From positions 3,282,520 to 3,346,519 of the forward strand of contig NC_054389.1 in assembly GCF_001625195.1 (NCBI RefSeq): a stretch of 64,000 nucleotides of DNA. The letters run 5' to 3'. The translations under genes and the position numbers were made by a program. This document shows, one piece after another, positions 1 through 64,000 of the stretch. The number at the start of each line of letters is the position of its first letter. The first letter of the stretch is position 1. The stretch is from Drechmeria coniospora. Taxonomy: Eukaryota > Ascomycota > Sordariomycetes > Hypocreales > Ophiocordycipitaceae. Under the pieces are notes generated by a model that saw only the letters and a list, made by a program, of their open reading frames with translations, did no database searches and was not told where the DNA came from.

Positions 1-916
1 GTCCTAGGAGGTATACCTTATACTAGTATAAACCTTTTTACAGAAACAATAGGAAGTACTAATAGTAATAAGCTTATAAGAAATAGTAATAAAACTATAA
101 AAAATAGTACTATAAGTACCCGGAAGTATAAATATAATAGTAATAGCCCTACCTACTCTTCCGGTAGCCCTTTAGGACTATACTAATCTTTTCAATAAGG
201 AATAGGCCTTAGGCCTACTACTATACTAGGGCTCCTAGGACTACTATATCTAACTATAATAAAACAATAAGGGAGAAATACTATAGCTACCCTAAGGCCT
301 ACTATATAATTTGCTATAAGACTAACTACTTAAAGTCTATAAATAGATTATAGACCTACTAAATAAGGGATAAATATAGGTAAGTTCGTTAGTAATAGTA
401 GTACTAATACTACTTACTAAGAAAGAAAATAAATAATAAAGGCTATACGTAAACTACTAGGCCCTAAATAAAATTATACAATAGGATTACTACCTACTCC
501 TATTAGTTAAAGAAATACTATACTTACTCTTAAGGGTATACTAGTTTACTAAACTAAATATATAAGCAGTATTCTATAAGTTACGTATAGTACTAGGAAA
601 TAAACCGCTTATAGTATTCTATATACAATTTAGTTTATTTAAATAGTTAGTCTACCCCTTTAGTTTAACTAAAGTACTAACTTTATTCTAAAGATATATT
701 AATAGGGTATTATAAAATAAATTAAGGAAGTAAGTTATAGCCTATTTAGATAATATCCTAATCTATACCTTTAAATCGAAGGCCGACTACCTTACTAAGG
801 TTAGGGAAATCCTTAAGCAGCTCTAGGTAGCCGGTTTATACCTAGATCTCAATAAGTACGCATTTGTAATAACAAAAGTTAAATACCTTAGGTTTATTAT
901 TTAAGCAGGCATTAAG

Positions 917-1500
917 TCTTGCAATTTGGGTGCGCAAGAGGAGGGGTAGTAGAAGTATATTGTACAGACCAGGGAATTAATTAAGCTATTAGTAATAGCA
1001 TAAGGGGAACTAGTTAGTAACTGGATAAAAGTACAAACTTAATAGTACCAAATTATATAAACGAATGCAATTATATTTTAAAAGAGAAACTATTCTAAGG
1101 GAATACCTACTGCCTTATATAGGTATAGAAGTATAGTAAAGACTATTCTAGCTTATTCTATAAGGTTCTAGCTTATTCTATAAGTAGGGTAAGTAATATT
1201 CTAGCTTATTCCAAGGAGTTCTAGTATATTCTATAAGTAGGGTATAGAATATTCTAGAATATTCTAGAATATTCTAGAGCGTTCTATACTATACCTAATT
1301 AGGTAAGTATCTTTAACAATAGTTTAGAGAAATAGTATATTATATACTATTAGTTAGCTCTATATACTTACTTATACTCTCAGTATAGTATAGTATATCT
1401 ACTAGCAGTAGTACTTCTAATAGTTACTACTAGTAGTAGTAATAATAGGATAGTATCCTATTTAGGTAGTCTTACTAGTATAAATCCTAGTATTTTAACA
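917..1500 (-). mobile_element. Solo LTR of a copia element (584 bp)
   Basis: This block interrupts the RT/RNase H coding of gypsy copy 1. It starts TCTTGCAATTTGGG and ends TTTTAACA on the plus strand, and a perfect 5-bp target duplication TTAAG lies at 912-916 and 1,501-1,505. It matches the 3' LTR of copia copy C (59,167-59,752), so orientation is given as minus by analogy. There is no internal region, so it is a solo LTR left by LTR-LTR recombination. Confidence 0.9.
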
Positions 1501-3004
1501 TTAAGGTTAGGCCTAACCTAGCGAAAACTACTATAATTTAAAAATAGTAACTACCTACTAAGGTAAAGGGGATTAAGAGCTTCCTAGGTTTTGCAAACTT
1601 CTACTATAAATTTATTCCTAATTTTATAAGCCTTATAGAACTACTTATAGCCCTTATAGGAAGGGGTATATTATTCCGCTAAGGACCTAAAGAAGATATA
1701 GCCTTCTAATCCCTTAAGCGTACCTTTTTATTATACCTAATCTTAGTATAATAGGACCTAAATAGAAAGACTCTTATTAAGACTAATTACTTAGGTAAGG
1801 TACTAGGCAAATACCTCTTATAAATTAATAGTAAGGGGGTCCTATAACTAGTAGCCTACTACTTAGCTAAACTTATACTAACAAAAAGAAATTATACAAT
1901 TTATAATAAGGAACTCCTAGTAGTTATTAGCTATTTTAAGGTATAATCGGTAGACCTATAAGGCGTTACGGAACTATTTACTATTCTAACGGACTATAAG
2001 AACCTTAAATACTTTACTAAACTACAGGAGATATTAGAATAATAAGTACAATAGGCGGAAGTCCTTATAAACTTTAATTACTTACTATAGTATAGACTAA
2101 GCTTATAAGTATAACGGCCGGATATACTCTTGCATTAGGAATAGGACAAAAAGAACATACTATACTTAAAATAAATACTTTAGCTAGTATTAATCTCTAT
2201 ACTATAGGAGGTACCTAAAGGCTAACCTACGTAAGAAGGTCCTAATACCTAAAATACCTAGGATATAGTAATTATAAATATAGGAATAAATTAGGTAAAT
2301 ATAGGAATAGACCGGGCCTAAGCCGGCTGTAAAGTACTAAGCGCCTAAAATACAATAGCTATAAATATAAGGGCGGACTAGGCCTATCTAAAGATAAAAG
2401 AGGGATAAGGAGCTATTAATATATCCTAACTACTTCTAGTAGTATAGGGATAAATAGGGAAAGAGATACTATTTTTATAAAATATACTAATTAACTAACT
2501 ACTCTTCCTAAAACCCTACCTATAGGAATTATAGGACTAAGCGTTACAAAATAATACAATATATAAAGCCTAACAATAAGCTATTACAATAGGTATATAG
2601 AAATTCCTAGTAGAAGTAAAGATAAAAGAATAAACAGCTAATTATACTATTAATACCTATAGCGCAATATACTATAAGGGATGCCTATAGTTACTAGCCT
2701 AGGAACTACTAATAATACGAATAATACAATAGATATACGAATTACCTATATCGGGCTACCTAAGTCGAAACGGAATATTCTAGGTACTTTAGCGGGACTT
2801 CTACTAGGATAGTATATCATAAGACATAGTACAATATATTCGGAATTACTACTACTACTAAAGCTATAAGAGCTATCTATAGAAATAGGGACTCCTATAA
2901 CTAATCCCCCTACTAAACCGTTATTAAAAGCAAATATCAATCGACTTTATAACCAACCTACTAGCACAAAACAATAAGGACCCCTAATTCTTAATAGTTA
3001 TTAC

Positions 3005-3176
3005 TATTATAGTATTACTAGGCGGCTGCTCTAAGACTCTCAATAATATTTATTAAAAGACTTAAAGGATAGGAAAACTACTTAGTAACTAGGGCTTCTA
3101 GTTATATGCATTCCTCCTAATAGGTCCCTTAGTTCCCTCCGTTCTCCTATATCGGGCTAAGCCTAATACTATAACA
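3005..3176 (-). mobile_element. Solo 172-bp gypsy LTR
   Basis: This 172-bp block interrupts the integrase region of gypsy copy 1 and is absent at the same place in copy 2 (near 22,660). A 5-bp duplication ATTAC flanks it (3,000-3,004 and 3,177-3,181). It matches the 3' LTR of the G1 elements in reverse orientation. It ends ATACTATAACA; its start is RIP-altered from TGTTACGG. Confidence 0.9.
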
Positions 3177-4199
3177 ATTACAGACCGCCTCTCTAAATTT
3201 ATTTAACTAAAGGCAATAACTACAATAAGTATAAAGGCTTATATAGAACGGTTTAAGACCTATTAGTAGTAATTTAGGGGTTTTCCTATCTAAATTATAA
3301 CGGATCGGGGATTAAACTAGCTTAGTAAGTTCTAAATATCCCTATACTTCCTTATTAGTACGAAATAACTCTTATTAACGTTATACTACCCCTAGATAAA
3401 TAGGAGTACTAAAAGAGTAAATTAGGAAATTTAAGCTACCCTATAGATCCTAATCTTATTTAAGTAATTCGACTAACCGGCCTACCTAGCTACCTACTAG
3501 CTTACCCTAAATAATAGGGAGTCTTTAGTTATAGGAGTTAGCCTAGATAAGCTATTATTAGGCTATAAAATCGATATAATACCTAGGGTAAAGGATAACT
3601 AAATAAGCGTAATAATACTAAAAGGAAGGGCTATTACTTTCCTATAATACCTAAGGGAAAGAATAAAAATTATATAAGTAGCTATTACCTTTATATAATA
3701 ATACTTATATAAGTTAGTAGTAGCTTTAGGTCGCTTAGTAAAGAAGTTTTAAGTAGGTAATAAGGTCTAGCTTAGCCTTAAATATATTAAAACCAATAGG
3801 CTATATAGGAAGCTAAACTAAGTAGCTTTTAAGTTTATAGTATTAGTAGTACTAATACTACTTATAGTAATACTAAATATTCCTTAGGGCTTATACCCTA
3901 CCTTTTATATAAACCTTATCGAAAGGGTAGTAAATAACCCCTTATATAGTTAGGTAGTATAAAATTTAAAGCTAGGCCTACTATTAGTCTAAAATAAGGA
4001 TAATACCTTACAAAAGGAATACTAAGTTAAATATATCCCTATAATAAGGGGGGCCTAAGGCTAAGAGGGATAATATAATACCCTTATAAAATAGCTAGGT
4101 TATAAATAACTAACCTAAGAACTAATAAAGGCTTTAGTATAAACGGAAGCCCTAAAGGAATTTATATAGTAATAGGAAGATCCCTATATAAATAGTAAA

Positions 4200-6090
4200 G
4201 TATAAGTAAGCTATAAAATAAAACGTAAAATTTTAACTATACTAAAGGAAAAAACTAACCCTAAAGTACCCCCAATAAGGGCCTAACCTAATACTACTAC
4301 TATAAATATATACTAACCGTACTACTTAGACTTATTAGTTTTTATATCCTTCTTACTTTTATTCTTCTTAGTATTCTCCTTAGGGAGGGTCTAAAAACTA
4401 TTTATTATAGTACTTAGGTAGGGGTAGGATATTATTAAAAGGGGTAAGGGTAAGGGTATAAAACAAAAGCGCTAAGTAACTTAAGCAATATAAGGGGTAA
4501 AGGCAATAGGGTAGTATAATAAAGTTATATTATTTACGCAGGATAAGCGTAACCTACTACTATTATAGGTAATACAGGGAGTAAAGGGGGTAGAATAATA
4601 CAATAAGGGGGAACTATTTATTTTAAACTTATATAACTTATAAATATTACAGTATATCTCGGCTAAAGTAGTTACTAACTTAGTACTAACGCCCTCCTAT
4701 ACCTACTAACAGTAGGCAAAACCGTATATATTACTCTAGATACCCGTTAGGGCCTAGGCTACGCCCTAAGCAAATACACTAAGCTATACGCTCGGTACGC
4801 TACCAAAACAGCTACTAGCCCAAGCTAGGGTTAAGGTATTAGCAGTAAGGATAAGGGCGCAGTTCGGGTCGTTATTATTAGTAATAGTAGGGGAGGAAAT
4901 AATACCTAGTATAAGGGTAAGGGTATAAGTAAGGTATATAGGGGTAGGCTCTATCTTAACTAAGGCTAGGGTATAAGTCTAAACCCAGCCTAAGGCTAGA
5001 AATTTAAGCAAAAGGACAATATAAGTACCCAATATAGTTCTAACCTTAAGGCGGGCCTTAACTAAAATATAAACATTACACTAAGCGTAAGTACAAAGGT
5101 TACATAAAGCATAATATAGCTAAGGGCATACAGCAAACAAATACAATACCTAAATGCATTTAGTATATATATACATATACGTACAGTAACTAGTACTATA
5201 GCCCAGTATATAATTATTACGGCTATTAGTAATAAGGTAATTAACGCAAAAAAGGTATATTCTATATACCTCCTCTAAAGGTATAAACTCCTTATTAAAG
5301 GAATTACCCTCCACTAAGTATTTACCTAAAGCGCAATAATAGTCCGACTTATTAGTATAATAGCTATAACGCAAGCCCAAACTATATCCAAGGGGGGGGG
5401 GGGGGAGTACCTATAGCAATAAATATAATAGCAATAGTAATAGTAACAGAAAGGTAAATAAGTCCTCTATAAGGGAAAAGCAATAATAATAAGAATAAAA
5501 TTAATAGTTCCTATTATTACCAACTTATTAGCTAATAGCCTAAAGGATATATAAAACGGCCCTAATAAGGAAGTAGTAACCTACCTTATAGGGAAGGAAT
5601 AATAATAATAAAGGAGTAAGTATAATAGGAGGTAGCAAAGGAGTTAATAATAAATTATATAATAAGAAGCTAGAAAATAAATAGGTATAATAGTTAAAAG
5701 AAAGAGGAATAATAAAGTATAATAGGAAAAAAATAAAAAGGGTAATATAAAGGGAGTAGTAAAAGGGAAAAGCAAAGTAATACTAAGCGCTTTAGGTACC
5801 TAGGGAATACCTAAGGAGGGAATAAAGTAAGGTAGAGTTAGTTACCTTAGGTACCCGGTAAATACCTAAGGAGGGGCTAAGGCAAGGTAGAATTAGTCGC
5901 TTTAAGTAACTAGTAAGCTCCTAATAGGGGACAATATAGAAAGGAAACTATATGCACTTAGTACCTAATAAATACTAAAAAAAAAAAATATTTTTAAGAG
6001 GAGCTATAAATTAAAAAGCCAGCCTAAAAAAGAGTAAGTTAGCTACAGCTACAGCTAGACTTTACTTTAAACGGGTAGAGCAAAACAGTA
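4200..6090. other. Long 3' region of gypsy copy 1 with no recognised domain
   Basis: This 1.9-kb stretch lies between the chromodomain-like end and the 3' LTR. It is shared with copy 2 (23,730-25,523) and with the truncated copy at 6,584-7,830. On the plus strand I see only stop-rich sequence. On the minus strand, 5,380-5,150 reads open for 76 codons (SDYYCALGKYLVEGNSF and onward), and the equivalent at 24,880-24,640 is also largely open. A poly-G run of about 14 lies at 5,392-5,405, with a similar run near 24,874. Function unknown. Confidence 0.5.
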
Positions 6091-6262
6091 TATTATAGTA
6101 TTAGGCTTAGCCCAATATAGAAAAACAAAAGGAACCAAGGGACCTACTAAAAGGAACATATATAACTAAAAGCCCTAATTACTAAGTAGTTTTCCTATTC
6201 TTTAAGTCTTTTAATAAACATTATTAAGAGTCCTAAAGCAGCCGCCTAGTAACTCTATAATA
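6091..6262 (+). repeat. 3' LTR of gypsy copy 1 (172 bp)
   Basis: It begins TATTATAGTATTAGGC just after a GGGTAGAGCAAAACAGTA stretch that also precedes the 3' LTRs at 7,831 and 25,524. It ends CTCTATAATA. The length is 172 bp, equal to the solo copies at 3,005 and 32,457. The unmutated ends were probably TGTTA...TAACA. Confidence 0.8.
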
Positions 6263-6412
6263 TATATTTAGCTAAACTCTATATAGACTTTTGCTATAAG
6301 GTCCTTTATAACTTACTAAAGGTTAATTTCTTTAGGCTTTCCTTTATTTATTTTAACTTATAATAGTTAGGCTTTTCCTTCCTCCTAATTAGTATAAGTA
6401 AAGTCTTTTAAA
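6263..6412. mobile_element. Short gypsy scrap (same sequence as the arms of the 36-40 kb inverted repeat)
   Basis: This piece contains CTATAAGGTCCTTTATAACT and a following stretch also found near 37,700-37,840 and, inverted, near 38,125-38,300. It joins directly to a minus-oriented 172-bp LTR. No coding domain is visible. Confidence 0.55.
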
Positions 6413-6583
6413 TATTATAGAGTTACTAAGTAATTGCTTTAAAGCTCTTAATAATATTTATTAAAAGACTTAAAGGAGGGAAAACTACTTAATAACTAGG
6501 GCTTTTAGTTATATATATTCCTTTTAGTAAGTCCCTTAGTTCCCTTTATTCTCCTATATTGGGCTAAGCCTAATACTATAATA
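6413..6583 (-). repeat. 172-bp family LTR, minus orientation
   Basis: It matches the reverse complement of the LTR at 6,091-6,262, with RIP-type changes; length 171 bp. It abuts the scrap at 6,263-6,412 on one side and a truncated G1 3' region on the other, so it marks a rearranged junction. I found no convincing target duplication. Confidence 0.75.
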
Positions 6584-8001
6584 TATACTTAATATAGTAC
6601 TAAAATAACTATTAGCTTAAGATAGGATTAAAGTATTAATAATAATAATAAAAGTATAGTTTAAGTTATTATTATTAAAGGTAGTAGGGAGGGAAATAAT
6701 ACTTAGTATAAGGGTAAAAGTATAGGTAAAATATATAGGGGTAAGCTTTATTTCGGTTAAAGCTAAAGTATAGGCCTAAACTTAATTTAGGGCTAGAAAT
6801 TTAACTAAAAGGATAATATAAGTACCTAATATAAATCTAACCTTAAAGTAGGCCTTAACTAAAATATAAATATTATAATAAGTATAAGTATAAAGATTAT
6901 ATAAGGTATAATATAATTAAAAGTATATAATAAATAAATATAGTACCTAAATATATTTAGTATATATATATATATATATATAGTAACTAGTACTATAGCT
7001 TAATATATAGTTATTATAGTTACTAGTAATAAGGTAGTTAATATAGGGGAGGTATATTCCTTATACCTCCTTTAGAAAAGTAACTCCTTATTAAAGGAAG
7101 TACCCTTTACTAAAACTTTACCTAAAGTATAATAGTAATCTAACTTAATAATATAATACCTATAATATAGGCCAAAACTATATTTAAAGGTAGAAGAAGA
7201 AGTACCTATAATAATAAATATAATAGTAGTAGTAGTAAAAAGGTAAATAAATTCCTAATAAGAAGGCTAAGAATATTAATAATACCTTTTATATAAGATA
7301 TAATAAGTATAGTAAGGGATAGTAACCTACCCTATAAGGGAGGAATAATAATAATAAGAAAGAAATTAATAATTCCTACTAATACTAACTTATTAGCTAA
7401 TTACCTAAGGAATATATAAAATAATTATAATAAGGAAGTAATAACCTACTTTATAGGGAAGGAATAATAGTAATAGAAAAATAAGTATAATAAAAAGTAA
7501 TAAAGGAATTAATAATAAAAATTATATAGTAAGGGTTTAAAAAATAAATAAGTATAATAGTTAAAAGAAGAAGGAATAATAAAATATAATAGGAAGGGAA
7601 TAAAAAGATTAATATAGTAAGCGTAATAAGGGGAAAAGTAAAGTAAGACTAAATACCTAAGGATAGAATAAAATAAAGTAAAGCTAAAAGTACTATAAGC
7701 GCTTAATAAATACCTAAAGAACTCCTTAAAAAATTAAGAACTATAATAATTAGGAAGACTAGCTTAGGGAAGAGTAGTTTAGTTATTACTATAAATAGAC
7801 TTTATTTTAAATAAGTAAAATAAAACAGTATATTATAGTATTAGAGTTAGCTTAATATAGGAGAATAAAGGGAACTAAAGGACCTACTAAGAAGAATATA
7901 TATAACTAAAAGCCCTAATTACTAAGTAGTTTTCCCTCCTTTGAGTCTTTTAATAAATATTATTAAGAGCCCTAAAGCAGTTACTTAGTAACTCTATAAC
8001 A
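6584..8001 (+). mobile_element. Truncated gypsy G1 3' end with its LTR
   Basis: The sequence repeats, with extra RIP changes, the 4,840-6,262 part of copy 1 (for example TATATATATATATAGTAACT near 6,962). It ends with a 171-bp LTR at 7,831-8,001. The 5' part of the element is missing. No coding capacity remains. Confidence 0.8.
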
Positions 8002-8236
8002 GTATACCCTAAGCCGGGTACCCTAATTAATAATAAGACGGCTAACTTTAAAGCCCAAAAATATAATACTACTAAGGCTATAATATTAAAATAAAATACA
8101 TAGAGTATCTATTTAAGCTACTATTTAAAGTAAAGGCTATTAAAGTTAAAGATAGAAGTTAAGGCAGCTATTAGAGCCGGATCTAGTACCTACCGAAGTC
8201 TAGCTTAAGTCTTAATAATTGTACTAATTTTTATAA

Positions 8237-8642
8237 AGTTATAAGGCTAGGCGTACGGGTAAAACCCGGGTAGACAAGGGCATATAGGTAAAGCCCAAGT
8301 AGATAGGAAGGTAGGGCAGCCTAGGAGTAAGGTACGCTCCGGCTATAAAAGGAATATAAGCCCGAAAACTCAAGAAGGGTTAAGCTTTAGTCTTAAATAC
8401 TACTCAATTTCAAAAAGAAGGCTCATATTATAGTATCGGGCTTTGCCCGATATACAAGAACGGAGGGAACCAAGGGACCCACTAGGAAGCACGCATACAA
8501 CTAGAAGCCCTAGTTACTAAGTAGTTTTCCCTCCTTCAAGTCTTTTAATAACTATTATTAAGAGCCCTAGAGCAGCTGCCTAGTGACTCCTTAACAGCTT
8601 ACTTACTTACCTAACTATTGTTAAACTAATCCGCCTATTACA
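8237..8642 (+). mobile_element. LTR of about 230 bp (family F type), itself split by a 172-bp LTR
   Basis: The outer sequence (8,237-8,425 plus 8,602-8,642) matches the 3' LTR of element F at 47,712-47,934 in opposite orientation. Shared stretches include the area around GGTAGGGCAGCCTAGG and the end AATCCGC. Removing the insertion leaves about 230 bp. I could not find a clean 5-bp duplication. Confidence 0.65.
8426..8596 (+). mobile_element. Solo 172-bp family LTR nested in the F-type LTR
   Basis: It is 171 bp and one of the less mutated copies: GGGCTTTGCCCG and ACGCATACAACTAGAAG are kept, and it ends CTCCTTAACA. Flanks are GCTCA (8,421-8,425) and GCTTA (8,597-8,601), a 5-bp duplication differing by one CA to TA change. 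Confidence 0.85.
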
Positions 8643-9853
8643 AAAGTACTTATTAAGAACTTAAGCTACTTTTTTCTATTTCTAAGGCTTAAGTTAGTAG
8701 ACTTAATATTTTAATTAATTGATTTTTACCTAGGCCTCTATAAGACTAGTATTATATATATTAAGGCCCTAGCTAATCTTCTAAAATAACGGCTTAGTAG
8801 TTTAATTAATTTAGCTAGGTATATATACCTTTATAATAGGTATTTAAATATTATATAATTGTTTAGGCGTTTATAAAGTATTATAGCTATATTTAAGCTA
8901 CTTTTTAAGGGCCTTATTATTTAAAATAGTTATAGACTTATCCTATAAAATAAGGCAGCTTAGTAATAGCTTTCCTATATTAATAGGCTATAGTTTATAT
9001 CCTTTCTAACCTCCTGTAATATTCTATTCTATAAGACCTATTATTTAGGCCTTACTAATTAGTATTATATCTTAGCTACTAACTAAAAATATAATACCTT
9101 TAATTACCTAGCGGTAAGCTACTTTAATTAGTAAAAATATAATATATTAAGAGGCTAAAGGATATATATTATATATATTAGTAAGAAAACAAGGAAAATA
9201 CTATTTTTAAAGCATTTATATATAAAATTATTAGTTATATAACTTTTATATCCATTAATAATAAGAAGCTATTTATTAATTTGTAATACTTTAGTCCTAG
9301 GAATAAAAACCTCTTTTAGTTACTTTAATACAATATTATTATTAGTCTAGCCCTTATTTATTGCTATAAAGCACTATTAGTTATATAGGGCTAATTCCTT
9401 AGGAAACTATTAGTATTTAAGGTCCTTACCCTTAAAGAAAATCAGTAGTATTAGGGCCTAACCTAAAGTAAAACGCATTTTATAATTATAGTCTAATAAT
9501 ATAATCTAAGTTGCTTTCTTAATTATATTTTCTTCTTTAATCTCCCTATAATTAGGCTATTATTACTAAGGCCCTTTAGAATTCCTATTTTATCTATATT
9601 TTATTAATATTAGGGTAAAATAGCCTATAAGGCCGATAGTTTTAGTAATTAGGACGAAGACTTAATTTAAAGAATAAAGGCTCTATTTAAATATATGCAT
9701 TTAATAGACTTACCTTATACTATACTAACTTTTGAGTTCTAGTATAAGAAACCTTTAATTTAATTTTTACCAAAAGGTTAAAGGTCGCCTTTAGCAATAA
9801 GAACACAGTTAGTAAAGACCTTTAATTATTAATATAAGGGTAGTAGCCCTAAT

Positions 9854-10043
9854 TGTAATAATATTATATATTGTACTATTTTCTAGCCTACCCTATACTC
9901 GTTATTATATAATGCGCGGACTACTTATATATATAGCCTCTTCCTCCCTATACTTATTATTTTATTTTTCTTTTCTTCCTCCTTAGTTTGAAAATTCTAT
10001 AATCTTTATATATACTACCTTCTTACTAGTCCGTATTGTAATA
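9854..10043 (+). mobile_element. Solo 191-bp family LTR (gypsy G2 type)
   Basis: A perfect 5-bp duplication CTAAT flanks it (9,849-9,853 and 10,044-10,048). It starts TGTAATAATATTATATATTG and ends TATTGTAATA, and matches the LTRs of the complete G2 element at 14,179 and 20,472. It interrupts the putative TIR element. Confidence 0.9.
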
Positions 10044-10250
10044 CTAATACACCTTAGGTAAGAACCCAATTACGTAAATATATTTCTTAATCCTTAGAAA
10101 GCTCCTATAATATTTATTTTATATTTTTAATTAAAAGGCTACTATATAATTAGTATTAGAGTATTTAGTATATAACTCCATATTAATAAGCAGCTTATAG
10201 CTATAGTAGCCCATTTTAAATAGTATTAAGAGCTATTTGGACTATTTTTT

Positions 10251-10570
10251 TAGTATAGGTAAATAGCCTAGGTATAGGGAATACTAAAAGTATATTTTTA
10301 TAATTAATTATAGTTAAATTATACGAAAAAATGCGGTTATAAAATAGTAAGTTTAATTAGTATAGGTAAATAGCCTAGGTATAAGGGATACTAAAAGTAT
10401 ATTTTTATAATTAATTATAGTTAAATTATACAAAAACAATGCAGTTATAAAATAGTATGTTTAATTAGTATAGGTAAATAGCCTAGGTATAGGGGATACT
10501 AAAAGTATATTTTTATAATTAATTATAGTTAAATTATACGAAAAAATACAGTTATAAAATAGTAAGTTAA
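10251..10570. repeat. Three tandem copies of a 107-108 bp unit
   Basis: The motif TAGTATAGGTAAATAGCC recurs at 10,251, 10,358 and 10,466, each followed by the same AT-rich sequence ending near ATAAAATAGTA. Units differ at a few positions, mostly G/A or C/T. It lies inside the right end of the putative TIR element. Confidence 0.9.
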
Positions 10571-10637
10571 TTTGTATAAAGGAGCTAAGTAGAGTACTTA
10601 TCTTAGGGTATACCCGTCTTAGGGGGGGCTGACTTAC

Positions 10638-11006
10638 CCTTGTACCTAGCTATATACTTTACATAAGTATATGTAAGAAAATATATTAATAAGCTAGTAA
10701 CTCTAAAATATTATACTTTATATTAATAACAAATAACTGCAAGCAGCTTCTTATTTATAACTAATATATAATACAATTCTTATTTGTACTTATACTTAAC
10801 TTAATTAATTTATAAATACAATAATAGTATTGCTTATATATTATATAGCTATAGTATATTATACGTATTAACTCCAGAAACTCTTTAATATACGTAGTAA
10901 GTTTATAATTAAACATAATTATATTAGTATTCTTGCATTTAGTATTACAGATAATATTAATACATTTTACTACCACCCTATGATTTACATATTCACTATA
11001 CAATGC
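10638..11006. other. AT-rich 3' flank of EXO70
   Basis: This 370-bp stretch is AT-rich but, unlike the repeats around it, still holds CA and TG dinucleotides, so it is probably host 3' flank and terminator region and not transposon. An 80-codon minus-strand reading at 10,761-11,003 has low-complexity composition (Tyr, Ile and Asn) and is probably not a gene. Confidence 0.5.
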
Positions 11007-12985
11007 TCAAGAAGCCAGGCTAAGAAACACAGCGGAAATAGCAGACTTGTCATACTTCACATATTTTCCTTTGCCTTTGTCGATTTCATGGTAACGGTCC
11101 CAGAAACGGTCGTAAAGAGGCTGCAGCTTTTGGCGGATGTCTTCTCCAAACATAGAGCGCACCTCTCTCTCCATATTATACGATCGGTGTTTAGAGACCA
11201 TGTCATCGAATGCGTTGTTGAATTGTGAGAACTTCTCTTTGATTTTGTCCTTGTCTTTGCTGCTCAATCCCTTCACAACAGAAGCAGAGTCGGCCGGTCC
11301 TGATGTCGGACGCTGAGTGCGGTTTGTATGAATGGTATCAAACAAATACACGGAAAGGTCCTTGCATATGTCCGTGTATGATGCGGTAGCCTTCTTTCTC
11401 CATTGCTCGAGGAACTCAAGGCGTAACTCTAGAAGTGAGCGAAGATCCGTATCTCGTATCGCGCGTTCAATGATGACAACGCAGTTGGCAACTAATACCC
11501 CAACGACTGATCTGCCCCTCAGCATTGTTCGCGCTTTTTGCTCTAAAGTTGAGAGAAAAGTATCGATGGTGTCGAGGCAATAATGCGCGAAAATAGCCTT
11601 TCCATCTGCGCCAACATCAAATGACGCAAGGTTTGGAATGGCATCGATGGAGCGGCCAGCTGGCGATGCGGTTGTTCTCCATCCACCATCACCGATAGAT
11701 ATCATAATGCCTGAGATCGGTCGCAAGAACTCAGCCATGGCTTGCAGACGCTGCATGATTCTCGAAACTAGAGGAATAGTTGCACCATCAGAAGGAAGGG
11801 CCTGCAGACCACCAACTTCTCGTCTAGTTTCATCGAGTAACTCGGACAGAGATAACTTAGCTGTCTCGCGAACGGGCCGCAGAGCCGCCGCGAACGACGT
11901 CTTGAGATTACCTGTTTTCGTGTCCAGATTTCCAGCCAATACTGTGAGTATCTCAGTGACTTCATACGCTAGATAGCAATCAGTCGAAAGATGGGCCTTT
12001 ATGTGCGAGTTTAGTTCCCGGATGGTCCGTGCAAGTTCGTTCAACGCAGGCTGGCATGTCGCTTGAAGCACATTACCCCTATCATCCGGGGGGAATATGC
12101 TACAAATGCTGTCATATTCGGACAGGAACATGCCTTCCATCGCCTGGGCATATGTGCTTATCCCATTCGTACCAGCTCGATAAACGGCGCCAGGATTCTT
12201 TTTCTTAGCCGTGCTGACACTGGCGGCAGCTAAATTCACCAAAGAACCGGACAAATAAGGCCCTCGAACATCGGCATATACTTTAGCAGGGGACGTCTCA
12301 TAGCCCTGCTGTGCGGAGGCTAGATACGAACAGATGACGCTGAGGCGAGACGTCTTGTCCCGTGACAAGGGAGGAAACGCCATTTCTTTGGTTATGTAAT
12401 GAAGAGGCTCGATGGAGGGAGGTGTCTCGCCACGCAGCAACTTGTCGAAGTAGAATTCGAGCTGTGTATTTCCCGACTTGATGAGGTGGACTAATTCGGT
12501 TAGTGATTGTTGGTTTGCACGCAAATTTGAGGCCTGCATGTCGGCAAAAGCTTTGCCAAGGCGTTTTATCGAAGCCAGATAATTAGATAGACCAGCCTTG
12601 TCAGGGCCAGCGCGAATGATCAGCTCCTCGTCGTCCTTGCTGTCGGCGGGGTGTCGAAGTCGTCCGATGGCAGAAAGCACGGCATCAACGTCTGCATGGC
12701 GGCTGAGCAACTAGCGAGGGAACTGTGCCACAGCAACTTGGATCCGATGGGCAGAAACTTACTATTTTCCAGTAATTGTAGCCTCCTTGTCTCGCCACTT
12801 AGGGGACCAGCAACCTCGTTTACGCTATGACCCGACGCCTCGAGGCGGCCTAGGCAAGTTTGGATTTTCCTGGTGAGCTGAGTCGTCTTATCAAGGCGCG
12901 AGTTGAGAACATCCACTTCAGCTCTCGCCTCCTCGTCCAGCGTCTGACGCGGTAAAATGCTGAGTGAGCTAACCGACATTGTCAT
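11007..12985 (-). CDS. EXO70: Exocyst complex component Exo70 (two exons)
   Basis: Exo70 is a subunit of the octameric exocyst, which tethers secretory vesicles to the plasma membrane at growth sites and binds PI(4,5)P2 and Rho GTPases. Exon 1 is 12,985-12,763 and exon 2 is 12,691-11,007. Together they give 1,908 nt, 635 residues plus TGA, close to the usual size (yeast Exo70 is 623). Exon 1 starts in-frame ATG ACA ATG and encodes an N-terminal coiled coil (DEEARAEVDVLNSRL). The splice joins LLEN to NVDAVLSAIGRL, a conserved Exo70 stretch. Further family signatures are AGLSNYLASIKRL, ADMQASNLRANQQ, IEPLHYITK, the IFAHYCLDTIDTFLSTLEQ block, THTNRTQRP-like TIHTNRTQRPTSG, and a basic C-terminus KGKGKYVKYDKSAISAV that matches the lipid-binding end. 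No stop, frameshift or RIP damage is seen. It lies alone among transposons, so it is either the resident copy under selection or a transferred duplicate. Confidence 0.96.
12692..12762 (-). other. EXO70: Intron of EXO70 (71 nt)
   Basis: The donor GTAAGT begins at 12,762 and the acceptor ...GCAG ends at 12,692, phase 1. A second possible acceptor (CTCAG) lies 10 nt upstream but would break the frame. The chosen pair restores an uninterrupted frame and a conserved Exo70 junction (LLEN-NVDAVLSAI). The size is typical of filamentous ascomycete introns. Confidence 0.88.
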
Positions 12986-13013
12986 CTGCAACGTTCGCAA
13001 ACAGAACTGTCAT
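12969..13013 (-). promoter_or_regulatory. Short upstream ORF overlapping the EXO70 start
   Basis: An ATG at 13,013 opens a 14-codon reading that ends in TAG at 12,969, past both candidate EXO70 start codons (12,985 and 12,979) and in another frame. If the mRNA 5' end lies upstream of 13,013, this uORF would compete with the main start. Transcription start is unknown, so the role is inference. Confidence 0.4.
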
Positions 13014-13178
13014 GAGTGTTTATAATGTTCGTGATAGGGATAACGGAAACCCTTAATAGGGCGGCGAAATACATGTACAATACCTACAAATGGCAATGGA
13101 GTTAGAAGGTGGGTGGGTAATGAATGCACTCATCGACAGCAAACCACCCGTTGCTAAGCGCTTGGTGCGGCCTACGGA
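12986..13178 (-). promoter_or_regulatory. Short 5' flank / promoter region of EXO70
   Basis: Only about 190 bp of non-repeat sequence separates the EXO70 start from the transposon-like end at 13,179. Its composition is balanced, with CA and TG present. No clear TATA or CCAAT box stands out. Any upstream element beyond this would now lie in transposon sequence. Confidence 0.5.
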
Positions 13179-13250
13179 GTAAGTCAGCCCCCCCCAAGAC
13201 GGGCACCCTAATTAACAATAAGGCGGCTAACTTCGAAGCCCAAAAACACA
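13179..13250 (+). repeat. Transposon-end sequence (inverted partner of 10,613-10,637)
   Basis: The first 25 bases (GTAAGTCAGCCC through AAGACGGG) match the reverse complement of 10,613-10,637 at 24 of 25 positions. The following 47 bases match 8,024-8,070 (CCCTAATTAAYAATAAG and GGCTAACTT). This is the best-preserved copy of that end. The rest of the element is missing and copia sequence follows. Confidence 0.65.
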
Positions 13251-13513
13251 CTAGGTATAGACTTAGTATTTAGGTAGCTAATTTTAGCTAGGCTATTAGT
13301 TACTTTTTACTAAATATACTAAAACTTTAGTAATATATACTTTGTTTAGTTATACTAATTAGAATTATTAGTATTAAAAATAGATTTATTATTATTATTA
13401 TATAGTAAAATAGGTTTTTAGAGACCTTTACTTATTTTAGTAAATAGACTATTTAGCTATTTAAGTTCCTAAATAGCTTTTAATAGGTTATTTAATTCTG
13501 CCTTTATAGTAGA

Positions 13514-13899
13514 TATAATAATATTATATATTGTCTTGTTATAATATTAGGCTTTACCTAATAGAGCTATGTCCTAGGATAGAGTTACGGACTACTGTAT
13601 GTAACTTATACCCTATAACTAAGTAGGTATTAGAGTATAAGTACTCTAATACTTAGTACTTTAAGTTGGAGTTCTATAGATTTCTTAATAACTATTTCCA
13701 ACTACTAAATACTAGTAGTACTAATAACTCTATAATATGTATTCGTTTTCTAGCCTACCCTATACTTTCTATTGTATAATATGCAAACTACCTATATATA
13801 TAGCCCCTTTCTTTTTGTACTTTTTTTTTTTCTTCTCCTTAGTTTAAAAATTCTATAGTCTTTATATATACTGCCTTCCTACTAGTTAGTATTGTAATA
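13514..13899 (+). mobile_element. Solo G2-type LTR, split by a second LTR
   Basis: It is flanked by a perfect 5-bp duplication GTAGA (13,509-13,513 and 13,900-13,904). Without the nested insertion it is about 180 bp and matches the 191-bp G2 LTR from TATAATAATATT to TATTGTAATA. Confidence 0.85.
13537..13737 (+). mobile_element. Nested 201-bp LTR-like insertion
   Basis: It starts TGTTATAATATTAGGC and ends CTCTATAATA, sharing both ends with the 172-bp LTR but with a different middle (GGATAGAGTTACGGACTACT). Flanks TGTCT and TGTAT differ by one base, which suggests a 5-bp duplication. It is probably a sister LTR family. Confidence 0.6.
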
Positions 13900-14178
13900 G
13901 TAGAAAGAGTAATAGTATTAGCCCTTTTTGAATTTTAGTAAATTAGTCTACTTACTAAAACAGAAAAAATTTATAGGTAGACTTAAAGGAGTTTAAGTTA
14001 CCTATAAAATTACTATTAGAAAATTTAAATAAAGTAGGTACTAAAGACTAAGACTAATAGTAAATAGCTATATTTATAATTACTTTTAAATATAAAAAAC
14101 TTTTACTATAAATTTATTCCTAATTTTATAAGCCTTATAGAACTACTTATAGCCCTTATAGGAAGGGGTATACTATTG

Positions 14179-14369
14179 TATAACGATATTGTATATTGTA
14201 TTCTTCTTTTAGCCTACCCTATACTCTTTATTATATAATGCGCGGACTACCTATATATATAGCCCCTTCCTCTTTATACTTACTATTTTTTTTCTTTTTT
14301 CTTTTTCCTTAGTTCGAAAATTCTATAGTTTTTATATATACTACCTTCCTATTAGTTAGCGTTATAATA
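14179..14369 (+). repeat. 5' LTR of G2 (about 191 bp)
   Basis: It starts TATAACGATATTG (TG to TA at the second base) and ends GTTATAATA. It matches the 3' LTR at 20,472-20,662 in length and order. Confidence 0.85.
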
Positions 14370-15415
14370 TTATTTTCGAACTCTATTGGCCTACCCCTAA
14401 GATAATTATTTAGCTAAACCCTAAGTCTAATAGAATGTTAGGCCCTATTAATTATACTACTTACTCGGCTGTTACCTAAAGCCTTAACTTAATACTACCC
14501 TTAGAATAACTAAGTAGTTCTACCTTAAGCTCCAACCTAGCTCTACTTAAAATTATTACCTTACTCTAAGTATACTTATAATAGCTCAAAGGAATAAGTA
14601 AAGCTTCCCCTACCTCTACCCTTAAACTAATACCTTTTGCTACTATAGCTCCTACCGCCCGCCTTATACTATACCTAACCTTATTTAATAGTAACTTAGT
14701 CCTTTTTTCTTCTTAATTACTAAAAATTAAGGCTAAAATTAAATATAAAGGTACCTCTATTAGTAATAATAAAGCCTAATTCTATTATATTTTCGGCCGA
14801 CTAGAACTAAAACCTAAAAAGATTCTAGCCGCTTAGTTAAAGTATAAGCAGAAAATAAGTAAATTTAACTACTAAAAGATTATTTAGTAATTAAATATAA
14901 TTTATAGTAACTTAAACTAAGCTAAGAAAGCCCTTAAGAAACTATTATAGCTCTACTAAACCGTTATATTTATAAAGTTCATTCCTATTTTCGAAAGTAT
15001 ATTACTTAAAGTTAGTAGCCCTAACTAGCCCGAAGCCGTTAAGATTAATTACCTTAAAACTGCCCTTTTTAATAACCTTTGCTAGGTACTACTTCTTAAT
15101 TTTAATCTCTTATATAATAACTTTTATTCCTTTACTCGCTAAGTTAGTACTATTACTAACCGTTTTAAGTCCCTAATATATTACTTATCCTACTACCCTA
15201 CTAACTATTATACCGAAGGGGTAAAGATAGCTACTACTACTTAGTAAGCCGACCTTACCGAGCCCGCCTGTATTTAATAAGCTAACCTTACCGAGAGAAA
15301 TAAATACCTTTACGGGTAATAAGTTAATCTTACTAAAGGTAATAAACTCCTTTATAGTAAATAAGCCTAATATATTTTAGCTATAGAACTTAGCTGCTAA
15401 AGGTAAAAGGGGGTT

Positions 15416-15457
15416 TACTTTTATTACGTAAGAAAGGGCTACTATACGTAAATCTAC
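15416..15457 (+). pseudogene. G2 zinc-knuckle relic, all four ligands Tyr
   Basis: The frame reads YFYYVRKGYYT, stop, IY. The four Tyr sit exactly at the spacing C-x2-C-x4-H-x4-C of a retroelement zinc knuckle. TGC to TAC and CAC to TAC are both RIP-type changes, so the ancestor was probably CCHC. That reconstruction is inference from spacing and context. Confidence 0.6.
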
Positions 15458-18400
15458 TTACTTTTACTACCTATCTTACTATAAAGATAAAATATAACCC
15501 CTAAAATCTAAGCGCTATAGGATATCCCTATAGGTAGCATTAAAGGATATAGTAAAAAGAATACTATTTTAGATTAGGGAAATAAGTAGGCTTTAAAGAA
15601 AGTTATTCTTTAAGCCTATTAAACGAAATAAGCTTAATCTTTCTTCCTTTTTTAATTCTTATAATAGTTAATTCGATTTATTATACTAAAAAGACCCTTA
15701 TAAATATAGGCTTAACTATTTATATATTTATTAATAGTACTTTTATAGAGAAAGCCTAATTAATATATATTCCTATTTCCCCCTAAGACCTATAAGGCTT
15801 TTAGAACTATCCTATTACCTAAATATTTAAAATAACCTATACTAAGATTAATATAAAGGGCTACTTTTAAGATATCTTCCTTTATATTATCCTATACTAG
15901 TACTATAATTTTATCCTTAGCCTTAAACGGATATAATGCTAAGATATTATTATCTTACTTACTAAATAATAGCTTTATATTAAGTCTTTTAATACTTAGG
16001 TTTAAAACCTTACCTATTACTATTATTAAAAACCCTTATACCCTATATAGTAAATTTAATAAATTTATAGTAACTCTTTTTCGGCTTATACTTAATACTA
16101 AAGAAAAGACTCTTTAATTTAAATCTTTACTACCTCCCTAGCCGATATTAAAAAGGCCCTTTAGCCTAAAATTACTAGTAACCCTTATACTATACTTTTA
16201 GTATACTACTATAACTTTTTTTCCCTTTTTAGCTATTAGTAAGCCGATAAGCTTTTACCCCTTAAAGGCTACCTAAACTATAGTATCCCCTTAGAGAAAG
16301 ATAAGGCTAGCCTTAAAAAATAACTACCTTAGGGCCCCCTTTATACTATATTATAAGAAGAACTACTTATTCTCCGAAAAATATTATATAAACTACTAAA
16401 TAAAAGATTTATTTATATTAGTAGTTCCCTAGCTATTACCTTAGTTCTTTTTACTAAGAAACCTAAAGGTAGCTTTTGCTTTTATATTAACTATAAAGGA
16501 CTTAATACTATTATAATTAAGGACTACTTCCCCCTTCCTCTTATTTAAAAGACCCTTTACTAAGTCTTTTAAGCCTAATAGCTTATAAAACTTAATATTA
16601 TTTTAGCGTTTTACTACCTATAGGTTAAAGAAGGTAATAAGTAGAAAACTACTTTTTATATTTAATTTAGCCTCTTTAAGTAGCTTATTACCCTATTTAA
16701 ACTAACCTTTACCCTTACTACTTTTTAGTAGTATATTAACTATATACTTTATAAATACCTTAATATCTTTTACTCTATATATATAAATAATATACTTATT
16801 TACTTCTTAGGGTCCCTTTAGGACTATTATTATAAGGTCCGGTAGATTCTTAGTAAACTCTAAGAAGCTAGCCTTTAAGTTAATATTAATAAATATACTT
16901 TTAAAACTATAAAGGTTAAATACCTTAGTATAATTCTTATAGCTAGCTAAGGTATTAAGATAGATTCCAATAAGGTTAAGGCAATCTATAACTAAGTACT
17001 ACCTACTATAGTTAAGGGGGTCTATAGCTTTTTAGGCTTTATAAACTTTTACTAGTAATTTATTAATAGCTATAGCCGCTTAGTAAAACCTCTTACTACC
17101 CTTACTAAAAAATTAATATTTATTTTTTTTCTTTTCCCCTTAGCTAAAGAAGTATTTAATATACTTAAGAACCTTTTTACCTTTTACCCTATTCTTACTG
17201 CCTTTAACTATACCTATAAAACGGTACTTAAAGTTAATACCTTTAGATATTATATTAATAGGGTACTTTTATAATATAATAATAATAAGGTACTATAACT
17301 AATAGTATACTTTTCTACCTATATATCTTTAGCTAAAGCTAACTATACTATTTATAATAAGGAGCTCCTTACTATTATTAAATACCTTTCCGAATAGAAT
17401 ACCGAACTTTATAGCCTAAATAGCTAATTTAAAATCCTTACTAACTACTTAAGCCTTAAGGCCTTCCGCTAGACCTACTACCTTAACGAATACTAATTCT
17501 ATTAGGCTAATAAACTCTCCTAATATAACTTTACTATTTACTTTTGCCTTAGGAGGCTAAATAGTAAATTTAATATACTCTCTTAATATAAGTAGGATAT
17601 ACCCTACTCCCCTAAAGACCTATAGTATTAAGGTTATAATACTATACTCCTTTTGGATTATCTCTTTACTATAACCTATACCCTTAAACCTACTTTAATC
17701 CCCTTACTGTTTACCGATATAATACTAACCGACCTTTAGAATTTAGCCCTTACTATTAATACTAATTACTAAAAGGCCCAAGAGGCTATAGCCTAAGGCT
17801 AATTAAAATAGCCCCCGACCCTATACCTTAGAATCTAACTCTCTAAATACAATCTTAATCTAAAAGGCCGCCTTTACTACTATAAATATATATAGATCCC
17901 TTATTCTAAACCGCTTTATACTTACCTTATATAAGATATATATAATACCTTCCTTTCGGGCTACTTAGGTAAGGGTACTACTACTACCTTAGTTTTAAGA
18001 TAGCTCTTTTAGCTAAATTATAGTACTTTTACCTACCGCTTTATTTAGAATTACTAATTATATAGTAGTAAGCTTATCTAAAGGGAATAATACTAAGGCC
18101 TCCTTAAGCTACTCCCTATCCCTAACTATATTTAGTCTAAAATCTCTATAGATTTTATTATAGATCTTCCCTTATCCTATAGGTTTAGTACCCTCCTTAT
18201 TATTACTAACTAACTTTCTAAAGGTATTCTCCTTATTTTAATAAATTACTACTATACTAAAGATATTATATAAGTCTTCCTTACTTACTATATCCCCTAC
18301 TATATACTACTAGTAGCTATTATTTCTAATTATAGCCCTTAATTTATTAACGCCCTTTAAAAATACCTCTATAACCTCCTTTAGATAACTTATAGGCTCT

Positions 18401-19585
18401 TTATAGTATACTACCTAAAAATAAATAGAGTAACTAAACGAGCTAATTAATAAGTTAAGGACTACCTTTATACCTTTTGCTCTATTACCTAAAATAATTA
18501 GGCTACCTTACTCCCTAGGGCTGCCCTAGCTATTAATAATTATTTAACCTTAGCTTTTAGGATAAGCTTATTCTTTCTCTCCTATAAGTATAACCTTAAC
18601 CTTACCTAACTTATCGACTAACTCCTTACTCCCTCTACTTACTAATCCCCTATAGCCTAAGCCGAAACTATTACCTATAAGCTTTACTAAAGTATCGAAT
18701 AGGCCTAAGTAGCTATAGCTACTATATAAAATACCTAATAATACTATACTAATCGGTCCTACCTATTAGTAGATAACTTTTAAGTTAGTAACTATATATA
18801 GCTTTCCCTTTGTAATATTAAAACGACTTAGCCGTATAAGAAACTTAATTAAAAGAATAGCCTTTACTAAGTTATTACCCTAGTAGGTTCTTATATATAC
18901 CGACTTAATACCCCTCTTAGTATATACCCTATATTCTATACCTACCTACTTTATTAAGCAATATCGGACCCCCTCCTATCCTAATAGTTAGTCGACTTCT
19001 AACCGCCTCCTATTACTAGTAAGAATAGTACTAATAAATACGCTATTAACTATATTAGTAACGTTAAATACTACTAAGGAGCCCTATACTGCGCCTTAGT
19101 CTACTAAACGGGCTATACTATTCCAACGTAGGAGCTAATATCGGCTATTAAAGATATAGTCGCTTAGGATAATTTCTTATGCAATAACCTAGTACTACTT
19201 AAGTTATAGCCTATTTCTCTATAGTAGTAAAACTTAGCTCTAAGTATAAATATAGCCTAAGCCCTTACTCCTACTACCGCCCTAGCTAGGGTTTTAGTTC
19301 CCTAGAGTAAACAAATCCGCCCTAAGAGGAGGGCTCTTTACACCGCTTTAACTATTATAGTATCTATAACGCTTAGTCTCCCCCTAATACCCTACAGTAT
19401 AACCCGTAGGACCTATAGGTAGGCAATAAGGAACCCCTACTACCTACCTACCTTCCCTATTATATTGTAATACTAAAGCGTTTGATTTTACAAAGGCTAG
19501 CGCCTAAAGTAATCCCCTTGTAAGTAAAACTAAAGCCTATAAGCCTATTTAAAAAGCTATATTACAGGCGCCTTAAGATATAGTA

Positions 19586-20195
19586 TATCTACCCCTAGGT
19601 ACCCTCTATTACCCTTAGTAGTCTCTATTACCCCCGGTACCCTCTATTACCCTAGTACCCTATTACCCCTAGTACCTTTTAACGCCCTCTAGTACCTTTA
19701 GGTACCCCTAGTGCCCTCTATTACCCCTAGTGCCTTTTATTACCCTTAGTAGTCTTTATTGCCCCTAGTACCCTTTATTACCCTAGTAGTCCCTATTACC
19801 CTTAGTGCCTTCTAACGCCCTTTAGTACCTTCGGGTACCCTTAGTGCCCTCTATTACCCCTAGTGCCTTTTATTACCCCTAGTAGTCTCTATTGCCCCTA
19901 GTGCCCTCTATTACCCTAGTAGTCTCTATTACCCCTAGTACCTTCTAATACCCTTTAGTACCTTCTAGTACCCCCGGGTACCCTTTATTACCCCTAGTAG
20001 TCTCTAGGGCCTTCTAGCGCCCTTTAGTACCTTTAGGTACCCCTAGTGCCCTCTGTTACCCTTAGTGCCTTCTATTACCCCTAGTAGTCTCTATTGCCCC
20101 TAGTACCCTTTATTACCCTAGTAGTCTCTAGCGCCTTCTAGCGCCCTCTAATGCCCTCTAGCGCCCTCCGGTACTTTCTAGCGCCGCTAGTTAAT
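19586..20195. repeat. Degenerate minisatellite in the 3' region of G2
   Basis: About 600 bp are built from repeated short phrases such as CTATTACCCCTAGTAGTCT, GCCCTCTAGTACC and TTAGGTACCCCTAGT, in units of roughly 20 bp that alternate irregularly. It lies between the integrase end and the 3' LTR. No reading frame is kept across it. Confidence 0.8.
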
Positions 20196-20471
20196 CGAAC
20201 CAACCCCCTTATATACCTACTAACTCTATTAGTAGCCCGGCTATACTAGATATAGCTTATTAGCTACTTTTAATTTTCCGTAAAATTTATTTATATAGCA
20301 AAATAAAAAAATTAACTTACGGCCACTAAACGCCCTCCCTCAAACTACCTTACACCTACCCTATACTCTAATTACTAACCTACCTACCCTATACCCTAAG
20401 TTCAACCTACCCTATACCTACCCTATACCCCCTATTTCTCCAACCCGCCTATACCCAAAGGAGGGGGGTAT

Positions 20472-20662
20472 TATAACAATATTGTATATTGTACTCTTCT
20501 TCTAGCCTACCCTATACTCTTTATTACGTAATACGCAGACTACCTATATATATAGCCCCTTCCTTTCCGCACTTACTGTTTTCTTTCTCTTTTCTTCTTC
20601 CTTAGTTCGAAAATTCTATAGTCTTTGCATATACTGCCTTCCTGCTAGTCAGCGTCGTAACA
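20472..20662 (+). repeat. 3' LTR of G2 (191 bp)
   Basis: It is less mutated than the 5' copy: TTTGCATATACTGCC and CAGCGTCGTAACA are kept at the end. It is followed by ATTGT and then by gypsy G1 sequence that continues the frame left at 14,178. Confidence 0.88.
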
Positions 20663-21459
20663 ATTGTACTAAGGACCTAAAGAAAATATAGCCTTTTAAT
20701 CCTTTAAGTATACCTTTTTATTATACTTAATCCTAATATAATAGGACCTAAATAGGAAGACTTTCGTTAAAACTAATTACTTAGGTAAGGTACTAAGTAG
20801 ATAACTTTTATAAATTAATAGTAAGGGGGTTTTATAACTAATAGCCTACTACTTAGCTAAACTTATACTAATAGAAAGGAATTATATAATCTATAATAAG
20901 GAACTCCTAGTAGTTATTAGCTATCTTAAGGTATAGTTAGTAGACCTATAAGGTATTATAGAACTATTTACTATTTTAATAGACTATAAGAACCTTAAAT
21001 ACTTTACTAAACTATAGGAGATATTAAAATAATAGGTATAGTAGGCAGAAGTCCTTATAAACTTTAATTACTTACTATAGTATAGATTGGGCTTATAAGT
21101 ATAACGGCTAAATATACTCTTGTATTAAGAATAGGATAAGGAAAACGTATTATACCTAGAATAAATACTTTAGCTAGTATTAATCTCTATACTATAGAAG
21201 GTACCTAAAGGCTAACCCGTATAAGAAGGTCCTAATACCTAAGATATAGCTATTATAAATATAGGGATAAACTAGGCCTAGGCCGGCTATAAAGTACTAA
21301 GTACCTAAGATATAATAGCTATAGATATAGGGGTAGACTAGGCCTATTTAGAGATAGAAAGGGGATAAGGAACTATTAATATATTCTAACTACTCCTAGT
21401 AGTATAGGGATAGATAGGGAGGGAGATACTATTTCTATAGGATATACTAACTAACTAAC

Positions 21460-22156
21460 TCTTGCAATTTGGTGCGCAAGAGGAGGGGGTAGTAGAAGTA
21501 TATCGTACGGACTAGGGAATCAATCAAGCTGTTAGTAACAGTATAAGGGGTACTAGTTAGTAACTAGGCAAGAGTGTACAATTAATAGTACCGAATTATA
21601 TAAACGAATGCAATTATTCTTCTACCTAAAGTGCAAGGGAAGTACGGCTATTTATACCTATAGAGTAGTACTGTGTAGGTCCAGATTGTAGCTGTATAGT
21701 TATACTATAGTTTGATTGCCCGTTTAGTTGTACAATAGTTTGATTGCCTATTTAGTCGTATAATAGTTTGATTGCCGTTTCGGTTGCATAATGGTTTAAT
21801 TGCTGTTTCGGTCGCACAATAGTTTAATTACCCGCAGTAGTACTGTAGGCTGGCAATAGCTTATAGCGACTAGGAGAGCAGCAATTATTATTCCGATCAA
21901 TTGGCTCCTGTAATAGACTGGCTGCTATATATACAAGTTGTATTATAGTAGTAAGTTGGCCGGTAGTAGTACTACTATTAGTCGTTCCGAGTAGTAGCTC
22001 GGAGAAGTAGTATATTATATACTATTAGTCAACTCGGTATACTTACTAATACTCGCAGTATAGTATAGTATCTTTACTAGTAGTAGTACTACTAGTAACA
22101 ATAGGATAGTATCCTATTTAGGTAGTCTTACTAGTATAAATACTAGTATTTTAATA
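21460..22156 (-). mobile_element. Solo copia LTR (697 bp)
   Basis: A perfect duplication CTAAC flanks it (21,455-21,459 and 22,157-22,161). It starts TCTTGCAATTTGG and ends TAGTATTTTAATA on the plus strand. It is related to the 584-bp solo LTR at 917 at both ends but has a longer, different middle. The middle repeats GTTTGATTGCC-type phrases (21,715-21,830). Confidence 0.88.
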
Positions 22157-25100
22157 CTAACTACTCTTCCTAAAACCCTACCTATAGGAATTATAGGATT
22201 AGGTATTACAAAATAATATAATATATAAAGCTTAATAATAAGTAGTTATAATAGGTATATAAAAATTCCTAGTAAAAGTAAAGATAAAAGAATAAATAAC
22301 TAATTATACTATTAGTACCTATAGTACAATATACTATAGGGGATACCTATAGTTACTAGCCTAAGAACTACTAATAATATAAATAATATAATAGGTATAT
22401 AAATTACCTATATTAGGCTACCTTAGTTAAAATGGAATATTCTAGGCACTTTAGTAGGACTTCTATTAGGATAGTATATTATAGAATGTAATATAATATA
22501 TTTAGAATTACTACTATTACTAGAGCTATAAGAGCTATTTATAGAAATAGGAACTCCTATAACTAATCCCCTTACTAGATTATTATTAAAAGTAGATATT
22601 AATTAACTTTATAACTAACTTACTAGTATAGAACAATAAGGACCCCTAATTCTTAATAGTTATTATAGACTGCCTTTCTAAATTTATTTAACTAAAGGCA
22701 ATAACTATAATAAGTACAAAGGCTTATATAAAATGGATTAAGACCTATTAGTAGTAATTTAAGGGTTTTCCTACTTAAATTATACCGGATTAGGGATTAG
22801 ACTAGCTTAGTAAGTTCTAAATATCCCTATACTCCCTTATTAGTATAGAATAACTCCTATTAACTTTATACTACCCTTAAATAGATAGGGGTACTAAGAG
22901 GGTAAATTAAGAAATTTAAGCTACCCTATAGATCCTAATCTTATTTAAGTAACTTAACTAGTTAGCCTACCTAGCTACCTACTAACTTACCCTAAATAAT
23001 AGGGAGTCTTTAGTTATAGGAGTTAGCCTAAATAAGCTATTATTAAGCTATAAAATTAATATAATACCTAGGGTAAAGGATAACTAAGTAAGTATAATAA
23101 TATTAAAAGGGAGGGCTATTACTTTCTTATAATACCTAAGGGAAGGAATAGAAATTATATAAGTAGCTATTGCCTTTATATAATAATACTTATATAAGTC
23201 GGTAGTAGCTTTAGGTTACCTAGTAGAAAAGTTCTAGGTAGGTAATAAGGTCTAGCTTAGCCTTAGATATATTAAAACCAATAGGCTATATAGGAAGCTA
23301 AACTAAATAGCTTTTAAGTTTATAGTACTAATAGTACTAATACTACTTATAGTAATATTAAATATTCCTTAGGGCTTATATCCTACCTTTTATATAGACT
23401 TTATTAAAAGGGCAGTAAATAACCTATTACTTACTTAGGTAGTATAGGATTTAGAGCTAGGCCTACTATTAGTCTAAGATAAGAATAGTACCTTATAAGA
23501 GGAATATTAAGTTAAATGCATTCTTATAATAAGGGGGGTCTAAGGCTAAAGGGAATAATACAATACCCTTATAAAATAGCTAGGTTATAAATAACTAACC
23601 TAGGAACTAATAGAGGCCCTAATATAAATAGAAGCCCTAGAGGAATTTATATAGTAATAGGGAGATCCCTATATAAACAGTAGAGCGTAGGTAAGCTGTA
23701 AAATAAAATATAAAATTTTAAATATACTAAACAAAAACTAGCCCTAAAGCGGCCCTAATAAGGACCTAACCTAATACTACTATAGATATATACTAACTAT
23801 ACTACTTAGACTTATTAGTTTCTATATTCTTTTTGCTTTTATTCTTTTTAGTATCCTCCTTAGGGAGGGTCTTAAAACTATTTATTATAGTACTTAGGCA
23901 GGGGTAGGATATAACTAAGGGGGGTAAGGGTAAGAGTATAAAATAAAGGTACTAGGTAATATAGGTAATATAAGGGGCGGAGGTATAAGGCAATACAATA
24001 AAGATATACTATTTATATAAGATAGGTATAATTTATTACTATTATAGGTAATATAGGGAGTAAAGGGAGCAGAATAATATAATAAGGAGGAACTATTTAC
24101 GTAAGACTTATATAACCTATAAATATTACAGTATATTTTGGCTAAAGTAGCTATTAACTTAGTACTAATACCCTCCTATACCTACTAACGGTAGGTAAGG
24201 CTATATATATTACTCTAGATACCTATTAGGGCCTAAGCTATACCCTAGATAAATATACTAAGCTATATACTTAGTATAGTACTAGAATAGCTACCTACTT
24301 AAGTTAAGGTTAAGGTATTAGCAGTAAGGATAAGGGTATAGTTTAGGTTATTATTATTATTAGCAGTAGTAGGGGGAGAGATAATACTTAGTATAGGGGT
24401 AAGGGTATAGGCAGGATATATAGGGGTAGGCTTTATTTCGGCTAGAGCTAGGGTGCAGGTCTAAATTTGGCCTAGGGCTAGAAATTTAAGCAAAAAGACA
24501 ATACAAGCGCTTAGTACGGTTCCAACCTTAGAGTAGGCCTTAACCAAAATATAGATATTACACTAAGTATAAGTATAAAGGTTATATAGGGCGTAATATA
24601 GCTAAGGGCATACAGTAAATAAATACAGTACCTAAATGCATTTAGTATATATATATATATATATACAGTAACTAGTACTATAGTCCGGTATATAGTTATT
24701 ATAGCTACTAGTAATAAGGTAATTAATATAGGGAAGGTATATTCTATATACCTCCTTTAGAGGTATAAACTCCTTATTGAAAGAGTTACCCTCTACTAAG
24801 TATTTACCTAGAGCGCAATAGTAGTCCGACTTATTGGTATAGTAGCTATAATAAGGGCCCGAACTATATTTAGGGGGGGGGGGGGAGTATTTATAGCAGT
24901 AAATATAATAGTAGTAGTAGTAGTAACGAAAAGGTAAATAAGTCCTCTATAAGGGAGGAGTAATAGTAGTAAGAGTAGGATTAATAGTTCCTATTATTAC
25001 TAGCTTATTAGCTAATAGCCCAAAGAATATACAGAACGGCCCTAATAAGGAAGCAGTAACCTACCTTATAGGAGAGGAATAATAATAATAAAGGAGTAAG

Positions 25101-25523
25101 TATAGTAGGAGGTAGTAAAAGAGTTAATAATAAATTATATAGTAAGAAGCTAGAAAAATAAGTAGGTATAATAATTAAAGGAAAGAGGAATAATAAAGTA
25201 TAATAGGAAGGAAATAGAAAGAGTAATATAAAGGGAGTAGTAAGAGGGAAAAGTAAGGTAATACTAAACGCCTTAGGTACCTAGGGAATACTTAGGGAAT
25301 ACCTAAGGAGGGGACGGAGCAGGATAGAGTTAGTTACCCTAAGTAACTAGTAAACTCTAAACAAAGGAAAATACAAGGAGGAGGCTATATATACTAAGCA
25401 CCTAATAAATACCCGAAAAAAGTTTTTAGGGGGAGCTATAGATTAGGAAGACTAGCCTAAGGAAGGGTAGTTTAGCTATAGCTATAGCTAGACTTTACTT
25501 TAAACGGGTAGAGTAAGACGGTA

Positions 25524-25694
25524 TATTATAGTATTAGGCTTAGCCTAATATAGGAGAACAAAGGGAACTAAGGGACCTACTAGAAGGAATGCATATAACT
25601 AGAAGCCCTAGTTATTAAGTAGTTTTCCCTCCTTTAAGTCTTTTAATAAACATTATTAAGAGTCCTAGAGCAGTTACCTAGTAACTCTATAATA
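25524..25694 (+). repeat. 3' LTR of gypsy G1 copy 2 (171 bp)
   Basis: It follows GGGTAGAGTAAGACGGTA and runs from TATTATAGTATTAGGC to CTCTATAATA. It abuts truncated copia D sequence. Confidence 0.8.
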
Positions 25695-28600
25695 ACTTAA
25701 AGGAATCTAAGTTACCTATAAAGTTACTGTCTAAAAATCCAAATAGGCTAGGTACTAGGGACTTAGACTAATAGTAAACAGCTAGGTCTATAGTCCCTTT
25801 CAGATATTAAAGAAGGTTCTTACTGGTTAATAGTTATAGACTAATAGCCTAATATATATACCGAGATAGCTATTAAATTACAAAGGCTATATCTAGTCGG
25901 GTTAATAGCATTAGGTATATTAGAGTCCTAACTATCTATTAGTATACCAATTAGTCAGTTGCGGGTAAGGGAGGAAGAGGTGTTATTATAGCTTATTTAA
26001 GTATACCTAGCTGTAACGGTATTGCTACTACCTTAGCCCCCTCTAGCCTAAGTTATAATAGTACTTCTTCGATATACCCCTTTTAACTAAGGGTAATACC
26101 CTTAGTCGTTTGGCTAATCTATACGCCTAAGAAGAATACAACCTACCTATAATCTTTAATTAGGTAAACCTTATATAGTTTTTGTTTTAACTTATTAATA
26201 TACATAAGGTTCGGCCCAATAAGCAGACAGTCGTTAATATAGCTAACTATATAGGTACTAGTAGTACTATTATAGTAGACAGCCGGGTCGGATATACGAG
26301 GACTATATCCGAATTAATATAGCAGTTTGGAAAGTATATCTTACTACTCTCTAGGTCCTTATCTAAGACTATAGAGTACTTTCTTTAAAAGAATACCTTT
26401 TTTAACTATTAGTTTATAGCCTAGCTTAGCTAGTTACTTGCCTAAATTATTAGTCTTGTTAAGACTAATAAATACTTCTAGTCCATTAGGTATTTTAAGG
26501 AAATTAACTTTAGGTAGCTTACTGTTAAGAAAAGTACTAATAAAGTCAATGTATTTAATATACTAATTGTTCTAGGTAGTAAGAGCTAGTAGTATCCTCT
26601 AGGTAGGTAGAATACTTATAGCTATAAAGGTCTCTAGATAGTTAAGACCTTTAATCTATATAAATTCTTTAGCTACTAAACGTACCTTAAATTTAATAGG
26701 ATTGTTTTACTAGTCCTTTTTAACTCGTAGAATAAGACGGCTTTTAAGAAGCTATCTACTAGTTAGTATTTCTTAAAGGGGAATAAAGTAAAATACCCCT
26801 ACCTAAATAAGTTACTGAAATTTAGAGAATATAGTACTTATCTACTAGTCTTTGTTGTTTAATTTAAGTACCTACTTCCAGTTAGTAGCCTTACTACTAA
26901 CTAATAGTTACTTTGCCTTAGCTTGGTAGTATAAGTCCTTAATCCAATATACTAAGTTAAAATCTACTAAATTAGAATTATCTTTTAATTTAGATTTATC
27001 TAGAAGAGAGGTATTTAGTAGATCCTCTGTTGGTTAGGCTAGGACCCCCTTTGTAGTACTAGTCTTAGTAGGACTAGTCGGTCCGTTGGCCTCTTGCAGC
27101 CTACTAGTCCTAGTAGGACTAGTTAGTCCGTTGGCCAAATGTAACCTACTAGTCCTAATAGGACTAGTTAGTCCGTTGGCTAGTTGCAACCTACTAGTCC
27201 TAGTAGGACTAGTTGGTCTATTGGCCAGATGCAACCTACTAGTCCTAGTAGGACTAGTAGCCCCCTTTGTCTCCCTAGGTATTAGGGGACTAAAGGTACT
27301 TTAAGAGATAGTAGTAGTTAAATCTACTATCTTAATTTCCCCCTCTAAATCTAGTCCTTTAATACTAGGACTTAGTAGTCGGGGGAGCCCTTGGGAGATA
27401 GGGCCAATACCTTCTAGGATTTTTAGGAAGGTAGTTTTTGTAACCGACCTCCTAAAAGGTATATATATAAGGTATATTTTGGAACCTAGTATAGCTAGTA
27501 GCCTTACTGGTTCTATGCAAGATGCTAGTTTGGTACTTTGAATCCGTTTCTGATAAGGAATTAGGACTTTGCAATATGTACTAATAGCCTTATAGGCCGT
27601 AAGATTTAGTGGTATTTTTAGTCCTTGTAATTCCTGCTTAGTAATTGGAAGGGACTTAAATCCTAGTTCGAAATTGCAGTATAGTTAATAAGATTAACTA
27701 TAGTAGGAAGAACAACAGACTAAAGGAAAAGTAAAAGGCCTACCTAGATTATTATTGTATATAGTCGGTCTAGGATAACTTATATAAACCGTTCGGTAAG
27801 TCCGTTCTGTTCGAGCGTATATAGGTAAGATATATTAAATAAAATTCCTTTCTTACTTAACTAAGTCTAGAGCAATATATTAATTTCTATACCCTTGTTA
27901 AAAAATAACTGTTTTGGGTAATAGTTATACTGTTGTTTAAGGCTTTTGAAGAGATTCCAAATAGCCTAAAGAATAGTTGATCCCTCCTTATTAGGTAAGA
28001 TTAATACCTAACGGAAGTAGGATTTTCGGTTAATTAGTATAAGACCTATAGACTTATGATTATAGGATATTAGTCGAATCCTAAATGTATTACCTGCAAT
28101 TAAATTAAGAACGTAGTCTAAATTGTTAATAGGATTTCTAAACTATTGTTTAGTGGATTTAGCCTAAATATAAGTAAGGCATTAAAAATTAGTAACCTAA
28201 ATAGATAAGAAGTTAGGTAGCCTAGTAGTAATACTACTAGTCTTTTTTAAGAGTAGGAGACTAATATATTCTAGTCGGATGTACTAAATGCCGGCTTGTT
28301 GCAATAGTCTTTAGTAAGACTAGTTGTTTAATTCCGAATAAGTAGTTGGAAGGGCTTATTCCTTAGGACTAGTAGTTAGGACTACTAGTTAATCTATTGC
28401 CTCTATAGGAATTGGGTCTTCTATAGGGTCTTTGAATAAGGTAACCTTAGTAAGGTCCCTTAGTATAGCCGAACTAATAGTTAGGCTAGGTACCGATCTG
28501 GGTACCGACCAAGGCACTAGGGAAGGTGCCGACCGAGGTACCGGGGAAGGTACCGACTGAGGCACTATTAAAGGTACCGACCGAGGCACTAGGAAAGGTA

Positions 28601-28829
28601 CCGACTAAGGTACTAGGGAAGGTACCGACCGAAGTACTAGGGAAGGTACCAATCAATCCTCTATTTCGGAAGCCCAAGGGGGGGGTTGGGAGGGAATTTT
28701 AACTATAATTCTATAGCTATTGTAGTAGCTAGAGTAGGAAGTATCTGATTTTATTAAATAGGGCGTTTGTTAACCTTACTATTATAGGAAAAAGCTATAT
28801 TTCTAGAAATTAAGGAGTCCGTATAATTA

Positions 28830-29138
28830 TTAATTTAAGTTATATAGATATTCCTTAATAAGGGTTCCTCTAGATGCATAATAGCAAATTCTACTAATAA
28901 TACTAACTTCTAGTTTCGGAATATATAGTGCTTCTTGTAAAACAAGAGTACTATAGACAGATGGATTAGTATAGATTAGTACAGTAAATTCAGTATAGCT
29001 AATACCTTTGGGATAAATTGGACCGCCTCCGATTGTAATTGGTTTTGCTTGGGATTTTGCAATAGGTCGGAAAGTTATAAACTTAAGCCGGTTATTTACT
29101 AAATAATAAGTTAAGCTAGCATTGTAAAGTAGGCCCAT
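28830..29138 (-). pseudogene. Copia D protease-region fragment, 102 open codons
   Basis: The open stretch runs MGLLYNASLTYYLVNNRLKF and onward through AKSQAKPITIGG to SIISRICYYASRGTLIKE. It aligns with the copy A protease (53,261-53,522), where the catalytic box is LLYDTSST. Here Asp is Asn, so a product would be inactive. It keeps the Gln codon (AKSQAK) that is a TAA stop in copy A. Confidence 0.75.
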
Positions 29139-29340
29139 TTAGTACGTATTGCTATTATTAATACAATATATTATACTAATATTCCCTAAATTAGGTAATA
29201 GTACTAATTCTTATTCGGAATTAGAGTCGGTATCTAATTCCTAATAGGAATTAGGTAACCCTATATAGCTAGTGGATAGGCTATAGCTACTAGTTAGGAA
29301 ACTAATAGTACTCTTATTTGGTATATGGTTTTTGGTTTAA

Positions 29341-29475
29341 TTATATCGTTTGGGTCGGTTGGGTCGATTGGGTAAATTAGGTTAATTGGGTTAGTTGGGT
29401 TGGTTGGGTGATTTGGGTCGATTGGATCGGTTGGGTCGGTTGGGTCGGTTGGGTCGGTTGGGTTAACTAGGTTTA
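29341..29475 (-). repeat. Tandem GGTTGGGTC-like array in copia D gag
   Basis: Repeats of about 9-10 bp encode, on the minus strand, a run rich in Pro, Asn and Arg/Gln (PNRPNQ type). The same array is in copy A at 53,695-53,815. Confidence 0.75.
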
Positions 29476-30651
29476 GTAGACCTATTATCTGGTATTTTGG
29501 ATAGTTAAGTTATTCTATAACTAAATGCTTGGAAACTAGGACTATTAGGATTTTGATATTCTTCCAGTAAGTTAGTCTAAAGGTATTATAGGTTAAGGGA
29601 TACTATATTAATCCCTAAAATAGCATTAGTTTAGAGATTATTGCATTATATTATAGCCTATTGTAAGAAAATAAGACTAATAGTTATAAGGTATCGATTT
29701 ACTTAATCCAAAGGGTCAATACTTACTCCAGTAAGTTAAAGTCGGGTAAGGTAGTTGTTAAATTCTAAATTAAACGCCTTAAGTATTCCTTTGTACCCTT
29801 TAAGTATAAGGTTATAGTAGGAATTATAGAGATTGCAACGTTAGGCTGCCTAGCCCTTTAAGTACTATTGTTTTAGCAATAGATAGGTATCTATTGGGTT
29901 GTAAATCTATACAATTAATACTTACGGGCCCTTAGAATAGCTATTCTAAAGTAGTATAAGTAGGGAGTATTAATTGTAATGTAAGTAACTAATAGTAATT
30001 AATAGGTTTTTTAGAAATTCCTTTAGGCAAAGGGAACTAAGTTAGATAGAAAGTAATTATTCCTATAAGTTAAAGTTCTTAGTATCTTTAAGCTTAGCAT
30101 ACTTTAGGAATAAGAATACCTTCTTGGATAGCTTAATATTAGAGCTTAAATTAGTTACTTTAGTAGTAGTAGTACTACTACTATATATTGGGATTCCTTA
30201 GATAGGTATATATTTGGGCTCTATTTTGTTAAGGCGTTTTTGAATTAGTATAATAGTATTGTTTAATTATTCTATAAGTTAGTTAAACCAATTGGAAAGA
30301 TTATTATACTATAGTTATTGCCTTTAAATAATTACCTTAAGTTCCGATATAATAGGTGTTTTAGTAGCCTGACCTTCCTTGGTAGAATCCATTTTGAAAA
30401 TATAGATACAATTTAGTTAGTAGCTAGATTTTTGGTTTACCTTTCTACTAATAGTACTAATAGTTACAATAAGTAGTACTTATTGTATTAGTAGCTAAAT
30501 ACTGCAGTTAAATCGATTTCCTGGAATTACCGTAAGTAGTACTTACAGTTAAGGTACATTAGGAAGTACAATAAGTAGTACTTATTGTAGTATTAGTAGC
30601 TAGGTCGATTGTTCCGGGGGATTTTAGTATAGTCCTTCTAGGCTTATAACC

Positions 30652-31577
30652 TCTTAAAATAAAAAGGGGAATTACCTCTTGGAATAAAAGGGGTAAAATA
30701 GGAAGGGTATATAGTAGAAGTTCAGTTGTACGGACTATCCAAAATAGATATCAATTAAGGCTATTAGTAATAGTAGGAAGTATACTAATTAGTAACTAGG
30801 CAAGAAATACAGATTTAAATAAGTCAAATAGTAATACTAAGGGACGATTTAAAAAGAAAGACTATTATATTTCTTATACTTACTTATATATATATATGTT
30901 TTTTTTTATATATATTCTATTCCTAACTATCTAAGAGTATAGGAAAGGGAGGACTATTTTATACCTAAGAAGTAGTACCTTAATTAGTACAATATATATA
31001 TATTGGAATTCTATCTGATTCTATTTAATGTATCTCCAAACAATCTACTTATATTTAATGCAGCTCCAAATACTCTAGTTAAGTTATACTACTAGTTAGT
31101 TACAACTAGTAGGGTTAATTAGTATTAGGGTTCAGTTGCAATAGTACAGTAGTAGTACTGCAGTAGTTAAGCGGGCTAGTAGTAGTACTACTAGCAAGCA
31201 ACTGCTAGTTACAGTTAGGTAGGTCCTTCCGCGCAATAGTAGTACTGTTAGTAGGTAACTACTAGTAGTAGTTAGAAGCGCATTAATTAACGGCCCGATT
31301 AATAATCTTACTTAGTCGACTAAGTACTACTTGTACGTAACGTATAATAGTAGTAAATTAGCTGGGCAGTAGTACTACTATTAGTTATACTAAGTTAGAG
31401 CAAGGAGAATTTGTATAGTAAGTACAATTCGTTAACTTAATACACTACTTATATATACAGTACAGTAGTAGTATATAGGCAAGCAGTAGTACTACTACTA
31501 AGTATTGCAAATAGCAATACATAGGATAGTATTCTATTTGGGTAGTCTTACTAGTATAAATACTAGTAATTTTAACA
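30652..31577 (-). repeat. 5' LTR of copia D (926 bp)
   Basis: It runs from TCTTAAAATAAAAAGGGG to AGTAATTTTAACA on the plus strand and matches the 933-bp LTRs of copy A with many CA to TA and TG to TA changes. Confidence 0.88.
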
Positions 31578-32456
31578 GTAGTATTAGTACTATTAGTATT
31601 ATAAACTTAAAAGCTACTTAGTTTAGCTTTTTATATAGCCTATTGGTTTTAATATATTTAAGGCTAAGCTAGACCTTATTACCTATTTAGAACTTTTCCA
31701 CTAGGTAACCTAAAGCTATTACTAACTTATATAAGTATTATTATATAAAGGTAATAGCTAGTTATATAATTTCTATTCCTTCCCTTAGGTATCATAAAAA
31801 TATAACTACCCTCCCTTTTAGTATTATTATACTTACTTAGTTATTCTTTACCCTAGGTATTATATTAATTTTATAGCCTAATAATAGCTTATTTAGACTA
31901 ACTTCTATAACTAAAGACTTCTTATTATTTAGGGTAAGTTAGTAGGTAGCTAGGTAGGCTAGTTAGTTAAATTACTTAAACAAGATTAAGATCTATAGGG
32001 TAGCTTAAATTTCTTAATTTACCCTCTTAGTACCCCTATCCGTCTAGGGATAGTATAAAGTTAATAGAAGTTATTCTATACCTATAAGGAAGTATAAAAA
32101 TATCTAGAACTTATTAAGCTAGTTTAATTCTTAATCTATTATAATTTATAGTAGGGAAACCCCTAAATTACTACTAATAGGCCTTAAATTATTCTATATA
32201 AGCCTTTATACTTATTATAGTTATTACCTTTAGTTAAATAAACTTAAAGAGGTAGTCTATAATAACTATTAAGAATTAGGGGTCCTTATTTTTTTATACT
32301 AATAGATTAGTTATAAAGTTAATTAATATTTACTATTAATACTAATTTAGTAAGAGTATTAATTATAGTAGTTCTTATCTCTATAGGTAGCTCTTATAGC
32401 TATAGTAATAATAGTAATTTTAAATATACTATACTATATCCTATAATATACTATTT

Positions 32457-32628
32457 TGTTACGGAGTCGCTAGGCGACTGCTCTAGGACTCTCAATAATA
32501 TTTATTAAAAGACTTAAAGGATAGGAAAACTACTTAGCAACTAGGGCTTCTAGTTGTATGCGTTCCTCCTAGTAGGTCCCTTAGTTCCCTCCGTTCTCCT
32601 ATATTGGGCTAAGCCTAATACTATAACA
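32457..32628 (-). mobile_element. Solo 172-bp LTR, well preserved
   Basis: It starts TGTTACGGAGTCGCTAGG and ends ATACTATAACA, 172 bp. This is the best copy of the family ends. Flanks TATTT and TAATT are not a clean duplication. Confidence 0.85.
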
Positions 32629-33434
32629 TAATTTAGTAAAAGTCCTATTAAAAAGCCTAAAATATTCTATTCTAACTAAAGTAACTTAATATAAGTAATT
32701 TATATACCTATTGTATTATTTATATTATAAGTAGTTCTTAAGCTAGTAACTATAAGTATCTCCTATAGTATATTATACTATAGGTATTAATAGTATAATT
32801 AGTTATTTATTCTTTTAATTATACTTTTACTAGGAATTTCTATATACCTATTGTAATTACTTATTATTAAACTTTATATATTATATTGTTTTGTAATACT
32901 TAATCCTATAATTCCTATAGGTAGGGCTTTAGAAAGAGTAGTTAGCCGGTTAGTATATCCTATAGGAATAGTATTTCCCTTTTAGTCTATCCTTATACTA
33001 TTAGGAGTAGTTGGAGTATATTAGTAGCTCCTTATCCCCCTCCTGTTTCTAAACGGGCCTAGCTTATCCCTATATCTATAGTTATTATATCCTAAGTATA
33101 TAGTACTTTATAGCCGGCTTGGGCCCAGTTTGTCCCTATATCTAAAATTACTATATTCTTAGTATTAAGTCCTTCTTATATAGGTTATTTATAGTAGTAT
33201 TAGGTTAGGTTCTTATTAGGGCCGGTTTGGGTTTAGTTTATTCCTATATCTATAATTACTATATCCTAAGTATTAGGTCCTTTTTATATACGTTAGCCCT
33301 TAGATACCTCCTATAGTATAGAGATTATTACTAGTTAGAGTATTTATTTTAGGTATAGTATATTCTTTTTGTTTTATTCTTAGTATAAGAGTATATTTAG
33401 CCGTTATACTTATAAGCCCAATCTATACTATAAT

Positions 33435-33625
33435 TGTAATAATATTATATATTATACTCTCTTCCTAGCCTACCCTATACCCTTTATTATATAATGCGTA
33501 GACCGTTTGGGTATATAGGCCGTTCCTTATTGCTCTTACTATTTTCTATTTCTTTTCTTCCTCCTTAGTTCGAAAATTCTATAGTCTTTATATATACTAC
33601 CTTCCTATTAGTTAGTATTATAATA
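33435..33625 (+). mobile_element. Solo 191-bp G2-type LTR
   Basis: It is exactly 191 bp with the perfect duplication ATAAT (33,430-33,434 and 33,626-33,630). It is inserted in reverse-oriented G1 sequence that reads on across the site. Confidence 0.9.
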
Positions 33626-33903
33626 ATAATAAGTAATTAAAGTTTATAAGGACTTCTACCTATTGTACTTATTATTTTAATATCTCTTATAGTTTAGTAA
33701 AGTATTTGAGGTTCTTATAGTTTATTAAAATAATAAATAGTTTTATAATACCTTATAGATTTACTAACTATACCTTAAGGTAGTTAATAATTACTAAAAG
33801 TTCCTTATTATAAATTATATAATTCTTTTTTATTAATATAAGTTTAGTTAAGTAGTAAACTACTAATTATAGGACCCTTTTATTATTAATTTATAAAAGG
33901 TAT

Positions 33904-34843
33904 TCTTAAAATAAAAAGGGGAAATACCTCTTGGAATAAAGGGGTAAAATAGGAAGGGTGCACAGTAGAAGTTTAGTTGTACGGACTATCCAAAATGGAT
34001 ATTAATCGAGGCTGTTAGTAACAGCAGGAAGTGCACCAGTTAGTAACTGGGCAGGGAATACAGATTTGAATAAGTTAAATAGTAGTGCCAAGGGACAATT
34101 CAGAAAAGAAAGACTGTTGTGTTTCTTGTGCTTGCTTGCGCGCGTGCGTGTATTGTGTTTTTCAGCGTGTGCTTCTTATGTGTTATCCTAACTATCTAAG
34201 AGTGTAGGAAAGGGAGGACCATTTTATACCTAAGAGGTAGTACCTCAATTAGTGCAATGTGCATGTATTGGAATTCTGTCTGATTCCATACAATGCATCT
34301 CCGAACAATCTGCTTGCATTTAATGCAGCTCCAAATACTCTGGTTGAGTCATACTGCCAGTTGGTTGCAACTAGCAGGGTTGATTAGTATTAGGGTTCGG
34401 TCGCAACAGTACAGCAGTAGTACTGCAGTAGTCGAGCGGGCTAGTAGTAGTACTACTGGCAAGCAACTGCTAGTTGCAGTTGGGTGGGTCCTTCCGCGCA
34501 ACAGTAGTACTGTTAGCGGGTAACTACTAGTAGTAGTTGGGAGCGCGTCAATTGACGGCCCGATTAATAATCTTGCTTAGTCGACCAAGTACTACTTTAC
34601 ACGTAACGTGCAACAGTAGTAAATTGGCTGGGCAGTAGTACTGCCATCAATTGTACTAAGTCGGAGCGAGGAGAATTTGCATAGCAAGTGCAATTCGTCA
34701 ACTCGATATACTACCTGTACGTACAGTACAGTAGTAGTATATAGGCAAGCAGTAGTACTGCTGCCCGGTGTTGCAAATAGCAACACATAGGATAGTATCC
34801 TATTTGGGTAGTCTTACTAGTATAAATACCAGTAATTTTAATA
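33904..34843 (-). mobile_element. Solo copia LTR (940 bp), family of copy A, lightly mutated
   Basis: A perfect duplication GGTAT flanks it (33,899-33,903 and 34,844-34,848). It matches the 933-bp LTRs of copy A. Many TG and CA dinucleotides remain in its middle (for example GCTTGCTTGCGCGCGTGCGT near 34,130), in sharp contrast to the fully RIP-converted gypsy on both sides, so it is a later arrival. Confidence 0.92.
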
Positions 34844-37800
34844 GGTATCTACTTAATACCTTACTTAAGTAATTAGTCTTAACTAAAGTCTTTTTATTTA
34901 GGTCCTATTATATTAGGATTAGGTATAATAAAAAGGTATACTTAAAGGATTAAAAGGCTATATTTTCTTTAGGTTCTTAGTAAAATAATATACCCTTTCC
35001 TATAAGGGCTATAAGTAATTCTATAAGGCTTATAAAATTAAAAATAAATTTATAGTAAAGGTTTATAAACCTTAGGAAGCTTTAGATCCCCTTTACCTTA
35101 GTAAGTAGTTATTATTTCTAAATTATAATAATTTTTACTAGGTTAGGCCTAATCTTAATACTTACTTAAATAATAAACCCTAAGTATTTAACTTTTATTA
35201 TTATAAATATATACTTATTAAGATTAAAGTATAGGCTAGCTACCTAAAGCTACTTAAGGATTTCTTTAACTTTAGTAAAGTAATTAGCCTTTAATTTAAA
35301 AGTATAAATTAAAATACTATTTAGGTAGGTTATAACTTACTTTTTTAATTTATTCTATAATATTCTATTAATAAATTTTTAGAATAAAGTTAGTATTTTA
35401 GCTAAACTAAAAGAGTAAATTAATTATTTAAATAAGCTAAATTATATATAAAATACTATAAGTAGTTTATCTTTTAGTACTATATATAACTTATAGAATA
35501 CTACCTATATATTTAGTTTAGTAAACTAATATACCCCTAAGAGTAAGTAGAATATTTTTTTAATTGATAGGAATAAGTAGTAATCCTATTATATAATTTT
35601 ATTTAAGGCCTAATAGTCTATATATAGTTTTTATTCTTTATTTTCTTTCTTAATAAGTAGTATTAGTACTACTATAGCTAATAAGCTTACCTATATTTAT
35701 TCCTTATTTAGTAAGTTTATAATTTATTTATAAACTTTAAGTAGTTAGTTTTATAGTATATTATATAATAGGCCCTAAGGTAGCTATAGTATTTCTTTTT
35801 TATTATTTTATTATAGTTAGATATAATAGTTTTAAAAGCCTTAATATAATAGTAAGCCTAAGGCTTATTCCTTATTAAAGAGATTAGTATAATTCTAAAA
35901 AGCTACTAAAAGTATAAGTAGGGCTATTACTATTATATTTATACTTTTAAGTACTTATAATACTATTTTTTATAATTTTATTATTATTTCTTATAAGCTT
36001 ATTATTACTAGTACTTCCTATTACTTTTATAAAAAGGTTAATATTAATATAAGGTATACCTCTTAAGATATATTAAAAGAATAAATATTATTTACTTATA
36101 TAATTTAATTACTTACTACCTTAATTATAAGGGTTTAGTTTATTATATTTAAGGTAACCCTTTAGTATTCTATTTATAGTAAACTTAATATAGTATTTTA
36201 ACTTAGGCCTAAGATAATATATAGAAGTATTAGGCTTTTTTAGCTATTTATATTAATTATTATATAAATTATATTAATTATTATAAAATAGGTAAGGGTA
36301 TTACCTATATTTTATTAAGATATTATAATAACTATTTAAAGTAATTATTTTATTAAAAAAAAATAAGCTTAAGTTATAGATATTAAGTTATTCTTTTACT
36401 AATAGTCCTATAGTAATTATAGTTATTATTAATTTAAATATTAAGGAATTTTATAGAATTTATAAGTATAATAATAAGAAAAAGTAATTTATTTATTTTT
36501 AGTATAATATTTTTAAACTTAGTTTTTTAATTTCCTTAGTTCCTTATAATATACTTACTTATAAACCTTTTATACCTTTATATAAGATTTAGCTTAAAGG
36601 TATTTTATTTTCCTTTTTTTCTTTAATCTTTAGTTTTTTATTAATATACTCTTTTTCTTAAGTAGCCTAAATATTTATTTTTAGTATATATAAAATTATA
36701 GCTTATTATAGGTATTATTAAATATAATAGCCTTCCTTCTTATAGTAAATATATATACTAATTACTTTATATTTATTTCTTTTTTCTTATATAATTTATT
36801 TTACTTATTATTAAGGCTTACTTTAGCTTTAGTTTATTTTTATTATTAACCTAATTATAACTACTTTAGGCCTAATTATAGCCCTAAAGCCTACTATATT
36901 AATTCTTAATATTAAGGTATTATTATTCTTATTAGGTTAGGAGATTACTTTAACTATTTATTAGTTAGGCTTACTTTAGTTTTTAATTTTATTTTCTATA
37001 TATTATAATTATATTTTAAATATAATTTATTTATATATATTAACTAACTTATTATAGTTATTTATTATAGTTTTTTATTAAAAATATAATTTTTTATTCT
37101 TTTAGTTAGCTTAATATAAAGTTTTATAAGTTTTACCTTACTAAGTTAATATATTCTTTTTATTAATATAAGCTTTTCTTTAAAGTATATAAAAAATACT
37201 AAAAATAATTTTAATATTTCTTACTTAATATTCTTTAGTTTAATAATTACTAATTACTAATAGTAAGGGTTACTATAAGTTAATTTAAAGTATATTAAGA
37301 ATTAAAATAGGTTATAATTAATATAGGTACTTTTCTTAAAGTATATTATAACTTATTATTAAACTTTAGCTAAAAGGTTTTACTAAATAAAAATCTATTA
37401 GTTTTAGGTAAACTTAATAAAGTCTTTATTTACTTAAAGCTTATAGTTTATATAGATCTTTTAGGCTATAAAGGTACTCTTATTATTATTATATAGGTCC
37501 TTAACTATAATTAGTTTATATTTAACTTAGGCCTATAGTATACTTAATTTATTTTTAGTTTATTCCTATTAGGAGTTAATTATTAAAGTATTTATTAGCT
37601 AAACTAATAAGTACCTTAGGTCCTATTATACTTATTACTATTTACTTTTCTATAAGGCTAAAATTTAAATAAAATATATTTATATTTAGGTATATATTTA
37701 GTTAAATATTATATAAACTTTAACTATAAAGTTCTTTATAACTTACTAAATATTAAATTTTTAGGCTTCCTTTTATTTATTGTAACTTATAATAGTTAGG

Positions 37801-37952
37801 CTTTTCCTTCCTTCTAATTAATATAAGTAAAGTCTTTTAAATATTAAAAAGCTATTAAGTAGTTACTTTAAGGCTTTTAATAATATTTATTAAAAGACTT
37901 AAAGGAGGAAAAACTACTTAATAACTAGGGCTTCTAGTTATATGTATTCCTC

Positions 37953-38124
37953 TATTATAGTATTAGGCTTAGCTTAATATAGGAGAACAAAGGGAACTAA
38001 GGGACCTACTAAAAGAAATATATATAACTAGAAGCCCTAGTTATTAAGTAGTTTTCCTATCCTTTAAGTTTTTTAATAAATATTATTAAGAGTCCTAAAG
38101 TAATTACTTAATAACTTTATAATA
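37953..38124 (+). repeat. 172-bp family LTR at the centre of the inverted repeat
   Basis: It runs from TATTATAGTATTAGGC to CTTTATAATA. It follows head-to-head on a 111-bp truncated opposite copy at 37,842-37,952. Confidence 0.8.
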
Positions 38125-38485
38125 TTTAAAAAACTTTACTTATATTAATTAAAAGGAAAAAAAAGCTTAACTATTATAAGTTAAAATAAATAAGGGGAAG
38201 CTTAAAAGAATTAACCTTTAATAAGTTATAAAGGACTTTATAGTAAAAGTTTATATAGAGGTTAGCTAAATATATACTTAAATAAAAATATACTTTATTT
38301 AAATTTTAACTTTATAAAAACATAAGTAGTAATAAGTATAATAGGACTTAAGGTATTTATTAATTTAGCTAATAAATACCTTAATAATTAACTCTTAGTA
38401 AGAATAAACTAAAAATAAGTTAAATATACTATAGGCCTATATTAAATATAAATTAATTTTAATTAGGGACCTATATAATTATAAT

Positions 38486-38676
38486 TGTAACGATATTGTA
38501 TATCGTACTCTTCTTTTGGCCTACCCTATACTCTTCATTACGTAATGCGCGGACTACCTATGTATATGGCCCCTTCCTCTCTGCACTTACTGTTTTCTTT
38601 CTCTTTTCTTCTTCCTTAGTTCGAAAATTCTATAGTCTTTGCACATACTGCCTTCCTGCTAGTCAGCCTCGTGACA
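38486..38676 (+). mobile_element. Solo 191-bp G2-type LTR, nearly unmutated
   Basis: It starts TGTAACGATATTGTATATCG and ends CAGCCTCGTGACA; TG and CA are plentiful. It interrupts the right arm of the inverted repeat between sequences matching 37,500 and 37,460. The flanks ATAAT and TTAAG do not match. It serves as the reference copy for the family ends. Confidence 0.85.
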
Positions 38677-40038
38677 TTAAGGGTACCTTTATAGTTTAAA
38701 AGTTTTATATAAATTATAAGCTTTAGGTAAATAGGAACTTTATTAAGTTTACCTAAAACTAATAAATCTTTATTTAGTAAAACCTTTTAGCTAAAGTTTA
38801 ATAATAAGTTATAATATACTTTAGGGAAGGTACCTATATTAATTATAACTTATTTTAATTTTTAATATACCTTAAATTAACTTATAGTAACTTTTACTAT
38901 TAGTAACTAATAGTTATTAAACTAAAAATTATTAGGTAAGGGATATTAAAGTTATTTTTAATATTTTTTATATATTTTAAAGAAAAGCTTATATTAGTAG
39001 GAGAAATATATTAACTTAATAAGGTAAAATTTATAAAGCTTTATATTAAGCTAACTTAACAAATAAAGAATTATATCCTTTAGTAAGAGACTATAATAAA
39101 TAACTATAATAAGGTAGTTAATATATATAAATAAATTATATTTAAAATATAATTATAATATATAAAGGATAAAATTAAGAATTAAAGTAAGTTTAACTAA
39201 AGGATAGCTAAAGTAATCCCTTAACTTAATAAGAATAATAATACCTTAATATTAAGAGTTAATTTAATAAGCTTTAAGGCTATAGTTAGGCCTAAAATAG
39301 TTATAATTAGGCTAATAATAAAAATAAATTAAGGCTAAATTAAGCCCTAATAGTAAGTAAAATAAGTTATATAGGAAGAAAAAAAATAAATATAAAGTAA
39401 TTAATATATATATTTACTATAAGAAAGAAGATTACTATATTTAATAATATTTATTATAAGTTATAATTTTATATACCTTAGGAATAAGTATTTAAACTAT
39501 TTAGGGAAAAGAATATATTTATAAAGAACTAAAGATTAAAAAAAAAAAGGAAATAAAATACCTTTAAGCTAAGTCTTATATAAAGGTATAAAGGGTTTAT
39601 AAGTAAGTAAACTATAAGGAACTAAGGGAATTAAAAAACTAAGTTTAAAAAGATTATACTAAAAATAAATAAACTACTTTTTTTTATTATTATACTTATA
39701 AATTCTATAAAATTCCTTAATATTTAAATTAATAGTAGCTATAATTACTATAGGGCTATTAGTAAAAGAATAGCCTAATACTTATACCTTAAGCTTATTC
39801 CTTTTTTAATAAAATAATTACTTTAAATTATTATTATAATATCTTAACAAAATATAAGTAATACCCTTACTTATTCTATAATAATTAATATAGTTTATAT
39901 AATAATTAATATAAATAGCTAAAAGAGCCTAATACTTTTATATATTATCTTAAGCCTAAGTTAAAATACTATATTAGGTTTACTATAAAATAAATACTAA
40001 TAGGTTACCTTAAATATAATAGATTAAATCCTTATAAT

Positions 40039-40775
40039 TGTTAAAATACTAGTATTTATACTAGTAAGACTACCTAAATAGGATACTATCCTATTAGTAT
40101 TAGTACTAGTACTACTAGTACGGATGCTATACTATACTGCGAGTATTAGTAAGTATATTGAGTTAACTAATAGTATACATTATATTACTTCTCCGAACTA
40201 TAACTCGGAGCGACGTACGGTAGTACTACTACTAACTAACTTACTACTGCAATATAACCTATATATATAGTAGCCAGTCGACTACTAGAGCTAATTAATC
40301 GGAACGATAATTGCTGCTCTCCTAATTGCTACTAGCGCTTGCCAGCCTACAATACTAACTTAGGCCGGACTACCTATTTATTATATAATGGAATTAGCTA
40401 AGCTAATAACTAAAACAATCCATCCAACCTTATAACGGAAGCAATCAACTAATAAGTAACTAAAACAGTTATCCAACTATATAATAGTTTTAGCTATTTA
40501 AGCTATAGTACAATAGTGCCTTTAATCTACAATAGAATCTCCAATAAAGCTATTATTAGGGATTGTTCTGTAGATATAAATAGCCGCTCTTTTCCTATAC
40601 TATAGCTAGAAGAAATAATTGTATTCGTTTATATAATTTGGTACTACTAATTGTGTACTCTTGCCTAGTTACTAACTAGTACTTCCCTTATTGCTATTAC
40701 TAATAGTATAATTAATTTACTAGTCCGTGCAATATACTTCTACTATCCCCTCCTCTTGCGCATTAACTGTAAAGA
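40039..40775 (+). repeat. 5' LTR of copia B (737 bp)
   Basis: It starts TGTTAAAATACTAG and ends AACTGTAAAGA. It shares its first 60 bases with the copy A family LTR but differs downstream. The start and end are fixed by comparison with 46,255-46,991. Confidence 0.9.
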
Positions 40776-40831
40776 GGTTATAAGCCCGGAAGGACTATAA
40801 TTAATCCCCTAGAATTAATCTGTACGACTTA

Positions 40832-41190
40832 CTAAGTCGCCTACTAGTACTATTAGTAAATTGTATAAGAACGACTATTGTAACTTATTAAGTTACCTAC
40901 TAGTACTACTAGTAACTCTTAGTCTAACTTAGGAACTTACTAAGTTACCTACCAGTACTACTAGTAACGATTAATTGACTTCTGTAACCTACTAGTACTA
41001 CTAGTAATTCTTAGTCGAACTCTATAACTTACTAAGTTACCTACTAGTACTACTAGTAACGCTTAGTTATCTCCAAGCTATAGTTCTTATTTCTACTAGT
41101 ACTACTAGTAACGCTTAGTTATCTCTAAGCTATGGCTCCTCTTCCTACTAGTACTACTAGTAGGAGACCTAACTACTAGTATTACTAGCT
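40832..41190 (+). repeat. Array of TACTAGTACTACTAGTA palindromes in the copia B leader
   Basis: Eight or so copies of a 17-20 bp near-perfect palindrome (CTACTAGTACTACTAGTAA) are spaced about 40-55 bp apart between the primer site and gag. They alternate with phrases such as ACTTACTAAGTTAC and GCTTAGTTATCTC. Confidence 0.8.
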
Positions 41191-41229
41191 AGTGTAAGTA
41201 AGGTAAGACTGGAATCTAGTTACTAACTA

Positions 41230-44200
41230 GAAAATAAATCCTAATAACTAAGGTTAGAAGACTAACCTATTGGAAATTGAAAAACATCTACGGGAACAAT
41301 AAATGCAAATCGACAAACTACTACAGTAACTTAATACTGTTATCCTAAGGATATAAGAACGACTAAATTTAATAGAGTCTACCCTTAGTACTAGTACTAG
41401 TCTTAATAGGGTAGAGGAAGGCTATTCTAACTATACGCTAAATAAAAAGGCATTTAACTTCCCTAAATATGTAAAACTTAAAGGTACTAAGAACTATAAG
41501 CTATAGGAGCAATCCCTAGTAATATACCTTTAAGCCCTTAATCTAAAAGGTTTTTTGGATAAACCTTTAATAGCATTTAGTTTTTTAGGCAGGAATTAAG
41601 CCAATTTACTTATACTACTACGGGATAGCTATTCGAAAGAAATCTTAGCATTAACTGCTTATATTAAAAATCCAACTTAAATTTATCTATTATTAAAGAA
41701 GTATTACTGCAAAGGCCATAAAGCTAAGCGCTCCAACCTATATAAGGCCTACTATAGTCTTACATTTAAGGGGTATAAAGGAATACTTAATGCATTTAAT
41801 ACTAAATTCAATAGTCGACTTACTAGGCTATTACTAGCTAGAGCAATAATTAATCTATTAAACCAGACTAATTATTACCTTATATCTATTAAACCTATAT
41901 TTCTATATTAGGTAGCTATTTAGGAAAATAACCTTATATCTTCTAAAGCACTAGGACTCTAATCGGATATCTTTAACCTATAATATCTTATAGCTAACCC
42001 AATAAAAGAAAATCGAAACTCCAGTACTACTAGAACGAATACATTTAGTTACTAAATATCTTAAGGACCTAAGAAAAAGAAGAAGGGAAATAAGTTTAAT
42101 AAATCTAACTAATTGAGTTAACCTAATAAATCAATTTAATCTAAGAAACTAAATAAATCCAACCAATCGACTAAGCAACCAAAGGATACTACTAGTTTCC
42201 TAGTTAGTAACTACAGCCTAACTATTAGCTGTATGGACTTACCTAATTCCTACTAAGAATTAGATACTAATTCTATATAAGAATTAGAGATATTACCCAA
42301 CTTGGATAATATCAGTATACTATATAGTATTACTAATACTAATATATACAATTAGGGCCTAATCTACAATACTGGCTTAACCTGCTATTTGGTAAATAAT
42401 TGGTCTAAGTTTTTAAATTTCCGACTAATTGCAAAATCCCAGTTAAAACTAATTATAACTAGAGGTAGTCCTATCTACCCTAGTAGAATTAGGAATACAG
42501 AATTTATAGTATTAATTAATACTAACCCACTAACCTATAGTATACTTATACTAAAGGAGGTACTATATATTCCGAAGCTAGAAGTTAATATTATTAGTAG
42601 GATATATTACTACGGATTAGGGGGAATACTTATTTAGGAATCCCTATATAACTCGAACCGAAAAGTATACAGCCTACTAAACTTCTAAAGGCATAGCTTC
42701 TTCCTATAACAAGAAGGTCTAAATACACCTACCTTAAATAAGTCGGATTCAGCCTACTTCTGCTACTATAGCAGCTACGGAATTGTAGTGGAAATTCCTA
42801 CGCAATAACCTTCCTGGGCTAACGAGGCAGAAGACTATACAGTACCTAGGTCGGTACCTAGGTCGGTACCTAGATCGGTGCCTAGGTCGGCACCTAGATC
42901 GGTGCCTAGGTCGGTACCTAGATTGGTGCCTAAGTCGGTACCTAGTCCTGTACCAAGACCGGGACCTAGACCAAGACTAGGTCCTAGCCTAACTATTAGT
43001 TCGGCTAGTATAAGGGACCTTACTAAGGCTACCTTATATAAAGACCCTATAGAGGACCCAGTCCCTATAGAGGCAATAGACCTACTAGTAGCCCTAACTA
43101 CTAGTACTGAGGAACAGGCTATTCCGACTACCAGTACGGAATCCAGTAACTAGTCTTACCAAAGACTATTGCAATAAGCAGGCATTTGGTACATACGACT
43201 AGGACATATTAGTTTGCCACTTTTGAAAAAGACTAGTAAAATTACTAGTAGGCTACCTGACTTTATATCTATTAAGGTTACCGACTTCCAATATATTGCT
43301 TGTATACGGGTAAAATCTATAAGACGCCAGTTAAGGGAACTAATTAAGGACCCAGACTGTATACTTAACTCAATCGAAGGGAATACATTTGGGATTAAAC
43401 CTATATCCTATAATCGAAAATCTATTGGATTAATACTAATTAATCGAAAATCCCGATTCCGTTAGGTATATATCCTACCTAATAAGGAAGGACTAACAAT
43501 TCTCTAGGCTATAAAGAACTTCTTTTAAAGCCTAAAAACACACTATAGCCGTTACCCAAAAAGGCTATTCTATAATAGAGGACCTGAAATCAATATATTG
43601 TTATAGGACTAGTTGGGTACTAAAGGAATACTAGTCGATACGTCTTGCCCGTATACCTCCGAACAAAACGGACTTACCGAACAGTCTATATAAGTTATCC
43701 TGGACCGGCTATAAGTAACTATAATTTAGGCTGGCCTCTTACTTTTCCTTTAGTCTGCTATACTTCCTGCTATAGTTAACCTAGTTAACTATACTGCAAT
43801 TACCAATAGGGACCTAAGCCCCTATTAATTGCTTAAGCAGGAACTATAAGGGCTAAAAATACTACCAAACCTTACAGCCTATAAGGCTATTGGTGCCTAC
43901 TGCAAAGTCCTAATCCCTTATTAGAAACGGATTTAAAGTACTAAATTAGTATAACGCACAGAACCAGCAAGGCTACTAGCAACGCTAGGTTTAAAAACAT
44001 ACCTTGTATATATACCTTCCAGAAGGGTAGTTACAAAAACTACCTTCCTAAAAATCCTAGAAGGTATTGGCCCTATCTCCTAAGGACTTCAACAACTATT
44101 AAGTCCTAGTCCCTAAGGACTAGAGTTAGAGGGGGAAATTAAGATAGAAGATTATATCTTACAAACTACCTTTAGTCCCCAAACACCTAGGGAGACAAAG

Positions 44201-46223
44201 GGGGTTAATAGACCTACTAGTCCTACTGGGACCAGTAGACCTACTAGTCCTACTGGAACTAGTAGACCTACTAGTCCTACTGGGACCAGTAGACCTACCA
44301 GTCCTACTGGGACCAGTAGACCTACTAGTCCTACTAGGACTAGCAGACCTACTAGGACCAGCAGACCTACTAGACCTACTAGGACTAGTAGGCTGCAAGA
44401 AGCCAACGGACCAACTAGTCCTACTAGGACTAGTACAATAGAGGGGGTCCTAGCCCAGCCAACAGAGGATCTACTAAATACCTCCCTTCCAAATGCACTA
44501 GAACTAGAAGACAACCCTAACCTAATGGATCTTAACCTAACGTATTGGATCCAGGACCTGTACTATTAAGCTAAAGCAAAGCAAATACTAGTTAGCAGTA
44601 AGCCTACTAGCTGGAAGCAGGTACTTAAGTCAAACAATAAAGACCAGTGGATAAGTGCTATATTCTTAGAATTCCAGCAACTTATCTAGGTAGGGGTATT
44701 CTACTTTATTCCTCTTAAAGAAATACTAATTAGTCGGAGACTTCTGAAAAGTAGACTTATACTACGAGTTAAAAAGGATTAGCAGAATAACCCTATTAAA
44801 TTTAAGGCACGACTAGTAGCTAAGGGATTTATACAAATTGAAGGCCTCGACTATATAGAGACTTTTGCAACTACTAGTATTCCACCTACCTAGAGGATAC
44901 TATTAGCCCTAGCTGCCTAGAATAACTAGTACGTCGAGTAAATTAACTTTATTAGTGCCTTCCTAAACAGTAAGCTACCTAAAGTCAATTATCTTAAAAT
45001 TCCCAAGGGACTAGAAGCATTTATTAGTCTTAATAAGAATAATAACTTAGCTAAGCTACTAGCTAAGCTAGGCTATAACCCAGTAGTTAAACAAGGTATC
45101 CTTTTAAAACAGGTACTTTACGGCCTAAAACAAGGACCTAAAGAGTAGCAGGAGGTACTAGCCAAACTGCTATAACAATACGGATATAGCCCTCTTATAT
45201 CTAATCCGGCTATCTACTATAATAATACTACTAGTACTTATATAGTTAGCTATATCGACAATTGCCTACTTATTAGACTAGACCTTGCATATATCAACCA
45301 GCTGAAACAGTAACTATATAAGGTTTACCCAATTAAAGACTACGGGCAGGCTGCTTTCTTCCTAGGCGTATAGATTAGTCGAACAACTAAGGGAATTACT
45401 CTTAGTTAAAAAGGGTATATTAAGGAAGCCCTATCCCGATTTAGGTTAACGGAGGCTAAGGCAGTAGTAATCCTACTATAGCTAGGGGTACTTAAACAGG
45501 CTATTACTACGCCCCTTCCTCCCTTGTCCGCTACTAACTAACTGGTATACTAACAAATAGTAGGGACCCTAATATACCTTATGCTATTAACCCGACTAGA
45601 TATAGCCTTTACAATACAATAGTTATCTCGGTATATGCACCAGGCTACTAGCCTATAGCTGTTAGCTAGTAAGAACCTTCTTCGATATTTAAAAGGAACT
45701 ATAGACCTAGCTATTTACTATTAGTCTAGGTCTAAGTCTCCAGTACCCAATTTATCTGGATTTTCCGATAGCGATTTTGCAGGTAACTTAGATTCCTCTA
45801 AGTTAACCTATAGGTACCTCTTTACCTTAGTAGGCGGACCTATCTACTGGAAATTAAAAAGGGCTAGTACTATTGCTCTTTCTACTGTAGAGGTAGAATC
45901 GGATGCCCTATTAGAAGCTATTCGGGAACTTAAATAGCTAAATAGTCTATTTACTAAAATAGGCAAAGGTCTCCAAAAACCTATTCTACTATTATATAAC
46001 AATAATGGATCTATCTCTAATACCAATAACCCTAATTAGCATAACCGAACAAAGCATATATTGCTAAAGTTCTAGTATATACGGTAAGAAGTAACTAACG
46101 GACTAGCTAAAATTAGCTACCTAAATACTAAGTCTATGCCTACCGATGGCCTTACTAAGGCTCTTACTGCTGATCTCTTCCAACGCTACCTTAGCCTACT
46201 AGGTCTCCAAGAAATCCCTATTT
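41230..46223 (+). pseudogene. Copia B gag-pol, inactivated
   Basis: Recognisable stretches in order are gag (KKAFNFPKYVKLKGTKNYKL, LLRDSYSKE), protease region (LVNNWSKFLNFRLIAKSQLK at 42,389), a Pro/Ser/Arg tandem linker (42,846-42,960), pre-integrase (GIWYIRLGHIS, 43,180), integrase (LILINRKSRF at 43,430, SCPYTSEQNGL at 43,650), a second tandem linker (44,200-44,430), RT (LLKSRLILRVKK, ARLVAKGFIQIEGL), and the C-terminal ADGLTKALTADLFQRYL (46,143). In-frame TAG/TAA stops are frequent. It encodes no working polyprotein. Confidence 0.88.
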
Positions 46224-46254
46224 AGCAGTAGTTATACTAGCTAAATAGAGGGAG

Positions 46255-46991
46255 TGTTAAAATACTGGTATTTATACTAGTAAGACTACCTAAATAGGAT
46301 ACTATCCTATTAGTATTAGTACTAGTACTATTAGTACGGATGCTATACTATACTGTAAGTATTAGTAAGTATATTGAGTTAACTAATAGTATACAATATA
46401 CTACTTCTCCGAACTATAACTTGGAGCGACGTACGGCAGTACTACTACTAACTAACTTACTACTATAATATAACCTATATATATAGTAGCCAGTCGACTA
46501 CTAGAGCTAATTAATTGGAACGATAATTACTGCTCTCCCAATTGCTACTAGCGCTTACCAGCCTATAATACTAACTTGGGCCGGACCACCTATTTATTAT
46601 ATAATGGAATTAGCTAAGCTAATAACTAAAACAATCTATCCAACCTTATAACAAAAGCAGTTAACTAACGAGTAACTAAAACAATTATCTAACTGTATAA
46701 TGGTTTTAGCTATTTAAGCCATAGTACGATAGCGCCTTTAATTTACAATAGAATCTCCAATAAAGCCGTTATTAGAAATTGTTCTATAGATATAAATAGC
46801 CGCTCTTTTCCTATACTATAGCTAGAAGAAATAATTGCATTTATTTATATAATTTGGTACTACTAATTGTATACTCTTGCCTAGTTACTAACTAGTACTT
46901 CCCTTATTGCTATTACTAACAGTATAATTAATTTACTAGTCCGTGCAATATACTTTTACTATCCCCTCCTTTTGCGCATTAACTGCAAATA
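46255..46991 (+). repeat. 3' LTR of copia B (737 bp)
   Basis: It starts TGTTAAAATACTGG just after the purine run AGAGGGAG and ends AACTGCAAATA, followed by the target copy GTAAT. Confidence 0.9.
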
Positions 46992-47050
46992 GTAATTAGG
47001 GTAATAGGTAACTAAATTATATAAGTAAATAATATTTACCTTATTAATAG

Positions 47051-47711
47051 GTCTTAGGAAGTATACCTTATATTAGTATAAATGTAAGGCGTACTATAGG
47101 CGTATAGGCCTTATAAGCAAATGTAAGGTATAGTACCCGTACTAAGTGCGGATACTAGCGGATCTTTTAACAGTTTGGCTATTTAGTCGAACGGTTAACT
47201 GGTCTATTTTCTATATAGGTATACCTCCCTATATATATTATAATAAACCTTTTTATAAAAATAATAAGAAATACTAATAGTAATAAGCTTATAAAAAATA
47301 ATAATAAAACTATAAGAAATAATACTATAAGTACTTAAAAGTATAAATATAATAGTAATAGTCCTACTTACTTTCTAATAGCCCTTTAGGATTATATTAA
47401 TCTTTTTAATAAGGAATAAACCTTAGGCTTACTATTATACTAAGGCTCCTAGAACTATTATATTTAACTATAATAAAATAATAAGGAAGAAATACTATAG
47501 CTACTTTAAGGCCTATTATATAATATACTATAAGATTAATTACTTAAAGTCTATAAATAAATTATAAACCTATTAAATAAGGAATAAATATAAGTAAGCT
47601 TATTAGTAGTAATAGTACTAATATTACTTATTAAGAAAGAAAATAAAAAATAAAGGCTATATATAAACTATTAGGCCCTAAATAAGATTATATATTAAAA
47701 TTACTACTTAC
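47051..47711 (+). mobile_element. Gypsy G1 scrap (matches window start) with a nested LTR
   Basis: It matches 1-480 of the window from GTCTTAGGAAGTATACC to the AAAGGCTATATATAAAC region, more strongly RIP-converted. It is split at 47,083-47,242. It ends where the LTR of element F begins. Confidence 0.8.
47083..47242. mobile_element. Solo LTR-like insertion (160 bp)
   Basis: It is flanked by ATAAA on both sides (47,078-47,082 and 47,243-47,247). It starts TGTAAGGCGTACTATAGG and ends TATATATTATA. The uninterrupted target is seen at position 24-40 of the window. The family does not match the other LTRs here. Confidence 0.75.
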
Positions 47712-47934
47712 TATAACGCGCGGATTGGTTAACGATAGTTAGGTAAGTAAGTAAGCCTTTTTTTAGAAATCGAGTAGTATTTAAGACTAAAGCTTGGCCC
47801 TTTTTGAGTTTTTGGGCTTACGTTCCTTTTATAGCTAGGGCGTACCTTAGGCTGCCCTACCTTCTTGTTTACTTGGGCTTTACCTATACGCCCCTGTTTA
47901 CCTAGGCTTTACTTATACGCTTAGCCTTATAATT
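47712..47934 (-). repeat. 3' LTR of element F (about 223 bp)
   Basis: It matches the split LTR at 8,237-8,642 in reverse. The GC-rich patches (CCCTTTTTGAG, GCTGCCCTACC) are retained. The inner border is set by the adjoining purine tract; the exact base is uncertain. Confidence 0.65.
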
Positions 47935-48352
47935 ATCCCCCCTCCTATAGGGACCGTCTCGGTACTATCTTAGAGACTCCCCGGCTAGCGTTATTTAATT
48001 TAATTTAGGTAGACTTACTCTATACTTATTGTAATATTCCTACTGTTAGTTTAGTTATCTTTTGCCTTTGGCTTATTAATCTTATTGCTATTGCGTTTCT
48101 TGTACTTAATTATTATTATAGTACGCTTACTAGTTAGTACTGCCTTAGGCCGTTAATTAGTTACTGTAGTACTTATTGTATTTATACCTGTTGCTATACT
48201 GTACCTAATATAGCCTTAGGTTTTAATACCCTAGGGATTCTGGCCTAAGGCTATTGCTTTAATATATATATCTTATTGTATTCTTATTAACTTCCTTTTT
48301 CTTTTCTTTTTCTTCTTTAAAACTATTATTATAATAATTTAATAGCTCTTTA

Positions 48353-48420
48353 GCGGTATTTAACGATAATAGCAATAGTAATAATAATAATAGTAATAAT
48401 AATAATAGTAATAATAATAT
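48353..48420. repeat. TAA/TAG trinucleotide microsatellite
   Basis: A run of AATAATAGTAATAATAATA-type trinucleotides lies in the 3' region of element F. Confidence 0.8.
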
Positions 48421-48696
48421 TCTCTTAATACTTAGTATAACCCCTTTTTGTAAGCGTTTTGCGCTAGGTGGGACCTTAGCCTCTCCTAGGACTAATAGCC
48501 CTAGTTACTAGTGTAAGGAGGCCTAGCGTTAGTTTATATAGTGGAGGGCTCTCTTGCGACTTTGGGATAGAATCCCCTTAGGTAAGTCCCCCCTTGCGTT
48601 CCCTTTTGCTAATAGGGCTAGGGCTAGGGCTTCCTTATATAATAACGATAGCAATATAGGTAGTATTAATAGTATACTAACTCCTTAATAGGTTAA

Positions 48697-49629
48697 TCTT
48701 AAAATGAAAGGGGAATTACCTCTTGGAATAAAGGGGTAAAATAGGAAGGGTGCACAGTAGAAGTTCAGTTGCACGGACTATCCAAAATGGATATCAATCG
48801 AGGCTGTTAGTAACAGCAGGAAGTGCACCAGTTAGTAACTGGGCAAGGAATACAGATTTGAACAAGTCAAATAGGAGTGCCAAGGGAAAATTCAGAAAAG
48901 AAAGACTGTTGTGTTTCTTGTGCTTGCTTGCGCGCGTGCGTGTATTTAGCGTATGCATCTTGTGTGTGTGTACCTAACTATCTAAGAGTGTAGGAAAGGG
49001 AGGACCATTTTATACCTGAGAGGTAGTACCTCAATTAGTGCAATGTGCACGTGTTGGAATTCTGTCTGATTCCATACAATGCATCTCCGAACAATCTGCT
49101 TGCATTCAATGCAGCTCCAAATACTCTGGTTGAGTCATACTGCAAGTTGGTTGCAACTAGCAGGGTTGATCAGTATTAGGGTTCGGTCGCGACAGTACAG
49201 CAGCAGTGCTGCAGTAGTCGAGTGGGCCAGTAGTAGTACTGCTGGCAAGCAACTGCTAGTTGCAGTTGGGTGGGTCCTTCCGCGCAACAGTAGTACTGTT
49301 GGCGGGCAACTACTAGTAGTAGTTGGGAGCGCGTCAATTGACGGCCCGATTAATGATCTTGCTTGGTTGACCAAGTACCACTTTGCACGTAACGTGCGAC
49401 AGTAGTAAATTGGCTGGGCAGTAGTACTGCCATCAATTGTACCAAGTCGGAGCGAGGAGAATTTGCATAGTAAGTGCAATTCGTTAACTCGATATACTAC
49501 CTGTACGTGCAGTACAGTGGTAGTATATAGGCAAACAGTAGTACTGCTGCCCGGTGTTGCAAATGGCAACACATAGGATAGTATCCTATTTGGGTAGTCT
49601 TACTAGTATAAATACCAGTAATTTTAACA
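48697..49629 (-). repeat. 3' LTR of copia A (933 bp)
   Basis: On the plus strand it runs from TCTTAAAATGAAAGGGG to AGTAATTTTAACA. The section 49,190-49,565 is full of short palindromes (GGCAGTAGTACTGCC, GCACGTAACGTGC). Confidence 0.93.
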
Positions 49630-49637
49630 CCCCCTCT
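49630..49637 (-). other. Polypurine tract of copia A
   Basis: On the minus strand AGAGGGGG sits directly against the 3' LTR start (TGTTAAAATT), the normal place for plus-strand DNA priming in LTR elements. Confidence 0.8.
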
Positions 49638-50153
49638 ATTTAGCTAGTAAGGATACTGCTAAATAGGAATCCTTTGAAGACCTAGTAGGCCAAGGTATCG
49701 TTGGAAGAGATCAGCAGTAAGGGCCTTAGTAAGACCGTCGGCAGGCATTGACTTGGTATCGAGATAGCTGATTTTAGCTAAGCCGCTTGTTGCTTCTTGC
49801 CGAATGTACCGAAACTTCAGTAAGGTGTGTTTGGTACGAGAGTGCTGATTTGGGTTGTTGGCATTGGAGATGGATCCATTGTTATCACACAGAAGTGGAA
49901 TGGGTTTTTGAAGACTTTTACCCATTTCTGTAAACAGACTATCCAGCCATTTGAGTTCCCTAATTGCTTCCAGTAGGGCATCCGATTCTGCCTCTACAGT
50001 TGAAAGAGCAATTGTACTTGCCCTTTTTGACTTCCAGCAGATTGGTCCACCTGCTAGGGTGAAGAGGTACCTATAGGTAGACTTAGAGGAATCTAAGTCA
50101 CCTGCAAAGTCGCTGTCTAAAAATCCAGACAGGCTAGGTGCTGGGGACTTAGA

Positions 50154-51791
50154 CTAATAGCAAATAGCTAGGTCTATAGTTCCTTTCAGATATCGAAGAA
50201 GGTTCTTACCGGTTGATAGTTGGAGACTAGTAGCCTGATGCATATACCGAGATAGCCATTGGATTGCAAAGGCTATATCTGGTCGGGTCAATAGCATTAG
50301 GTACATTAGGGTCCCAACTATCTGTTGGTATACCAATTGATCGGTTGCGGGTAAGGGAGGAAGAGGTGTTGTTGTGGCTTGTTTGAGTACACCTGGCTGT
50401 AACGGTATTGCTACCGCCTTAGCCCCCTCTAGCCCAAATCGCAATAGTGCTTCTTCGATATACCCCTTTTGACTAAGGGTAATACCCTTGGTCGTTCGGC
50501 TGATCTGTACGCCTAAGAAGAACGCAGCCTGCCCGCAATCTTCAATTGGGTAAACCTTATGTAGTTTTTGTTTCAACTTATTGATGTACATAAGGTTCGG
50601 CCCAATAAGCAAACAGTCGTTAACATGGCTAACTATATAGGTACTGGCAGTACTATTATAGTAGACAGCTGGATCGGATATAAGAGGTCGATATCCGTAT
50701 TGATGGAGCAGTTTGGAAAGTGCATCTTGCCACTCTCTAGGTCCTTGTTTAAGACCATAGAGTGCTTTCTTTAAAAGAATGCCTTGTTTAACTGCTGGGT
50801 TGTAGCCTAGCTTGGCTAGTTGCTTACCCATATTATTAGTCTTGTTGAGGCTAATAAATGCTTCCAGTCCATCAGGCATTTCAAGGAAATTAACTTCAGG
50901 TAGCTCGCTGTTGAGGAAAGCACCAATAAAGTCGATTTGTTCAATATACCAATTGTTCTGGGCAGCAAGAGCTAATAGTATCCTCCAGGTAGGTGGAATA
51001 CTTGTAGCTGTAAAGGTCTCTAGGTAGTTAAGACCTTCAATCTGCATAAATCCTTTGGCTACTAAACGTGCCTTGAATTTAATGGGATTGTTTTGCTGGT
51101 CCTTTTTGACTCGTAGGATAAGACGACTTTTGAGGAGTCGTCTACCAGTTGGTATTTCTTGAAGTGGGATAAAATGGAATACCCCTGCCAGGATAAGTTG
51201 CTGAAATTCAGAGAATATAGCACTTATCCACTGGTCTTTGTTGTCTGATTTAAGTACCTGCTTCCAGCTAGTAGGCTCGCTACTAACTAGTAGTTGCTTT
51301 GCCTTAGCTTGGTAGCATAGGTTCTTAATCCAGCATGCCAGGTTGAAATCCACTGAATTAGAATTGTCTTCTAATTCAGGTTCATCTGGAAGAGAGGTAT
51401 CTGGTAGATCCTCTGTTGGTTGGGCTAGGACCCCCTCTGTAGTACTAGTCCTAGTAGGACTAGTCGGTCCGTTGGCCTCTTGCAACCTGCTAGTCCTAGT
51501 AGGACTAGTCGGTCCGTTGGCCTCTTGCAACCTGCTAGTCCTAGTAGGACTAGTAGGTCTACTGGTCCTAGTAGGACCAGTAGCCCCCTCTGTCTCCCTA
51601 GGTGTTAGGGAACTGGAGTTGCTTTGCGAGATAGTAGTAGTTGAATCTACTATCTTAATTTCCCCCTCTGACTCTAGTCCTTCAATACTGGGACTTGGCA
51701 GTCGGGGGAGCCCTTGGGAAATAGGGCCAATACCTTCTAGGATTTTCAGGAAGGTAGTTTTTGTAACCGACCTCCTAGAAGGCACATACAC
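50154..51791 (-). pseudogene. Copia A integrase end, linker and reverse transcriptase (545 open codons)
   Basis: This is the longest open piece. It begins in the integrase C-terminal part (VPSRRSVTKTTFLKIL), passes the PTSPTRTSR tandem linker, then the RVT_2 domain: WxxA-type start near SWKQVLKSD, LLKSRLILRVKKD, ARLVAKGFMQIEGL, IEQIDFIGAFLNSEL (catalytic Asp), ALYGLKQGPREW, and the YVDD position reading HVND (50,616-50,627). It continues with FFLGVQI, TRPDIAFAIQWLSRYM and LLRYLKGT. It ends at a TAG where copy C has TGG. The lost Asp would abolish RT activity even without stops. Confidence 0.92.
51443..51605 (-). repeat. Tandem repeat encoding PTSPTRTSR units (IN-RT linker)
   Basis: Repeats built on the near-palindrome CTAGTCCTAGTAGGACTAG alternate with GGCCTCTTGCAACC. 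The protein reads NGPTSPTRTSRLQEA repeated. Copies B, C and D hold different unit numbers at the same place (44,200-44,430; 61,565-61,760; 27,060-27,260). Confidence 0.88.
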
Positions 51792-51872
51792 AAGGTATGT
51801 TTTTGAACCTAGCGTAGCTAGTAGCCTTGCTGGTTCTGTTCGGGATGCCAGTTTGGCACTTTGAATCCGTTT

Positions 51873-52607
51873 CTAATGAGGAATAAGGACTTCGCAATGT
51901 GCACCAATAGCCTTATAGGCCGTGAGATTTAGTGGCATTTTTAGTCCCTGTAATTCCTGCTTTAGTAATTGGTAGGGACTCAAATCCCGGTTCGAAATTG
52001 CAGTATAATTAACAAGATTAACTATAGCAGGAAGAACGGTAGACCAGAGGAAAAGTGGAAGGCCTGCCCAGATTATTGTTGTACGTAGTCGGTCTAGGAT
52101 GACTCGTATAGACCGTTCGGCAAGTCCGTTCTGTTCGGGCGTATACGGGCAAGATGTATCGAATAGAATTCCTTTCTTACCCAACTAAGTCTGGAGCAAT
52201 GTGTTGATTTCTGTACCCTCGTCGAAAAATAACTGTTTTGGGTAACAGTTATACTGTCGTTTTAGGCTTTTGAAGAGATTCCGAATAGCCTGGAGAACAG
52301 TTAATCCCTCCTTGTTGGGTAAGATCAATACCCAACGGAAGCGGGATTTTCGATCAATTAGTATAAGACCCACAGACTTACGATCATAGGATACTGGTCG
52401 AATCCCAAATGTATCACCCGCAATTGAATCAAGAACGTAGTCTGGATCGTCGATGGGATCCCTAGACTGGCGTCTAGTGGATTTGGCCTGAATACAGGCA
52501 AGGTATTGGAAATCGGCAGCCTGAATAGTCGAAAAGTCAGGCAGCCCAGTAGTAATACTACTGGTCTTTTTTAAGAGTGGGAGACTGATGTGTCCCAGTC
52601 GAATGTG
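51873..52607 (-). pseudogene. Copia A integrase core
   Basis: The retroviral-type integrase fold carries a D,D-E triad. The first Asp lies in LILIDRKSRFRW (52,373 on), the second in LFFDEGTEIN, and Glu in SCPYTPEQNGLAERSIR (just below 52,184). A TAG at 52,185 faces TGG in copy C, and the TAG at 51,873 faces CAG in copy C (LHQKRIQSAK). The upstream part starts with the HIRLGHIS pre-integrase motif, where the preceding TAG replaces the Trp kept in copy B. Confidence 0.9.
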
Positions 52608-52825
52608 CTAAATGCCCGCTTGTTGCAATAGTCTTTGGTAAGACTGGTTGTTGGATTCCGAACAAGTAGTTGGAAGAACTTGTTCCCCAAGACTAGCAGT
52701 TGGGACTACTAGTTGGTCTGTTGCCTCTATAGGAATTGGGTCTTCTATAGGGTCTTTAAACAGGGTAGCCTTAGTAAGGTCCCTTAGTGTAGCCGAACTA
52801 ACAGTTGGGCTAGGTACCGATCTGG

Positions 52826-53004
52826 GTGCCGACCGAGGCACCGGGGAAGGTGCCGACCGAGGCACTGGGGAAGGTGCCGACCGAGGCACTGGGGAAGGTG
52901 CCGACCGAGGCACTGGGGAAGGTGCCGACCGAGGCACTGAGGAAGGTGCCGACCGAGGTACTAGGGAAGGTACCGACCGAGGCACCGTTGAAGGTGCCGA
53001 CCAA
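52826..53004 (-). repeat. Seven tandem 24-bp units (protease-integrase linker)
   Basis: The unit reads GGTGCCGACCGAGGCACTGG plus four bases and encodes an eight-residue Val-Pro-Arg-Ser-Ala-Pro-Ser-Pro repeat in the pol frame. Units differ slightly (CACC, CACT, TACT). The same site in copies B, C and D has a 12-24 bp repeat array of different length. Confidence 0.92.
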
Positions 53005-53694
53005 TCCTCTGCTTCGGTAGCCCAGGGGGGGGGTTGGGAGGGAATTTCGACTGTAATTCCGTAGCTACTGTAGTAGCTAGAGTGGGAAGTATCTGATTTC
53101 GTCAGATAGGGCGTTTGTTGACCTTGCTGTTGTAGGAAGAAGCCGTGTTTCTGGAAGTTGAGGAGTCCACATAACTGTCGATTTGAGTTGTACAGATGTT
53201 CCTTAATGAGTGTTCCTCCAGACGCATAATGGCGAATTCTACTAACAATACTGACCTCCAATTTCGGAATGTACAGTGCTTCTTGTAAAACAAGAGTACC
53301 GTAGACAGATGGATTAGTGCGAATTAGTACAGTAAATTCAGCACAGCCAATACCTTTGGGATAAATTGGGCTACCTCCTGTTGTAATTGGTTTTGCTTAG
53401 GATTTCGCAATGGGTCGGAAAGTCGTAAACTTAAGCCGGTTGTTGACCAAATGACAGGTTGAGCTAGTATCGTAAAGTAGGCCCATTCGGTACGTATTGT
53501 CGTCATTAACACGATATGTCATACCAATATTACCCAAATCGGGTAACAGTACTAATTCTTGTTCGGAATCAGAGTCGGTATCTGATTCCTAACAGGAATC
53601 AGGTAACCCCATACAGCCAGTTGATAGGCTGTAGTCACCAGTCAGAAAACTAATAGTACCCTTGTCTGGTGTGTGGTTTTTGGTTCGATTGTAT

Positions 53695-53815
53695 CGTTTG
53701 GGTCGGTTGGGTCGATTGGGTGAATTGGGTTGATTGGGTTGGTTGGGTCGGTTGTTGGGTGATTTGGGTCGATTGGGTCGATTGGTTCGGTTGGGTCGGT
53801 TGGGTTAACTAGGTC
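53695..53815 (-). repeat. GGTTGGGTC-type array encoding a PNRPNQ tract in gag
   Basis: Short 9-10 bp repeats give a basic Pro/Asn/Arg/Gln tract where copia gag normally carries a CCHC zinc knuckle. No CCHC knuckle was found between this tract and the protease. Confidence 0.8.
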
Positions 53816-54734
53816 TAGTAGACCTATTGTTTGGTGTTTTGGATAGTTGAGTTATCCTGTGACTGAATGCTTGGAAACTGGGACTATTAGGATTTTGATG
53901 TTCTTCCAGTAAGTTAGTCTGAAGATATTGCAGGTTGAGGGATATTGTATTAATCCCTAAGACGGCATTGGTTTGGAGATTGTTGCGTTGTATTGCAGCC
54001 CATTGTGAGAAAACAGGACCAACAGTTGTAAGATATCGATTTGCCTGATCCAAAGGGTTAATACTTACTCCAGTAAGTTGAAGTCGGGTAAGGCAGCTGT
54101 TGAATTCTGAATTAAACGCCTTAAGTATTCCTTTGTACCCTTTGAGTGTAAGGTTGTAGTAGGAATCGTAAAGATTGCAACGTTAGGCTGCCTGGCCCTT
54201 TAAGTACTGTTGTTTTAGCGATAGATAGGCATCTGTTGGGTTGTGAATCCATGCAATTAATGCTCGCGGGCCCTTAGAATAGCTATCCCGAAGTAGTATG
54301 AGCAGGGAGCATTGATTGTAATGTGAGTAACCAATAGCAATTGATGGGTTTTTCAGAAATTCCTCCAGGCAAAGGGAACCAAGTTGGATGGAAAGTGATT
54401 GTTCCCATAAGTTAAAGTTCTTGGTATCTTTAAGCTTAGCATACTCTGGGAATAAGAATACCTTCTTGGATAGCTCAATGTTAGAGCTTAAATTAGTCAC
54501 TTTAGTAGTAGTAGTACCACTACTGTATGTTGGGATTCCTTGGATAGGTGTGTGTTCGGGCTCTATTTTGTCGAGGCGTTTTTGAATTGGTATGATGGTG
54601 TTGTTTAATTGTTCCGTAAGTTGGTTGAACCGATTGGAAAGATCATCATACTGCAGTTGTTGCCTTTGAATGATTGCCTCAAGTTCCGACATAATGGGTG
54701 TTTTAGTAGCCTGACCTTCCTTGGTGGAATCCAT
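53805..54734 (-). pseudogene. Copia A gag region
   Basis: The start is ATG at 54,734. The N-terminus has a helical, Gln-rich segment (IIQRQQLQYDDLSNRFNQL). It is followed by the conserved gag stretch FPEYAKLKDTKNFNLWEQ and LLILLRDSYSKGPRALIAW. A TAA at 54,183 and a TAA at 53,805 interrupt it; the second lies in the PNR tract, where CAA is the likely ancestor. Gag forms the particle shell in which reverse transcription occurs. Confidence 0.85.
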
Positions 54735-54786
54735 TTTGAAAACACAGACACAATCTAGTTAGTAACTAGATTTTCGGTTTACCTTT

Positions 54787-54984
54787 CTACTAGTAGTACT
54801 AGTAGTTACAACAAGTAGTACTTGTTGTATTGGCAGAGCAGAAGTGCTTCAGAAAGTACAACAAGTAGTACTTGTTGTAGTGTTGGCAGCTGGATGCTGC
54901 AGTTGAATCGATTTCCTGGAATTGCCGTAAGTAGTACTTACAGTAGAAGTGCTTTAGGAAGTACAACAAGTAGTACTTGTTGTA
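54787..54984 (-). repeat. Five short palindromes in the copia A leader
   Basis: Each is centred on AGTAGTACT: 54,787-54,805 (CTACTAGTAGTACTAGTAG), 54,808-54,828 (core ACAAGTAGTACTTGT), 54,857-54,879 (same core), 54,927-54,941 (GTAAGTAGTACTTAC) and 54,962-54,984 (ACAAGTAGTACTTGT core). The arms differ between classes but pair within each. Confidence 0.88.
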
Positions 54985-55029
54985 TTGGCAGCTGGGTCGA
55001 TTGTTCCGGAGGATTTTGGTGTAGTCCTT

Positions 55030-55043
55030 CCGGGCTTATAACC
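55030..55043 (-). other. Primer binding site of copia A (initiator-Met half-tRNA type)
   Basis: Directly inside the 5' LTR the minus strand reads GGTTATAAGCCCGG. The complement of an initiator-Met tRNA anticodon stem-loop is GGTTATGAGCCC, so the site differs by one G to A change. Priming from the anticodon region of initiator-Met tRNA is known for Ty5 and Drosophila copia. Copies B and D have the same or a nearly identical site. Confidence 0.65.
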
Positions 55044-55976
55044 TCTTAAAATGAAAGGGGAATTACCTCTTGGAATAAAGGGGTAAAATAGGAAGGGTGC
55101 ACAGTAGAAGTTCAGTTATACGGACTATCCAAAATGGATATCAATCGAGGCTGTTAGTAACAGCAGGAAGTGCACCAGTTAGTAACTGGGCAAGGAATAC
55201 AGATTTGAACAAGTTAAATAGGAGTGCTAAGGGAAAATTCAGAAAAGAAAGACTGTTGTGTTTCTTGTGCTTGCTTGCGCGCGTGCGTGTATTTAGTGTA
55301 TGCATTTTGTGTGTGTGTACCTAACTATCTAAGAGTGTAGGAAAGGGAGGACCATTTTATACCTAAGAGGTAGTACCTCAATTAGTGCAATGTGCACGTG
55401 TTGGAATTCTGTCTGATTCCATACAATGCATCTCCGAACAATCTGCTTGCATTCAATGCAGCTCCAAATACTCTAGTTGAGTCATACTGCAAGTTGGTTG
55501 CAACTAGCAGGGTTGATCAGTATTAGGGTTCGGTCGCGACAGTACAGCAGCAGTGCTGCAGTAGTCGAGTGGGCCAGTAGTAGTACTGCTGGCAAGCAAC
55601 TGCTAGTTGCAGTTGGGTGGGTCCTTCCGCGCAACAGTAGTACTGTTGGCGGGCAACTACTAGTAGTAGTTGGGAGCGCGTCAATTGACGGCCCGATCAA
55701 TGATCTTGCTTGGTTAACCAAGTACTACTTTGCACGTAACGTGCGACAGTAGTAAATTGGCTGGGCAGTAGTACTGCCATCAATTGTACCAAGTCGGAGC
55801 GAGGAGAATTTGCATAGCAAGTGCAATTCGTCAACTCGATATACTACCTGTACGTGCAGTACAGTGGTAGTATATGGGCAAACAGTAGTACTGCTGCCCG
55901 GTGTTGCAAATAGCAACACATAGGATAGTATCCTATTTGGGTAGTCTTACTAGTATAAATACCAGTAATTTTAACA
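55044..55976 (-). repeat. 5' LTR of copia A (933 bp)
   Basis: It has the same ends as the 3' LTR. The palindrome-rich section is 55,540-55,925. The promoter should lie in this LTR, reading toward lower coordinates; TATAAAT near 55,953-55,959 (plus-strand reading) is not assigned. Confidence 0.93.
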
Positions 55977-55981
55977 GTTAA

Positions 55982-58900
55982 TAAAGGTAAGTAGCTTATA
56001 GTAGCCTTATGTTCCCTTTTACTCCCTTTTTGCTTTTCCCTTAAGTTTATTTAGTTTTTTTTTTTCTTTTTGCTTTTCCTTTCCCTTTTTCCTTTCCCTT
56101 TCCCTTTATTTAAGGAGTTAGTAGGTAAAGCTAGGTTGGTAGCCTTTTACCTAGGATATAGCCTACCTATAGGTAGTAGGAGTTCTACTATAGATAGGGC
56201 TAGTATAGTCGAGAGGGCTAGTCCTAGGGATAATACCGGTAAAGGTTGGGCTCCGCTAGATAATATGGGTAAGGTTAGAGGTATAGGATTAGTCTTTAAG
56301 GATAGCCCTTTTGTAGGAGGAGCTAAGGAGCTAGTAACTCCTTATTAATACTAATCTTACGTTTAGGCGCAATCCTTCCGTAGCGTTATAGTATAGAATT
56401 CTTACCTTTAGTATATAGTATATTTTTATACTGTAATTGCTACCTATAAGTAGTTTAAGCCGAAGGAGCCCTAGGATTTTTCGACTAACTGTACTTATCC
56501 TATAGTTTAGTCCTCCTACTACTAGTAGTGCAATAAGCGGTATGCTACTTGCTCTTAGGTATATAGCTTTTGGCTCTCTAGAGTCGGCTTATATTTACTA
56601 ACTCTTTTAGGTATAGGTAGTAGTGCTTATAGCTACGGATTGTAATAACTTAGTTGTAGTTTATAACTATATTTATTGCTTTTACTTCCGGAGGGCGGAA
56701 GTATTCCTAAAGGTAGGTAATATATTGCTTTAGGGTACTAATAGTAGTAATAATAATAATAATAGTAAGTACTTATTTCTTCTTTTGCTTAAGGGATAGT
56801 ACTAACTTACTATTTCTACCTAATACTTAGGTAAGTCCTTTAATTCGTCCGAAGAGTAGTACCGAAGGGAGTACTATTTTACTAGTACTAAGTATATAAA
56901 TAAAGTATATACTAAGTCGGAAGGAAGTTTCCGTATTGTCTTTTGCTAATATATTTATTAGGCTAATTAGGCTACTTATTGCCTTATAATAAACTTATAT
57001 TGTAAGATACTTACTAAGTAATTACCCCTCTTACCCTTTGGATTAGTATATATTTTTATTACATTATAGGGATTATCCCTTAGGAGTTAGTTAATATTTT
57101 CCTTTTTTAGGCTACTATTAACCTAGCTGCTTAAAAGGTAATATAGTATTTTAGTCTTTTGGCTAGGGACGCTAGGTATTTATTTAGTAAATAGCTCTTG
57201 CAATATATAAGCGTAAGGTAACTACTATATTACTGGATAAAGATTTAGATAATAAGGTTACTTAGGTAATTTTATTATCCTATTTTATTTTTAGTAATAC
57301 TAATAGTTACTTTATTTTTATCCTATAAGAGCAACCTTATTATTAATAATAGGTTTATATATTTCCTTATATTTTAATTTCCTTTTCCTTTTATCTTATT
57401 ATTTTTGTTTTTAACTTAGTATAAATAGTAATAGCTTTAGGTCTATAGGTAGTTTAGGGGTTCTTATTAATATATTTTTCCCTTCTTTTACCCTAATGCT
57501 CTTTTTATCCTTAAACCGTCCTATAGTTTTCCTACTCCCCCTTTATATAAGTAGTAACTTATTACTAAGTTAATTAATTTAGTTAGGAATTAGTATAGAA
57601 TTAGTAAGTTATTAGTAGGGTAACTATATTTATACCTTATATTTATTACTATACCCTTTTATTTAGTCTCTTATATAATTCCTTCCTTAGGCCTTTTTAT
57701 TAAAGGTAAGTTACTATTACTTTTAGTATATTCTCTATATCCTCTTTATATACCTACTAATTATATTTTACCGGTTAGCCCTTTTATTTTACAAAATATA
57801 GTCGGGCTCCTTTGGATTACTAATAGTTATATATTTCTTTAACTTTCTATTTACCCTCCTTATCTAATAGGTCTAGAAGTAGTATATTATTTATATTATT
57901 CCTTTTTTAGTCCTACTCCTTCTAAGGTTTTAGTAAGCTAATATAGAATATATTATATAGGCGTAAGTATTTGTTAAGAAGCGCTAAGCGGTATACCTAT
58001 CGGCCGATTTTTTCTAAAATCTAAAAGGGTTTAATATAATTTAGTACTAGTTTTTGTTTCTCCCCTTTAAGGTTAATATTCCGTATAGATAGTAGTACTA
58101 AGTTACCTATATTAAGGGATAAAGAATTATACCTATAGTTATAGTACTTTACCTATATCTTTATAGCTTTTCTCTAATACTCCTTTAGTTATTCCTTAAT
58201 TTCTATTAGTTTTACTACTTTTGCCTTTGCTTTTAGGACTACTACTATAAGCTTACTATTTTCCTTTTTAGTATAGAACTATAGGTAGTAACCTAATAGT
58301 ACTTAGTTCGGGGAGTAACCTATAGTAGCGTTAATTATATTATTATAGGTAAACTAGGCTACTTATAGTAGGTTGGCCTAGTTGGATTAGTCCTAACTAA
58401 TAAAGTATTATAGGTAGTACTTTAGTACTTAGTTTATTCTTTTAGTTTACCTATTAGTTTATAGGTAAAATACTATTAATAGCCTTTTAGTTATCTAGGA
58501 GTAGTAGTATAGTTCTAACTAAAATTAGCTTATAAATACTAGCCCTTTATTACTTACTACTCCCTTAGGTATACTAAAATAGAGCTTTATTTTATAATAA
58601 AATAGCTATACTAACTTAACCGTATTAACTATAGTTTGGTATAGGAGGAATATAAAATACTTAGTTATTCTATTTACTATTACTAAAATTATATTTACCT
58701 TCTTCCCCTTAAATTAAGTAGTAGGTAGCCCTATAATAAAGTCTATTATTACTTTAGCCTAGGGTCTATTAGGAATTAGTAGTAACTATAACTCTCTATA
58801 AGAGTAATACCTCTTTAAGAATACCCCTTAGTAGACTAGGTATATCTATATATAGCGTTTTGTATTTACTAATAAGCCCTTTTAGTAAACTACTTTTTAT

Positions 58901-59166
58901 AGTAATTATATTATTCTTTTAACTCTAAAGTAGCCCGTAAGGGGATTATTATAGTATAGCTATAAAAGCTCTTAGTATATTATAGCTTTATTTAGGATAT
59001 AGATATATCCTTAGAAATATAGTATCCCTCTTAAGTTTACTAATTAGTTCTTATTAAGTATACTATTTTAGCTATAGATCTTTATACCTTATAGCCTTTT
59101 TGTCTTTAGGTTTTTGCTCTAAATCTTATAAAGGTAGTCCTTTAGTAATTTAAGAGTAGTATTATA
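55982..59166 (-). pseudogene. Element F 3' region and integrase, RIP-degraded
   Basis: The minus-strand integrase is described under element F. The segment 55,982-57,900 shows no recognised domain. A pyrimidine-rich run at 56,060-56,115 (CTTTTCCTTTCCC phrases) and a plus-strand 92-codon open reading at 56,070-56,348 are present; the latter has no family resemblance and is probably chance. Confidence 0.7.
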
Positions 59167-59752
59167 TCTCGCAATTTGGGTGCGCAAGAGGAGGGGTAGT
59201 GGAAGTATATTGTACGGACCAGGGAATTAATTAAGCTATTAGTAATAGTATAAGGGGAACCAGTTAGTAACTGGATAAGAGTGCAAACTTAGTAGTACTA
59301 AATTATATAAATAAATGCAATTATATTTTAAAAAAGAGAAACTATTCTAAGGGAATAGCTACTGCCTTATATAGGTATAAAAGTATAGTAAAGACTATTC
59401 TAGCTTATTCTATAAGGTTCTAGCTTATTCTATAAGTAGGGTAAGTAATATTCCGGCTTATTCTAAGGAGTTCTAGTACATTCTATAAGTAGGGTATGGA
59501 ATATTTTAGAATATTCTAGAATGTTCTAGAGCATTCTGTACTATACCTAATTAGGTAAGTATCTTTAACAATAGTTTAGAGAAATAGTATATTGTATACT
59601 ATTAGTTAGCTCTATATACTTACTTATACTCTTAGTATAGTATAGTATATTTGCTAGCAGTAGTACTTCTAATAGTTACTACTAGTAGTAGTAATAATAG
59701 GATAGTATCCTATTTAGGTAGTCTTACTAGTATAAATCCTAGTATTTTAATA
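59167..59752 (-). repeat. 3' LTR of copia C (586 bp)
   Basis: On the plus strand it runs from TCTCGCAATTTGGG to AGTATTTTAATA. It contains repeated TTCTAGCTTATTCTATAAG phrases (59,397-59,540), also present in the solo LTR at 1,145-1,280. Confidence 0.88.
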
Positions 59753-61872
59753 CCCCCTCTATTTAGCTAGTATAATTACTGCTAAATAGGGATCCCTTAG
59801 AGACCTAGTAGGCTAAGGTAGCGTTGGAAGAGATTAGCAGTAAGGGCCTTAGTAAGACTATCGGTAGGTATAGACTTAGTGTTTAGGTAACTGATTTTGG
59901 CTAGCCTATTGGTTACTTCTTACCGAATATACTGGAACTTTAGTAGTATATGCTTTATTCGGTTATGCTAATTGGGATTGTTGGCGTTAGAGATAAATCC
60001 GTTGTTATTGCATAGAAGTAGGATAGGTTTTTTAAGGCCTTTATTGATTTCTGTAAATAAACCGTCTAGCTATTTAAGTTCCCGAATTGCTTTTAGTAGG
60101 GTATCCGATTCTGCCTCTATAGTAAAAAGAGCAATAGTACTAGCCCTTTTTGATTTTTAGTAGATTGGTCCGCCTACTAAGGTAAAGGGGTACCTATAGG
60201 TAGACTTAGAAGAATCTAAGTTACCAATAAAGTCGCTATCGGAATATCCTAATAGATTGGGTGTTATTAACTTAGACCAATAGTATATAGTTAGGTCTGT
60301 AGTTCCTTTTAGATATTGAAGAAGGTTCTTACCGGCTAATAGCTGTAGACTAGTAGCCTAATATATATACCGAGATAGCTATTGGATTGCAAAGGCTATA
60401 TCTGGTCGGGTTAGTAGCATAAGGTACATTAGAGTCCCTACTATCTATTAGTATACTAGTTAGTCGGTTGCGGATAAGGGAGTAAGAGGTATTACAGTAG
60501 CCTGCTTAAGTACTTCTGGCTGTAGTAGTATTACTACTGCCTTAGCCTTCTTTAACCTAAATCGGGATAGGGCTTCCTTAATATACCCTTTTTGGCTAAG
60601 GGTAATACCCTTAGTTGTTCGACTAATTTGTACGCCTAGGAAGAAGGCGGCCTATCTGCGGTCTTCGATTAGGTAAACCTTATATAGTTATTGCTTTAAC
60701 TTATTAATATATGTAAGGTTTGGTCCAATAAGTAGGCAGTTGTCGATATAGCTAACTATATAAGTACTAGTAGTACTATTATAGTAGATAGCCGGATTAG
60801 ATATAAGGGGGCTGTATCCGTATTATTGTAGCAGTTTAGTAAGTACCTCCTGCTATTCTTTGGGTCCTTGTTTTAGGCTATAGAGTGCCTTTTTCAAAAG
60901 GATGCCTTATTTAACTGCCGGATTATAGCCTAGCTTAGCTAGTAGCTTAGCTAAATTATTAGTCTTATTAAGACTAATAAATGCTTTTAGTCCCTTAGGG
61001 ATTTTAAGATAATTGACTTCAGGTAGCTTACTATTTAGGAAAGCACCAATAAAGTTAATCTATTCGACGTACTAGTTGTTCTGGGCAGCTAGGGCTAGTA
61101 GTATCCTCTAGGTAGGTGGAATACTAGTAGTTGCAAAAGTCTCTAGGTAATTGAGGCCTTTAATTTGCATAAATCCCTTAGCTACTAGTCGTGCTTTAAA
61201 TTTAATAGGGTTGTTCTGCTGGTCCTTTTTGACTTGTAGTATAAGTCGGCTTTTCAGAAGTCGTCTGCCAGTTAGTATTTCTTAAAGGGGGATAAAATAA
61301 AATACCCTTACCTGGATAAGCTACTGGAATTCCGAGAATATAGTACTTATCCACTGGTCTTTGTTGTCTGACTTAAGTACCTGTTTCTAGCTAGTAGGCT
61401 TGCTACTATTTAGTAGTTACTTGGCCTTAGCTTAGTAGTATAGGTCCTGGATCTAATACGCTAGGTTAAGATCCATTGGGTTAGGGTTGTCTTCTGGTTC
61501 TAGTGCATCTAGAAGAGAGGTATTTAGTAGATCCTCTATTGGCTGGGCTAGGACCCCCTCTATTGTACTAGTCCTAGTAGGACTAGTTAGTCCGTTGGCT
61601 CCTTGCAGCCTACTGGTCCTAGTAGGACTAGTAGGTCTACTAGCCCTAGTAGGGCTAGTAGGTCCGTTGGTTCCTTGCAACCTACTGGTCCTAGTAGGAC
61701 TAGTAGGTCCGTTGGCCCCCTCTGTCTCCCTAGGTGTTAGGGGGCTAGTAGGTCCGTTGGCCCCCTTTGTCTCCCTAGGTGTTAGGGGACTAGAGGTATT
61801 TTGTAAGATATAGTCTTCTATCTCAATTTCCCCCTCTAACTCTAGTTCTTAAAGACTAGGACTTAGTAGTCG

Positions 61873-62136
61873 TTAAAGTCCTTGGGAGATAGGGCCTATA
61901 CCTTTTAGGATTTTTAGGAAAGTAGTTTTTGTAACTGCCCTCCTAGAAGGTATATACATAAGGTATGTTTTTGAACCTAGCATTGCTAGTAGCCTTACTG
62001 GTTCTGTGCGTTGTACTAATTTAGCACTTTGAATCCGTTTCTGGTGTAGGATTAGGACTTTGCAGTAGGCACCAATAGCCTTATAGGCTGTAAGGTTTAG
62101 TAGTGTTTTTAGCCCTTGTAATTCCTGCTTGAGCAA
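61873..62136 (-). pseudogene. Copia C integrase C-terminal piece (87 open codons)
   Basis: It reads LKQELQGLKTLLNLTAYKAI, then LHQKRIQSAKLVQRTEPVRLL and PSRRAVTKTTFLKILKGIG. It aligns codon for codon with copy A 51,791-51,960 and shows Gln (CAG) where copy A has TAG (51,873). Confidence 0.88.
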
Positions 62137-64000
62137 TTGGTAGGGGCTTAAATCCCTATTGGTAATTGCAGTATAGTTAACTAGGTTAACTATAGCAGGA
62201 AGTATAGTAGACTAGAGGAAAAGTAGGAGGCCGGCCTAGATTATTATTGCGCGTAGTCGGTCCAGAATAACTCGTATAGACCGTTCGGTAAGTCCGTTTT
62301 GTTCAGGGGTGTATGGGTAAGATATATCGAATAGTATTCCTTTAGTACCCAACCAGTCCTAAAGTAATATATTTATTTTAGGTCCTCTATTATAAAATAG
62401 CCTTTTTGGGTAATGGCTATAGTATGTTTTTAGGCTTTGAAAGAAGTTCTTTATAGCCTGGAGAACTATTAGTCCTTCCTTATTAGGTAAGATATATACC
62501 CAACGGAATTAGAATTTTCGATCGATAAGTATTAGTCCAATGGATTTTCGGTCGTAGGATATAGGTTTAATTCTAAATATATCCCCTTCGATAGAATTAA
62601 GTATACAGTCTGGATCCTTAATTGGATCTTTTAACTATCGTTTAGTAGATTTTGCCCGTATGTAAGTAAGGTATTGAAAATCGGTAGCCCTAATAGACGA
62701 GAAGTTAGGCAGCCTACTAGTAATTTTACTAGTCTTTTTCAAAAGTAGTAGACTAATATATCCTAATCGGATGTACTAGATACCTGCTTATTGCAATAGT
62801 CTTTGGTAAGACTGGTTGCTGGATTCCGAACTAGTAGTTGGAATAGCCTGTTCCTTAGTACTAACAGTAGGGACTACCAGTAGGTCTGTTGCCTCTATAG
62901 GGATTGGGTCCTCTATAGGGTCTTTGTATAGGGTAGCCTTAGTAAGGTCCCTTAATCTAACCGAACTAGTAGTTAGGCTAGGATCTAGTCCTAGTATAGG
63001 TACTTAACTAGGTACCGACCTAGGTATAGATCTAGGCACCAGACTAGGCACCGATCTAGGTACCGGACTAGGCACCGATTTAAGTACCGGACTAGGCACC
63101 AATCTAGGTACCGGACTAGGCACCGATCTAGGTGCCGTTTAGTCTTCTGCCTCGTTAGCCTAGGGAGGTAGTTGCAAAGGAATTTCTACTATTATTCCAT
63201 AGCTACTATAGTAGCTAAAGTAGGCTAAGTCTAATTTGCTTAGATAGGGTATATCTTAGCCTTTTTGTTATAAGAAGAAGCCGTACCTCTAGAAGTTAAG
63301 TAGACTATATACTTATCGGTTCGAGTTGTATAGGGATTCCTTAATAAGTATTCCCCCTAATCCGTAGTAGCGGATTCCACTAATAATATTAACTTCCATT
63401 TTCGGAATATATAGTGCATCTTATAGTATAAGAGTACTATAGGTTAGTGGATCGGTATTAATTAATACTGTAAATTCTGTATTTCCAATTCTACTAGGGT
63501 AGATTGGACTACCTTTAGTTATAATTAGTTGTGCTTAGGATTTTATAATTGGTTAGAAGGTTATAAACTTGGACCGATTATTTACTAAATAGCAGGTTAA
63601 GCTAGTATTGTAGAGTAGGCCTATATAGTATATATTAGCGTTAGTAACGTTATATAGTATACCGATATTACCTAAGTTAGGTAATATTTCCAATTCTTTT
63701 GTATAGTTAGAATCGGTATCTAATTCCTAGTAGGAATAAGATAAATCTATATAGCTAGCGGCTAGACTGTAGTTACTAACTAGGAAACTAGTAGTATCCT
63801 TTAGTTAGTTAGTCGATTGGTTGGATTTCTTTTTATTAGTTTGGCTCGACTAGTTGGATTTATTAAATTTCCCTTTCTTTTTTTTCTTAGGTACTTAGGA
63901 TACCTTATGGCTAAATATATTCGATCTAGTAGTACTAGAGTTTCGATTTTCTTCCAGAAGGTTAACCATAAGGTATTATAGACCTAGGGTATCTGTTTTA

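What the first reader, a model, noticed from the sequence alone, without database searches (positions are those of the whole stretch)
10613..13203. Intact EXO70 gene marooned in a RIP-destroyed transposon block, bounded by matching transposon ends
The gene has no RIP damage, a clean 71-nt intron and 635 codons. On both sides lie more than 8 kb of degraded repeats. The two borders carry the same 25-bp sequence in inverted order (24 of 25 match), each opening GTAAGTCAGCCC toward the gene. Either the resident exocyst gene has been engulfed and is kept by selection, or a duplicate was moved there by a TIR element or composite. RIP would normally hit a recent duplicate, so its intactness is informative.
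Basis: partly seen in the sequence, partly recalled or inferred. Interest (0 to 1): 0.75.

Follow-up and report, generated by a model that had tools for sequence, protein, structure and literature searches.

The report
Lone EXO70 gene inside fungal centromere
The only copy found of a conserved secretion gene (EXO70) sits intact deep inside a centromere-type block of mutated transposons in what appears to be a nematode-killing fungus; the matching sequences at its two edges are ends of separate transposons beside the gene, so it was more likely swallowed by the growing block than carried in by a transposon.

Summary
EXO70 (633 codons, 71-nt intron, PF20669+PF03081) is intact and is the only EXO70 found in the genome. 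The 25-bp borders differ at 1 base (no match in 100 shuffles). They are the tips of a 1.87-kb DDE_1 (pogo/Fot1-like) transposon with many copies. In full-length copies L004 and L005 the element body lies on the far side of that tip, so both window elements run AWAY from EXO70: two neighbours, not a capture.

EXO70 is about 369 kb from its left edge and 89 kb from the last repeat hit on the right. HRQ1, merged with EXO70 in one Ophiocordyceps gene model, lies 213 kb away, favouring a resident gene engulfed locally. Against this, three other inferred neighbours are unlinked or not found, and order is rearranged. Expression and CenH3 are untested.

The parts
12763..12979 (-). EXO70 coding exon 1 (ATG at 12979; alternative in-frame ATG at 12985)
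   Evidence: Translation and splice search; DEEARAEVDVLNSRL stretch shared with the relatives read
12692..12762 (-). 71-nt intron, GTAAGT...CAG
11007..12691 (-). EXO70 coding exon 2, including the stop codon
   Evidence: Exo70_C/Exo70_N; only EXO70 match found in the genome
12980..13178 (-). 199-bp 5' flank (promoter side) left to the gene; not RIP-like (GC 0.47, TA/AT 0.93)
   Evidence: no second copy among the sequences held
10638..11003 (-). 366-bp 3' flank, single-copy among the sequences held but AT-rich and RIP-like (GC 0.20)
10602..10637 (+). Terminal inverted repeat (right end) of the left-hand DDE_1 element; the 25-bp border 10613-10637 is inside it
8006..10637 (+). RIP-damaged, nearly complete copy of the 1.87-kb DDE_1 element (pieces 8006-8223 and 8643-9852 plus the end), with extra sequence inserted; its outermost left ~29 bp were not recognised
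   Evidence: 303 of 358 differences from copy L004 are C:G to T:A changes
10250..10578 (.). Tandem repeat, 3.1 copies of a ~108-bp unit, inside the left element's span
   Evidence: TRF
13179..13252 (+). 74-bp left-end stub of a second copy of the same element, hardly mutated, one of two subterminal repeat units missing
   Evidence: compared by eye with L004/L005
13252..13526 (+). Start of an abundant RIP-damaged repeat that cuts off the stub; copies cluster on C1, C2 and C3

Best explanation
This is the fungus's single, ordinary EXO70 gene, stranded as a 2.5-kb island inside the regional centromere-type repeat block of chromosome I. Shown: it is intact, the only copy found, and conserved; it lies within a block of at least about 0.46 Mb of RIP-damaged repeats shared with clusters on two other chromosomes; its two borders are ends of two separate copies of a 1.87-kb DDE_1 (pogo/Fot1-like) transposon whose bodies extend away from the gene. 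Inferred: the gene was resident at the edge of the block; transposons landed 199 bp before its start codon and 369 bp after its stop, further elements nested around them, and RIP mutated the repeated stretches. The gene escaped because RIP acts on repeats (EXO70 has one copy) and because disabling hits that leaked in were removed by selection; the unprotected 3' flank was not spared. Local rearrangement also separated and reoriented it relative to HRQ1. It presumably still makes the exocyst subunit, so it must be transcribed from within heterochromatin-like surroundings; this was not tested.
For: Single copy: protein search 1 match, Pfam PF03081 1 match even at E<=10. Intact frame with 25 codons left that one RIP-type change (CAA/CAG or TGG) would turn into stops. 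Element identity: DDE_1 132.4 bits in an open frame of L004; paired ends 1.87 kb apart at C2:471134-473004, C2:4292724-4294595 and C2:5225042-5226911 and at C1:3065485; orientation of the window ends. RIP spectrum of the left element against L004: 303 of 358 differences C:G to T:A, 162 of them in CpA/TpG context. Block: repeat hits at C1 2.93-3.38, C2 about 1.5-2.1 and C3 about 7.8-8.3 Mb, 4-kb GC bins falling from 0.46-0.59 to mostly 0.2-0.4 at about 2.924 Mb; published D. coniospora chromosomes of 12.5, 10.2 and 9.8 Mb carry regional centromeres marked by repeats, few genes and low GC (PMC4792172, passages), against C1=12,542,233 and C2=10,204,147 here. Neighbourhood: HRQ1 at C1:3508062-3511348, the gene merged with EXO70 in Ophiocordyceps camponoti-rufipedis P0177. 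Evolution: EXO70 end branch 0.22, within the range of the Ophiocordycipitaceae in the tree (0.11-0.50; family membership of those genera recalled), so no sign of decay or foreign origin.
Against: Only 1 of 4 neighbours inferred from relatives is linked: MSH5 (4 Trichoderma models) was not found, the aminotransferase (39 of 89 models, mostly Xylariales) has only a 47% match on C2, and GTP cyclohydrolase (1 Scytalidium model) is on C3. The HRQ1 link rests on one gene model: among the 120 listed of 393 long HRQ1 relatives, EXO70 is the partner in 1 and RanBP1 in 73, so EXO70-HRQ1 adjacency is not the common ascomycete order. By my arithmetic a gene falls within 213 kb by chance about 1.3% of the time, about 5% for four tries. 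Order and strand do not match: in P0177 EXO70 is upstream of HRQ1 on the same strand, here it lies downstream of it; HRQ1 faces the RanBP1-like gene tail to tail here, while the two merged models I read put RanBP1 upstream on the same strand (P0187, P0204). So a move by rearrangement is not excluded. No CenH3 or H3K9me3 data, no expression data. C1 between 3.08 and 3.28 Mb, and everything right of the window, was seen only through repeat hits from capped lists (40 of 99 and 40 of 76 candidates scored), so the right edge is a lower bound.
Confidence: 0.6

Rival explanations
1. EXO70 was moved into the block in this lineage by a chromosome rearrangement (inversion or translocation with a breakpoint in centromeric repeats), without any transposon carrying it.
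For: Order and strand relative to HRQ1 differ from the Ophiocordyceps model; HRQ1 is inverted against the RanBP1-like gene; EXO70 is HRQ1's partner in only 1 of 120 listed models; 3 of 4 inferred neighbours are not linked. D. coniospora has only three chromosomes, with at least one fusion inferred by its authors (PMC4792172, passages), and strains show chromosome plasticity (PMC7500977, title and passages).
Against: EXO70 is still within 213 kb of HRQ1; no breakpoint or old site was identified.
Confidence: 0.3
2. A duplicate or the gene itself was carried in by a TIR element or by a composite of two elements.
For: Matching ends of one transposon family on both sides; a full-length copy of the element lies about 5.6 kb from the C2 aminotransferase, whose Xylariales relative adjoins EXO70.
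Against: The ends adjoining the gene are outer ends of elements that extend away from it; the far end of the right-hand element was not found in the window; no second EXO70; the C2 aminotransferase is only 47% identical, so it may be a paralogue, and another damaged copy of the element also lies nearby (C2:4271990-4273587).
Confidence: 0.05
3. Assembly artefact: EXO70 misplaced into a repeat block.
For: Repeat-rich regions including centromeres account for most breaks in an earlier D. coniospora assembly (PMC7500977, passages); 28 contigs in this assembly.
Against: Gene, flanks and both transposon ends form one continuous sequence with no N in 9800-14000; the published assembly was anchored by optical mapping (PMC4792172, passages); EXO70 was found nowhere else.
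Confidence: 0.04

Closest known systems
Genes inside CenH3-enriched regional centromeres of Zymoseptoria tritici (PMC4589918, passages)
   Same: Protein-coding genes lying within centromere regions of a filamentous ascomycete; 39 genes reported inside or overlapping, 26 of them transcribed.
   Different: Those centromeres are described as small and overall poor in repeats; of five genes with consistent expression two had similarity to known genes. Here one conserved exocyst gene is isolated in a block of at least 0.46 Mb of RIP-damaged repeats, and CenH3 has not been mapped.
Gene-free RIP-type centromeres of Neurospora crassa and Fusarium graminearum (PMC4511438, passages; N. crassa as described there and in PMC4589918)
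   Same: AT-rich centromere blocks holding transposon remains.
   Different: The F. graminearum authors report no genes in their four centromeres; D. coniospora, in the same order (recalled), has an intact conserved gene inside the block and a second island (SRP72 and a Sec7-PH gene) near the left edge.
Gene islands in AT-rich isochores such as those of Leptosphaeria maculans (recalled; only citations and a listing were seen)
   Same: Intact genes stranded among RIP-damaged transposons.
   Different: There the islands are known mainly for effector genes (recalled); here it is a housekeeping secretion gene in a centromere-type block.
pogo/Fot1-like (DDE_1) Tc1/mariner-superfamily transposons (the class name is recalled; the calls show DDE_1 and a weak Tc5-type HTH)
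   Same: DDE_1 transposase, inverted ends, ends abutting TA, 1.87 kb.
   Different: Nothing unusual about the element; next to EXO70 the window holds one damaged copy and one 74-bp stub.

Membership tests
EXO70 exocyst subunit | Exo70 N- and C-terminal domains over the full length | tested here: met
   PF20669 65.1 bits and PF03081 320.5 bits in the spliced 633-aa protein; 78% identity over 98% to Purpureocillium EXO70
EXO70 exocyst subunit | Expressed product that works in the exocyst | not testable with these tools
   Frame intact; no RNA or protein data
pogo/Fot1-like DDE_1 transposon | DDE_1 transposase between inverted terminal repeats | tested here: met
   DDE_1 132.4 bits in L004; the HTH_Tnp_Tc5 match is below its cut-off, 19.6 of 22.2; inverted ends 1.87 kb apart in three copies; in the window only damaged remains
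pogo/Fot1-like DDE_1 transposon | TA target-site duplication | tested here: inconclusive
   The ends read abut TA, but no empty site was available to prove duplication
Transposon-captured gene (TIR element or composite) | Gene lies inside the element, with the outer tips facing away from it | tested here: not met
   The outermost bases (TAAGTC) abut the gene on both sides and the element bodies extend away from it
Transposon-captured gene (TIR element or composite) | A donor or second copy elsewhere (expected for a duplicate) | tested here: not met
   1 EXO70 match in 32.8 Mb by protein and by Pfam
Regional centromere of D. coniospora | Large AT-rich, repeat-rich, gene-poor block on each chromosome | tested here: met
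   Repeat clusters on C1, C2 and C3 and composition step at about 2.924 Mb; published description. C1 was read in part only
Regional centromere of D. coniospora | CenH3 nucleosomes over the block | not testable with these tools
   No ChIP data held; EXO70 could lie in core or pericentromere
RIP-damaged sequence | C:G to T:A changes, mainly CpA context, in repeats | tested here: met
   Left element 303 of 358 differences, 162 in CpA/TpG; EXO70 CDS shows no such signature by index

The most novel reading that the evidence does not exclude
Growth of the centromere consumed EXO70's surroundings and left a natural test of selection: its Trichoderma neighbour MSH5, needed in meiosis (recalled), was not found in this genome, whereas EXO70, needed in growing hyphae (recalled), survives deep in the block and is transcribed inside CenH3- or H3K9me3-bearing chromatin. 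Neither the chromatin nor the cause of MSH5's absence was tested; MSH5 may have been lost for other reasons, such as a rare sexual cycle.
Probability: 0.15. Interest if true: 0.7.

Novelty: new member of a known kind. Interest (0 to 1): 0.45.

Why it matters
Centromere blocks of related fungi are reported as gene-free or nearly so (PMC4511438 and PMC7482064, passages). A conserved single-copy gene working inside one would show that a housekeeping gene can survive RIP leakage and stay expressed there, and it gives a ready marker for mapping where CenH3 and H3K9me3 stop and start. It also shows how matching transposon ends beside a gene can mimic gene capture: the direction of the ends decides.

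Tried and rejected
Transposon capture: rejected on end orientation and absence of a second copy. The 12-base GTAAGTCAGCCC alone is weak: 5 matches against 3 for the reversed control pattern, and one of the five (L003) does not carry the 25-base sequence; the longer sequence is what carries the case, and it was sought genome-wide only through the 12-mer and the 1513-bp element query. Horizontal origin of EXO70: no sign in the tree of 21 chosen proteins, though its placement beside Ophiocordyceps australis is weakly supported (71/55). Decay of the gene: rejected; 5 residues unique at otherwise invariant columns against 0-18 in the other 20 proteins. RIP spectrum: the copy at C1:3065485 differs from L004 by 139 C:G to T:A, 83 reverse transitions and 91 transversions of 313, so it is not mainly RIP-damaged relative to L004, unlike the window copy. 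GC3 of EXO70 (0.52) is below 6 of 8 left-flank frames examined (0.59-0.71; 8 of the 17 left-flank frames) and resembles the other island (0.50-0.55), but two of the 8 are as low or lower (0.40, 0.51); the C2 aminotransferase frame has 0.90; the frames were not all checked for being real genes. I draw no conclusion.

Neighbour search: merged gene models were used as stand-ins for synteny. Of 89 long EXO70 relatives 39 carry the aminotransferase domain, 4 MutS domains (Trichoderma, MSH5), 1 HRQ1-type helicase domains and 1 GTP cyclohydrolase; 44 carry no partner domain. In the 120 listed of 393 long HRQ1 relatives RanBP1 is the partner in 73 and EXO70 in 1. Only HRQ1 proved linked. Paper searches: Drechmeria coniospora + exocyst 0 papers; Drechmeria + MSH5 0 papers; exo70 + centromere + fungus 12 papers, 10 listed, none on this by title or abstract start; 'exo70' and 'exocyst' occur 0 times in the main texts of PMC4792172 and PMC7500977. 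T. reesei genome paper: the passages shown gave nothing on this point.
Full report
What was checked. The window lies at C1:3282520-3346519 of an assembly of 32,831,003 bases in 28 contigs. C1 is 12,542,233 and C2 10,204,147 bases, and hits on C3 reach 9.67 Mb. Drechmeria coniospora ARSEF 6962 is published with three chromosomes of 12.5, 10.2 and 9.8 Mb (PMC4792172, passages). I take the window to be from this species; the genome handle carries no name, so this is an inference from sizes and from the best EXO70 relatives, whose source names in the 120 listed of 738 are filamentous ascomycetes, the top ones Hypocreales (classification of the names recalled).

The gene. On the minus strand a 633-codon frame is obtained with one 71-nt GT-AG intron (12692-12762), or 635 codons from an in-frame ATG two codons upstream. 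The protein has both Exo70 domains and is 78% identical to Purpureocillium lilacinum EXO70 over 98%. In a tree of 21 chosen EXO70 proteins its end branch is 0.22, twice the median but inside the range of its family (0.11 to 0.50), with 5 residues unique at otherwise invariant columns against 0-18 in the other 20. One EXO70 was found in the genome: one match by protein and one by Pfam PF03081 at E<=10.

The borders. The 25-bp match is real: one mismatch, opposite strands, no other match within 3 mismatches in the window, and none in 100 shuffles. At least two further places in the genome, L004 and L005, carry the same 25 bases. There the sequence is the tip of a transposon; in L004 an open frame running to the end of the fetched stretch encodes a DDE_1 transposase. 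Three copies show both ends, about 1.87 kb apart. The element query gives 48 matches from 37 scored candidates, on chromosome arms as well as in the centromere clusters. In L004 and L005 the element begins at TAAGTCAGCC and runs on through CCCCAAGACGGG. In the window the TAAGTC tip touches the gene on both sides, so each element runs away from EXO70. To the left lies a nearly whole copy, RIP-damaged (303 of 358 differences from L004 are C:G to T:A, 162 of them CpA/TpG) and interrupted by extra sequence including a 108-bp tandem repeat. To the right only 74 bp remain, hardly mutated, before another repeat starts at 13252. These are two neighbouring insertions, 369 bp after the stop codon and 199 bp before the start codon, not one element around the gene.

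The surroundings. Two repeats next to the gene were searched in the whole assembly. Their copies pile up on C1 at 2.93-3.38 Mb, on C2 at about 1.5-2.1 Mb and on C3 at about 7.8-8.3 Mb, with a few at C1:0.38, C3:0.33, 2.3-2.5 and 9.4 Mb and on small contigs; the lists are capped. In the 200 kb that I could read on the left, GC drops and RIP indices rise sharply at about 2.924 Mb, with a few higher-GC bins inside. The species' authors describe regional centromeres with high repeat content, low GC and reduced gene density, and active RIP. EXO70 (C1:3293526-3295498) is therefore about 369 kb inside the left edge and about 89 kb from the last repeat hit seen on the right (3384252). The block between 3.08 and 3.28 Mb, and beyond the window on the right, is known only from repeat hits. 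Inside the block near its left edge there is a second readable island, C1:2941603-2947856, with SRP72 and Sec7-PH genes, so EXO70 is not the only survivor but is the deeper of the two seen.

Resident or moved. No fungal relatives' genomes are held, so I used gene models that merge neighbouring genes. Of 89 EXO70 relatives chosen for length, 39 are merged with an aminotransferase domain (mostly Xylariales), 4 with MSH5 (Trichoderma), 1 with HRQ1 helicase (Ophiocordyceps camponoti-rufipedis) and 1 with GTP cyclohydrolase (Scytalidium). In this genome HRQ1 is at C1:3508062-3511348, 213 kb from EXO70 and beyond the last repeat hit seen, beside a RanBP1-like gene. RanBP1 is the partner of HRQ1 in 73 of the 120 listed models and EXO70 in 1, so the EXO70-HRQ1 pairing may be a feature of this family rather than the old order. 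MSH5 was not found, only 31-33% matches at four MutS loci. The aminotransferase has a 47% best match on C2, and GTP cyclohydrolase is on C3. So one of four is linked, the one from the closest relative. Chance would give at least one such link about 5% of the time by my arithmetic. Strand and order differ from the Ophiocordyceps model, so some rearrangement must have happened. I judge a gene caught at the edge of a growing block most likely, and a move by rearrangement the main rival.

Why it is intact. RIP acts on repeated DNA (established for this pathway), and EXO70 is single-copy; that alone may suffice. The 3' flank, without a second copy in the sequences held, has the composition of RIP-damaged DNA (GC 0.20), which suggests that damage leaked up to the stop codon and that selection kept the coding part clean; this is inference. 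Twenty-five codons remain that one RIP-type change would turn into a stop.

What is known. Zymoseptoria tritici has genes in CenH3 regions, some of them expressed (PMC4589918, passages). Fusarium graminearum centromeres were reported without genes (PMC4511438, passages) and the AT-rich regions that overlap the centromeres of Verticillium dahliae as nearly devoid of them (PMC7482064, passages). RIP prominence in centromeric regions and D. coniospora's class of moderate RIP are in PMC7882544 (passages). I found no paper on EXO70 in this fungus (searches; zero mentions in two genome papers). The case is a new member of a known kind: a gene island in a centromere-type block, unusual for being one conserved exocyst gene in hundreds of kilobases of RIP-damaged DNA. 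Whether the gene is expressed, and whether CenH3 covers it, is the open and easily tested question.

Noticed in passing
G000 C1:2941603-2947856 (L033): A second gene island inside the repeat block near its left edge: an SRP72-like gene (plus strand) and a Sec7-PH gene (minus strand), both with normal composition.
   Followed up: partly
whole genome G000: A Trichoderma MSH5 query finds only 31-33% matches at four MutS loci, so MSH5 seems to be missing; MSH4 was not tested separately. This bears on whether the fungus has normal meiotic crossing-over.
   Followed up: partly
G000 C1:3505878-3511348: RanBP1/YRB2-like and HRQ1 genes face each other tail to tail, whereas gene models of other ascomycetes merge the two (73 of 120 listed; order read in two): a local inversion is likely.
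   Followed up: partly
G000 C3:2323206-2331372 and C3:2450318: A few copies of the centromere-type repeats far from the main C3 cluster; may be the vestigial centromere-like region that the authors report on chromosome III (position not seen).
   Followed up: no
window 50154-54734: Retrotransposon-like remains with long open frames (545, 217 and 183 aa; Copia-like by my reading, not searched) and a weaker RIP signature than most of the window (TA/AT 1.3-1.5), so probably a younger insertion.
   Followed up: no
window 14001-21000 and 23001-31000: Opposite GC skew in neighbouring damaged repeats: -0.2 to -0.4 in the first, mostly +0.1 to +0.3 in the second with one bin at -0.05.
   Followed up: no
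L044, C1:3051634-3052488: A patch of about 70% GC, open on both strands, inside the AT-rich block; a TRF run over it printed nothing.
   Followed up: partly
G000 C2:4285870-4294595: The best relative of the aminotransferase that adjoins EXO70 in Xylariales lies about 5.6 kb from a full-length copy of the same transposon that borders EXO70; likely coincidence, since the match is only 47% and copies are many.
   Followed up: partly
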